Assembly (NCBI GenBank): GCA_033977485.1
Contig: CM066988.1
Span: 29,120,501 to 29,184,500 of the forward strand
DNA length: 64,000 nt
Origin: Hydrangea macrophylla
Lineage: Eukaryota > Streptophyta > Magnoliopsida > Cornales > Hydrangeaceae
Direction: 5' to 3'
Shown here: one piece after another, positions 1-64,000 of the stretch
Layout of the letters: each line of letters begins with the position of its first letter
How positions within the stretch are numbered: position 1 is the stretch's first letter
Position numbers and translations under genes: made by a program
The notes under the pieces: model-generated
What the model saw: the letters and a program-made list of their open reading frames with translations, nothing else
Database searches by the model: none
What the model was told of the DNA's origin: nothing

Positions 1-701
1 GGTTAGTATGCTAGTGCTTATAGTGCATTGACGGACCTGAGTTTCGTATTGACGCTCAATGCTGTCAACAGTCAATAGGAGCTCATAACTTGTATAAGGT
101 ATGTGTTCTCAATCTTGAGACGATTATGAACACAAACTGTGGATATGACTGCTTTGACTTACCAATCAGTGAGGTCTATAGAAGATCAACACCTGGGTAT
201 CTTGGGTATGTCATGTTCATAGGGTTGTGAACATATATTGTCAAGATAGAATCTACCCTCTGATTCAGAGTAAGCATTCCCTTGAGAATGTCACCAACTG
301 GATTACTGAGTACTGCAGTCTTGTTGATAAGAGTTATCAACATGTTTGGTAATCATGAGAGGTGAATGGGACTCAAGGATTATAAGAAGTAATCATGATT
401 CAGGTTGACAGTAACTGTTGATCCGACTACCTGAATATGATTGCGAATGCTGACGGTAGAGGGACATTAGTACAACATACAAGTCTAGTTATCGCTTCGG
501 ATATGTTCTTTTGCGTTGGAGTTCAGTTATCGTTTTATAGTGGAGTAAACGTTAACTGATCAGTCGATTAATTTGCTGATCAAAGAGTTTGGTCATAGGA
601 GTTAATCAACTGATCTGAGCCAACAATAAAGAGCCTAGGAGGTCCCACTCTTAGCTCCGCTAGGATGCTTGGAAAGGCAAATGAGGATGCTGTCAAGACA
701 G

Positions 702-815
702 GTTCGATCGATTGAAGCTAGTTCGATCGATCGAAGTCATGGCAGGTTCGATCGATCGAGAATGGTTCGATCAATCGAATGTTCGATCGATCGAAATCCT
801 TTGATCGCTCGAAGG
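702..815. promoter_or_regulatory. Cluster of six TTCGATCGATCGAA-type palindromes in Copia U3
   Basis: Copies start near 702, 722, 746, 766, 782 and 802, spaced 16-24 bp apart. Two are the perfect 14-bp palindrome; the others differ by one to three bases, mostly C-to-T or G-to-A at CpG. The cluster ends about 20 bp before the TATA box at 835. The matching cluster in the 3' LTR is at 7899-8012. A protein-binding role is inference. Confidence 0.6.
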
Positions 816-834
816 TTAGGTCGGTTCTGGGAAT

Positions 835-842
835 CTATAAAT
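835..842 (+). promoter_or_regulatory. TATA box of Copia 5' LTR
   Basis: TATAAATA lies in the U3 region directly after the palindrome cluster, and is conserved at 8032-8039 in the 3' LTR. Transcription would start about 30 bp downstream, giving the U3/R border near 865-870. Confidence 0.65.
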
Positions 843-1191
843 AGGGCAGCTGCGTTCTGTGAAAAGGGTTCGTCGTTATTTGAACGTCAGAAGCTGCAGA
901 AACTGTTTTAGAGCTCCAAACCTTCTCCTTCCTCTCCATTAGGGTTCCCACCAACCCTAGTCCTTCCTGTGAGCATCCATAGGAGTCATAAGAGTGAAGG
1001 CCATCTAGTGGAGGCTGCTGGAAGTTGAAGATTCAGAATTGGGTTCAAGACACTAAGGTATAATTCTTGCACCCCCTTGCATGCATCTATGGAATTGACG
1101 AGTAGTAGATCCTGGGATACCAAAAGTTTTATAACTTGACCTATTTCCGCTGCGCATTTAAAACTTAATTTAAACCTGTTTTTCCATCAAT

Positions 1192-1203
1192 TGGTATCAG
1201 AGC
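1192..1203 (+). other. Primer-binding site (initiator tRNA-Met) of Copia element
   Basis: TGGTATCAGAGC begins two bases after the LTR end. This is the usual plant Copia primer site, complementary to the 3' end of initiator tRNA-Met. Confidence 0.92.
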
Positions 1204-2888
1204 CACGCTCGTTTGGATCTATAGATGCGTTTTTGGAACACTATTTTGATTTGCATGTTGATTTTAGAACTATTTTCGAAACTGCATCGTCACAGATCTG
1301 TTTCTGCAGTGTTATTGCAGCAGTATACAAATCTGTGATTGCATAGGATGCAAGGCAGGTTCGATCGATCGAACATATTTCGATCGATCGAACGTACTGT
1401 TCTCAAGCGATCGAACAGTCTTCGATCGATCGAAACCTTCTGGTATTCGATCGATCGAATGAAGTTAGATCGATCGAGACAGATACTTTGTCAGGTTCTC
1501 TATTTCATAGTTTTTAAGAGTTTTGAAATTAAAAACTTTAATTTTAAAATATTCTGTAAAATTTTCAAAATCATTCTGTGAAACAGAATGTTCAAGCGAT
1601 TGAACAGTGTTCAATCGATCGAAGGTTCGAGCGATCGAACAGTCTTCGATCGATAGAACTGTGACAGAGAAGTAAGATGTTGTTTTAAGTTCTAATTCAG
1701 TATGTAAAGAGTTTATATACTGTGTGAATCAATTAAGTGTTTCAACAGTTACATATATTTGGTATGTATGTATGGATGCGTGTACGACTAACCCTTTTGC
1801 AGCTAGATTAGTCGCTATCTCCCATGGCACCAAATCATTTGAATATTTGTATTTAAATTGTTTGAGATTGGTGCATGTTGTAATTTAAGTTTGGTTTGGT
1901 TTTAAGGCATATGTAAAGGGCGCTGCGACTTCAATCCTACGAAAAGGAAAGTCGCACCGGTTTCCCTAGCCTTTTATTTTGTTGTTATTTCTATTTCCAG
2001 ATAAATTATAAACTTCGAAAGAAGCATAGGACAAATGTAATAGAATTAGAAAATCCATGAAGATGGAGCAAGGAGCCGTTATCCATGAAGATTGAGCTAG
2101 AGGCGATCAAACCAAAAAGGAGGTTCTATAGAGATAGAGCCATGGGAGATAGAGGCATTGTTTGAATTCCTATATTTCATTTTAGTTTTTTGTTTTATGT
2201 GCTTGGTTTGTGATTGGCGTATAATACATTGTTGCATGCACGCAAAACAAGTTTTCTAAAATAAAATTTAAAAACCGTTTTCAACACATTAGTAAACATT
2301 AGATGTTTATGGGAAGTGTGTAGAAACAGATTTTCTCAAAAAGCAAAATCCTTTTTACTAAAACTAGTGAGAGAGGGTCTTATTAATTACACCCACGATC
2401 TTCCATTAACGGTTCACTGTAAGATGAGTGGTGCATTCTGTGTCACCTCGTCAGGGATGATCATTCCATACGGAGGGTGCATTACTCATTGGTTACTAGA
2501 TGTGAACTTCTTTTGATAGGATCAATCAGACGTGTTAGAGCGTGACCACCACACAGAGGCGCTACTTGAGACGGTTGTGATTGGATCCTAGTTAATGGTA
2601 CACACTAGCTAAGCTATGGATAAGGGATCCCACACGGGACATTATTCATAAACTTAGAGATCAAATAGGTTCGGAAGTCATAACTTGTTTTGCAAGAGTT
2701 GCATAGCGGATAAGTTATGATAAATCGAAAGATCGAACATTGACCACCACACGGAGGCTTTAATCTTTGGTTTCGATATTCCGGCGAATTTGTTTTAAAA
2801 TAAGAGTTTTAAAAGGATTCTTTTATTTCAAACTGTCAAAATTCTGATATCCATATTTATTTTGCTTTGATTTTTACAGTAAATCATA
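1204..2888 (+). other. Copia leader (no coding capacity)
   Basis: About 1.7 kb of untranslated leader between primer site and gag start. It contains further TCGATCGA-type palindromes (about 1357-1485 and 1590-1660) and T-rich tracts. The short reading frames here are translations of the palindromes, not genes. A closely related leader begins again at 63337 in the partial Copia element at the window end. Confidence 0.75.
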
Positions 2889-3848
2889 ATGTCTGGATCT
2901 GCATTTAGTCCACTTGCCACCATACTCACTCAAAACAAGTTAACTGGAAACAACTACACTGAATGGAAACGTAACCTTGACATCGTGTTAACTGCGGAGG
3001 ATCACATATATGTCCTCACCACCCCAAGCCCTGAAGAACCCGCGGCAAATGCTTCGGCAGCTGCCAGACGCGAGTTCGACAAATGGAAGAAGTCGAATGG
3101 AATGGCTCGTTGCTATATTCTGGCCTCAATGGCTGGTGTGTTGCAACACCAATTCCAATCGAATGATTCTGCCAGTGACATTATCACATCCCTGAAAAAG
3201 ATGTTTGGGGAGCATGGCAGGCCTGCCAGGCAGGTAGCCATGCAAAAGATAATGAGTGCAAAGATGTCAGAAGGGACTCCAGTCAAGGAACATGTTTTAA
3301 AAATGATTGGTTATTTAAACGAGCTAGAGACCCTAGGTGCCAACATCGATGCACAGACCCAAGTTGATATGATCCTTAATTCGCTGTCGCCTTCATTCGC
3401 TCAATTTAAACTTAACTATAATATGAATCAAATGAATTTTTCAATGAGCGAATTGATGAGTTCTCTTTTGGCAGCGGAAGGGGTGATCAAACCTGGGGTC
3501 AACGTTTTGAACGTTGAGAAAAGCGCTTCCTCTTCCTGATCTGTGCCGAAAGGAAAGAAAGGGAAGAAGAAAGCTAGCACTGGTGGTTCAAGTGTTGGAA
3601 CAGTCCCTAAGATTGCAAAATCAAAGGGAAAAGGTAAGGGCAAAGGGAAGGTGGGTGGCCAAGGCAAAGGAAAGTGTTTCCAATGCGGTGAGAAGGGCCA
3701 CTGGAAGAGGAACTGTCCAGAATTCTTAGCTACAAGAGTTCAAGGTATGATTGAATCACATGTGATTGAAGTAAGTTTTATAACGGATACTTCAAACACT
3801 TGGTGCATTGGTTCTGGTGCGACTAACCATATCTGTAATTCATTGTAG
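2889..3848 (+). pseudogene. gag: Copia gag plus start of protease, interrupted
   Basis: An ATG at 2889 opens a 216-codon frame with the plant Copia gag (UBN2-type) fold: LTGNNYTEWKRNL near the start, then the GTPVKEHVLKM helix region. An in-frame TGA at 3537-3539 breaks it. The same frame then continues through a lysine/glycine-rich stretch and a CCHC zinc knuckle (CFQCGEKGHWKRNC, about 3675-3716) into the aspartic protease, ending at TAG 3846-3848. The protease active site, normally D-S-G in this family, reads G-S-G: the aspartate codon is GGT at 3810-3812. Two nonsense codons and loss of the catalytic aspartate mean this copy cannot make an active polyprotein. Confidence 0.9.
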
Positions 3849-6800
3849 GGGTAGATCAACCAGGAGGTGCAGTGATGGGGAAATCGTACTTACTCTAGGT
3901 TCTAGCGCAACCGTTTCTGCGGTTGCTATAGGAGTCGTAGTTTTAGAATTTCTAGACAATAAAATTTTGATTTTATCAGATGTACTTTACGTCCCTTCAA
4001 TGAGACGTAATTTAATTTCAATTTCTAATTTATCGAATAATGGTTATTCTTTTCATTTTGGAACTGAAGTTGTGATTAAAAGAAATAGTTCTTTTATATG
4101 TTCTGGTGTTAAATCAAATGGTTTGTATGTGATTACTCCCAATATTTCTAAAGACTCTTGCATGGAACTTAATAACTCAGTGGTTACTATACCATCTAAA
4201 AGAAAGAGACCTTCCACTAATCCAACAAGGCTTTGGCATATGAGGCTTGGCCATATCAATCTAAATAGGATTGGCAGACTAGTCAAAGAAGGGGTCTTGG
4301 GCGATTTGGTTCTAGAACCAATGGAAGTCTGCGAGTCTTGTTTAGAGGGTAAGATGACCAAAAGGCCCTTTCCTACAAAGGGAAATAGAACCGATGCATT
4401 GTTGGAATTAGTTCATACTGATGTGTGTGGACCAATAAATATTAGAGCAAGGGGTGGTTATTAGTATTTCATAACATTTACTGATGACCACTCCAGGTAT
4501 GGATATGTGTACCTAATGCAGCACAAGTCTGAAGCCTTTGAAAAGTTCAAAGAGTTTAGGGCTGAAGTGGAGAAGCAATTGGGCACACATATCAAGGCCA
4601 TTCGATCTGATCGAGGTGGCGAGTACCTCTCTAATGAGTTTATTGATTACCTCGTACAGAATGGGATTCTGTCACAGTTGACTGCACCTGGTACGCCTCA
4701 GCAGAACGGTGTAGTGGAGAGAAGGAATCAGACTCTTTTAGACATGACTAGGTCGATGATGAGTTACTCGGAGTTGCCATTATTCCTTTGGGGTTATGCC
4801 TTGGAAACCGCTGCGTACATACTAAATCTAGTACCAAGCAAATCTGTTCCCAGGACACCACGAGAGATGTGGATTGGGCGCAAGCCTTCTTTGCAACATC
4901 TCCGGATATGGGGGTGTCCGGCACATGTGCTGAAAGGAAAGATGAGCAAGTTGGATTCTAGATCGAAAGTATGTTACTTCGTAGGGTATCCAAAGGGTAC
5001 TTATGGATGGTATTTTTATGATCCAAGAGAGCAGAAAGTGTTTGTTAGTACGAATGCTGTTTTCTTGGAAGATGACTATATCATGAACCATAAACCTAAG
5101 GGAAGGATAGATCTTAGAGAGATAGAAGGAGAGCCCTCAGTCCAACCCGTAGTTGATAATGATGTAAATCAAGAAAATACCACTTCTTCACCCATTTCCG
5201 CACCGGTACCTCGTCGTAGTGGGAGGATTATCAGCCAGCCTGATAGATACATGTTCTTAGGAGAAGTTTTTGAAGCTGTCTCCATAGAATCTGAATCTGA
5301 TCCTACCACATACGAAGAGGCAATGACTGATGTAGACTCGGCTCATTGGATTAGAGCTATGAAGGCTGAATTGGAATCTATGGATTCTAATCAGGTCTGG
5401 GATCTTGTAGAGCTTCCAGCCAATATTAAACCCATTGGCTGTAAGTGGGTTTACAAGAGGAAAAGAGGATCTGATGGAAAGGTTGAAACCTTTAAGGCTA
5501 GGCTTGTAGCGAAAGGTTATACTCAAAGGGAGGGCCTTGACTATGAGGAAACCTTCTCGCCGGTAGCCATGCTCAAGTCCATCAGAATACTCTTATCCAT
5601 TGCTGCATGCCTAGATTATGAGATCTGGCAGATGGACGTCAAGACTGCATTCTTGAATGGCAATCTTGAGGAGGACATCTATATGCAACAACCAGAAGGG
5701 TTCATAGCTGGTCGGAAAGGTAACTTGGTATGCAAGTTGCAAAAGTCCATTTATGGGCTTAAGCAAACATCCAGAAGTTGGAACATCCGATTTGACCAAG
5801 CGGTCAAGTCGTTTGGTTTCATACAGAATCTGGATGAACCTTGTGTATACAAGAAGAGTGAAGGGAAAGTGGTGGCCTTTCTTGTGCTTTACGTTGACGA
5901 CATTCTACTCATTGAAAATGATGTAGCGGCGCTATCAATAGTCAAGGTTTGGCTAGCTAGTACTTTCGATATGAAGGATCTAGGAGAGGCGAGCTATATT
6001 CTAGGGATAAAGCTCTTTCGGGATCGCAAGCGAAAACTAATGGGATTATCTCAAGCTGGTTATATCGATAAGGTGCTAACTAGGTTTTCAATGGATAATT
6101 CGAAGAAAGGTTTGTTACCTTTCAGGCATGGTTTAGCGTTCTCCAAGGACCAGTGTCCAAAGACACAGGAGGAGAGGAATCGCATGACAGGAGTTCCCTA
6201 TGCTTCAGCAGTGGGAAGTCTTATGTATGCGATGTTATGCACTAGACCAGATATTTACTTTGCCGTTGGCATGGTTAGCAGATATCAGTCGAATCCAGGT
6301 CCAGAGCACTGGACAGCCGTCAAGCACATTCTTAAGTACTTGAGAAGGACTAAAGATTACATGCTTATGTACGGTGGTAGTGAGTTAATTCCAGTAGGAT
6401 ACACTGACTCAGACTTTATGTCAGATAAAGATTCGAGGAAGTCGACGTCCGGTCATCTCTTTACCTTGGGAGGTGGTGCTGTCAGTTGGAGGAGCATTAA
6501 GCAGAAATGCATTGCAGACTCAACTACAGAAGCTGAGTATGTGGCTGCTTGTGAAGCCTCAAACGAAGCTGTTTGGCTCAAGAAGTTCCTTATGGAGCTC
6601 GAGTTGGTACCAGCGTCGCTGTCACCTATTACGCTTTATTGTGATAATAGTGGGGCAGTGGCTCAGTCTAAGGAGCCAAGGAACCACGGAAAGGGAAAGC
6701 ACGTAGAGCGGAAATATCATCTTATCCGAGATATTGTTCAACGTGGAGATGTGACTGTCACCAAGATTGCCACCGCTGACAATCTTGCTGATCCGTTTAC

Positions 6801-6870
6801 AAAGGCCTTGCCACAGAAGGTTTTTTATCGTCATCTAGATAGTCTAGGTCTCAGATGTAATCCTGTATGA
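3849..6870 (+). pseudogene. pol: Copia pol: protease end, integrase, reverse transcriptase, RNase H
   Basis: The protein continues in another frame just after 3848, so a frameshift lies at about 3845-3870. Order visible: rest of protease, GAG-pre-integrase domain (LWHMRLGHINLNRIGRL and a CESCLEGK zinc-finger end), integrase core with aspartates in HTDVCGP and RSDRGGEY and glutamate in GVVERRN, reverse transcriptase with the YVDD box ([12 protein letters not shown]), and RNase H ([24 protein letters not shown]). An in-frame TAG at 4462-4464 cuts the integrase. From 4507 to 6870 the frame is fully open for 787 codons. The domain order integrase then RT identifies Copia. With the gag lesions, this copy would need protein supplied by relatives. 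Confidence 0.92.
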
Positions 6871-6880
6871 TTATGAGTGC

Positions 6881-6891
6881 AAGTGGGAGTT
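6881..6891 (+). other. Polypurine tract of Copia element
   Basis: The purine-rich AAGTGGGAG lies immediately before the LTR start TGTTGGG, where the plus-strand primer of Copia elements is expected. Confidence 0.75.
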
Positions 6892-8386
6892 TGTTGGGTT
6901 TGTGCCCTCAAACCATTACTATATGTATTAGACATTAGCATTTTAATATATGGATATCAGCTTTACATTTTATGATGTATGCTTCTTTCATGAGATGATT
7001 GTTTAATCCATAAGTATCATAGTAAGTATTTCGTGTGTGTATGAGATACATACAATGAGATACGAATTACTATTCTTTGATACTTAAAGCTTGTCACAGT
7101 GGATGATGAGACTGGATATCTCATCAGGTATACACTGTAGCATCATTAACTACCATTGGATGGAGTGATAAATCTCAATCACTAGAGTGTGACTCTTGGT
7201 TAGTATGCTAGTGCTTATAGTGCATTGACGGACCTGAGTTTCGTATTGACGCTCAATGCTGTCAACAGTCAATAGGAGCTCATAACTTGTATAAGGTATG
7301 TGTTCTCAATCTTGAGACGATTATGAACACAAACTGTGGATATGACTGCTTTGACTTACCAATCAGTGAGGTCTATAGAAGATCAACACCTGGGTATCTT
7401 GGGTATGTCATGTTCATAGGGTTGTGAACATATATTGTCAAGATAGAATCTACCCTCTGATTCAGAGTAAGCATTCCCTTGAGAATGTCACCAAGTGGAT
7501 TACTGAGTACTGCAGTCTTGTTGATAAGAGTTATCAACATGTTTGGTAATCATGAGAGGTGAATGGGACTCAAGGATTATAAGAAGTAATCATGATTCAG
7601 GTTGACAGTAGCTGTTGATCCGACTACCTGAATATGATTGCGAATGCTGACGGTAGAGGGACATTAGTACAACATACAAGTCTAGTTATCGCTTCGGATA
7701 TGTTCTTTTGCGTTGGAGTTCAGTTATTGTTTTATAGTGGAGTAAACGTTAACTGATCAGTCGATTAATTTGCTGATCAAAGAGTTTGGTCATGGGAGTT
7801 AATCAACTGATCTGAGCCAACAATAAAGAGCCTAGGAGGTCCCACTCTTAGCTCCGCTAGGATGCTTGGAAAGGCAAATGAGGATGCTGTCAAGACAGGT
7901 TCGATCGATTGAAGCTAGTTTGATCGATCGAAGTCATGGCAGGTTCGATCGATTGAGAATGGTTCGATCGATCGAATGTTCGATCAATCGAAATCCTTCG
8001 ATCGCTCGAAGGTTAGGTCGGTTCTGGGAATCTATAAATAGGGCAGTTGCGTTCTGTGAAAAGGGTTCGTCGTTATTTGAACGTCAGAAGCTGCAGAAAC
8101 TGTTTTAGAGCTCCAAACCTTCTCCTTCCTCTCCATTAGGGTTCCCACCAACCCTAGTATTTCTTGTGAGCATCCATAGGAGTCGTAAGAGTGAAGGCCA
8201 TCTAGTGGAGGCTGCTGGAAGTTGAAGATTCAGAATTGGGTTCAAGACACTAAGGTATAAATCTTGCACCCCCTTGCATGCATCTATGGAATTGACGAGT
8301 AGTAGATCCTGGGATACCAAAAGTTTTATAACTTGACCTATTTCCGCTGCGCGTTTAAAACTTAATTTAAACCTGTTTTTCCATCA
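6892..8386 (+). repeat. 3' LTR of Copia element (1495 bp, complete)
   Basis: It runs from TGTTGGGTTTGTG to TTTTTCCATCA with TG/CA ends. Positions 7198-8386 match 1-1189 without gaps. It has the same palindrome cluster (7899-8012) and TATA box (8032-8039). Its first 306 bp show what is missing from the left copy. The base pairs after it (GTTTC at 8387-8391) should be the target duplication, but the partner lies outside the window. Confidence 0.95.
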
Positions 8387-9671
8387 GTTTCACCTTCTTC
8401 TCCCGCGAGACAAGGCCGCCGGAAAGTCGGGGCTCACCGGAAAATCTCTCTCTCTTCATATCTCCCTCGTCTCTCCATCAAAATCAATGAATCCAACGGG
8501 GAAATGACCGAAAGTTGGTCCTCTACAACATACTAGAAGCTAGGGTTCTGGTTCAAACCTTTAGGGTTCCCACGTTGAGATTATTCTTTCGGCCATTCAA
8601 AAGAATAATGGCCTGCATGGCCTAGTAAACAAACCCCATTTTGAAAACTATTCTTATGGGGTTGTGTGGGACTCCTAAGGATTAGTTTGGTACTAATTAG
8701 AGGCGATTTGGTGAACTTTCGAAATTTAAGCTTCATTTAAAGCTTTAATGGGGATCGGTGCAGCAAGGAGCTTAAGGCTCTAATCTGGGAGTCTTGCATG
8801 TAGGCCTGGGGGTGTCTAGGGGACATGCAAAGGGTACATAAATGAAATGGGGGTTGGGGTTTTACCTTTGGTTGTCTCAAACTCCCTTTATCTTCTCCGA
8901 TCAACCCCCCTCAATCTCCTCTGCGTCTCTCTCTCTCCTCCTCTTTGCTGCTTCTTCTCCAGCCTTCTTCTTCTAGTCCTCAGTGTTGGTGTGTGTGTGT
9001 GTTAGAGGGAGTGGACAGAGAGGGAAAATGCAGAGATGAGGGTGTTGTGTGTAATCACAATGTAAGTATGTGTGTGGTGTCCTCTCCCTAGCTCTCTCTC
9101 AGTTCTCTCTTTGTGTAGCAGTCCATTTGGACAGCTTGGTGGGGTGTGAGTTGTTGAATATCAGGGGTTAAATGGGTGGAGTGTGTTCCTTATATAGAGG
9201 GAGGGATAAGGGAGATTTTGTTGTGTGCAATGGGTGCACCAACGTATACCTATGTTTGTGTGTTTCTAAGGGTAGACACAGGTGGGGTCCACATGACCAT
9301 CAAGGAATGGTGTGGGTCCAACTCTCGGGTTGTTACCCAAACGTGCACAAGTGCTTAGGTTCGCGTGTTCAACTGCGAATAAGACTATGAATCCTAAAAC
9401 ATGTACGTACAGGGCTAAGTACGAATCTAAGTTTAAGCCTGTCTAAGGATTCTACTATAAATGTTATAAACGTCGAGACTACGACTATATATTCTTAGTA
9501 CTAGATTAAGAATCCTATCGTCGTCGTTAAGTTGCTAATTGTAGGATCCTAATAAGGATTTCTAGCTAAGGCCATCCTAATGGACCTTCTGTATCTGTAT
9601 CTGTATCCTGGGTGACATCACTATTTTAAATTCCTACGTGGAATTTCTGCGGGAAATTTCTGGGTGCTACA
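8387..9671 (-). repeat. Remnant of Tekay-type Gypsy LTR interrupted by the Copia insertion
   Basis: Blocks match the last 1.3 kb of the solo LTR 41899-46132: the segment around GAATAATGGCCTGCATGGCC (8606-8625 versus about 45049-45068), the CT-rich stretch near 8900, the short-reading region at 9170-9240, and the end CCTAATGGACCTTCTGTA (about 9573) through GGGTGCTACA (9671). In sense orientation (minus strand) the LTR would start TGTAGCACCC. No primer site or polypurine tract follows, so solo LTR or full element cannot be decided; its other end lies left of the window. Confidence 0.75.
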
Positions 9672-10634
9672 GTGGGGGGAGAATTGGGAATACATCTTAA
9701 AACATCTCATTCTTTTCTTTTTCCAAGTAATCCATATTTTTACAATTTAAGAAAATTATATACTTGTTATATAGAATCTAATACATTGATTTTCGTTTTC
9801 GTTTCAGTGTTACACAGTTTGACTACATGGGACAATTATTGGAATTAAGTTGATGTACTAGCGGTGATTGAAGAGTTTAAATAGACATAAATCTTGTTTT
9901 TTTTTTAAACAATGTTACATATACATTATTGGTTTGTTGGTTTAATACATACTTAGTGGTTACTGTTATATTTTTCTTGTACATGACTAATTATTAGATT
10001 GATGAATGAAAATTTTGGTTGGAAGGAAGATGATATTTGAATATGGTTCTTGAGCTGATTTGTATGTATATATAAAATGTGTTTTACATTATATATGACT
10101 GTTTCATAAAATAAAAAAAACAAATCATAAATTAGCAACAGTTTAAGTAAAGTCATAAATAGTGTGATTATTTATGACTTTTTATAGATTAGTTTGACTA
10201 TTTTGAAGATTATTTATGACTTTTTAAAAGGTTATCTATGACTTTTTTTAAAATTATTTATGACTGTTAAAAGGTTATATATGACTATTTTGAAGATTAT
10301 TTATGATTGTTTAAATTTTATTTATGACTTTTTTGAAGATTATTTATGACTTTTTAAAAGATTATTTATGACTTTTTTGAAGATTATTTATGACATTTTT
10401 AAAATGTTATTTATGACTGCATCAATTAAAAAATAGTCATAAATAATTTTAAATCTCTCATTTTTTATGACTTTTTTTAAGAACTGTTGTAAAAGTAATA
10501 ATTATTTATGATTTTTTTTTTAACAAATTCGAACTTATTTATGACTGCAATGTTATGACTTTTTTTTAAGCTTAAAAAAAGTCATAAATATACATTTATG
10601 ACTTTTTTTTAAAGTCATAATAAGGGTTTTTTGT

Positions 10635-10679
<45 letters not shown>

Positions 10680-11151
10680 CTGCGTGTATATATATAGATA
10701 TAGATATAGATATAGATATACAGGTACATACATAATATATGGACATACATAGATATATACATAATATATGTATATGAATTTGTTCAAAATAAAAAATTAA
10801 AAATTAAAACTCAAAATCAATTTATTCCAAAAACTAATATGTTCCTAAGATTTAAACCCAAAATCAACTTATTCCAAAAACTAATTTGTTTCGAAGATTT
10901 AAATTCAAAATCAATTTATTTCAAAAATCTAAGATTTAAACCCAAAATACCTACCTCAAAGATGTACACAAATATCTATGTTTATATGTATATTCAATGG
11001 CTATATGTATACAAATGTGTATGTATATATGGGGTGTGAGTGTGTGCATGTATGTTTGTATGTTTTTATGTATGTATGCATGTATGTATGTATGTATGCA
11101 TAGACCGTTTATATAATGTGTATGTATGTATGCATGTATAAATGTATATAC

Positions 11152-11193
<42 letters not shown>

Positions 11194-11216
11194 TGTGTTT
11201 TTTTTTAATTTATTTT
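9672..11216. other. Gene-free AT-rich DNA with minisatellite and microsatellites
   Basis: From 9672 to about 10140 I recognise nothing. At 10145-10620 there are many imperfect copies of ATTATTTATGACTTTTT in both orientations, including a hairpin at about 10573-10612. (CT)n runs at 10641-10677, ATAGAT repeats at 10690-10725, TATG-type repeats at 11040-11150 and (GA)n at 11156-11188. Reading frames here are low-complexity translations. Confidence 0.7.
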
Positions 11217-11414
11217 TATTGGGGACTGCTAACTTACAACATGATGGTTGTAGGTTAGCAGCATATAACAGCCTCTTTAGTAACAAAAAACAGGTTTTTA
11301 GCGACGAAAATTTTGTCGCTAAAGGTTCTAGCATTTAGCGACAAAAAATTTCGTCACTAAAAACTTGTTTTTCGTCACTAAAAGCCTCTTGTGCTGTAGG
11401 TTAGCAAATCCCAA
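11217..11414. mobile_element. Small foldback (MITE-like) element
   Basis: Ends are inverted copies of about 22 bp: TTGGGGACTGCTAACTTACA at the left, and the complement of TGTAGGTTAGCAAATCCCAA at the right. The interior contains further inverted units TTAGCGAC.AAA / TTTGTCGCTAAA. TTTTA flanks both ends, but this is weak evidence in T-rich DNA. No coding capacity. Such GTCGCTAAA units are common in plant nonautonomous DNA transposons, but I cannot assign a superfamily. Confidence 0.5.
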
Positions 11415-12121
11415 TTTTATTTTATTTTTATAACTTTGAGCATTTTCGGTATTTGCAAATTAAGAAGGGAGGTATCTGTAAATTTTGTACTCTAGAGAGG
11501 TGTGTATAATGCAAATCCAAATCTCAAGGGAGGTCAGTGTACTTTTGCAAATAGAGGGGAGGTCCGTGTAATTTTACCATAACTCAGGGGAGACCCTTTT
11601 AATGACAAAAAAAAATTTGTCAGTAAAGGGCTAATTAGATTTATTTATTGTTGTGAAATTTTAGTGACTAAAATACCACATTTAAAACTTTAGGATCTAA
11701 AGTACCAAACTATCTAAACTTCAAGGACGAAAAGTGCAATTTACCCAAATAATGTAAAATAAAATGGGCAATGACCAAGTAAATGACGTGACATTAAGTT
11801 TTAAATAATCTAATAAATTATCTAAATTAAAGATGGGTTTTGGGTAACTGAGGAGAAGTTTTTGTGTACTTTCTAGGTAGTGCTTATGTGACGCCCCATA
11901 TTCAATGAGTTAGCACTACACAGGATTCTTGAGCCATTTAAATTTTTTGTAGTGGGTTCAATTGTACATGTAACGCGCTTCTATTGGGTACGGGACACCA
12001 AGTGGCATGCCACGTGGTATCTCGGGATATCCAAAAATTTCTCGTAGCACAGAGGTCTCTATAGGGTAAGTGTCATAAATCGGCATAGAGGAAAAAAGTA
12101 ATATTTGGGGCACTAAAAATC
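11415..12121. other. Gene-free segment, old repeat fragments
   Basis: Repeated phrases such as GGGAGGT...GTAATTTT (11470-11570), another GACAAAAAAA/TTTGTC hairpin near 11603-11625, and a TGTGACGCCCC stretch at about 11887 that resembles the outer end of a Gypsy LTR but cannot be followed further. No gene seen. Confidence 0.5.
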
Positions 12122-12220
12122 CCACTAACTCTTACACCTACACTCTATCTCTCTCCTAGTGGCACTATGAGGTGCAGTGCCACTAGGAGAGAAATAAAGT
12201 GTAGGTGTAAGTGTTAGTGG
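12122..12220. repeat. 99-bp near-perfect palindrome (foldback element)
   Basis: The arms 12122-12165 and 12177-12220 are complementary over 44 bp with three mismatches, around an 11-nt loop. Outer ends read CCACTAAC / GTTAGTGG. It could form a long RNA hairpin if transcribed. No coding content; most likely a small MITE. Confidence 0.8.
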
Positions 12221-12261
12221 AATTAATTAGTTTCCTAACATTGTTGACATATATATGTGTA

Positions 12262-12270
12262 TATATATAT
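12262..12270 (+). other. Candidate target-site duplication of MULE, left copy
   Basis: TATATATAT directly before the TIR start CAAAAATGATACAC; the same 9 bases follow the right TIR at 19928-19936. Nine bp is the usual MULE duplication length, but the sequence is simple, so chance cannot be excluded. Confidence 0.55.
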
Positions 12271-12583
12271 CAAAAATGATACACAAACACACCAAAACAC
12301 CCACTGAAACACCCTCAGGCCCTTCTAAGCAAAATTTTTAAAATTTTGCTGGGACCCACACCCAAATCAGTCCCTCAAATCCCAAAATCAGTCCCTTTTC
12401 CCTCCATTTCTCCTTTTCCCCCAATCACACCCGAGAACCCCAGCCCCCCCCCCCCCCCCCCCCCCCCCCTTGCCCCCCTCCCGTCACCGACGACGCCTTG
12501 CCCGGAACGTCCACTGCAGGTCGCCGGAGCGCCGTCCACTGCAGGTCGCCGCCGCCGCCGCCGGCTCCTTCTTGGTAAGTCTT

Positions 12584-12665
<82 letters not shown>

Positions 12666-13048
12666 ATCTCTCATTCTTTGTGGACTCAAAGTAAGGCATC
12701 TATCTCTCATTCTTTGATGTTTTATATCAAGCCCATTTCATGTTTGATATCTCACAGTATGAATTTAATATGCCCATTTCATGTTTGAATTTAATATGCC
12801 CATTTCATGTTTGATATCTCACAGTAAGGCATCTAACTCACAGTATGAATTTAGTATGCCCATTTCATGTTTGATATCTCATTCTATCCTTTTGCTATTT
12901 GCTTCCATTTGTACACCCACCATTTGTAAGTGAAGGTAAGTGAAAAGTAATAGGATAAATGTCTTACTGATAAAAAAAATTTCTCATTTGTAAACCCACC
13001 ATTTTTAAGTGAAAGTGATCCATTATGTCCTAGTGTTTTAAAATACTC
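12271..13048 (+). repeat. Left terminal inverted repeat of MULE
   Basis: Starts CAAAAATGATACAC and includes ACACCCTCAGGCCCTTCT, the AAAATTTT hairpin and GGGACCCACACCC, all found inverted at the right end. It then has a C-rich and GC-rich stretch (12430-12570), GT and CT microsatellites (12586-12662), and repeats of GCCCATTTCATGTTTGA (12729-12880), also mirrored. It ends near TAGTGTTTTAAAATACT. The TIR probably carries promoter and untranslated first exon: the GC-rich block ends in a good donor GGTAAGT at 12574-12580. Confidence 0.85.
12574..12580 (+). promoter_or_regulatory. Candidate 5'-UTR splice donor inside left TIR
   Basis: GGTAAGT follows a GC-rich exon-like block. A matching AG acceptor lies at 14445-14446, three bases before the transposase ATG, so an intron of about 1.87 kb could remove the whole repeat array. 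The right TIR has the mirrored GGTAAGT on the minus strand (about 19646-19652). Inference only. Confidence 0.4.
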
Positions 13049-13103
13049 ACAAATTCTGCCCTAGTGTTTTAAAAAAGGGGGCAAAATGGTGGGTGATGGT
13101 CCA

Positions 13104-14403
13104 AACAGATAATATTTTCTGTTTACACTAACAGATAATATTATTTGTCAACTTTAAACCACTATAACTTTATCAATTCTTGGGCTTTTTGGGTGATTTT
13201 TTTTTTCATTTCATGTATTTCTTTAAGATCTACGCATCGGACTTGAAAGTTGTACAAAAAATAAGCAATTTGGAGCTTCGTTTTTCATTTTTATCTTAGC
13301 TGTGACACAAACAGATAATATTATCTGTTTACACTAACAGATAATATTATTTGTCAACTTTAAACCACCATAACTTTGTCAATTCTTGGGCTTTTTGGGT
13401 GATTTTTTTTTTCAATTCATGTATTTATTTGAGATCTACGCATTGGACTTGAAAGTTGTACAAAAAAAAGCAATTTGGAGCTTCGTTTTTCATTTTTATC
13501 TTAGCTGTGACACAAACAGATAATATTATCTGTTTACACTAACAGATAATATTATTTGTCAACTTTAAACCACCATAACTTTGTCAATTCTTGGGCTTTT
13601 TGGGTGATTTTTTTTTTCAATTCATGTATTTATTTGAGATCTACGCATTGGACTTGAAAGTTGTACAAAAAAAAGCAATTTGGAGCTTCGTTTTTCATTT
13701 TTATCTTAGTTGTGACACAAACAGATAATATTATCTGTTTACACTAACAGATAATATTATTTGTCAACTTTAAACCACCATAACTTTGTCAATTCTTGGG
13801 CTTTTTGGGTGATTTTTTTTTTTCAATTCATGTATTTATTTGAGATCTACGCATTGGACTTGAAAGTTGTACAAAAAAAAAAAGCAATTTGGAGCTTCGT
13901 TTTTCATTTTTATCTTAGCTGTGACACAAACAGATAATATTATCTGTTTACACTAACAGATAATATTATTTGTCAACTTTAAACCACCATAACTTTGTCA
14001 ATTCTTGGGCTTTTTGGGTGATTTTTTTTTTCAATTCATGTATTTATTTGAGATCTACGCATTGGACTTGAAAGTTGTACAAAAAAAAGCAATTTGGAGC
14101 TTCGTTTTTCATTTTTATCTTAGCTGTGACACAAACAGATAATATTATCTGTTTACACTAACAGATAATATTATTTGTCAACTTTAAACCACCATAACTT
14201 TGTCAATTCTTGGGCTTTTTGGGTGATTTTTTTTTTTCAATTCATGTATTTATTTGAGATCTACGCATTGGACTTGAAAGTTGTACAAAAAAAAAAAGCA
14301 ATTTGGAGCTTCGTTTTTCATTTTTATCTTAGCTGTGACACAAACAGATAATATTATCTGTTTACACTAACAGATAATATTATTTGTCAACTTTAAACCA
14401 CCA
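13104..14403 (+). repeat. Left subterminal array: six ~206-bp repeats plus a partial
   Basis: Units start near 13104 (diverged), 13310, 13515, 13720, 13929, 14134 and 14343 (partial), spaced 205-209 bp. Each opens with the palindrome AACAGATAATATTATCTGTT, then TACACTA, then a second nearly identical half (ACAGATAATATTATTTGT). The rest of the unit is near-identical between copies and differs mainly in the length of its T and A runs. The array stops 45 bp before the transposase start codon. Confidence 0.92.
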
Positions 14404-14448
14404 TATAAATCCGTATGAATTGATGATTGTATTATATATTGTATAGAA

Positions 14449-16943
14449 ATGGAAGAAGAAGTTTCAAGTGGTTCGGTAAGCATTCATGAGGATATTATCG
14501 AAATTGATCATGACAAGGAGCAAATAAGAGACGTAGAAAACCAAATTGATGAGCCGAAAAAGGGGATGGAGTTTGATTCTTTGGATGAGCTGATGGTGTT
14601 TTATGCCGAATATGCTAGAGATAAAGGTTTTGCTGTGGCTAAAAGAAGCTCTACAAAGAAGGAAGGGGTCGTCAGATATGTGGCATTTCAGTGTACTCGT
14701 GGTGGTACGTTAAGGAGTAGATCAACTAACCCGTTAAATGTGCGCCCAACCGCAAAGATGGATTGCAAAGAAAAGCTTAGGGCATTTCATTGTCCCAATG
14801 GAAAGTGGTCTGTGACATCAGTTGAACTTTCTCATAACCATGAAATGAGTCCAGGTAAATCTCGATATTTTAAATGCAATCGGTTGTTGCAACCACATGT
14901 GAAAAAGAGACTAATGTTGAGTGATAAAGCTGGAATTAGAATAAACAAGAATTTTAATTCGTTAGTTATTGAGGCGGGGGGGCATGAGAATCTGTCATTT
15001 ACTGAAAAAGATGTAAGAAACTACATCAATAAAGTTAGGCGTTTACAACTTGGGGAAGGTGATGCTAATGCAATGCACAACTACTTTTTGAGAATGCAAT
15101 CTAATAATTCTGACTTCTTCTACATGATGGATTTGGATGAAAAGGGTCGCCTAAAGAATGTTTTTTGGGCTGATGCAAGGAGTAGGGCAGTATACAAAGA
15201 ATTTGGTGACGTGGTTACGTTTGATACTACATATTTGGTTAATAAATATGACATGCCATTTGTGCCTTTCATAGGGGTGAACCATCATGGGCAGTCAGTA
15301 TTGCTAGGGTGTGGGTTGATCTCAAGTGAGGATACTGAGACCTTTACGTGGTTATTTCAGTCTTGGCTTACATGTATGTCTGATTGTCCGCCCAGTGCAA
15401 TAATAACAGATCAAGACAGAGCCAATGCACGGCACCGATGGTGCTTATGGCATATCATGAAAAAGTTACCTGAAAAATTGAAAGGATACAAAGAATATGA
15501 ATCGATCAAATTCATGTTGCAAAATGCTGTTTATGATTCATTAACCATTCAAGAATTTGAAGGTGCTTGGGGCAATTTCATCGAAAAATATCAGCTAGAA
15601 AGTAATGAATGGTTACTTGGTTTGTATGAGGAGAGGCATCGATGGGTACCAGCTTTTGTGAGGGATATTTTCTGGGCAGGAATGTCAACCACTCAGCGAA
15701 GTGAAAGTATGCACGCTTTCTTTGATGGCTACATCAACTCCAAGACAACTTTGAAGCAATTTGTGGAACAATATGAGAATGTCTTGGCAAAAAAAGTAGA
15801 GAATGAAAAACAAGAAGACTTCAATTCATATAACTCATCCTACCCATGTGCTACGCCTTTAGGGATGGAGAAGCAATTTCAAAGTGTTTACACACGGGCG
15901 AAATATAAAGAGTTTCAAAACGAGTTATTTGGGAAGCTTTGTTGTAATTTGCTTTTACTTAAAGAAGATGTTGGATTTAGAGAATATGAAGTACGTGAAC
16001 GGGTTCGTTTTGGAGATGGTCATCGGTCTGCAACTTTCAAGCTAATTTTTTTTTATAATACACAGGAAGTGAATTGTAATTGCCGATTGTTTGAGTTCAG
16101 AGGAATAATGTGTAGGCATCAACTTATGGTATACAATGATATGGACATTTATGATGAAGTACCCGCCAAGTACATTCTACAAAGTTGGAGTAAGAATATC
16201 AAAAGGAGACACACCAAGATTCGGATCAGTTATGACAACTGGGCAGACAGACCAGAGGCACGACGTTATGATAAAATGTGTAATATTTTCTATGAGTTGG
16301 GTGAAGTGGCAGCGGAATCTGAAGCTTGGTGTGATGAGGTGATTGCACAAATACAACAAATGAAAGAGGGATACAAAGAGAAGGCTGCAATTTGTGGAAG
16401 CAATATACCCATTTTTACTAATCATTCGAGTAAATCAACTTCACATGGAGATGGTATCGTACTAACAAAAGAGAGCACGAATATACTTGATCCATTTGTT
16501 ACTCGTAGTAAGGGGCGACCGCCAAGTAAAAGGAAAGTGGGCAATGTTGAGAAAGCAGTTAAGAAACAATCAAAAGCCAAAAACAAAAAAACAAAAGCAT
16601 CGACAAGTGCAAAGGTTTGACAATATTAAAATATTAATATTAATGTTTTTCATTAAAATAAGGTCACTGTAATATTTACTTTGCATTTTGCATTTATTTT
16701 TAGGGCTATGACGAGAACAGGAACGAGCATTGTACACAAGAGAGCCGAATGACCATTCAAGGAAGTCTTACATTTCAACCGCCAAATGTGGGAATAGACT
16801 CAAGTCTTGCATTTCAAGATCCGACTGTGGGAATAGACACAAGTCTTGCATTTCAAGAGCCGAATGTAGGAATGTCCCCAAGTCTTGCATTTCATCCAAA
16901 TTTGGGAATGAGAGGAAATTTTGATTATTATGACCTTATGTGA
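14449..16943 (+). CDS. FAR1/FHY3-type MULE transposase, probably two coding exons
   Basis: ATG at 14449 opens 723 codons to TGA 16618-16620. Domains: FAR1 DNA-binding domain (about residues 40-135; Cys82, Cys106, His129, His131), MULE transposase domain (about 255-420) with FDTTY (Asp259), TDQD (Asp321/323) and QRSES (Glu419), then a SWIM zinc finger (Cys543, Cys545, Cys555, His557) and a basic tail. A better gene model removes 16615-16703 (GT...TTTTTAG, 89 bp, phase 0), extending the protein in frame through 16704-16943 by 79 residues with four repeats of SLAFQxPNVGID type. Between TDQD and RHRWCLWH there are only four residues where relatives usually have about fourteen, so a ~10-residue in-frame deletion sits beside the active site. 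The alternative, a domesticated FAR1-related host gene, is unlikely because the gene lies between matching TIRs. Confidence 0.88.
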
Positions 16944-17096
16944 TGGGTTCATGAATTTGACTATGACTATATTTGATGGTTTGAAAGCATTTAGTATGAC
17001 TTTATTTGATGGTTTGGAAGCGTTTAGTATGACTTTATTTGATGTCTGTTGGCTGTGCTATGGTGTTTAGCAGTAAGTTTGGTTGTGGTTGTGCTT

Positions 17097-17709
17097 ATGA
17101 AAAACAAAGGTCCAAATTGCTTTTTTTTTTTTTTTTTTTACAACTTTCAAGTCCGATGCGTAGATCTTAAAGAAATACATGAAATGATAAAAAAAAATCA
17201 TCCAAAAAGCCCAAGAATTGATAAAGTTATAGTGGTTTAAAGTTGACAAATAATATTATCTGTTAGTGTAAACAGATAATATTATCTGTTTGTGTCACAG
17301 CTAAGATAGAAATGAAAAACGCAGCTCCAAATTGCTTTTTTTTTGTACAACTTTCAAGTCCAATGCGTAGATCTCAAATAAATACATGAATTCAAAAAAA
17401 AAAATCACCCAAAAAGCCCAAGAATTGACAAAGTTATGGTGGTTTGAAGTTGACAAATAATATTATCTGTTAGTGTAAACAGATAATATTATCTGTTTGT
17501 GTCACAGCTAAGATAAAAATGAAAAACGAAGCTCCAAATTGCTTTTTTTTGTACAACTTTAAAGTCCAATGCGTAGATCTCAAATAAATACATGAATTCA
17601 AAAAAAAAAATCACCCAAAAAGCCCAAGAATTGACAAAGTTATGATGGTTTAAAGTTGACAAATAATATAATCTGTTACTGTAAACAGATAATATTATCT
17701 GTTTGTAAC
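17097..17709 (-). repeat. Inner right repeat block (about 2.5-3 inverted ~206-bp units)
   Basis: Inverted copies of the left-array unit, with the 20-bp palindrome at 17271-17290, 17478-17497 and 17684-17703. The block separates the 3' ends of the two convergent genes. Confidence 0.9.
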
Positions 17710-17924
17710 ATGACACTTGCAACAAAAAACCCAAATTCATAACATGACTATTATAGAAAACATTTAGGCACAAATCCTTACACAAATGTTCATAGATTCC
17801 TTACATGCCAAATTACAAAAAAAAAAAAACTAAAATAAAGAGAAGTTCTCAAACGGAAAGAAACGACATTTGTTTTCCTAATAAAAACATCAAAGCACAT
17901 ATGACTAGCATTTTCAAAAAGAGC

Positions 17925-18348
17925 TTATTGCCCATTTTTTTTTATTTCAACACATATTTGCTTTTCTGCATGTTGTATCGTTGTCTTCACTTCATGTCGA
18001 AAGTCTTTCATTTCGTTGACATCACACTTTGATGAAGTTGCATCACCCTCAACGTCGTCTTTACTGTTGTCTTCGCACCATAGAAAGAAATTGCATGGTT
18101 GTTTGTGATCCTATGATTGAAACAAGTTGTTAATATAAAAAAACGTTATAAATAACAACATATATTTAGTAATGCAATCCATTCCAAGAATTAAGCCTTA
18201 CTAGATATCCCGGGCATGAGTAAAACAAACAATCCTTGCTCCATTCTTTTTGCGAAGTTTTCAATATTGCTACTCTTCCACACCAACACTTCTTTAATGG
18301 CACTTTCACACAATTCAATGGAGAGGCTTTATTACTTGATGAAGACAT
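17925..18348 (-). CDS. Small GRF zinc-finger protein, two exons, inside MULE
   Basis: Minus-strand gene model: exon 1 is 18348-18202 (49 codons from ATG MSSSSNKASP), the intron is 18201-18111 (91 bp, GTAAGG...CATAG, phase 0), and exon 2 is 18110-17925 ending in TAA, giving 110 aa. The spliced product has a classical GRF zinc finger: CWCG at residues 21-24, FYSCP with Cys45, then after the exon joint PCNFFLW with Cys55 followed by CED. The C-terminal half is charged (a possible coiled coil). GRF fingers bind nucleic acids in other proteins; the role here is unknown. The start codon lies 76 bp inside the outer right repeat array, mirroring the transposase start at the left, so it likely uses the right TIR promoter. 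Short stand-alone GRF proteins are common in plant genomes. The joint across the finger strongly supports the intron. Confidence 0.75.
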
Positions 18349-18423
18349 TGTTCTATCAAAATACATCACTAGCACAATTAATCGTAAGACATTTTCTGGA
18401 AGACGATGTAATGGCTTATACTA

Positions 18424-19180
18424 GTTTTTTTGTACAACTTTCAAGTCCGATGCGTAGATCTCAAATAAATGCATGAATTGGAAAAAAAAAATCACCCAAA
18501 AAGCCCAAGAATTGACAAAGTTATGGTGGTTTAAAGTTGACAAATAATATTATCTGTTAGTGTAAACAGATAATATTATCTGTTTGTGTCACAGCTAAGA
18601 TAAAAATGAAAAACGAAGCTCCAAATTGCTTTTTTTTTTGTACAACTTTCAAGTCCAATGCGTAGATCTCAAATAAATACATGAATTGAAAAAAAAAAAT
18701 CACCCAAAAAGCCCAAGAATTGACAAAGTTATGGTGGTTTAAAGTTGACAAATAATATTATCTGTTAGTGTAAACAGATAATATTATCTGTTTGTGTCAC
18801 AGCTAAGATAAAAGTGAAAAACGAAGCTCCAAATTGCTTTTTTTTGTACAACTTTCAAGTCCAATGCGTAGATCTCAAATAAATACATGAATTCAAAAAA
18901 AAAATCACCCAAAAAGCCCAAGAATTGACAAAGTTATGGTGGTTTAAAGTTGACAAATAATATTATCTGTTAGTGTAAACAGATAATATTATCTGTTTGT
19001 GTCACAGCTAAGATAAAAATGAAAAACGAAGCTCCAAATTGCTTTTTTTTTTGTACAACTTTCAAGTCCGATGCGTAGATCTTAAAGAAATACATGAAAT
19101 GAAAAAAAAAATCACCCAAAAAGCCCAAGAATTGATAAAGTTATAGTGGTTTAAAGTTGACAAATAATATTATCTGTTAG
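18424..19180 (-). repeat. Outer right repeat block (about 3.5 inverted ~206-bp units)
   Basis: Mirror image of the left array, with palindromes at 18565-18584, 18773-18792 and 18978-18997 and a half site near 19157-19180 that runs directly into the TIR sequence TATTTTAAAACACTAGG. Confidence 0.9.
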
Positions 19181-19604
19181 TATTTTAAAACACTAGGACA
19201 GAATGGATCACTTTCACTTACAAATGGTGGGTTTACAAATGAGAAATTTTTTTTATCAGTAAGACATTTTTCCTATTACTTTTCACTTACAAATGGTGGG
19301 TTTGCAAATGGAAGCAAATAGCAAAAGGATAGAATGAGATATCAAACATGAAATGGGCATACTAAATTCATACTGTGAGTTAGATGCCTTACTGTGAGAT
19401 ATCAAACATGAAATGGGCATATTAAATTCAAACATGAAATGGGCATATTAAATTCAAACATGAAATGGACATATTAAATTCATACTGTGAGATATCAAAC
19501 ATGAAAGATTTACATGTTAGTAAATCTTATACAATCTGGCCACACATAGCCCAATAAATTATCAAGAGTTGTGAAACAAAAGATTTACATGTTAGTAACA
19601 TATC

Positions 19605-19647
<43 letters not shown>

Positions 19648-19927
19648 CTTACCCATCGGCGGTGTCTTCGACGATGACCTGCAGGCGACGACGATCCGGC
19701 GTCGGATCCGGCGAAGGTTCTCGACGGTGAGGGGAGGGGGGCTGGGAATCGCAGGGAGGGGGGGCTCTCGGGTCTGATTTGGGGGTGAGGTTGTTTGGAG
19801 GGAAAAGAAGAGATTTAGGGATTTGGGGTTTTATTTGGGTGTGGGTCCCAGCAAAATTTTAAAAATTTTGCTTAGAAGGGCCTGAGGGTGTTTTAGTGGG
19901 TGGTTTGGTGTGTGTGTATCATTTTTG
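19181..19927 (-). repeat. Right terminal inverted repeat of MULE
   Basis: Inverted counterpart of 12271-13048 with the same order of blocks: CACTAGGACAGAATGG, the AAATGGTGGGTTT phrases, GAAATGGGCAT repeats, (GA)n at 19609-19643, a GC-rich exon-like block (19650-19790), GGTGTGGGTCCCAGC, the AAAATTTT hairpin, AGAAGGGCCTGAGGGTG, and the terminus GTATCATTTTTG. Confidence 0.85.
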
Positions 19928-19936
19928 TATATATAT
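19928..19936 (+). other. Candidate target-site duplication of MULE, right copy
   Basis: TATATATAT, identical to 12262-12270. The flanking DNA is AT-repeat rich, so the evidence is modest. Confidence 0.55.
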
Positions 19937-20312
19937 ATATAGATTTTGCATTGGACTGTCATGTCTCCAACTCCAAGTTTGTTGAAAATATCATGAAAAG
20001 ATTCCTATGTATTGACCAGATCTTTGCCGGCAGCACATACCCAAAGTAAGGCATTGGGATGTATATATACTCCTATATTTTACCATTTTCGTCACACGGT
20101 TTGAGAATATTTGCACAGATCAGTGTACATACCCCCATGAGAGAGGATATATACATTTTACCATTTCGTCACGCGGTTTCATAATATTTATATTTACAAT
20201 TAAGAAGACTACATGGACTCTATTCCTTGTCACATTAGAGATGGAAGATTTCTTTGTACGTATGTGCATTGGACAGCATTCAATTAGACTAACCCCCTGA
20301 TCGACTTCTCAC
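19937..20312. other. Upstream region of germin-like gene
   Basis: About 375 bp between transposon and TATA box. Two near copies of ATATATACTCC..TTTTACCATTT.CGTCAC (about 20060 and 20150) form a short direct repeat. No gene. Confidence 0.5.
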
Positions 20313-20319
20313 TATAAAA
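20313..20319 (+). promoter_or_regulatory. TATA box of germin-like gene
   Basis: TATAAAA about 130 bp before the start codon. The leader contains an uninterrupted (CT)n run at about 20385-20427, a common feature of plant core promoters and leaders. Confidence 0.65.
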
Positions 20320-20380
20320 GTAACCCAACACTAGTGCTCCTTCAGTAACTTAATTCTACATTGTGTTTCGCTGATTACTC

Positions 20381-20429
<49 letters not shown>

Positions 20430-20441
20430 ATATATTTGTAA

Positions 20442-21253
20442 ATGGCTTCTGGTTTTATTTTGTTAGGACTCCTGGCTATGACTTGCTATGTTGTCTTGGC
20501 ATCGGATCAAAGTCCTCTTCAGGACTTTTGTGTTGGCGACTTAACGAGTCCAGGTATGTTTGGGGTCCCTTATTAAGTATATATGTTTGTGTCAAATATT
20601 TTTATATAGAGATCGAAAGACAGTTATATATTATTTTGATAACTTCACTAGGAAATTAACTTCTGTGTGCTCTCTCTCTGATCATTTAATTGTTTTGTGT
20701 ACGTTGATCATATGCAGTGCTAGTGAATGGTATGGTTTGCAAGGATCCTAAGCTCATACAAGCTAATGATTTCGTCTTCAGTGGGCTTCACTTGGCAGGC
20801 AATACATCAAATGCATTTGGATCAAAAGTGACGCCAGTAACCGTAGCACAATTTCCAGCACTAAACACATTAGGAATTGCAATTGCTCGTGTAGACTATG
20901 CACCATGGGGTGTGAACCCAACGCACAGACATCCCCGTGCAACTGAAATTTTGACTGTTCTCGAAGGCACCCTAGAAGCAGGGTTTGTCACCTCCAACCC
21001 CGAAAACCGTCTCATCACAAAGATACTCCAAAAGGGTGATGTGTTTGTGACTCCAAAGGGTCTTATTCACTTCCAGCGCAATGTTGGAAACTGTAACGCA
21101 GTGGCCATTGCATCTCTAAGTAGTCAAAACCCTGGTATCAATACTGTTGCAAATTCAGTATTTGGATCAAACCCGGACATCACTAGTGATATTCTTGCAA
21201 AGGCATTTCAAGTGGACCAAAACACAATATATCAGATCCAGTCCAAATTTTAG
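20442..21253 (+). CDS. Germin-like protein (secreted cupin), two exons
   Basis: Exon 1 is 20442-20553 (donor GTATGT), the intron is 20554-20717 ending CAG, and exon 2 is 20718-21253, giving 215 aa, the usual length. An N-terminal signal peptide (about residues 1-20, FILLGLLAMTCYVVLA) predicts export to the cell wall. Family marks: disulfide cysteines 30 (DFCVGD) and 45 (MVCKD); germin box 1 GVNPTHRHPRATE with metal ligands His107, His109 and Glu114; box 2 GDVFVTPKGLIHFQRN with His155; one N-glycosylation site NTS at 66-68. In box 1 the residue between the histidines is Arg where most members have Thr or another small residue. Germin-like proteins are Mn-binding hexamers with oxalate oxidase, superoxide dismutase or no known activity; which applies here cannot be told. 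The frame is intact and probably functional. Confidence 0.93.
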
Positions 21254-22460
21254 GAATCCATTTTTAGAACCATATATAAGATCAAGAACTATGACTCCAT
21301 CACAATTTCCGTCTTTAACTAGCAATTTTTCACTTGTTAAATTTGTTGGCTTAATTTATTGTGTATCTTTGAATCGAAAATGAATAAAATGTTGAATTTC
21401 AAAGATTGTGAAAATTGTGACAGCAAGAGCATCTTCCAACCGAGTTGGTTGTAATACCCTAGAATACCTTTCTCGGTAATGGATCCCCTCTATGCTATGT
21501 TTCAATTAGCAATCATAGCACTAATTTGCTAATGTTGAAAATACAATCGCTACTGGATGTGCAAAATAAAAATGTAATATGTATTCGTAAAGCTCCAATT
21601 AGCAATCAAAGCACTAGTTATGCAAATAGAAAACTACAGTATTTTTTTTTCTTCATTCCAAATGAGGATGTAAAACATTTATGGGCAATAGCTAGTTTTT
21701 TTTTTTCAACACTGAGTACAAATGTTGATGGTGCTTTTGATGTTGCTTCATAGGCAAAAGAACCATGTAAAAACAAAAAAAAATTTAAACCATGTAAAAC
21801 TGTTGCAACTTTTAGTCATTTAACTGCAAAGCAGTCTATAACACCCTTGTTTATCGTTTCTCATTATATTTGTCATGCATGATAAATATATCAGATCCAG
21901 TCCAAATTTTAGGAAACCATTTTTAGAACCATATATAAGATCAAGAACTATGACTCCATTGCATTTTCCGTTTTTTAAGCTAGCAATTTTTCAGTTGTTA
22001 AATAATTAAATATGCTGGCTTAATTTATTGTGTATCTTTGGATCGAAAATGAATAAAATGCTGAACTTCAAAGATTGTGAAAATTGTGACCGTTGTAATA
22101 CCCTAGAGTACCTTTCTCGGTAATGAATCCCCTCTATGCTATGTTTCAATTAGCAATCATAGCACTAATTGCTAATGTTGAAAATACAATCGCTACAGGA
22201 TGTGCAAAAAAAAAAGGTAGTATTTATTCGTAAAGTTCCAATTAGCAATCAATGCACTAGTTATGCAAATAGAAAACTACAGTATTTTTTTTCTTCATTT
22301 CAAATGAGGATGTAAAACATTTACGGGCAATAGCTAGTTTTTTTCTTTTCAACAGCCAGTACACATATTGATGGTGCTTCATAAGCAAAAGAACCATGTA
22401 AAAACAAAAAAAATTTAAACCATGTAAAACTGTTGTAACTTTTAGTCATTTAACACTCGT
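21228..22460. repeat. Tandem duplication of the germin-like gene 3' end
   Basis: The stretch starting ATCAGATCCAGTCCAAATTT (last codons, stop and 3' UTR, about 21232-21880) recurs at about 21890-22460 with roughly 90% identity, including the GAAAATGAATAAAATG polyadenylation-type signal (about 21377 and 22047), the CCTTTCTCGGTAATG phrase and TAGCAATCATAGCAC. Only the last few codons are duplicated, so the second copy is not a gene. Confidence 0.85.
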
Positions 22461-22792
22461 GTGCATGTTTCTCACCATGTAAAACTGATGTACATTTATG
22501 ACACATGTGTGTGAGTTATAACTCACGAGTCGATTTGTGTGTCTGTGTAAGAGAAACCTCTAAGACAGTACAGAATGGATGTTTTGTTGTTGTGAAGTCT
22601 CTCCGAGATTGTGACGTTCATTGTGGAATGCCATAAATGTTTATCTGAAAATAAATATCTACCTGTGTATTTCATTATCTGTATTATTATGTGGTTTAGA
22701 ATATTTTTCTGTCGTTAATTCTAGTATCCTTGTGAGGACAAATTAATACGCTATATAATTGGTAGGTTAATTAGTAATTTCGTAAAACCGGC
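22461..22792. other. Gene-free stretch downstream of germin-like gene
   Basis: Contains no recognisable gene. At 22731-22759 it has the first of two copies of TGTGAGGAC.AATTAATACG (continuing CTATATAAT) that recur at 22850-22878. Confidence 0.5.
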
Positions 22793-23654
22793 CTTACATG
22801 GTAAGTTGATAGGATTAGGAAGCCTAATCTAATCACAATAGATTAGAATTGTGAGGACGAATTAATACGCTATATAATCTGCCCGGTCGTCATGGAGGCA
22901 GCCTGCTGTTCAGGCTGCGGGTTCTCCTGACCTGTCGGATTAGCGGCTTTCTTACCCGTATTCGGCGGCATGTCGATCAGTCAAAATTTGTTGATGGGAA
23001 GACTCTGTCGATTCCCACAGACGGCGCCAAACTGATGATGCCTAAAACTGGTAAGAAAGGTTTAAAGAGAAAATAAGATAAGAATTTGTATGTGGTTCGG
23101 TCCCGTTAACAAGGTGACTTACGTCCACGGTTGCGTCTTTGCGCTCTCACTAGCAGATCACCGGCGAGCCTGGTGAGCCAACAAAGGTGGGCGGCACTAC
23201 TAGTAATACCGACCGGGTGTATGCATATGGCGAGTTCTCTGTTGAATGCTTGTAAGCTTAGAGAATAGTTGGCGAATTGGAATTCGTATCTCCGTATTCA
23301 GGGCAGGTGGGCTCTTTTATAGATGTAAGAGTCCACCCTTACATGGTAAGTTGATAGGATTAGGAAGCCTAATTCTAATCACAATAGATTTGCATAATCC
23401 TAGGAGAGTTTCCTAAGTGGTTTAGGAAACTGCCATATCTCCTTTCGCAGACTTGCAGCTGATTTAGGAAACTGCTGGACAGGTCGGGATCACGGGACAC
23501 CGCGACCTTTATGTCCGGCCTGTTGATATGACCGCACGGTTTGCATGAACACTTCGGGAACGCTCGGCCCCACGGGGTGTGCCCTTACCGGAATAATCGG
23601 TGCCTCTGGGTGACGTGACACTGTCTTCTTGGCTAGATTATTTTGGACATATCA
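22793..23654 (-). mobile_element. Truncated, rearranged Tat-type Gypsy element
   Basis: Minus-strand element. An LTR of about 622 bp (23033-23654, TGAT...ATCA ends) adjoins a primer site at 23012-23029, whose complement TGGCGCCGTCTGTGGGAA is typical of Tat-type Gypsy elements. The start of gag follows on the minus strand (ATG about 22972, reading MPPNTGKKAANPTG...) but stops after about 30 codons at 22879. A second LTR piece, 22793-22845, matches 23338-23388. The rest of the element is missing. Confidence 0.7.
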
Positions 23655-24416
23655 CAAAGACTAATGGCATACAAGCAAAAAAGTTTTGCATACTTTCTTT
23701 ACAAACTGACTTAGAGGTAAAGAAACTTCGTAGATGATCTCTGGAAACAGTGGAAAGAGAAGCAATATATGTTATTTTCTTTCTTTCCAACAGCTATGGC
23801 ATGAGTCCCAGAACCGTTCCTAAGCACAAGTCACACAAACAACCTTTGGGCCCCCACTTCAACAGGGCCCCACTTCAATAGGGACCCCACTAAAAATAAT
23901 AGCGTACTATATATAGTCTATGATGGTACATGTCAAATAAATTTTTTTTTACGATTATTTGTAGAGGCCCCCATTTTTGAATTTCGCTTCGGGCCCCCAA
24001 ATGTCAGGACATCCATTGGCAAATTGTAAAGTCCTACTTAGTTTTTATTTACTTTTTTTTTTCTACTTTTTCTAAAAAAATTTCAGGCCGTCGTTGGCCT
24101 GAACCTCTTCTTCCACCTAGGATCCCCACTGAATTTCCAGGTCTGCTTAATTTTGCCTGAATAATGCCTCCGTAACGATAGATACAAAAACATATAATGA
24201 AGAGACACTCCAGTGCTAAAAGTTCAGTTACAATCTTCATTTTGTTATTTCCAAATACAAATACACAAAGCTACACGCCTAAGGAAGAATTATAAAATGA
24301 ACAAAATGAATTAAAAAAGCCTACAACCACCTTTAAAAAAAGAAAAAGAAAAAAGAACATAGCAGAAGAAATATTTGGACAAGTTAGTATATTTCCTCTC
24401 TGATCCGAAATTCATA
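23655..24416. other. Intergenic region and 3' flank of POLLENLESS3-like gene
   Basis: Contains GGGCCCCCACTT / CAGGGCCCCACTTCAATAGGG repeats (23850-23890) and CGGGCCCCCAAATG (about 23989) of unknown origin. From about 24240 to 24416 lies the probable 3' UTR of the minus-strand gene. No gene seen. Confidence 0.45.
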
Positions 24417-27400
24417 TCAAGGTCGAGGACTTTCAGGAAGAAGAGTAATGTCCCGGAAAACCTGCAACCTATTTCTCCTCATCAATTTCACACCATTCCC
24501 TGAAGTACCCTCCTTCTCATTTCCCATCAAAGAGCTATATTCAAAGTTCAAGGCCTTCTTTGGGAATGGTGATGAACAAAAGTTCTCTGGCTTCTCATCC
24601 TGCTGACCAAAACACAAAGAACGTCTCACCGTTCGGTTCACTGTTGAATCATCGACTTGAGGTTGAGTATAATACCCATCTTTTGAATTGAGAGATTCAA
24701 TCTTTCGGGTTAGATTCTCAATAGGATCCAGAGGAGTAGGAGTTTGGTGAATGATGTTGGAATCCAAATTTTCATTATTAAATTCCTCTTCACCCTTCAA
24801 ACCATCAGAAAAGCTGTGTGGAGTTTGGTGAAAATATGGTGGTTCATGAGATGGGTATGAGTACGACAATTCCAATTCATCTTCTTCGACCAGATCTGCC
24901 CAACTCTTCTTGCTCCTACACATGGATAGTTCCTTAAGCTGGACTTGGTTACTATCCTGATCTCCAACAAGACAAGTCTGTTCTGCTCTTGCATAATCAA
25001 CAGCTGCTGATGATTCAACTGAAAAGTTACTCTCATGCCCCCCACTAATCGTTTTGCAGTCTCCACTAACGATGGGATTTCTCCAGTCTTGACTAGTCTT
25101 TTCATTAGTGGAATCAAGATTCTGGCTCACAAATGGTGGCCCATTTGCAAATGATAATTTGCGATTACAACTAGTGTTTTCAATTCCCTCTGATGCCCTT
25201 CTACGATCCATATTATTGAATGACCATGAAGATCTCCTTGGTTGTGTAAATGGAACTTTTAGAACACCTCTAGGAGGAAATGGAGAAGCATACGTCTTCT
25301 TGCATGAAGAACCTACTCTTATTTGATCCGTACTGTGCCAATTATCCTTCCGATTGCTGCCAATTTCAGCCCTCATTTCATATGCATTTTCTGTATAACA
25401 TCCTTTCTTCAACTTATTGACATAGGAAGTCCCAGGAGAAGAATGCGAAACATTTCTCGATCCAAACGGTGCAGTTCTCAAGTTTCCTTTGCCAGATCCT
25501 CCATTCTGTTCATCCAACAGAGCGGTTTCCTCACCTTGGTCATCTGATGACCTTCTTGAGACCCAAATACCGGAACGCACATAATTCTCATTTCCACTAA
25601 TGGGGGAAGGAACTTCTTTCTGGTTTTGGTGAGCTAGTGATATGAAAGGTGTTCGATTTCCCTTACTGATCTCTTCTTCCCTTGAAATGGGCTCTATTGG
25701 TGACTTTGATTCTAGTTCATCTAGGATCTGAATAGCACGCTCAAAAGATTTAGCATATGACTCATCCATCTGTTCATCATTAGATGAAGACCTTATGGTG
25801 TGAAGCAAAATTTTCGCTTCTGTAATCTTGTTCATGAACATCAAGCAGATTGCTAGATTGCATTGCTTGTTTTTGTCTGGCTCAAGAGAGAGTGCTTTTC
25901 TGTTTCAAAAAATAATAATTTTTTCTCACTAAAAACCGTCCCTTTTTTTAAGGCAAATCATCATATACACGAGTGTATGTATTTCAGTGGATGAACATAC
26001 CTATAAAGCTCTTCAGCAGATTTAAAACTATTCTGTTGCATGTAAGCCCAAGCCAAGTTCCCCAATAGCCTGCACACCCAGAAGGATAAAAGATAGATAA
26101 ATGTACAAAAAGAAGAAAATAATTAGTTACAAGAGAAAATAAATTCAGTATCAACCTTGAGTACTCTTGTTCAATTGTGATTTGAATCTTCTTCCCTTGA
26201 GATCTGGCCGCCTTTGTTCTCTTCCCACCAAAAGTTATACCTTCTTCGATGTGCTTCAGTTTGAGTTGAAGTATTCCGATCTGTTCTTCAATCCTACCAG
26301 ATCTCTGCAATAACACGCAACTGCACGCTCATACATGTGTTTTAATCATTAAATATGTAAAGAGAGCATAAAAAGACGTATAGCATATAGTTATAACAGA
26401 AACTTGTGATCCATCCCGATTCAAAAATTTGTCACTATAGCACAGTTATCTTGCTCTCTGTAAACAAACTTGAATTGACCTCTCAGGCAAAGTCAGGGAC
26501 TCCTAAAGTTCTGTATGCTTACAGCTTCAGTCTCATTAAAGACAATTTGTACCTTCAAGTTTAGTCTTAGGGGTAAATGGAATGACGTGTTCAAATTGCA
26601 TTCTCACCCATTCTAATTACGTTTTACTCTTCATCTTCGACTTATTTCATAGAATGCATTCTAATACAACTTTTGCTTGTTCGGAAAGGCGTCTTAATTG
26701 CTTCCGTTTTCAAGTTGAAGATGATGTTTTGGCATAGGATGACATGGGTTGGGGTTGATGGAACCCCATGCTCCTCAACTTCTTTAGTAAATAAATCCAA
26801 CTTCATGTTTCAATCTCCATCTCAACCCCTCCTTTGTTCTCCTTGTATATCAATGTTAATACATGTACTACGAAAAAAAAGTCACTCATGTACTAAACGG
26901 AGCACTACTTTCATTGTATCGAACAAACCATTTGTAAACTTGACCGCAAATGATTGTAAGAGAATTGGTATGATTTACAATTGTATATATACTACAAGTC
27001 CCTAGAACCGTAATGAAGTAAATTCATTGCAGATGCTACAAAAAAAACAACAGAAATGATTGTTGAAGAATTGGTATAATGTAAAGTTAATGTATAATCT
27101 ATTGAAGTCTCTAAAAATATCCACAGAACCAACATTTCCAATATCTCCAGTACATATATACCCATAGAAGAAGTATCAGTTATTTTATGATCATTTCAGT
27201 CTTAATTTTGCAGTCTTGAACAAAACAATACAGTTATGCATTTATTACTCCCTCCGTCCCAATTTAAGAGTTCTTTATTCCATTGTAGAATATCCCAATT
27301 TACATGTCCTCTTGGAAAGTCAAAGTACTTTAACTAGAGACTCTAAAAAAATTTCCTTTACTATAAAAAAAAAACTCACATTTTCTGGAATTGTAAACTT

Positions 27401-28627
27401 CAAAAAAAAAAAAAAGGCGGCAATACCGGAAAGTTGCAATATTGCACACCAATAAAATAAGCTTCTGCCATAAATTAGTTGGAATTCCAAAAAGGGTACC
27501 TTAATTTTGGACGGATGAAGTAGTATATAAAACAATTAAAGGCCCTAGAACTGTAAAGAAGTAAATTCTTCTCAAGTGCTATGGAAAAGCAAAAGTGATC
27601 TTTCACTTGCTATATAACACATATACAATTTTTTCCCAAATCATTGCATACGCAAGAGCATAAATACCCAAATAAACAATTTAATGATGTTATAGGTAAT
27701 AGGTAAATCTTCCCAAGTACAAGTGTCTGAATATACCATCCTTCATAAGAACGGTGTTGTACCTTGTAGAGCTCAACTAGTACATTGTCAAGAGACTCTT
27801 GAGATTCAGGGGGGCAGAGATGACGAAAAGATTTAATTGCCTCAATTGCCTCATCAGATCGATTCAACTGTTTCATCACAACTGCCATGTCTTTCAGGGC
27901 ACTATCCACTCGATCACCGGAATTTATTGCCGCCCAAAACAATGAAATCGCCCTTCCTGGATCCTTTTCAATTAACTGTCGTTGGAGAATAATTTAGAGT
28001 AATCAAAACAAAATAGTAGAATATATCGTCCTATCTATGTGTGTGCATATATATATATATATAATAATGACGATACATTCGTATAGCAATTGAGCCAAAA
28101 ATGAGAGCAATTCAAAACAACAAGTAGGGAATTTTGGCGAATTATGGTTGATTAAAAATCCCGATCAAGTTATGGATAGAACAAAAGGAATTCTCAATAT
28201 ATATGAAGTGCAAATGTTCAAAAAATGTCACTATTCGAAGATCAAGAACAATTGATTCAGACAAATAGAATGGAAATCTCCAGAGAAAGAGTAACAAACA
28301 AAGAGGTTGGAAATTCTTAAAAACAAACACAATAATGGGTCAAGAATAAGAAGAAAGTAGCAAGCAAGAAAGAAAGGGGTAATTTGATTTAATATAGACC
28401 TGAATATGTTTGGCTCTGACGTAGGGGGAGTCACCGGCGGGGACCTTGTGAATGACATGGAAAAGAAGATGATGATCAGTAGCTTCTTTCGGCTTCTTCT
28501 TCTTCTCTGTCGACGCTGGCATCACCACCTTAGTAGGAGGAGGAGGAGACGGAGACTGCCGCCTCCACGTTGGTGGCGGCGTCGAGAACCCCCTCGCCGC
28601 CGGTAACTGTTTTTCATTCCTCCACAT
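24417..28627 (-). CDS. POLLENLESS3/MS5/TDM1-like TPR protein, five exons
   Basis: Minus-strand exons: 28627-28400, 27975-27763, 26304-26156, 26069-26001 and 25899-24417, all with GT...AG borders and matching phases, total 713 aa. N-terminal marks of the family: FHVIHKVPAGDSPYVRAKHIQ-type block ending exon 1, then FWAAINSGDRVDSALKDMAV and MKQLNRSDEAIEAIKSFRHL (TPR units, exon 2), ITFGGKRTKAARSQGKK (exon 3), NLAWAYMQQ (exon 4) and the last TPR in exon 5, followed by a long serine-rich tail with KSWADLVEEDELE and a conserved end RRNRLQVFRDITL. In Arabidopsis, TDM1/MS5 (POLLENLESS3) ends meiosis after division II and acts with the anaphase-promoting complex. The Arabidopsis protein is clearly shorter (about 430 aa), so this may be a longer paralogue. 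The frame is intact. Confidence 0.9.
27248..27520. mobile_element. Stowaway MITE in intron 2 of POLLENLESS3-like gene
   Basis: Left end CTCCCTCCGTCCCAATTTAAG is the standard Stowaway terminus. The right end is a decayed inverted copy (TTAATTTTGGACGGATGAAG). TA flanks both sides. Length 273 bp, no coding capacity. Confidence 0.88.
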
Positions 28628-28831
28628 TTTACCTTCTTTTAATTCTTAATTTTCTCACACGCACGGCGAGCGATGAGTTGTAAAACCCACCCTTTTCTTG
28701 AAACAACCACCTCCCAATTACCACCAACCAAGATATATAGTAGCGTTTTCTTTTCACTATTGCTCGTTCGTAAAACCACTTTCTCTTCTCGCTAGAAAAT
28801 TCCTTTCTAGTAATAGTAGTAGGAGAGAGAG

Positions 28832-28870
<39 letters not shown>

Positions 28871-30064
28871 AATAAAAGTGGAGTGTTACTACTGTTAGGA
28901 ACGAGAAAGGCGAAAAAAGAGTTACCAGGGGAAAGAAAGCGATGACAAACTAATTAGCCGTTATATAAGTATCCGTTGGGAATTGAGACGTCTGCTACTT
29001 TGCGCATGCGAGTGGCACGATCCAATTTTAGCTGAGATTAACCGCCTTAAAACATCTCATTTTATTTTATTAATATAAGAAATGCTTATGAACCGGAGAA
29101 AATTTATAAAATAAAAAATAAAAAATTTGTAGTGATGAAACATTTGAAAAGGTTGTTGATAGGCCTACAATTTTTTTTTTTAAAAACTCTAAATTCATAC
29201 ATACAAACCTTGATAAACATTTCAATATACTTAATACTTTAATTTATATTAAAAACAAACAACAATTTGCTCTACTATACCACCACTATAAGTGATGATT
29301 GCTCTAACAAATAAGTTTCTTTTTTTTTTTTTGGGCAGCTGAAGACAATGCTAATAGACATTGGCGAGCACACAAATAATGTGAATGTTGGTCATATTAA
29401 ACTAAAAGGCTTCATTGTCTTTTTTTTTTTTTTTTTTTTTGCTTAATTTTCACCATGAATGTCGGCCCTACAAAACTAAAGGCTTAACATTGTTTTTTTT
29501 TTTTTTTTTTTTTATGTTTTTTATTTAATTGCCGTTTAACGATTAATATGAGAAAGTTATGCCTGTTACTTTAGAGTCCTATAAACCGGATAGTGCTGCT
29601 AATCCATTTGGGGTCGTATCCATACAATTACAGTTCAAGAGAAGTAAAAAAATAATGATACAAATCAATATTCATATGTACAAAAAAGATAAAGAAAAAG
29701 AAAAAAATTGCTTTCTTCTTTTTGATACTTACCTCCGGATTCAGATTGGATACACATACACACGCACACTTCAGTCCCAATTTTAACTTCAAAGTTCTAC
29801 ACTAGCCCACAGTAAAGTCCAACAAGGGCTACTCATTCCAAGTGAGCAATAACTGAGGGGAAAGTAACTAGAATTCTCTATGGGGATTCGAATCCTCTTC
29901 CTCCCCACTAGAAAAAAAGAGACTATACAAATTAGACTACAGTCCGCTCGATAGAAAACAAATGTTTAAAAACACTTGACCAAGGGAAAAATAGTCCAAT
30001 AATCCCTTTTTAATTTTTGGAAAGCACCGTCCCAAAGCTATTCATGTTTAACATCGTGTTTCCC
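28628..30064. other. Upstream region of POLLENLESS3-like gene and intergenic DNA
   Basis: The promoter/leader side (28628-29000) has an (AG)n run at 28823-28867. Beyond 29040 there are long T runs (29318, 29421, 29492) and near-repeats of GCCTACAAAACTAAAGGCTT type. Nothing coding is supported. Confidence 0.5.
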
Positions 30065-31198
30065 AACTTTTTAAAAACAAAAATGCTACGGACACAGCGT
30101 GTTACACAACACCTTTCACAATAAGGGTATGTTTGCAAAAAAAAATTTGTAGGGCCCACTCTAGTATTGCATATCAGTCCCTCAATGAACAAAACACAAA
30201 ATCCCCAATTCCTCTTCCTCTTCCTCCTCTTTCACGTTAGAATCAGATCCAGCCCTAGCAGCGCCCCACTTCACTCACCAGCGTCTCTCCGACCAGCCAC
30301 TGTCGAGGATGACGGCGACGACCAACAGTCCCGGCGACGATGGCACTTTTGCATACTAAACTTGATAGATAAAAGCTAGAATCATTCTTGTTGACTAGAT
30401 TCAGCTAAGGAATGAAAAAAGATATAAACTAATCTCTTTTTCTAGCTTTGAAGTTAATCTGGATTAACGAGATTAAATTCCATGAAAAATCAGATGTGTT
30501 CTTCACCATTACCACCATTAATGAACTCTCAATCCGAATCTGTTCACGTGCCCTGCTTCTCCAATCCCACTTATCTTCATCATCAAAATCAAGAACACAT
30601 TAATCCTCTATTTTCTCTCTCTAAAAATCACTACTACCCAGCTCAGAGACCTCAAATTCAAGCAAATTTCACATACCCAAATTCATTTTCGGTCCAAGAA
30701 CAGGGGATTTCTGAGAGGTTTAATTCAGAATTAAGGTCCAAACATGAAACAGAGCTTCAAAATAGTGTATGAAATGGTTAGTGTCTCACAAGACACTTAT
30801 TTGAGCAACACCGAAATCTCCTCCATTGTATCAAAACTCGAGATGGGTAACAGGGGATTTGAAGATCAAGAAGCTACATCAACTTCAGTTAGACAATTGG
30901 ATCTTGATTATCTCTTGAATTATTGAAATTCCAATATAGAATGAAAAGCAGTCACTGCCGTCATCCTCGACTGTGGCTGGTTGGAGAGGCGCTGGTGAGT
31001 GAAGTGGGGCACTGCTAGGGCTGGTTCGATTCTAACGTGAAAAGGAGGAAAAAGAATTGGGGATTTTGTGTTTTGTTCATTTAGGGACTGATATGCAATA
31101 ATAGAGTGGACCCCACAAATTCTTTTTTGCAAACATACCCTTGTTGTGGAGTTGTTGTGGAACACTTTGTGTGCGTATCAATTTTGTTTTAAAAAACT
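30065..31198. mobile_element. Nonautonomous TIR element (MULE-like), about 1.1 kb
   Basis: Inverted ends of about 270 bp: the left block with AAGGGTATGTTTGCAAA, CCCACTCTA, TTGCATATCAGTCCCT, TTTCACGTTAGAATC, CCCACTTCACTCACCAGCG and GTCGAGGATGACGGC recurs inverted at 30950-31180. Outer ends are near CAACTTTTTAAAAAC and its inverse at about 31180-31199, so limits are good to about 10 bp. No clear target duplication. The interior, 30482-30926, has two short frames in different phases (proline/asparagine-rich, starting MKNQMCSSPLPPL). I do not recognise them; they may be captured host sequence as in Pack-MULEs. Confidence 0.65.
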
Positions 31199-31445
31199 GG
31201 AATTTTTTACCCGAGGCATCAAAATGGGACAAATAAGTCCCTCACCCATCACTGTTTCAACTTAATTCCCAAACCCATCACTTTTCTATAAGTCGCGACT
31301 TCAACTAGCGATTTCACGCCAAACCAAATCCAGCCTGAAATCGCGAGTTCAAATAGCGACTTTAGAAGAACTCGCTACTTGGAGTAGCGACTTCATTTAA
31401 AGTAGAAACCGCTACTTCAAGTAGCGATTTCATTTAAAGTGAATA

Positions 31446-31946
31446 AACCCGCCGCGTCTTCTTCTTCTTCCCTCACAGTCTCTGCTCTCTCTGTATCTCT
31501 GTGATCTCTCTCTCTCAGCCCTCTGCGATCTCTCTCTTTCTCTCTCAGTGATCTCTCTCTCTCTCTCTCAGGTGTGATCTCTCTCTCTCAGGTGCCTCTC
31601 TCTCTCTCTCTCTCTGTAGACACACACACGATACACATACACACACTCATATCTCTCTCTCTCTGTAGATACACACTCACATCTCTCTCTCTCTCTCTGT
31701 AGACACACACACAGATACACATACACATACACACACTCACATCTCTCTCGCTCTGTAGATACACACACTCACATCTCTCTCTCTCTGTAGACACACACAC
31801 AGATACACATACACATACACACACTCACATCTCTCTCTGTAGATACACACACTCACATCTCTCTCTCTCTGTAGACACACACACAGATACACATACACAC
31901 ACTCACATCTCTCTCTCTCTGTAGACACACACACACACACACACAT
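31446..31946. repeat. CT-rich and CTCTGTAGACACACAC minisatellite
   Basis: CT-rich leader-like DNA followed by seven or so imperfect units combining (TC)n, TGTAGA, (CA)n, GATACACATACAC and ACTCACATC (31590-31946). The long reading frames on the minus strand here come from the repeat and are not genes. Confidence 0.85.
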
Positions 31947-32603
31947 ACGATTTGTAAGATAACATGCAATAAGTACTTTGTGAAATGCAGCGAACGCAGT
32001 AAGTATAGCATCACCCTAAAATTGTTTAGGAACATTCATCTGAAACATAATAAATCGTACAATCGAGGTGCAATCTATTTGAATCAGCAAACTGAGATGG
32101 TAGAGGGAAAAGAAATAGAAAAGAAATCAATAGAAATTGAAAAAAGGGGCTGCGACTAGGGTGGGTGGGGTTTGACTGAGGTTGGAGAGGGCTTAGAGGG
32201 GTTCGGTTAGGTCATGTGTGAGGGCTAAGATGGTTGTGGTGAACTGTGGTGGGGTTGGCGAAGGAGTTGGTGAGGTTTGGTTAAGGTTAGGAATGGCAAT
32301 GGAACGGAATGGAATAGGAGTCTCCATTCTCCTACTCCACTCCGCTTGTATATATGGTCACTCCTACTCCACTCCCCTCCTACTCATGAAGCATACCAAC
32401 TCCTAAATAGGAATTTCTATCATTCGTCTCTCCCACACACATTTTCACTGTCTAAAGCTAATAATTACTAGATAGGCGTCCTTTGACTGCTACATATTGT
32501 AGTATATATGATCCCTGAGAAGTGAGCACATCACTATATTTCTTCATTATAGTCTCTCTCATTGATTACTTACACTTGAATTTGCAAATGTGAAGGTATT
32601 TAA

Positions 32604-33688
32604 ATGGCTAGTGTTGTGACTTTAATGCTGTATTGGGGGGGAACATGTGCATCGGAGCTGATGGTCTATACTATGATAGTAACTGTCGAAGTTTCATTCG
32701 CCTGAGAACAGACGCTCAATACACTAAACTTGTTAGAAACGTCTGCAAGAAAATGGGGGTTCATCAGAATAGTGTTCGTTTGAAGTTCACTTGTAGGTTT
32801 CCGTCGGTTCTTGGATATCAGGTTTCCAAGTTTATACCGTTTGAAGTAATTGATGAAGAAAGTCTGCAAGTAATACTAGAAACAGCATCTACCAATGCGG
32901 CTCATTCCGTCCCTCCAGAGGTGATGGCGGCATTGGAGGAGATTCGTACTATTACTGAGCATTCATTACAGGCTGTTCATGAGGACCGACGTTTAGACGG
33001 GGGTGTTCCATCTTCCACAGTATTCGTGCCCCGCGTCTCAGAGCCTCAGCCTCAGACGCATCCTCATCCACAGCCTCATCCTCATCCTCAGACGCATCAT
33101 CATACTCAGCCTCAGTCTCAGACTCAGGAGCAGACAGACCCATCTACACACTCTGAGTCTGAGCTACATACACCAGATGATCAGGGTCCTACTGTGTATG
33201 CATATGATGATACGGACGACGTTTATAGGCCTTACACTCCAGGGGGCTCTCAGCTCCGTATATCTCCGATCCGTGACTTCTCCATCCCACAGTACACATG
33301 TACAGATGCACTGTCGTCATCGTCGATCCCGCTACCATATACAGATTCACAGTTTGAGGCGATGGTGATGATGGTGGAGAGTTTGACGCAGGTGGGGGCG
33401 GAGGAGATGCATGTTGAGGCGAGAGAGACGACTGGACATGATACCCCCATGGCAGAGACACAGGATGAGGTTTTGACACAGGCCGAGTCTCAGCGATGAC
33501 CTCCGATACGTTCAGTTTACGCTAGGGGTAGAGGTCGTCATGGCCACAGAGGGCGAGGGGTATCGCAGGTCATCCAGCCACAGGCCGCAGAGGAGGTTCC
33601 ACTCGTGGAGGATCCACCACAGGCAGAGGGTAGGCCTAAGAGAACGAAGAGGGTTCCGTGGTGTGGGACACATTATAAACAAAGATAG
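32604..33688 (+). pseudogene. N-terminal MuDR-type (MURA-like) protein remnant
   Basis: ATG at 32604 (MASVVTLMLYWGG) leads into a run of seven G at 32635-32641. The conserved protein continues in another frame after the run (NMCIGADGLYYDSNCRSF...), so a one-base slip in the G run is likely. The block up to about 32880, with YDSN, RVCKKMGV-like and CRFPSVLGYQV...FEVIDEESL segments, resembles the N-terminal domain of MuDR-type transposases. It is followed by a His/Pro/Gln-rich spacer, a TGA at 33497-33499, and an in-frame basic end (RGRGRHGHRGRG, KRTKRVPWCG) to TAG 33686-33688. The catalytic and zinc-finger parts are absent, so it is a deletion derivative, not a working transposase. Confidence 0.6.
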
Positions 33689-33779
33689 TCCATAGGATCC
33701 ACAAAATAATTACACTTTTGTTTGTTTTTTGATGTATTATAAACAAATAGTTACACATTTGTATATATATATATATATT

Positions 33780-34265
33780 TTAATTCTATACATCTATATC
33801 TCTCTCCTACTATCTCTCTCTATCTCTCTCCCCCCCCCCACTCTCTCTCTATCTCTCCCACTCTCTCTCTCTCTCTCACTCTATCTCTATCACCCACTCT
33901 CTCTCTCTCTCACTCTATCTCTATCACCCACTCTCTCTCTCTCTCACTCTATCTCTATCACCCACTCTCTCTATCTCTCACCCCCACACACTCTCTCTCT
34001 ATCTCTATCTCCCACTCTCTGTATCACCCACTCTCTCTCTATCTCTCTCCCCCTCACTCTCTCGCACTCTCTATCTCTCCCACTCTCTCGCACTCTCTAT
34101 CTCTCTCCCACTCTCTTGCACCTATCTCTCTATCTCTCTCCCACTCCCACTCTCTCTCTCGCACTCTCTATCTTATCTCTCTATCTCTCCCACTCTCTCG
34201 CACTCTCTATCTCTCTCCCACTCTCTCACACATATCTCTCTATCTCTCTCCCACTCTCTCTCACT
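33780..34265. repeat. CT-rich microsatellite (TCTCTCTATCTCTCCCACTC)n
   Basis: Nearly 490 bp of imperfect CTCTCTATCTCTCYCCCACT units. The 185-codon reading frame across it is low complexity and not a gene. Confidence 0.9.
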
Positions 34266-34802
34266 TTTTACAAATACACATTGTAATTGTAATTGGATTA
34301 ATTATGTTGGATTAATAATGCTTGGTGGTTCAATTCTGCAATATATGTTGGATATCTAGCAGGGAGCTGCTGCAATGGACAGACTGCTGGGAATTTAGCT
34401 TCTGATGAACTCGCTACTTCAAGTAGCGATTTCTGTTGAAGTCGCTACTCCAAGTAGCGAGTTCTTCTAAAGTCGCTATTTGAACTCGCGATTTCAGGCT
34501 GGATTTGGTTTGGCATAAAATCGCTAGTTGAAGTCGCGACTTATAGAAAAGTGATGGGTTTGGGAATTAAGTTGAAACAGTGATGGGTGAGGGACTTATT
34601 TGCCCCATTTTGATGCCTCAGGTAAAAAATTCTAAAAAACTATGTGTATTTGGAGAGAGAGTACACGAGGGATAGAGTGCCCTACAATTTGGGGAAATAT
34701 ATGTATTTAGGGATATATACTATTCTCTATATAAAATAAGGAAAATTAATACAAAATTGTCATGTGGCAAGCTTCTAATTCTACTTTATAATATTTACAT
34801 AT

Positions 34803-34985
34803 TAGTAATATTTGAGACACAACCTTCACACAACTTTCGCACAACCTTCCTAAAAGATGTGTCTATCTCTCTTGTGATGTCACTGGACCCCCACAGTAAC
34901 ACAGGAGAGAGATAGACACATCTTTTAGATTGTGTAGAAAAAGTTGTGTGAAAGTTGTGTGAAAGTTGTGTCCCAAGTATTACTT
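34803..34985. mobile_element. Foldback MITE, about 180 bp
   Basis: Left arm AATATTTGAGACACAACCTT...AAAGATGTGTCTATCTCTC pairs with right arm GAGAGATAGACACATCTTTT...AAGTTGTGTCCCAAGTATT. Arms are about 75-80 bp with small gaps; the loop is near 34880-34900. No coding. Confidence 0.75.
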
Positions 34986-35020
34986 ACTCTTTATACATAT
35001 ATATTAAATATAGTTTTTGG

Positions 35021-35136
35021 GTGATGCTAATACCAAAGCAGAAAGTGCTAATGCCAAAGCAGAAAGTGTCGCTAAACTTTTAGCGACACTTTGTGCTTTG
35101 GTATTAGCACTTTCTACTTTGGCATTAGCACTAGCC
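35021..35136. repeat. Foldback hairpin with repeated arms
   Basis: Each arm holds two copies of GCTAAT(A/G)CCAAAGCAGAAAGT, and the arms meet at GTCGCTAAACTTTTAGCGAC (about 35069-35088). A compact near-perfect palindrome of about 115 bp, probably a MITE. Confidence 0.75.
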
Positions 35137-35649
35137 TAGTTTTTTAGTAAAAAATTCCTCATTACGAAACGTTAGTAGTAAAAATCCTTACTCAAATCTT
35201 TTCTAGTCAAAAGTCCCTTAGGAGAGTTTATTGGACTAATTAGCCTTTATTGTTATAAAATTGGATATGTTATATGTATTCCTTATATCTTGTATCATGT
35301 ATTTCAGTTATGAAATATGTATGCACACAATGGATCTCCAATTGTATAATTTTGCAGTTACTTCACCTCCTCCACCCAATTCCTCAAATGTAGTTGGTGG
35401 TAGTAAATAACAGATACTCCTATAAAGGTCATGTGTCCGTGTCTGACATCGTTTCAGGCACAACACATATCAGATAATTTTGACACATGTCGAACAAACT
35501 ATTTAGATACGTGAAGACAAGGGGTGTAATTTGGAACAGAAATTCTGATTCCGACCGATTCTGAGCCGAAAAATTCCGAATTTGGCTACTTAAAAATATT
35601 TTCGATTCCAAAAATTTGCAGAAAAAAAAAATCGGAACGGGATCGAAAC
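35137..35649. other. Gene-free flank of Athila insertion
   Basis: Unremarkable AT-rich DNA. From 35525 it becomes a run of GGAAC / ATTCCG / AAAAATTCC phrases that resumes directly after the Athila element at 54512-54594, showing that the element split an older GGAAC-rich repeat. Confidence 0.5.
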
Positions 35650-37266
35650 TGACATGGCTAAGAATGTGTGTGCGCTTGTGTGCTATACCCAAGGGTAAGT
35701 AATCGTGCAAGTAGTAATCTGGTTAAGACCAGGTCGATCCCACAGGGAAGGTGATAACCTAAATACTTAGATTAAACTCTAAAAGAAAAATAAAAATCAA
35801 TATATGAAAGGTTGCAGAACACGAAGTTCCATGAAGTAACTACTAAAATTGAAGCAACTAAAATAAATTAAACTAATGATTAACTAATTAACTAAAGCGA
35901 TGTTTTAAAACGTGTTCTTTTCTTAATAAAAGGGAATGTTGGGATTACCCGAATCCATCGCGACCTAGCCATCTACCATGCAATTACATTGAAGCTCAAT
36001 GGAGCACATTTTCTACAGTATTCCGTATTTTTCTTAGAATAAAGAATCCATAGTCCTTTCATGACCGGGACTATATCATTATAGTTAATTTAAAACACAT
36101 GAAAGCGGTTTAAAATAATAGTTAAGACTCACACCTACAATGGTATTAGCATTGAAGGTGGTTTGCAAAAGATATTGAAGAAAAATGCCTTAAAACCTTA
36201 AGTTCAGAGACTGTTTTGACAAACTGAGCATTTGGGGACAGTTTGATAACGAATCTCTAAAGCAGAAGTCTAGAGATACTGCATAGAATGTTCTCAAGAA
36301 TCAGAGGGTTCGATCGATCGAAGCGCTTTCGATCGATCGAAATGTATTCGATCGATTGACAGTGTCTCTGGTCCGATTAATCGAACAAACTTCGATCGAT
36401 CGAACACAGGAATTATTCTGCTGCATGGCAGAGGCTTAAGATCACAATTTCATCATGATCTCCCAACCTGGGGACTACTCAGACATGGTTTGGAGTGTCT
36501 TAGATTTGTTTTTAACGTAGATATTCATTAAAGTTTTGTTTGTTTGCGATTTAATATAAAATCTATGAAAACGAATTATTTATCCCTATCTAACATGCAA
36601 TACTACGATTCTAACAGATTATCCTACAATAAACAACAAGTAGAATGTAAACAAAATGATAAGAAGTAACCTGGACTGACGAACTTATATTAAACTTAAT
36701 AGAATCCAACCAAAAATAATAGAAATCCTTGATAAAACCTACAAAACAAGAACAAACTCTCTTCTCCCTATGTAAAACTGATAAAAATTGAAGAGACCGT
36801 CCTACTAGACATAAATATAACGCATATATATATATAAACCTAAGACTAGGGTTAAAAATTCCGTTTCTGCTGTGTGCGCGTAATTTATGATAAAAGCCAT
36901 GTTCGATCGATCGAAGATCCTTCGATCGATTGAACTTTTGGGATCTTCGAGCGCTTGAACATAATTCGATCAATCGAAACTTCGATCGATCGAGACCTCC
37001 TCGATCACTCGAAACTTCTTTTTCATGTTTGAATCATCTTCATTAAAACCAAGCACTTTCTTTTATCTTGCTCATTCAGTTCCTCACACAGCAACAGTAA
37101 TCTACACAAATAACCACTAAAACAATACCACTTATCCTAGATTAATCATATTGTGTAAAAACTGGCATTGTAATTCAAATTGCAGATATACAAGGGAATT
37201 GTAGACTAAATCAGTGTATTTTCTTCTATTAGCGCGGTTGTATTTTACAAATACCCCCGCTTGTCA
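35650..37266 (-). repeat. 3' LTR of Athila element (left copy)
   Basis: 1617 bp, TGACATGGCTAAG...CCCCCGCTTGTCA on the plus strand; pairs with 52903-54511. TCGATCGA-type clusters lie at 36308-36400 and 36901-37015. Confidence 0.95.
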
Positions 37267-39464
37267 CAACCCCCAACTAGCGATTTGCTAGTCCCTAGCA
37301 ATAAAGAGAAAATAAAACAAACTAAACTAATACTACAACAACTGAAATAAAATAAATTAAACTTAGGTAAACTAAACTAAAATTAAAAAGAAAGAAACTA
37401 CCTAACTCACTTTCGTAGGAATCGCGGTTAAATTTAGCAAATGCAACAAGCCTTTAAACCCCTAGGTTCCCTCTAGTGGACAAGTGTTGTCTCGTGAGGG
37501 TTTGTAGTGAATGTACCCACAAAATTCTCCGATTTTAAGCTCAAAAAGATATAGAATAACTTAGCTCCCTCCCATGCAACTGTAAACTTAGCTCCACAAT
37601 ACATATCATCCTCATTCAAACCATGAAAGAAATTCACATGCTCCTCATGTCACCAAAATAAAAATAACATATGCATCACATCCATGTATCAGTGTGTGTG
37701 TGTGTGTGTGTGTGAAGTTAGCAGCTATGCATAGAGCCTTATTTAGAGCTGTCTAGACTATCATACTCTCAGAACTTATAGTTTCAACTCAATTCTTACA
37801 TGGGTTTACACTCAGGAATGAACATCTCACAGAAACTGGTTTAATAATGATCGCACATGGTGTGAAAACTTTGATAAAAATTGAAAGTTTAGTTACTAAT
37901 GCTTTCACACCTGACTCAATAAAGAACGAACATTTAGTGTGTATAATCTCAAGAAAGGAATACTACTTACTAGAGGAGCGAAATACCGTGGATAACTCAA
38001 ATTATATGTTCATATTCAAACTAAGTTGTTAAAGATCATTAAGGCTTTGACTTTTCAATTTTTTTATATAGTGGGGCAGAAATGAAAGGGTAAGAAATTG
38101 CACATCTTCAGCATGTGATTGGGTTTAGTAATTTTATTTCACTCCATTCCAACCATCCTCTATTCTCATATATATATATATATATATATTTAACCCTAGA
38201 ATGCTCCTTCTTTCTTTTTCTCTTTTTATGCGGTCCCTCCCACAACTACTCCCTCCTCATCACATACTTCAATAATTTAATCACATTAGATGTGCAATGA
38301 GGTTCGTTGAGGTCGAAGTAAAAGATTAGGAATGTAGATTTTCATAATAGACTTGGCAGTATTTACTAGGTGTGGGACTGAGAACAATGCATATTCTGGA
38401 ATGTTGATACAAGTATATGGAAAGGTAAGGAACGAATAACGATGGCTTAAATCGTTTTCCCAACTTCTTAGTCTTAACACTTCAATGTTCATTGAGTTTA
38501 GTTGGTAAATCCTGAACGTTCTCCTCTAATACGCAGCCAAAATGAAGAATTAGAGACTATTCAACGAATTTAATACACTTATTCAAGAAAAAACAATTCG
38601 AATTTAATGTGATAATTCCCTCAGAATTGAAGATTGGATTCAGAAGCTCACTAAGGGTGACTAATTTCCACTACTTATTCCTTACAGCACAAAAGTCGTA
38701 TTAACTCTTATTTTAGGTTTTCTGCATAACTATAAACATGTGCATATGGATTTTGGATACACGAATGGTCAATATATGCATTTATCTTAGTGAAACTAGA
38801 AGAACGCGTGAACTTAATTTATAAAATGATGAGATTAAAATGGTTGCGTCATTACTTGATAACAACTAAATAGAAGTGAATATTCAAAGTTATTCTACCA
38901 ATTCAATTCAATAATTCCTTAATAATTCGAAATTTAATTTTTTTTTAAATTTTTTTTTTAGAAGTAATTGATTTGCTTTCAACTGTGGATGTACTCCAAT
39001 TGAGATTGTATGAAATGTACAATAAACATGTGCAGATTGCTAAATATAAACATGTGCAGGTGATTATCTATCTACATCCCACCCCCAACGGAAAATTGCA
39101 ATGTCCGCAAAAGTTGATTTTCAAATATAGATAGAGAGATATCACCTGATAAAGTATCGCAACAACCGTAAGCGTAACAATCTGTAACGAAGGCATACAT
39201 ACTCCAAGCAGCAAAGATCAAATAAAAATTGAAAACATAGAGCAGGACATCCATGCATAAAATAGAACTCATCACTGAAATGATAAAGCTATGAATACAA
39301 CAACACAGTGATAATACAGTCCATAAAAAAACCAAAGTCCAAAATAACCAAACCAATCAAACAGTCCAAAATATCCAATAACAATCACAAGAACAACTAC
39401 TAACGGGGAGAGAAAATAAAAAAAACAACCAACCAAAAATCCAGAGACACTGAAATAGCATAAG
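37267..39464 (-). other. Athila 3' untranslated region
   Basis: The polypurine tract (complement GGGGGTTG) abuts the LTR at 37267-37276. The remaining 2.2 kb, AT-rich with a (GT)n at 37691-37712 and (TA)n at 38168-38190, shows no credible gene. This matches the long noncoding 3' part typical of Athila elements. Confidence 0.65.
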
Positions 39465-40892
39465 CTAAGCATCATCAGCGACATCGGATAAGATCTCGAT
39501 CAGCACGTCTGAAGCATCCACATCTCTACCCTCAGCAACAGTAGTAGCCGTCGCCGGGTCACTCGCAATCGTGGCAGCTAGTGTAGATAATAATGGGTCA
39601 GCCACGACTGGAGGTGGTGGAAGTGGTGTCTCAGAAGAAAGCGGTGCCGCCGATGTAGATGGAGCAGCAGGATCAACCTGTGGAGGTGGAGCTGAGGATG
39701 AAGGACCAGTAGTGGGTGGTGGAGGTGTATGTAGAGACTGGTCGACCCCTATCTGAATCAATATAGCCTCAAGTAGAGTTGTCATGCGGTCCATCTTGCC
39801 CTCGAGTCTGATTCGAGCCTCTCTCTCCTCTATAAGTAACTCATAAACAGTTGGGAGAGGCACAGAAGAAGAAGACTCTCCCTGGGCGGGAGCCTGAGAC
39901 CGTTGTCTCAGCTCGAACTGCGCAACCTCAATACGAGGATCAACCTCGTCATCAGAATCTAGCTCATCAACCTCTGTGGGTGTCCCAGAAGCTGCACCCT
40001 CTGTATCGGTGCCTCCTCCTCTCCTCCTCTTCGCCCTGACGTTCGCCTTACCCTTTTCTTTTCTTTTCTTTTGAGCATCAGAACGGCGGGCTGCCATCTC
40101 ACCAAATCGACTAAAGGCCTGCATAATCGAATTTGTGGCCAACGGAACTAGCCCAGCCTGCTCAATGACCCGATGTATAGGCCAAGCACCCTTCAAATGG
40201 CACTTGGCGGTAGTGTACCGCGTGGGCTGAACAAAGAAGTCAATATAGAGGCGAGACAGACAGACTTGCTGTCCTGTCCCAATAGCATATAGAGCTCGGG
40301 CATACCATGCAGCGAACTTCTCATGATAAGACATCATCAAAAAATAGTTCACCAGTGTCAGATGGAGGAGATGATAGTCCTCAGTGAGAAGCTTATCCTC
40401 GATGAGAGATACGCCGTTCCAAAACTGGACGGCGCCTCTTGTAAGCTCTCGGATAATGGTGACTGGAGGCATCTCTGGGGCTCCTGGTATGCGAGGATAT
40501 AAACAATCTGGCACCTCGGGTACCCCCAGAGCAGCAGAAACTGTGGCAGGGATGAATATGATCTCACGCCCGCGGAAGAAGGATTGGTATGTGAACGGGG
40601 TCGCGGGATCCTTGATCATATAGGAGCAGGCTTCACGAACCCAGTGGATGTTGATCGTTTTGGTCTGGATCAACATATTGTACCATAGTGGCATGTCTCT
40701 GATCCGTCTTAGGAACCACGGAGCTGAAAGCCATACGGACTCCAGGGGCCACTCCAACATCACCTTACGCGTCTGAAACCATCGAGTAAACCATACTCGT
40801 TCCTCTTCATTTTTGAGCCCGTTAGCTGGTATAGGGTCGGGTATAGTGAGGTCGAGTGGTTTAGGCTTGTGATACCCTGTGATAGGGTTCAT
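39465..40892 (-). CDS. Athila env-region ORF (putative plant transposon protein), intact
   Basis: 475 codons from ATG at 40892 (MNPITGYHKPKPLDL); the open frame extends ten codons further upstream to 40922, but an AG acceptor after a T-rich tract (CTTCCATTTCAG, just before GTCTTTTGCA) lies there, so I place the start at 40892. The N-terminal two thirds carry a folded domain rich in Trp and aromatic residues (WFTRWFQTRKVMLEWPLESV...; HWVREACSYM; YFLMMSYHEKFAAWYARALY) of the kind found after integrase in Athila elements (putative plant transposon protein family). Next come a basic patch KKRKEKGKANVRAKRRR (nuclear-signal like), an acidic stretch and a short coiled coil (ELLIEEREARIRLEGKMDRM), then a Pro/Ser/Ala-rich tail. 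No obvious transmembrane segment, so it is not a typical envelope glycoprotein. It is the only fully open gene of this element; function unknown. Confidence 0.75.
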   Translation of the reverse strand: MNPITGYHKPKPLDLTIPDPIPANGLKNEEERVWFTRWFQTRKVMLEWPLESVWLSAPWFLRRIRDMPLWYNMLIQTKTINIHWVREACSYMIKDPATPFTYQSFFRGREIIFIPATVSAALGVPEVPDCLYPRIPGAPEMPPVTIIRELTRGAVQFWNGVSLIEDKLLTEDYHLLHLTLVNYFLMMSYHEKFAAWYARALYAIGTGQQVCLSRLYIDFFVQPTRYTTAKCHLKGAWPIHRVIEQAGLVPLATNSIMQAFSRFGEMAARRSDAQKKRKEKGKANVRAKRRRGGGTDTEGAASGTPTEVDELDSDDEVDPRIEVAQFELRQRSQAPAQGESSSSVPLPTVYELLIEEREARIRLEGKMDRMTTLLEAILIQIGVDQSLHTPPPPTTGPSSSAPPPQVDPAAPSTSAAPLSSETPLPPPPVVADPLLSTLAATIASDPATATTVAEGRDVDASDVLIEILSDVADDA

Positions 40893-41898
40893 TGCAAAAG
40901 ACCTGAAATGGAAGAAAAACAAGAAAATAAATCAAAATAGGGAAGTAATGAAAAGAAACTGCTACTGCTTATGTTCGATCGATCGAAGAATGGTCGATCA
41001 ATTGAGAAGGTACAAGGTTCGATCACTCGAGCCTAGTTCGAAAGATTGAAAAGGGACTGGGTTCGATCGCTCGAGCCCAATTCGATCGATCGAACACAGC
41101 GAAACAGCAGTGACAAGAAACGAGAATGGAAATGGAAAGAAAACAAGAAATAGATAACTAAAACTAATACTAATTGATCTTAGGAACAATGGGGGGCATC
41201 CCCACTAGAATTTGAAGAAAATGAAAAAACAAGGGGGGGTCTCGGGTCGTACCTCGTGTATGCGTGCAGAGAGAGGATTTGAGGGTGATGATGATGATGA
41301 CCAAAGGGATCCGAAGTTCCTCAAATGACTGAATTGATGAAGGGAGGGCAAAAATCGCCCACGTTCCTGCTCTGTCTCCGAGCGCTCGAGGATATGAGGG
41401 TGAGAGAGAAACTGAGAAGGTGTATGAAAGATGCCTCGTTTAATACAAGTCTCGATCGATCGAGAAAGTTCGATCGATCGAACCTTCGATCGATTGAGAC
41501 ATGTTGAAGCGCTTGAGGATGGGACACCTTCGATTGATCGAAATGAGTTCGATCGATCGAACCTAGAAATTCTACAATATCACTAAATGGAGAAATTATA
41601 CACCCACATCTAACCAACATTGGTCTGGACATACAGGAAAATGATAGAACAGTTCATTGACAATACATGTAAGCCAGACATCATCATCAACACGGTAAAA
41701 TGTTGTAAATTTTATAAATAAAATTATTTCATAGCATCCATATTGCAAAATTATTGCTCCCACAATGGTACCTAAGACCTTATTAATAAAGAAAAACTAC
41801 GCAAACAAACGGAAACTAATAAAACTTTGTCTAGGATTACACTCCAATTGATAAAAGAAAACCCAAATGACAGAAAACAATTGAAGTGAGGCACTACT
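40893..41898 (-). other. Athila intergenic/intron-like segment with palindromes
   Basis: Holds TCGATCGA-type palindromes at 40975-41095 and 41451-41562 and a T-rich tract on the minus strand ending in a good 3' splice acceptor before the ORF at 40892. No gene. The solo LTR inserted at 41899 separates it from its upstream half. Confidence 0.55.
41894..41898 (+). other. Target-site duplication of solo LTR, left copy
   Basis: CTACT, repeated exactly at 46133-46137. Confidence 0.9.
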
Positions 41899-44313
41899 TG
41901 TCACGCCCCGGAGTAAGCCAAAAATAGGAAAAATAAAAATTTTCCTTTATGGGTCCATAGACACATGACTAGCTTGTTAACCGTCCTGTCCTTCTAACTC
42001 CGCACAATGCAATCATAAGGGAAATGCTAGAGCATAAGCATGACCTAAACTTATCAGAGTATAAATACAGCAGCAGAAATTAAACAAGAGTTACAATAAC
42101 TTCAATCCTAATACAAGAGGCCATACTAAACAATTTACATAAGCTTAAAAAAAACTTGAGAAACTGTCTATCAGATCTTGGGCAAGGCTTTATTCTCCTT
42201 GGCTCCACGGCACAGCATCCAGAGCTCTTCTATCTTTCTCCAAACCTGCAACACTCTGGGCATACGAATGCCCAGGGCGTAACATGCTGTTAGCCTTGGA
42301 ACAAGGCTGAGTGACAGTCTAAACCGCACAATAATCAATAAATACAAAACATCTCTCGACTCACGTCATAGTTTAGTATCTTAAGATATGGTTAATCTCT
42401 TATCAAAAGACGCAATCTCACCACGGACATAGCAGAGGTCTTAACAAGGCAGGTAGACAGATAAACATAACCTCATAAAATACATTCTCCTTATTATATC
42501 CTTATGCGTGCAAATGCATGACCAAAGTGACTCATTCCCAACTCTTACTTTTAAAACAGACACTTTTCAAAACCATTTCATTTTAAAACCAAAACATTCC
42601 AAAACCAAATCATTTCGAACCAAACCCTTTTATTCATCAACTCAATCTCATCATTCACTTTCTCTTTCTCATCCACTTGACAACATGCAGTATATCAACG
42701 ATGATAACATGCTACAATAGCCGATTCATACTTATTCCCTTAATAGGTCGCCGGACGTCTTCACGGCGCACACTACCCATAAACAATGGAACTGGCACAT
42801 GGGACGTCTTCAACCATGTCTATACTCTCATCGGTCGTCTACACGGCTGAGAAGTATATTAGAGCACTAGCCAGACGTCTTCAACGATACATGGGACGTC
42901 TTCAATGGTAAGAGGCGCGCTAGGAACCCTAACCGTCCACGTCCACCCGGCTCGTCAGCCGTTGATCCATAGGATCTAGCAATCACATCTCTTTCACATT
43001 CACATACCTCATCTCATTCACATTCTCATCAAACACTTCTTTTTCTCACACAACGCATACTGACACATGTCATGAAATGCACGTATGTCCACTATCAATA
43101 CTCACATGCAAATCTTCTTTTATTCCTCTTTATTATTAACATGGCATGCGTTATCTATTCTAGTCAACAACTTCGTAAAACTTGCATTTAACAGATAGTA
43201 GCAGAAACGTAACACATAGAACATGGATTTGATACCAGTGATCATATAGATAAAACTCTTAACATGCTCACGTATTTGATGGCACTACCAAAACATGCTT
43301 TGCATAGTCTTACAATTAATGGAATACATGTAGCATCATAAATCAACATATTACTTATACAAAACCTCATACAGGTAGCTTTAAAACATCTTATATTAAT
43401 CTTATTAGGATTAGAGTGAGGTTAGGAAACTCACCTCGAGTCACCGATCCTCGCAAAGCAGAAAATCGTCAAGTTCTACAACAATAAACGGAATAAACAG
43501 CAATAATGTATGAGTACAATTATAGGGGTAAAATGGTAATTTTACCAAATGAGGTTATAAATCTCAAGGTAGTGATCTACGTGTCATTCCAAGTCCAGTG
43601 CCATTGACTAGACTCAAATCGGAGTCCGTCGCGTTTTACGAGGTAATATGTAGGGCTTACTACACTAATGCGGGCCCTAAAAGATAGGTTGTATTTTCGA
43701 CTGAGTCGAAAGGTCACTAAACTTTAAGGGAAAGTTCTAGACATTATTCTGACCGCGTAATTTCGGAGTCCTAGATTATTTATTATGAAATATTGAAGAT
43801 AATATATATCAGAAAATACTCAAAAAGGGGTTTAAATACATAAATATACCTATACTATGAAATCAGTACTTAGAAGTATTTTTATTAAATACTAGATATT
43901 AAAATACACTACCAGTATTTATCTCATAATTTTCGGAGCTCGTTTGGTATTTTTAATAATTAATATACTCATAAAATAGCTCCTTAATAATTATTAAAAA
44001 TACTAGACTATAATATTATAGCTTTACAATTTTTGTTATATAATAAAATAGTCCCAAGGTCATTACCCTAATTTTCTAGAATTTATAAATATATATAGGT
44101 ATTTAAATACCATTTAAATACCCTTAAAACTATTTATATTATACTTATGAATTACCATATAATTAATAATTATATTATTACCATATTATAATTATACTTA
44201 ATATATTAAGAATATTATACAATAATATTCCCTAAAGTAAATGTACTAATAATACATTTTAATACATTTATAATGATTAAAATCATTTAAAATCTATTAA
44301 TACTAATAATATC

Positions 44314-44353
<40 letters not shown>

Positions 44354-46132
44354 GTAATAATAGACAGACCTGACGGGTCGACCCGAGACTAAACGGGTAA
44401 CCCGTTTGCTCTCACAACAAAACCCACACGGGTGACCCATTGGGTCAAACCCGACCCGAACATATCCTAAGTGGACTACCCACTAATACACATAAAGAAA
44501 CCCACTCTAAAACCCATTCGGGTTGAACCTAAACCCGAACCCAAACCCACTCATACTCATAAACTAGTCCTACCCATTAACCCGAACCCGGACCGAACCT
44601 AACCCTAACCCAAACCCAGATCCACTAACAGACTCAAGACAACCCGAACCATACCCAAACCAAACCCGTGACCCGGCCCGTGGCATCAAAACGACGCCGT
44701 TCAATTTTAAATGACCCACGGGTTTATTAAAACCCAACCCGAACCTAGACCCCAACCCAAATATACACTTATCCTAACCCTACCCAGACCTGACCCGTGC
44801 CCGAGTCTTATAACCCGAAGACCTAAACGGGTCTCCTTCTTCTCCGGCGATCCCGACGCCACCGGTGACCCGCGATTTTGCCGAAAAACTTCTAAGACAC
44901 ATAACTTCTTCACCTCTCCATGGAAATCCATGAACCCAATGCCAAACTGACCGGAATTAGCCCCTCTATCACATAGTAGAAGCTGGATAATGGGTTCATT
45001 CGTTTGGTGGTCCTACTGGCCGATTATTCTTTCGGTCATTAGAGAGAATAATGGCCTGCATGGCCATTCAAATGATCAATAAATCAAAAAAACAAACATA
45101 AGGGGTCTATCTGGGGTCAAGGGGGTCAGATTGGTGTAACTTAGGCGCCATTTGGTTAATATATGAAGAATCAAGCTTCTCAAGGTGCCTAATGGTCACC
45201 GAAAGTTGTAAAGAGCCCTAGGCTCTGATTAGGGCCATGCATGTGATCCTAGATGCTCCTAGATGACATGAAGAGTTATTAGAAATGCAATGTGGGGTGT
45301 GGATTACCTCAGGGAGCTCGGATCCTTTCAAACTCTCAGATCAACTTCTTCTCTCTCCTCTGCGCATCTTTTCTTCTTTCCCAATCTTCTCCTTCTTCGT
45401 TCTACTTCATATCTTCAATCTGTGGCAGTGTGCATGTGTGTGTTAGGAAGTGAGCAGAGAGGGTAGGTAGTTGTTGATACAATGTAGGGAGTGAGTGTGG
45501 TGTATATCTTCTTCTTCTCAACTATCTCACTCTCGGGCTCTCTCTACACAAACTGTTTTGGACAGATTAGGACGGGTGGATGAGGGTGTAATGTGGGTGA
45601 GGGAGTGTGTATTTATAGAGGAATGGTGAAGGGGGGTTTGGTTGTGTGTAATGTGTGCACAAGGTGCGCATGTATGTGTATGTGTCCAAGGGTAGATATG
45701 AGGGGACCAATGGGGTGGTGGTGTGGGTGGGGCCCACATACTATTAAAGGTGGTATGGCTCCCACTCTCAGGTAATATGCACTGGGATGTGTGCCTGGGT
45801 CCTAACTAGGTGCAATACTGAGAAGACGATCACAGGTACGAGTGCAAGCATGAACGGGGCTGTGTACGGGTTTATGTATAAGTCCTTCTATGAATTCTAA
45901 ATGAAATGTAACGTCGAGGCTATGACCACTCTAATACATTTGAGGTTACGTCTATTCTATTAGGCACTAGGTTATTACTAATGTCATCGTTGTCGTCAAG
46001 ACGATTACTATAGGACCTTGCAAGGATTCCTAATTAGGGTCACCCTAATGGACCTTCTGTAACCGTACCACGGTGATGTCATCACTTATAATCCTAGGCA
46101 GAATTTCTAGGGAAAAATTTCAGGGTGCTACA
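41899..46132 (-). repeat. Tekay-type Gypsy solo LTR, 4234 bp
   Basis: Begins TGTCACGCCCC and ends GGGTGCTACA on the plus strand (sense start TGTAGCACCC on the minus strand), flanked by the perfect 5-bp duplication CTACT. No primer site, polypurine tract or coding region adjoins either end, so it is a solo LTR left by recombination between the LTRs of a full element. Its right 1.3 kb matches the remnant at 8387-9671. Internal features: repeats of GACGTCTTCA (42754-42905), (AAT)n at 44313-44352, and a CCCGAACCCAAACCC-type tract (44370-44830). Confidence 0.9.
44370..44830. repeat. Degenerate ACCCGAACCCAAACCC tract in solo LTR
   Basis: Dozens of loosely periodic AACCC/GACCC words. They resemble telomere repeats only superficially: the plant unit CCCTAAA is not repeated in tandem. 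Likely an internal simple repeat of this LTR family. Confidence 0.6.
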
Positions 46133-46137
46133 CTACT
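46133..46137 (+). other. Target-site duplication of solo LTR, right copy
   Basis: CTACT. On the minus strand these bases also supply the TAG stop of the upstream Athila ORF, which therefore ends at the same residue with or without the insertion. Confidence 0.9.
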
Positions 46138-47062
46138 CTTCAAGCATGAAAATTTCTTCTTCCACCATTTCTTCTTTCTCCGCCAAATCTTCGAATGTGG
46201 AGTCTAAACTTGATGATTCCCTTTCCCAGAATAGTCGGAAAGCAGCCAGGACATCATCGAGAAGGTCTGAACTCTCCAAGGGATTGATTGCACAGGCAAG
46301 AGGTGAGCCGGATGGAGACAAAGATATCGGAGTGTAATTTCTCAACTGACCTTCCTCTTGCGGCAGAGTACCCGGGGACCCTATGTACAGTCCAAAACCA
46401 TGAAATAGTTGATGTGGAAGGAATAACGGCGGTAACATTGGATTCATAGTGAAAATCCTGACAAAGGAAACCAAAAGAGAACAAACAAGAAAGAAAGAAA
46501 TTAAAAGAAAACAAATGAAATAACTAATGAAAATGAATAAACAAAGCACGAAGAAAAAAAAGAAAGCAATGTGACCAAGAATTAACCTCACTATTGGCGT
46601 GAAACAACCATGTGCACTAGCAGGTAGAGGGCATTGAAGCCGGAACAACAAATAACTCATGTGCACATAAATGCAGAGAACCAATTCGATGACAAGGAAT
46701 TCATCAACATACGTGAATACAACATTATGGCGTTCGGGCACCACATCCTGTAAATCTTCTTCGTCCCACGGTTCCCACATTGAGTCGTTTTCCCATTATT
46801 CCAAAAGGGCATCATCGACTTCCCCAACAAAATACCCCTCTGGTTCACCTTCCTCTTTAGTAAAGTCCATATGCTCGAAGAGATTAATTTGGAGAAGTGC
46901 AAGATCGTAAGGGATGTACCCTTGGGTTAAGTCAATGACATCGTCTGCTCTGGGCCCTTGATACGAAGAGAGACAGAATGCAATCTCCTCGGTAGTCCAT
47001 GGAGGATTAGGATATTCAGAGTCAACCCATAACCCGATCGAATGGATGTCATCATCCCTCAT
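46133..47062 (-). pseudogene. Athila 3'-region ORF upstream of the solo LTR insertion
   Basis: One minus-strand frame from 47062 to TAG 46133-46135 region, broken by TAA at 46796-46798. The first part is acidic (GLWVDSEYPNPPWTTEEIAF). The second part includes a 40-residue hydrophobic stretch (about 46490-46610) and then MNPMLPPLFLPHQLF and an acidic end. The hydrophobic stretch coincides with a T-rich tract ending TTTGTCAG, so it may be an intron read through rather than a membrane segment; if so, the second exon starts near MNP at about 46446. No family recognised beyond its Athila position. Confidence 0.5.
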
Positions 47063-47202
47063 ATTTTTATAGCCTGCAGGGGAGAGATTGATGATAGCAG
47101 ATTAGAAGCAAAGTCACACTAAAAAAAATAGAAATAAATGAAATAAACACAGTGCAGTAAAGGAAAGAATACAACAACAACATGTAACCACACTATGGTG
47201 TT

Positions 47203-48310
47203 TTAGGTGGAGGGATAGCTGGGCTCATCTAACTCGATGTGCTCAGCTTCTGGTAGGAATTTCTCCAAGAACAGTTTTAACCTTTGGCCATTAACCTTGA
47301 AACAATCATTGTTCTTGGGATTTATAAGCTCAACGGCACCATGTGGAAAAACAGATTTAACAAAGAATGGACCTGTCCACCGGGATCGAAGCTTACCTGG
47401 AAAAAGGTGGAGGCGAGAGTCGTACAGCAAGACTTTCTGCCCTGGCTCGAATGATTTACGAAAAATTGTTCTATCGTGACGAGCCTTCAACCTTTCCTTG
47501 TGTAGTTTAGCATTGTCGTATGCATCTCGACGTATTTCTTCCAGTTCAGCTAACTGGAGCTTCCGGAGATGACCTCCTTCTTTAATGTCAAAGTTCAATG
47601 AGCATGTTGCCCAATATGCTTTATGCTCGATTTCGACAGGAAGGTGACATGCCTTGCCGTACACTAACCTGTACGGAGACATCCCCAGATTTGTCTTATA
47701 AGTATTGCGGTATGCCCATAGAGCATCAGTCAGTTTATATGCCCAGTCTTTTCTGTTGAAACTAACCGTTTTTTTTAGTATATGCTTGATTTCACGGTTA
47801 GCCAATTCTGCCTGCCCGTTAGTCAGTGGGTGGTATGCGAGAGTGATCTTATGATTGACCCCATATTTCTTGAGGAGTGATTCTAAAGCCCTGTTGCAAA
47901 AATGCTTGCCTTGGTCACTTATTAATGCTTTCGGGGTTTCGAAACGCGACAGAATATTTTCCTTAAGGAAGGACATTACTGTTTTGTGGTCATTGTGTCT
48001 CGTCGGTATCGTTTCCACCCATTTTGATACATACTCCACAGCTAGGAGTATGTATTCACAGTTATTTGATTTTGGAAACGGGCCCATGAAGTCTATGCCC
48101 CAACAATCAAATATTTTAATTGTGATGATGGGAGTTAAGGGCATAGAATTTCTTTTTGAAATTATACCTAGCTTTTGACAGCGTTGGCACGATTTGCAAA
48201 AAGAGTAGGCATCCTTAAACACGGTGGGCCAATAGAATCCGCTGTGTAATACTTTTTGTGCGGTCTTTTGCAAAGTGAAATGGCCTCCGCAGGCTTCAGA
48301 ATGACAAGAT
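47203..48310 (-). pseudogene. pol: Athila integrase
   Basis: Minus strand. The zinc-binding HHCC part starts just upstream of 48273 (CHSEACGGHF...CKSCQRCQK). The core has GIDFMGPFP, SDQGKHFCN and GQAELANREIK supplying the D, D, E residues, followed by the C-terminal GPF-type region (LRSRWTGPFFVKSVFPHGAVEL). From 48273 to the stop at 47203 the frame is open for 356 codons. A frameshift near 48295-48315 separates it from RNase H, so the polyprotein is broken. Confidence 0.9.
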
Positions 48311-48311
48311 G

Positions 48312-50131
48312 CTAAATTACAGTTATATCCTCATTCGGGATGCAATGTCTGATGACCTGATCAGCACAATACTTGAATAAGTAAGGGTCATCGAAAAAGA
48401 AATAACGTGCGAACAAAAGGAACCGTTTCTTATCTTGAATCGACCAATGACTTGGGGTTTCACCCGTAACAAGATAATTTACTATATCCGCATACCAAGG
48501 CAAACTAGAAATAGTCATCAGTTGCTCATCTGGGAATTTATATTTAATTGGTATGGGTCCAGTGTTGTCAGTAAATGTCAACCGAGACAAATGGTCGGCG
48601 ACCACATTCTCTACTCCTTTTTTATCCTTGATTGTGATATCGAATTCTTGGAGTAGGAGTATCCAACGGATAAGCCTTTGCTTCGTGTCTTTCTTAGATA
48701 GCAGGTACTTGAGGGCCGAGTGGTCTGTAAAACAGACGATTGGAGACCCTATCAGATATGACCTGAATTTATCTAGAGCGAAGACTATTGCCAGTAACTC
48801 TTTTTCGGTAGTCATATAGTTCATTTGAGCTTTGTTAAGTGTGCGGCTGGCATAGTATATTATATAAGGCTTATTATCCTTCCTCTGTCCTAGGACTGCC
48901 CCAATGGCATAGTCACTAGCATCGTACATCAGTTCAAATGGCAAACTCCAATCGGGTGCCTGTATCATCGGTTCGGAGGTGAGGTGTTCCTTTAGTGCGT
49001 CAAAAGATGTTTGACAGTTGTCCGACCACTCGAATGGTGTGTCTTTGACTAAGAGTTGGCACAGTGGTCGGGAGATCGCACTAAAGTTTTGGATAAAGCG
49101 GCGATAAAATCCCGCGTGTCCCAGAAAAGAGCGGATATCTTTAACTATACGGGGGACAGTAGGTTCGAGATTATATCAATTTTTGCTTTATCAACTTGGA
49201 TACCCTCATCAGAAATAGTGTGACCGAGGAAAATTCCCTTGGTCACCATGAAGTGACACTTTTCCCAGTTTAATACTAGGTGTTTGTCCTCGCATCTCGC
49301 TAACACTTTCTCAAGGTTTTCTAGGCAGTTATTGAAACTATGGCCAAACATTGAGAAGTCGTCCATGAACACATCGAGTATTTGTTCGACCATGTCACTG
49401 AATATACTCAACACGCATCGCTGAAAGGTAGCCGGAGCATTGCATAAGCCGAAGGGCATACGACGATAGGCGAATGTACCGAACAGACAAGTGAAGGTCG
49501 TTTTCTCCTGATCTTCAGGAGCAATTTCGATTTGGTTGTAGCCACTATATCCGTCCAAGTAGCAATAGTATTTATGACCCGCCACTCGCTCTAGCATTTG
49601 ATCCATGAATGGTAATGGAAAATGGTCTTTCCGGGTCACAATATTCAATTTTCGGTAATCAATACACATCCGCCATCCGATGGGGATGCATGTTGGTACC
49701 AATTCGCCGTCTTTATTTGGGATGACTGTTATACCTGCCTTTTTGGGCACCACTTGGGTTGGACTAACCCAAGGGCTATCAGAAATAGGATATATAATCC
49801 CAACATCAAGTAGTTTTAATACGTCCTTTTTAACTACCTCTTGCATGTTGGGATTCAAACGCCTTTGTATTTGTCATGAAGGCTTAGCGTTTTCTTCCAA
49901 GTATATTTTATGAGTGCACACAGATGGGCTTATGCCTTTGAGGTCGACAATCGTCCATCCTAATTCTCCCTTATGTTGTTTTAACAGTTGGATTAACTTA
50001 CTCTCTTGTTCAGGATTTAATGTAGATGAAATTATGACAGGGTAAGTCTTTTCAGTCCCTAGGAAGGCATATTTGAACTCTATTGGAAGCTCCTTTAACT
50101 CCAGATCGGGAAACTGAAAATTGGAAGGCAT
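48312..50131 (-). pseudogene. pol: Athila reverse transcriptase and RNase H
   Basis: Minus strand. From 50131 the pol frame carries the linker (ELGWTIVDLKGISPSVCTHKI), a TGA at 49874-49876, then RT (SPWVSPTQVVPKKAGITV, CIDYRKLN, FGTFAYRRMPFGLCNAPATFQRC and the FMDD box VFMDDFSMFGHS). A frameshift at about 49150-49165 moves the reading to the RNase H frame ([46 protein letters not shown]). Order RT, RNase H, integrase is that of Gypsy elements. Confidence 0.9.
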
Positions 50132-50280
50132 GACTAGTTTTGTTTTTGGAGGTAGTGGTTAATATGGTGTTACCCACATGCATTCAGCTCTGTCCTCCTC
50201 TTTCGTCTCCATCATGAGGCAAGTGTGATTAAAGTAGCATCCAATGGGGTAGAATCGTTAGGTTAATAGATCGCATCAAA

Positions 50281-52767
50281 TTATGACACAACTACCTCCA
50301 AGGGATCTTTGTACTCTACAAAATCAGTCTCGTCTTCGATGACCATTTCAATACAATTGATTTCTTCCTCATCCTCATATTCTTTAGGTTGGGGATTTGA
50401 AAAAATCTTGATATTTAGAGTCATGTTCCCGAATACGATGGTCATAATACCACTTCTTATTTTGATTGTGGCATCTATGGTGTTGAGGAATGGACGTCCA
50501 ACTATCACCGGGATTTGTGAACATGGATTAGACACAGGTTCAGTGTCCAAAATCATAAAATCGACCAGGAAGACAAATGAATCTATCTGTACCAGAATGT
50601 CCTCCAGTATTCCTCTAGGGTATTTAATTGACCTGTCCACCAGTTGTAACGCAACTCGGGTAGGTTTGAGTTCACCCAACCCTAATTGTTTATAAACTGA
50701 GTATGGCAGTAGGATTACGCTTGCTCCTAAATCAAGGAGTGCGTTGTCTATCCTTTGATTGACAATTCGGCAAGAGACAGTTGGGGTACCGGGGTCTTTG
50801 AGTTTCGAAGGCAATTCATTTTGGATGATTTCGCTTGCTTGACAAGCGACATAGGCATGTTTCTTTACACTTTGCCTCCTTTTGACCGTGCATAAGTCTT
50901 TAAGGTACTTAGCATAGGCCGGCACTTGTTTAATTGCATCAAGGAGTGGGACATTGATTTTGACTTATTTAAACAACTCCAAAAACTCCTGATTCTTTGC
51001 CTTGTTTTTAGGTTTCTTAAGCCTTTGAGGATAAGGCGCAGGGAAAGGGAATTTAGGTAATTCATCAATGACAGGCTCCTTTCCGGGCCTTCTCTCAACT
51101 TCTTCTACTTCTTTATGAGCGTCATCATTTGATTCTAATAGTTTATCATCAGTGGATGACTCCTCTTCTTGAGTGGATGGTTTGATTTTATTTACCACTT
51201 CATCCTCTTCATACTCCTCAGGGGTAGAGAAGGGTAAATTGCACCCTATAATCTTGCCGCTTCTCAGAGTAGTTACGGCTTTTGCTTGTTTGTGATTAGT
51301 GGGACCATTGTTGTATCCCTTAGGGTTTTGAAGTGGTTGCGCAGGAAACGTTCCACTTAACCCCTCTTGTCGTGCATCCATTCTCTCTAATGTTGCGGAC
51401 ATTTTACTCATCATTTGAATTAATTGTTGTGTTAAATTCGCATTAGAGATTGGATCTTCCTCTTGCGCCTTTTTGTGCAGTGGCACGTAGATATTTGATT
51501 GCGGATTATTAGAGGGTTGAGCATGGTTATAGTTATTTGATCTATTTTGATTGAATGGTTGGGACTGCCTATTATATTGCCCCTGATAGTGATTATTGTT
51601 ATTGTAGGGCTATTGTTGCTGATATTGGTTTTGGGTCCCAGCATCATTTTTCCAATCAAACCCAAGGTGACTCCATCGATTGTTATTCTAAAGGTTATTA
51701 TTATTGTAGGAATTCCCCGCCCCCCTATACCCTTGCATGGCGTTCATTTCCATGGGGGGTTGTTCTTGAAAGTACGGCACATTGGGACAGTATTGATTGG
51801 TGTGTCCCAACATGTTGCATGTGCCGCATGGTTCTTTAGGTAAAACCTGCCTAGAACTCTCTCCTTTCATTGCCAACTCCTCTACCTTCTTAACTAGTTC
51901 TTCATATTTACTCATTAGATGATCCTCACTTTTTAATTGGTATAGACTCTTCTCCTCTACATAAGATATCTGTGAGCGTGGGACATCTTCCGAATTGGAC
52001 CATTCGTGGGCATGTTCAGCTAGCCACTCGAAGTGAGCTTCTGCTTCTTCTGTGTTTTTGCGAAGAAATGGCCTTGAACTCATGGTTTCGACCAACTTTT
52101 CAGTTTTACCATTTAACCCTTCGTAAAAGTAGCTTATGGTTTGTCATTTCTCATACCCGTGATGCGGGCATGAGAGAAGCAAATCTTTGAAACGCTCCCA
52201 AGTTTGAGTGAAGGTTTCATTACTCTTTTGTTTATAAGAGTTAATTTGTCATTTAAGCTCAATGGTCATGCGCGGTGGAAAGAATTTCTTTAAGAACGCA
52301 GTGTTCATCGCATGCCAGGTGTAAATCGAATTCGGCTTCAAAGTGAGTAGCCACGCTTTTGCTTTATCCTTTAAAGTGAAAGAAAATAGCATTAGACGTG
52401 TCACATCTATAGGGAAATTTTGTGAGAATGTTTTACAAACATCCTCAAAGTCCTTGACGTGTAGATATGCCTTCTCGCTATCCATTCCATGGAAGGTTGG
52501 AAGGAGTTGAATCATTTCGTTGCGAAATTGAAATTCGCCAGCATGAGGTGGAATGAGAATACAAGAAGGTGTAGGTGCGTGTTCGGGTGTCATAAGATCG
52601 CACAAAGGACGAAGTGAATTATCAATTGGTAGAACCACATTCTCACCGTTTTCACTTTGATTGTCAGCCATTGAATCGGTAGGTGTGGCTACAGGATTAA
52701 TAGAATCAGAGGAATCGACTAAGTGGAATGGATTTTCGTAGATTCCTTCGATGGAATTATCGGACAT
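50281..52767 (-). pseudogene. gag: Athila gag and protease, five nonsense codons
   Basis: Start ATG 52767 (MSDNSIEGIYENPFH). The gag core has FRNEMIQLLPTFHGMDSEKAYLH and FPPRMTIELK, then a CCHC knuckle (CGTCNMLGHTNQYC, about 51800-51845), a Gln/Asn-rich stretch, and protease with ALLDLGASVILLP, the D-L-G-A active-site form usual in Athila. One frame runs the whole length but contains TGA 52249-52251, TGA 52144-52146, TAG 51688-51690, TAG 51610-51612 and TAA 50965-50967. All five are explained by single C-to-T or G-to-A changes, as expected from decay of methylated cytosines. Confidence 0.88.
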
Positions 52768-52878
52768 AAAAGGAAAGATCCTAAGTAGTTTTAATCTAAA
52801 GAATAAGAGACAAAAGAACAAAAAAAATGGAAAGAGGTAAAGATAGATTGAGGTAATCTAAGCGTTAGCTTGTCGCTT

Positions 52879-52896
52879 TCCCCGGCAACGGTGCCA
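52879..52896 (-). other. Primer-binding site (tRNA-Asp) of Athila element
   Basis: The complement reads TGGCACCGTTGCCGGGGA, 17 of 18 bases complementary to the 3' end of plant tRNA-Asp; the single difference is a CpG transition. It lies six bases inside the LTR. Confidence 0.88.
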
Positions 52897-52902
52897 AAAA
52901 CT

Positions 52903-54511
52903 TGACATGGCTAAGAATGTGTGTGCGCTTGTGTGATATACCCAAGTGTAAGTAATCGTGCAAGTAGCAATCTGGTTAAGACCAGGTCGATCCCACCGGG
53001 AAGGTGATAACCTAAATACTTAGATTAAACTCTAAAAGGAAAATAAAAATCAATATAGGAAAGGTTATCGAACACAAAGTTCCACGAAGTAACTACTAAA
53101 ATTGAAGCAACTAAAATAAATTAAACTAATGATTAACTAATTAACTAAAGCGATGTTTTAAAACGTATTTTTTTCTTAATAAAAGGGAATGTTGGGATTA
53201 CCCGAATCCATCGCGACCTAGCCATCTACCATTCAATTGCATTGAAGCTCAATGGAGCACATTTTCTACAGTATTCCGTATTTCTCTTAGAATAAAGAAT
53301 CCATAGTCTTTTCATGACCGGGACTATGTCATCATAGTTAATTTAAAACACATGAAAGCGGTTTAAACAATAGTTAAGACTCGCACCTACAATGGTATTA
53401 GCATTGAAGGTGGTTTGCAAAAGATATTGAAGAAAAATGCCTTAAAGCCTTAAGTTCAGAGACTGTTTTGACAAACTGAGCATTTGGGGACAGTTTGATA
53501 ACGAATCTCTAAAGCAGAAAGTCTAGGGATACTGCATAGAATGTTCTCAAGAATCAGAGGGTTCGATCGATCGAAGGACTTTCGATCGATCGAATATCTT
53601 CATCTCTCGATCGATCGATTGACAGTGTCTCTGGTTCGATCGATCGAACACAGGAATTATTCTGCTGCATGGCAGAGGCTTAAGATCACGATTTCATCAT
53701 GATCTCCCAACCTGGGGACTACTCAGACATGGTCTGGAGTGTCTTAGATTTGTTTTTAACGTAAATATTCATTAAGGTTTTGTTTGTTTGCGATTTAAAT
53801 ATAAAATCTATGAAAAAGAATGATTTATCCCTATCTAACATGCAATACTACGATTCTAGCATATTATCCTACAATAAACAGCAAGTAGAATGTAAACAAA
53901 ACGATAAGAAGTAACCTGGACTGACGAACTTATATTAAACTGAATAGAATCCAACAAAAAATAATAGAAATCCTTGATAAAACCTACAAAACAAGAACAA
54001 ACTCTCTTCTCCCTATGTAAAACTAATAAAAAGTGAAGTGGCCGTCCTACTGGACATAAATATAATGCATATATATACATAAACCTAAGGCTAGGGTTAG
54101 AAATTCCGTTTCTGCTGCGTGCGCGTAATTTCTGATAAAAGCCATGTTCGATCGATCGAAGATCCTTCGATCGATTGAACTTCTGGGATCTTCGAGCGCT
54201 TGAACATAATTCGATCGATGGAAACCTCGATCGCTCGAGACCTCCTCGATCGCTCGAAACTTCCTTTTCATGTTTGAATTGTCTTCATTAAAACCAAGCA
54301 CTTTATTTTATCTTGCTCATTCAGTTCCCCACACAGCAACAGTAATCTGCACAAATAACCACTAAAACAATACCACTTATCATAGATTAATCATATTGTA
54401 TAAAAACTGGCATTGTAATTCAAATTGCAGATATACAAGGGAATTGTAGACTAAATCAGTGTATTTTCTTCTATTAGCGCGGTTGTATTTTACAAATACC
54501 CCCGCTTGTCA
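52903..54511 (-). repeat. 5' LTR of Athila element (right copy)
   Basis: 1609 bp, TGACA...TGTCA. TCGATCGA-type clusters at 53568-53652 and 54148-54258. On the minus strand the latter is followed within about 70 bp by a TATATATGCATTATATTTAT stretch that could serve as TATA box (about 54055-54080). Confidence 0.93.
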
Positions 54512-54594
54512 GGAACAATTTTTAAAATTCTGAAATTCCGTTCCGAAAATTTTGTTCCAAAAATTTCAAAAATATTCCAAAACAATACCGATAT

Positions 54595-57513
54595 TGTCAC
54601 ACCCCGCAGTAGCAAAAATAGAGAAAAATAAATTCCTTTTTGGACTCGTAGGCCATGATAGTTGAAAGTCACCACATTGTCCATAACCAGAGTCTAATCA
54701 TCAGAGTAATAAATCAAACAACGCATTGCAAAAGTTCTAAGGTCGATATATAAAATCAGAGTTTACCACTAAACTATTACTAAATCCTTAAGTAGTAGCA
54801 GAAGCAGAAAATAAAGTATTATGGCAACGTATGCCGATTACAAACTTAGCTATTACAACAGTCTCAAAAACATAAACTTAAACTATTTGCGGCAAGCTCC
54901 AGGTCTTCAGCTCGCGTAGTAGTCCTCTCCAGCATAGCCTCCATCATAGTAGGCTTCCTTCTCATAGTCTCAGGTAACATATTCCTCCCCTGCATATTCA
55001 TAGTCTTGACCCGCTGGACGTAGAATATCTAGGGGCATAAAATGTCGTCAGCTACGAAAATCGAGTGAATATAAACACTAACAGAGTATCTATAGATTTG
55101 CAGCATATATAACAACAACATTATTAAGAATCATCTCAGCATTCACTTTCATGAATACACCAACTCAATATGTATGATTGATATCATCCTAACCCAATCT
55201 CATCATAACATGGACTCTCGGGTTCACATCACCCACGCAGCCTTACTTCTTATAGTACTCAACTCATTCCTTGGCATCCCTTCCTAACCTGGCACATGCC
55301 CAATACATCATGACTTGTTCAAACCCGACATGTAGCCCAATCTCTATCACACAAATCAAACACGTAGTCATAATTCCTAACACATGAATCATACACGTAG
55401 TCCTATAACACACGAGCTATCAAATCCCAACACACAGTCCTAACGTTCTGGCCAACCTGCCCTGATATAATACGGCACGCAGCCCTGATATAATACAGCA
55501 CGCAGCACTGATACTGCTGCACTCAACTTTGTTATACCACAGCACTCAGCTCCGCAAGCACTCAGCTCTTACCACCGCACTCAGAAATACCACCGCACTT
55601 AGCAATACCACAGTACTTAGCAATACCACAGAACTCAGCAATACTACCATACTATTATGGCACACAGCCCTGATATGCTACTACGGCATGCAGCCCCGAT
55701 ACGCTACTACGGCATGCAGCCCCGATTTGCTACTACGGTATGTAGCCCCAATATACTATGGCACTCTAGCCCCGATACGTTATGGCACTCTAGCCCCAAA
55801 ACATTACGGCCACCAGCCCCGATATATTAAACTCGATAAGAAGTCCTACATCACATACCTTCCCAAATTTGACATGCAGTCCAACTCTATCATACATAAA
55901 ACCTGACATGTAGTCCCGATCCTATCCTAGTACCTTAGGATCCCACACCCAACATCATACGATCTTAGCGACCGCATTCATATACACAAATATAACTAGT
56001 ATCGACCTCTGCGGTCGATAGACCCACTACTAAGCATGATGGCTTTTCAATCTCATTGTTATCTCAAACTTAACCGACTGATTCCATTATTTAATGCATT
56101 AACACATTATTCCACGTGTGTATTATTCTAGTACCGCTTTTGACCATGAATGCATGATATAACTCGGCTTAGTAGTCCATCAGATAAATAAATAAAACAT
56201 TTAACAAATTATCATGTTCGATCGATTGAAGTCATTTCAATCGATTGACAAAAGTAAAGTTCAATCGATTGAGATTGAACTAAGTTCGATCGATCGAGGA
56301 AATTAAAATTCGATCGATTGAGAAATGTTCGATCAATTGAAGTATGTCTGTGTTTAATCGATTGAAAGCGGTTCAATTGATTAAGGTTGCATCTTCTTTC
56401 AGAATTGAACAGTACCTTCCTCGTATGTTCGGGATCTGTTCTTTCTTGCCGAAACATATATATAGCAATATATCTATGCTATAGAGTAAGTATAGACACT
56501 CACCGTTAAGTTTGGCGATGCCGGTGACATGTGGGGTGGCCTCGAGTGGTCTCTCTCTCCTCTTTAAATAAATAACCAAAACATTTAACAAATTATCATG
56601 TTCGATCAATTGAAGTCATTTCAATCGATTGACAAAAGTAAAGTTCAATCGATTGAGATTGGTCTAAGTTCGATCGATCGAGGAAATTAAAGTTCGATCG
56701 ATTGAGAAATGTTCGATTAATTGAAGTATGTCTGCGTTTAATCGATTGAAAGTGGTTCAATTGATTAAGGCTGCATCTTCTTTCAGAATTGAACAGTACC
56801 TTCCTCGTATGTTCAGGGTCCGTTCTTTCTTGCCGAAACATATATATAGCAATATATCTATGCTATAGAGTGAGTATAGACACTCACCGTTAAGTTTGGC
56901 GATGCCGGTGACATGTGGGGTGGCCTCGAGTGGTCTCTCTCTCTCCTCTTTACCTCCTCTGCTCGTTCTCTTCTTCTCTGTCCTCTATCTCCCTTTTCTT
57001 TTCCTTCTTCCTTTCTCTCTGACCGAGAGTGTATGTGTGTGTTTGTAAGTTGTGTATATATATGTATACGTGAGTGTGTATATAAACTATATCTCTCTCT
57101 AAACTCCTAGAATTTAGCTACCTAAACACACACACACAAAACCAACATATATATAGGGAGGGGGAGGGTACAGGTGGCAAAACACGCAAACTAGAAATAC
57201 TAAATTCGATTGATTGAGAACAGGTTGGTCAGGGTTCAATCGATTGAAACATGTTCAATCGCTTGAGAATGAGGACACGTCATAAATTCAGGTCGACAGA
57301 GTTTCAAGCGATCAAAGTAGGTTCAATTGATTAAAGAAACATAAGTTCGATCGCTCGAAGGAAGTTCAATCGATTGAGGATATTAAAGTTCGATCGCTTG
57401 AGAGTGCTTTGATCGATCGAAAGTAAAAATGCAAGAAAGATTAATATAGGTATACTGAATCTTATTAATATCAAAAGTATTATAAAATTACAATAAAAAT
57501 ACATGGTATTACA
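54595..57513 (-). repeat. 3' LTR of Tekay-type chromovirus
   Basis: TGTCACACCCC...GGTATTACA on the plus strand (sense TGTAATACC...GGGGTGTGACA), 2919 bp, abutting a polypurine tract inside the element. It contains an array of GCATGCAGCCCCGATA-type units (55470-55820), a ~370-bp tandem duplication (56187-56940), TCGATCGA/TCAATCGA-type palindrome clusters (56216-56380, 56600-56770, 57205-57420), and on the minus strand a TATATATA at about 57147-57155. Confidence 0.85.
56187..56940. repeat. ~370-bp direct tandem duplication in Tekay LTR
   Basis: Unit 1 (about 56187-56560) and unit 2 (about 56570-56940) are about 97% alike, from AACATTTAACAAATTATCATGTTCGATC to CGAGTGGTCTCTCTC. Each unit includes a palindrome cluster, the AGAACGGA..CGAACATACGAGG phrase and a TATATATAGCAATATA stretch, so promoter-like parts were duplicated. 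Confidence 0.88.
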
Positions 57514-57530
57514 TCATCCCCCTCTAGATA
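57514..57530 (-). other. Polypurine tract of Tekay-type element
   Basis: The complement reads CTAGAGGGGGATGA directly before the LTR start TGTAATACC, the usual chromovirus plus-strand primer. Confidence 0.85.
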
Positions 57531-60500
57531 AAGATTTCATCCCCGAAATCCGATCTAAGCGACATTTAAATAACTCTAGATACCTCTCACGCATCTCTAA
57601 CTCCAATTCCCAAGAAGCTTCCTTCGTCGTGAAACTTCCACTGAATCTTCACCAACAGAATCTCTTTATTCCTCAGCTTCTTAACTCCCTGATCCACAAT
57701 TTTCACTGGTCTTTCATGAAATGACACATTGTCGTTAACCTCAATATCTTTAAAGTTGATCTCATGACTCGGATTGTGAGCACACTTTCTCAACATGCTG
57801 ACGTGAAACACGTTGTATACTCCCAACATCTTAGGCGGCAATGCGAGTCTATAGGCAACTTTTACTATACGTTCGAGGTTCTCAAATGGTCCAATGAAAC
57901 ACGGTGCTAGCTTTTCTCTCTTCTGTCCAAATTTAACAATTCCTCGCACCAGAGATACTTTAAGTAGCACATGCTCTCCAACACTGAATTCCAAACTTTT
58001 ACGGTGTTTATCCGCGTAACTCTTGTGTCTATTCTACATCATTAGCATCCTTTCTTTTATGATATGGATCTTCTCATTAGTTTTCTGAACTAATTCAGGT
58101 CTAAGAAGTTGATTGTCTCCAACCTCTATCCAACACAAGGGCGATCGGCACGGTCGTCCATATAATGCCTCGAAGGGTGCCATTCCTATGCTCGAATGGT
58201 GGTTGTTGTTTTACATAAATTCTATCAGTGGTAATGAGCTCTCAAAATCAATAACACATACTCGTAGCATGTCCTCCATCACCTGGTTAACTCGTTCAGT
58301 TTGTCCATCAGTTTGTGGGTGAAAGATAGTGCTCAAGCTTAGCGATGTTCCCAAAGCTGACTGTAGACTTTTCCACAACTCTGTAGTAAATCTTGAATCA
58401 CGATCTGACATGATAGAGATTGGTACACCGTTTAGTTGCACGACTTGTTATAAGTACATCCGACTTGAACGCTCAATCGGGTACGACATACTATATGCTA
58501 TGAAGTGTGCCGATTTAGTAAGTCGATCCACAACTACCCAAATAGCATCATGATTTTGCTATGACCTTGGTAAACCTAGCACGAAGTCCATGGCTATATG
58601 TTCCCACTTTTATCCAAGAATTGGTAGAGGTTGTAGGAGTCCGGGTGACTTATGATGCTTCACCTTCACGTGCTTAGCAACTTCTTGTTTCATACTTTCC
58701 CACCAGAAGTTCCTTTTCAAATCCTTGTACATCTTTGTACCTCTTGGGTGGATAGTTATTCGTGACTTGTGAGATTCGTCCAGTATATCCTTTCTAAGAT
58801 CACCTTCATCCGGCACACAAAGTCTACCTCTGCATCAGAGTGCTCTGTCTGCACCAATACTCTAATTCTCTGGTTCCTTTAAAGTGTTCTTCCTCTATGC
58901 CTCCAAAATACGACTGATGAGGGTCGATTGCACCATAAGACATCCAAAGTGTCGTCCTTTACTTGGATCTAAGGCCGGAATATTGAATTTATTCAAAGTT
59001 TCTAACACTTTCCACTCTTTGGCCATAAGGGAAGCTACTAGCTACTATCCTTCGGGTTTTCAACTCAATGCATCGGCTTCTACGTTCTCTTTCCTAGGGT
59101 AATATTGGAACGTGAAATCATAATCCTTTAACAATTTCATCCAACGTCATTGCCTCATATGCAACTCTCTTTGAGAGAACAAATATCTCAGACTCTTGTG
59201 GTCCGAGAACAGATCAAACTTTACGCCGTAGAGGTAATGCCTCCAAATCTTGAGTGCAAAAACAATCGTCGCTAGCTCGAGGTCATGCGTCGGATAATTC
59301 AACTCGTGAGGTTTCAATTGCCGTAATCCATATGTGATTACATTTCTATCTTGCATCAGGACACATCTAAGTCCTTGGTGGATGCGTCACTATAAATGGT
59401 GAATTGTTCACCACTGTTGGGCTTTGCTAGCACTGGCATTGTGGTCAATCTTCCTTTCAATTCCTAGAATGCACGTTCATGCTTATTGGCCCATTCAAAC
59501 TTCATATCCTTCTTTGTTAGTCCGGTAAGAGGAGCTGTGATCTTGAAAAATCCTTCCACAAATCTCGGATAGTATCCAGCTAAACCAAAAAATCTCCTGA
59601 CTTCCATTGTAGTAGTTGGTATATTCCAATCCAAAACTGCGTCTGTCTTTGACAAATCTATGGCTAATCCATCTTGCGAGACGACATGCCCTAGAAATTT
59701 GACTTCCTTTAGCCAAAATTCATAATGGATGAACTTCGCATACAATTGATTATCTCGGACGGTCTATAGTATAATTCTTACATGTTCATCATGTTTGGCC
59801 TCAATCTTTGAGTAGATTGAATATCGTCAATGAATACAATAATGAACTGGTCCAGGTAGGGTCTAAATGCTCTATTCATTAGGTCCATGAATAGCGCTAA
59901 GGCATTGGTTAATCCAAAAGACATAACCAAGAATTCATAATGCCCATGCCTCATCCTGAAAGCAGTCTTTGAAATATCCTCAGGTCGAACCAACAGTTGG
60001 TGATATCTGGATCGTAAATCAATCTTCGAGAATGTCATCGCTCATTGTAGCTGATCAAACAGATCGTTGATTCTAGGGAGTGGGTACTTATTCTTAATCG
60101 TAACCTTATTGAGCTCCCTATGGTCGATACAAAGTCATTGAGTTCCATCCTTCTTCTTGACGAATAGCACTGACGCTCCCCAAGGCAACGTGCTGGGTCA
60201 AACAAACTTAAGATCTTCTAACTCTTGTACTTGCTTCTTTAATTCCTGCATCTCTGTTGCTACCATCCCATAAGGACCTTTTGATTATGATAAAGTACTA
60301 GGCACTAATTTAATGTAAAAGTCAATCTCTCAACTTAGGTAGAAATCCTAATATATTCTGAAACACATCCTCAAAGTCTCAGACTACAGGAATCTATGCC
60401 ACAGTGAGTTCTAAACTCGAGCTCTCAGTAGCTGCTAGATGGCTGGTAGGAAAAGCATCGTTAGAGGAGTTGCACTGAAAATCAAAAGGCTGACCTCCTA

Positions 60501-61975
60501 GTACCGAAGAGGTAATCATCTTATTGGCATAATCCAACTTAGCACAATACTTCGTGAGCTAATTAAATCCTAAGATGATGTCAAATTCTTTCATTGACAA
60601 AACGATTAGATTTGCGGGAAGAATTCTATCCTCAAGGGTTAAGGCACAGTACTTGCAAGCTTTTCCTAATCTTATGGTCACTCCCAAAGGTGATACCGCA
60701 TTCAGGGCTATATCAAATACTTGGGGTACTAAACCTAATAGTTTAACAATTCCGATAGTAATAAATGAATTTGAAACACTAGTATCAAATAGAACCTTAA
60801 CTCGAGTGTTGAATAACGTAAGAGTACCTTCCATGTTCTACTGTTCAGCCTCATCAAATCCTGCGTTCTCTAGGAGGATAGCATTTATACAAGCCTATCC
60901 AACTTGGCCTTGAACAGTTGGTCCGTTGTATGCTCTACGGGGTGCTCTATAGTCCTTGCTAATGTGGCCATGATTGCCACAGTTATAACAATGAATACCC
61001 AATCAGTTATAGTTCTTGGGAGATCGAAAATCCTTAGCCACATGGCCTGGCTTCCAAAAGTTAAAGCATCCACCGGTATTGCTTCTAATAGTAGCAGGGA
61101 GTCCTTGTGGGGGAGGTGCTTGATTTGCAACATAGCGGTTCTAAGGATATGATGATTGTTGCTTCCTTTCACCAGTCCAGTTGTGCTTGTTCCCTTGAAA
61201 CCGCATCAGAGGTTGCAGTCCTTGGTTACCCCTGGGTGGTAGTCGATTCCCAAAACTTCCTTGCTCCTGACCGTTAATATCCTCATTCCTACCATAGCTT
61301 TGAAGGTTTGACCCCGATGATTTAGAGTCATCCATTGTAGTGGCAGCGAAAGACCTTGGTGATACTTCCTGTTCTTCTTCTTTGGGGTATTGATCATATG
61401 AAGAGCAAAATGGGACAATCGTTCAAACTGCACCGTATACACCCTCACAGTAAGGTTCCCTTGCCTTAGCTCAATGAATTCTCTCTCCTTCTTATTCCTC
61501 TCCATTTGAGGAAAGTAGTTCTCCAAAAATAGCCCTTTAAATGTGATCTAGGGCATCCTTCTGCCTACATCCTCTCCTACGATCACCTTCTTCGATTCCC
61601 ACCAATCGACTGCTGCATAAGTTAGCTGGAATGTCACCAGTCAATGCTTCTCGATCTTGCTACATCCCAAGATATCAAAGATTGCTTCCATCTCTTAGAG
61701 CCACTGTTCTGCTTGCCACGACTTAGTATTTTCGTCAAAATACTCCAGACGAAAATGACGAAAATGCTCCATTATTCTGTCCTCAACTAATCTCGGAGGT
61801 AGTCCATGATTATTACCGTTGTTCACATAAGGGTTGTTGATCTGTTCCATCTTACGTACAAAGGTTTCGAACAGTCCAGTTGAATCAACAACTTGGGGTG
61901 CTGGGGGTGTATCTTCAATTTGTGCGAGACTATTCTAGGTAGGCATTCTTGCCATCGATATAGTAAGGCTGGGTA
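57531..61975 (-). pseudogene. pol: Tekay chromovirus gag-pol with chromodomain, heavily decayed
   Basis: Minus strand, many stops and frameshifts. From right to left: gag from ATGGCAAGAATG (about 61950), with FERLSHFALHMINTPKKK and a CCHC knuckle CYNCGNHGHISKDY whose last Cys is Tyr (about 60960-61010); protease at 60834-60559 with VLFDTSVSNSFI (family DTGA, here DTSV); RT at about 60040-59770 ([17 protein letters not shown]); RNase H ([12 protein letters not shown], about 59190); integrase (IMSDRDSRFTTELW, TDGQTERVN, about 58270-58420); and a chromodomain-like end (FHERPVKIVDQ...VKIQWKFHDEG, about 57600-57720). Domain order and chromodomain place it in the Tekay group. No working product is possible. 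Confidence 0.88.
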
Positions 61976-62080
61976 CCAATACCGACATCTATCGGTTAGT
62001 CGTCAATCCAAAAATAATCAGAAAAAGTAATCCATAACTAAACATAATAGTCATAACTATTATCATATTAATATTTATCG
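61976..62080. other. Junction between Tekay element and Copia fragment
   Basis: A degraded primer-site-like TATTGGTACCCAGCC (complement, about 61973-61987) precedes gag. The expected 5' LTR is absent: the next 90 bp do not match the LTR end at 54595, and from 62081 inverted Copia LTR begins. Confidence 0.5.
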
Positions 62081-63006
62081 TTGGCTCAGACCAGTTGTTA
62101 ATTCCCATGACCAAACTCTTTGATCAGCAAACTAACCAACTGATCAGTTAACGTTTACTCCACTATAAAGTGATAACTGAAATCCAATGCAAAAGAACAT
62201 ATCCGAAGCGATAACTAGACTTGTATGGTGTACTAATGTTCCTCTACCTTCAGCATTCGTAATAATATTCAGGTAGTCGGATAACTGTTACTGTCAACCT
62301 GAATGATGATTACTTCTTATATTCCTTGAGTCCCAGTCACCTCTCATGATTACCAAAAATGTTGATAACTACTTATCAACAAGACTGCAGTTCTCAGTAA
62401 TCAACTTGGTAACATTCTCAAGGGAATGCTTACTCTGAATCAAAGGGTAGATTCTATCTTGACAATATATGTTCACAACCCAGTGAACATAACATACCTA
62501 AGATACCCAGGTGTTGATCTTTTATAGACCTCACTGATTGGTAAGTCAAAGCATCCATATCCACATTCTGTGTTCATAATCGTCTCAACATTGCGAACAC
62601 GTACCTTATACAAGTTATGATTCCTATCAACTATTGACAGTCTTGAGTGTTAATAGGAAAGCTCAGGTTCGTCAATGCACTATAAGCACTAGCATATTAA
62701 CTAAGAGTTACACTCTAGTGATTGAGATCAATCACTCCATCTAATAGTAGTTAATCATGCTACAGTGTAAACCTGATGAGATCCAGTCTCATCATCCACT
62801 GTTGCAAGCTCTAAGTATCAAAGAATAATAATTCGTATCTCACTTGTATGTATCTCATACACACACGAATTACTTACTATGATACTTAAGGATTAATAAT
62901 CATCTCTTGAAAGAAACATACACAATGAAATGTAAAGTTGATATCTATATATTAAAATTTCAATGTCTCATACATAAAGTAATGGTTTGAGGGCACAAAC
63001 CCAACA
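62081..63006 (-). repeat. Inverted Copia LTR fragment (LTR positions 1 to about 930)
   Basis: Reverse complement of the Copia LTR family at 6892-8386, from GTTGGCTCAGACC (LTR about 930) to GGGCACAAACCCAACA, which is the exact LTR terminus. Roughly 90% alike to the left-hand Copia. Confidence 0.92.
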
Positions 63007-63322
63007 GTCAGAAGCTGCAGAAACTATTTTTAATGCTCTCAAACCTTCTCTTTCCTCTCTATTAGGGTTCCCACCAACCCTAGTCCTTCTAGAAGGCATC
63101 CACAGAAGTCATAAGAGTGAATACAACCTAGTGGAATCTACTGCACCATCAAGGAGAAAGAAAATCAAAATTGGGTTCAAGACCTGAGGTATAATTTCGT
63201 GTTCCCCTCTTATACGCATCTATGGAATTAACGAGTAGTAGATCTTGGGCAACCAATAAGTTTTTATAACTCAATATTTCTGCTGTGCGTTTAAAATAAC
63301 TTTTAAGCCTAATTTTCCATCA
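63007..63322 (+). repeat. Forward Copia LTR fragment (LTR positions about 1192-1495)
   Basis: Starts GTCAGAAGCTGCAGAAACT, equal to 8083 onward, and ends CCATCA at 63322, directly joined to the inverted piece. LTR positions about 931-1191 (palindrome cluster and TATA box) are missing between the two. Confidence 0.92.
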
Positions 63323-63324
63323 AT

Positions 63325-63336
63325 TGGTATCAGAGC
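63325..63336 (+). other. Primer-binding site of second Copia element
   Basis: TGGTATCAGAGC two bases after the LTR end, as at 1192. Confidence 0.9.
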
Positions 63337-64000
63337 TACGTTTGTTTGGATCTATAGATGTGTTTTGGAACACTAGTTTCGATTTGTATGCTGATTTTAG
63401 AACTCTTTTTGAAACTGCATTATCACATATCTATTTCTACAGTGTTATCGCAGCAGAATACAAATCCGTGAGTACATTGGATGCATGGTGAGTTCGATCA
63501 ATCGAAGTAGTTTCGATCAATTGAACCTATTCGGTTCTCAAGCAATCGAGCACATTTCGATCAATCGAATAATGTTTTGTTCGATCGATTGAATGGGGTT
63601 CGATCGATCGAGACTGCTTCTCTATCCAGGTGTTTTGTTCACACTTTTAAAGTTTTTTTTTTAAATTACTTTAATTTCAATTAATTCTGTAAATTTTTCA
63701 AACCTTTCTGTGAAACTAAAGTTCAATCAATTGAACTATATTCAATCAATCGAAGGTTCAATCGATCAATCCTGTGTCGATCGATCGAAGTGCAATAGAG
63801 AACTAAGATGTTGTTTTATGTTCTAAATCAGTATATAAAGAGTTTATGTACTGTATTAATCAATTAGGGGTTCCAATAGTTATATATATACATATTTGTT
63901 ATATATGCGTGGATATGCATACGACTAACCCTTTTGCAGCAAGATTAGTCCGCTATCTCCCATGGCACCAAGACCTTTTGAATTATTTTATTTAATTGTT
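63337..64000 (+). mobile_element. Leader of second Copia element, cut by window end
   Basis: Matches 1204-1850 with more divergence and the same layout, including decayed TCGATCGA-type palindromes (63490-63620 and 63722-63790). Coding part, if any, lies beyond the window. Confidence 0.85.

What the first reader, a model, noticed from the sequence alone, without database searches (positions are those of the whole stretch)
12262..19936. MULE with a convergent FAR1-type transposase gene and a GRF zinc-finger gene
Seen: long TIRs, an open FAR1/MULE/SWIM transposase on the plus strand, and a separate two-exon GRF-finger gene on the minus strand, both inside one TIR pair and each starting beside its own repeat array. 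Known: maize MuDR has two convergent genes driven from its TIRs (mudrA transposase, mudrB helper). FAR1-type MULEs are usually described with transposase only, and I do not know of a GRF protein as the partner gene. Inference: the GRF protein may be a helper for integration, TIR binding or escape from silencing.
Basis: partly seen in the sequence, partly recalled or inferred. Interest (0 to 1): 0.88.

Follow-up and report, generated by a model that had tools for sequence, protein, structure and literature searches.

The report
Jumping gene with zinc-finger partner gene
A plant jumping gene carries, next to its own transposase, a second small zinc-finger gene pointing the other way; the same pair turns up in many separate copies in the genome and the second gene is kept intact by selection, so it probably helps the jumping gene rather than riding along, although one related group of copies seems to lack it.

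Summary
A 7,657-bp Mutator-like element (12271-19927, flanked by TATATATAT) has a FAR1/MULE/SWIM transposase on + and a two-exon GRF-type zinc-ribbon gene on -, convergent, inside one long-TIR pair. In the host's own genome I fetched 20 more GRF loci: 14 show both TIR ends with GRF between them, 13 of these with a 9/9 or 8/9 target duplication. Anchored on the transposase instead, 35 of 62 copies have a GRF match within 6 kb downstream, 35 of 35 convergent, 0 of 62 upstream (shifted control mean 0.058). GRF dN/dS between subfamilies is about 0.25. So GRF is an element gene under purifying selection, not cargo or flank. Corrections: the window copy looks dead (10 residues missing beside the second catalytic Asp; GRF frame cut short by an A9 run); in-phase relatives encode 132-135 aa with a hydrophobic C-terminal tail, and the G-R of the GRF motif is replaced. 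Against an indispensable helper: 15 of 16 transposases in the 80-90% identity band have no GRF match nearby. A census by TIRs and empty sites could not be done. Helper function is inferred, not shown.

The parts
12262..12270 (.). left target-site duplication TATATATAT
   Evidence: identical 9 bp at the other end; lies in a TA repeat, so ambiguous here; other copies have 9/9 duplications that are not TA repeats
12271..13054 (+). left terminal inverted repeat, GC-rich middle diverged
   Evidence: local alignment with the right end; outer end CAAAAATGATACAC
13102..14405 (+). left array, 6.3 copies of an about 205-bp repeat holding AACAGATAATATTATCTGTT palindromes
14449..16620 (+). FAR1/MULE/SWIM transposase gene, 723 aa open frame; lacks 10 residues after the second catalytic Asp
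16704..16943 (+). possible last exon of the transposase (801 aa if spliced 16614/16704)
   Evidence: GT-AG prediction; conserved at 92.9-99.2% over its full length in the 13 of 20 fetched loci that hold it whole; no transcript data
17129..17706 (-). inner right array, 2.8 copies of the same repeat
17925..18110 (-). GRF gene exon 2 (stop at 17925-17927 because of an A9 run; in-phase copies read on into a hydrophobic tail)
18202..18348 (-). GRF gene exon 1 (start ATG at 18348)
18425..19181 (-). outer right array, 3.7 copies of the same repeat
19172..19927 (-). right terminal inverted repeat
19928..19936 (.). right target-site duplication TATATATAT

Best explanation
A two-gene FAR1-type (Jittery-like) Mutator-like element. 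Shown: gene 1 is the transposase; gene 2, convergent and starting at the other end beside its own array, encodes a small GRF-type zinc-ribbon protein; the pair is inherited together across subfamilies whose transposases differ by up to about a third, and gene 2 is under purifying selection. Inferred: the GRF protein is an accessory (helper) factor of the element, like maize mudrB in position only. Most likely it binds nucleic acid or the transposase through the zinc ribbon and raises the success of transposition or expression; the hydrophobic tail of in-phase copies suggests a membrane attachment. The window copy itself is probably a damaged, non-autonomous member.
For: 14 of 20 fetched GRF loci have both TIR ends around the GRF gene; 11 with 9/9 and 2 with 8/9 target duplications, the sequences of which differ from one another (ends sought with up to 2 mismatches, best pair taken, shift of 1 allowed). 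Transposase-anchored: 35 of 62 copies with GRF within 6 kb downstream, 35 of 35 convergent, 0 of 62 upstream, shift control mean 0.058 and at most 2 in 500 rounds. GRF dN/dS 0.25 on average for 28 copies against L053 at dS 0.53; bootstrap 0.14-0.56 for L014-L053; 0.17 in codons 1-63. No indel in 306 exon columns against 10 events in the intron (the A-run near the end of exon 2, where indels do occur, was left out). L050 has both ends, an open 733-aa transposase and an open in-phase GRF.
Against: 15 of 16 transposases in the 80-90% identity band have no GRF match within 6 kb, also not in the nearly exhaustive exon-1 search (150 of 177 candidates scored), and five of them have stop-free matches (C5:104434765, C17:102359481, C18:19939177, C14:96209842, C1:73540351). 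12 of 28 close GRF copies are out of the tail phase. Pfam score only just over the cut-off and G-R of the motif replaced. No functional data.
Confidence: 0.68

Rival explanations
1. Captured host cargo: an ancestor picked up a host GRF gene, as Pack-MULEs do, and it is carried along without use to the element.
For: MULEs often capture genes (recalled; also stated in PMC6446971, passages); one band of related transposases has lost or never had the gene; many close copies are out of the tail phase.
Against: dN/dS about 0.25 between subfamilies, no exon indels outside the A-run, GT-AG borders kept in 28 of 28 copies, fixed convergent order in 35 of 35 pairs over transposase identities of 66-100%.
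Confidence: 0.17
2. Anti-silencing factor that reads the arrays, as VANC proteins do for VANDAL elements: the GRF protein recognises the palindromic tandem repeats next to both genes and frees the element from DNA methylation.
For: Arrays of palindromes sit beside the starts of both genes and turn over fast: 18 of 20 loci have the 205-bp type, L045 and L046 an unrelated 21-bp type; VANC targets are short motifs in tandem repeats that change between related elements (PMC5735166, passages).
Against: The GRF protein hardly differs (97 of 102 residues, L014 against L016 and L017) where the arrays are wholly different, unlike VANC and its targets; no sequence likeness to VANC was tested.
Confidence: 0.12
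3. Chance neighbour: a host GRF gene, or a nested element, happens to lie inside this copy.
For: In the window GRF lies between two stretches of array.
Against: Same order and orientation in independent insertions with different duplications and in diverged subfamilies; 0.058 expected against 35 seen.
Confidence: 0.02

Closest known systems
Jittery clade of Mutator-like elements (group 36 of Dupeyron et al. 2019, PMC6446971; passages)
   Same: FAR1 domain at the N terminus, MULE core, SWIM near the C terminus, TIRs (Jittery domains in PMC9569675, passages)
   Different: The group is tabled with 1 ORF in dicots and monocots and TIRs of 39-292 bp; here there is a second, convergent gene and about 790-bp TIRs with palindromic arrays
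Maize MuDR with mudrA and mudrB
   Same: Two convergent genes inside one TIR pair; second protein without known biochemistry
   Different: FAR1-type transposase; the second gene is a GRF zinc ribbon. Likeness to MURB was not tested here; mudrB as needed for integration is from PMC6446971 (passages)
VANDAL/Hiun elements with VANB and VANC (PMC5735166, passages)
   Same: Extra element genes and tandem repeats with short motifs that turn over fast
   Different: Different transposase clade; GRF protein hardly changes where the arrays are swapped; no anti-silencing shown
Barley Abermu with ORF2 and reverse ORFR (PMC9168764, passages)
   Same: MULE with a further gene in reverse orientation
   Different: MURA-like transposase; the paper text has no mention of GRF or FAR1 by the term search
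GRF zinc fingers of NEIL3, APE2 and TOP3A
   Same: PF06839; profile match to the NEIL3 fingers at E 0.0035; [quoted passage not shown]
   Different: Here a small stand-alone protein with a hydrophobic tail; the G-R of the motif is (D/N)-C, while the F is kept; G-R is said to be less conserved than F in the family (PMC9369019, passages)

Membership tests
Mutator-like elements (MULE) | MULE transposase domain | tested here: met
   PF10551, 92.2 bits, cut-off 27.6
Mutator-like elements (MULE) | Target-site duplication of 8-11 bp | tested here: met
   9/9 in the window and 11 of 14 loci with both ends, 8/9 in 2, none in 1
Mutator-like elements (MULE) | Long terminal inverted repeats | tested here: met
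   about 790 bp
Jittery/FAR1-type MULE | FAR1 domain before, SWIM after the MULE core | tested here: met
   FAR1 51-134, MULE 255-339, SWIM 541-562
Jittery/FAR1-type MULE | Single ORF (as tabled in PMC6446971) | tested here: not met
   second gene inherited with it; no tree with Jittery itself was made
MuDR with mudrB | Second gene homologous to mudrB | not tested
   no MURB sequence was compared; PF06839 is the only Pfam family over its cut-off
VANDAL with VANC | Second protein evolves with its target arrays | tested here: not met
   GRF 97 of 102 residues alike where arrays are unrelated; two loci only
GRF zinc finger (PF06839) | Score over the curated cut-off | tested here: met
   27.5 (window), 26.8 and 29.3 bits, cut-off 25.9: a narrow pass
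GRF zinc finger (PF06839) | Gly-Arg of the GRxF motif | tested here: not met
   (D/N)-C in the copies read, F kept
Pack-MULE cargo | Captured gene without a kept element function | tested here: inconclusive
   dN/dS about 0.25 between subfamilies speaks against it; no functional test, and one transposase band lacks the gene

The most novel reading that the evidence does not exclude
The element encodes a tail-anchored zinc-ribbon protein that ties transposon ends or the transposase to a membrane such as the nuclear envelope or ER: a kind of transposition helper that I know of for no cut-and-paste transposon, in a family that swaps its palindromic end arrays wholesale while keeping both proteins.
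Probability: 0.2. Interest if true: 0.82.

Novelty: new variant of a known kind. Interest (0 to 1): 0.62.

Why it matters
FAR1-type MULEs gave rise to the FHY3/FAR1 transcription factors of plants and are tabled as one-gene elements. A second gene kept by selection would change what counts as an autonomous copy in this clade and adds a new kind of protein to the unsolved question of what MULE partner proteins do. It may also explain some of the small GRF proteins annotated in plants as transposon genes (not tested here). Because copies with and without GRF, and with two unrelated kinds of end array, sit in one genome, the roles of helper and arrays can be tested by comparison.

Tried and rejected
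Rejected: chance neighbour or host flank. Rejected: GRF as indispensable for every member of the clade. Weakened: GRF as specific reader of the arrays.

Led nowhere: two GRF searches of the 5.8-billion protein set found no relative (no candidate sharing three words; 705 candidates, none at E <= 0.01), so the pair could not be followed into other plants. A second transposase query (P0010) returned mostly the same clade; its 13 new copies had no listed GRF within 20 kb, weak because one search scored 150 of 555 candidates. The TIR census (window 12271-12390, or 12262-12400) did not complete. IQ-TREE was run but printed no omega; only my own counts are used.

Literature: searches. 'GRF zinc finger' with 'Mutator-like': 0 papers. 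With 'transposable element' and 'plant': 2; of PMC6293580 I saw passages (lists of methylated genes), PMC5413045 was not opened. The five-term search gave PMC8774480, where GRF is a program (passages). PMC2528002 (passages) has no GRF. All ten papers opened were seen as passages only. Most subscription papers and Repbase are not in the library, so 'not described' means these searches.

Rows dropped before counts: 68 transposase rows were merged into 62 copies. One counted positive lies 5.9 kb away. GRF copies with partial matches (L012, L028, L041) and the duplicate loci were left out of the 28 aligned.
Full report
What is there. The window lies in an unnamed plant genome of 2.22 Gb in 19 contigs (G000:C7:29120501-29184500); the best transposase matches are from Camellia and Castanea at 60-62% identity. 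It has about 790-bp terminal inverted repeats with a diverged middle and, inside them, about 205-bp tandem repeats inverted between the two ends: 6.3 copies before the transposase, 2.8 between the genes, 3.7 beyond the GRF start. Inverted matches reach 423 nt at 100%. The 23-nt left end is found once in the window and in none of 100 shuffles (the right end differs by a 2-nt gap).

The two genes. The transposase (14449-16620, 723 aa; 801 aa with a possible last exon) has FAR1, MULE and SWIM domains. Its frame is open, but it lacks 10 residues that all 19 aligned relatives have, right after D321; D259, D321 and E419 are invariant there and fit the spacing of the DDE residues given for Jittery (PMC9569675, passages), so their role is inferred. 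The 9 fetched loci whose alignment covers the site all have the 30 nt. The GRF gene has two exons with GT-AG borders and 110 aa and passes PF06839 by a small margin. Its frame ends early at an A9 run: of 28 aligned copies, 16 are in the phase that reads on into a hydrophobic tail, 10 share the window's phase, 2 have a third. Subfamily B (L053) has a tail of other sequence and like hydrophobicity (19-residue mean 1.74 against 1.91). The ancestral protein was thus probably a zinc ribbon, an acidic linker and a hydrophobic C-terminal anchor; the window copy is damaged in both genes.

Does the GRF gene belong to the element? GRF-anchored: the genome gave 173 matches (150 of 360 candidates scored). 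I fetched 20 loci of 10 kb (L031-L050). In 14 of 20 both ends were found, with the GRF gene between them; 11 have a 9/9 duplication, 2 an 8/9, and L036 none (up to 2 mismatches in the ends, best pair taken, ends allowed to move by one base, which was needed for L049). Seven of the 20 align to the whole transposase (L035, L038, L039, L044, L046, L047, L050); the others have pieces or none. As these loci were chosen for GRF, they do not tell how often GRF is missing. L050 has both ends, an open 733-aa transposase and an open in-phase GRF.

Transposase-anchored: 68 rows, 62 copies. With the GRF places of three searches, 35 of 62 have a GRF match within 6 kb downstream, 35 of 35 on the other strand, 33 of them 0.75-2.05 kb away; 0 of 62 have one within 6 kb upstream; copies moved by 0.05-5 Mb give a mean of 0.058 and at most 2 in 500 rounds. 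By transposase identity to the window: 91-100%, 13 of 14; 80-90%, 1 of 16; 70-79%, 20 of 29; 60-69%, 1 of 3. Eleven partners (transposase identity 66-76%) were found through PF06839, which matches them in one piece across the place where the window type has its intron. Each search scores at most 150 candidates, so positives are lower bounds. For the two-exon type, the exon-1 search was nearly exhaustive (150 of 177 candidates scored; 114 rows at E <= 1e-4 used) and shows none near the 80-90% band except beside C16:111094633; the nearest other is 38 kb off. So that band lacks the two-exon gene, though five of its members have stop-free transposase matches. This is the strongest result against an indispensable helper. 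Loss, replacement by another gene, or use of GRF made by siblings are all open.

Selection. Among the 28 close copies there are 22 synonymous, 35 non-synonymous and 4 stop changes, a ratio of 0.40-0.59 depending on the transition bias assumed; no indel in 306 exon columns against 10 events in the intron (the A-run at the end of exon 2, where indels do occur, was left out). The transposase gives 0.47-0.67 by the same count over 8 copies. Dead copies pull both up. Between subfamilies, where changes passed through mobile ancestors, GRF gives dS 0.53, dN 0.134, ratio 0.25 (28 copies against L053, 97 codons); bootstrap 0.14-0.56 for L014-L053; codons 1-63 give 0.17, the linker 0.38-0.49.

The arrays. 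In 18 of 20 loci the AACAGATAATATTATCTGTT palindrome is present 9 or more times; in L045 and L046 it is absent and a 21-bp repeat with GAGAAATTTCTC stands instead, in L046 just before the start of each gene. Yet the transposase is 96.5% identical in DNA (L050 against L046) and the GRF protein agrees in 97 of 102 residues. Fast turnover of motif arrays is what Hosaka et al. report for VANC targets (PMC5735166, passages), but here the small protein does not change with the arrays.

How it most likely works. Shown: two convergent genes, each starting by an array, inherited together, both constrained. Inferred: the GRF protein is an accessory factor. [quoted passage not shown] APE2 likewise from memory), which could fit cut or unpaired transposon ends. 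But G-R of the motif is replaced by (D/N)-C while the F and the cysteines stay, so contact with the transposase or another protein is as likely. The tail points to a membrane; nothing was tested. I put about 0.95 on 'element gene under selection' and 0.6-0.7 on 'helper'.

Known or new. The Jittery group is tabled with one ORF and FAR1 at the N terminus, and the word GRF does not occur in that paper's main text (PMC6446971, passages). Searches for GRF with Mutator-like elements found no description in a library without most subscription papers and Repbase. I file it as a new variant of a known kind.

Noticed in passing
L045, L046 against the other 18 fetched loci: The palindromic arrays at the element's ends are of two unrelated kinds that exclude each other, while transposase and GRF genes stay nearly the same.
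   Followed up: partly
window 17925-17950 and the same place in 28 GRF copies: An A8/A9/A10 run (in some copies broken by a C) decides whether the GRF protein gets its hydrophobic tail: 16, 10 and 2 copies. Slippage could in principle make both forms from one gene.
   Followed up: partly
L038 (C14:79034871-79044870): Two GRF genes in tandem about 1.5 kb apart in one arm of one element.
   Followed up: no
G000, whole genome: 555 first-look candidates for PF06839, 150 scored and 147 matched, many in groups of near-equal score on different chromosomes and without a transposase from my lists nearby: further GRF families that may be transposon-borne.
   Followed up: no
window 24417-25904 (-): A 495-aa open frame that from memory resembles plant MS5/TDM1-type TPR proteins, a likely host gene about 4.5 kb from the element.
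   Followed up: no
window 2883-6870 (+) and 47203-52857 (-): Open frames that from memory look like copia-type and Ty3/gypsy-type retrotransposon proteins.
   Followed up: no
window 12120-12230: An imperfect inverted repeat (CACTAGGAGAG and its complement in the middle) directly left of the element, perhaps a small non-autonomous element.
   Followed up: no
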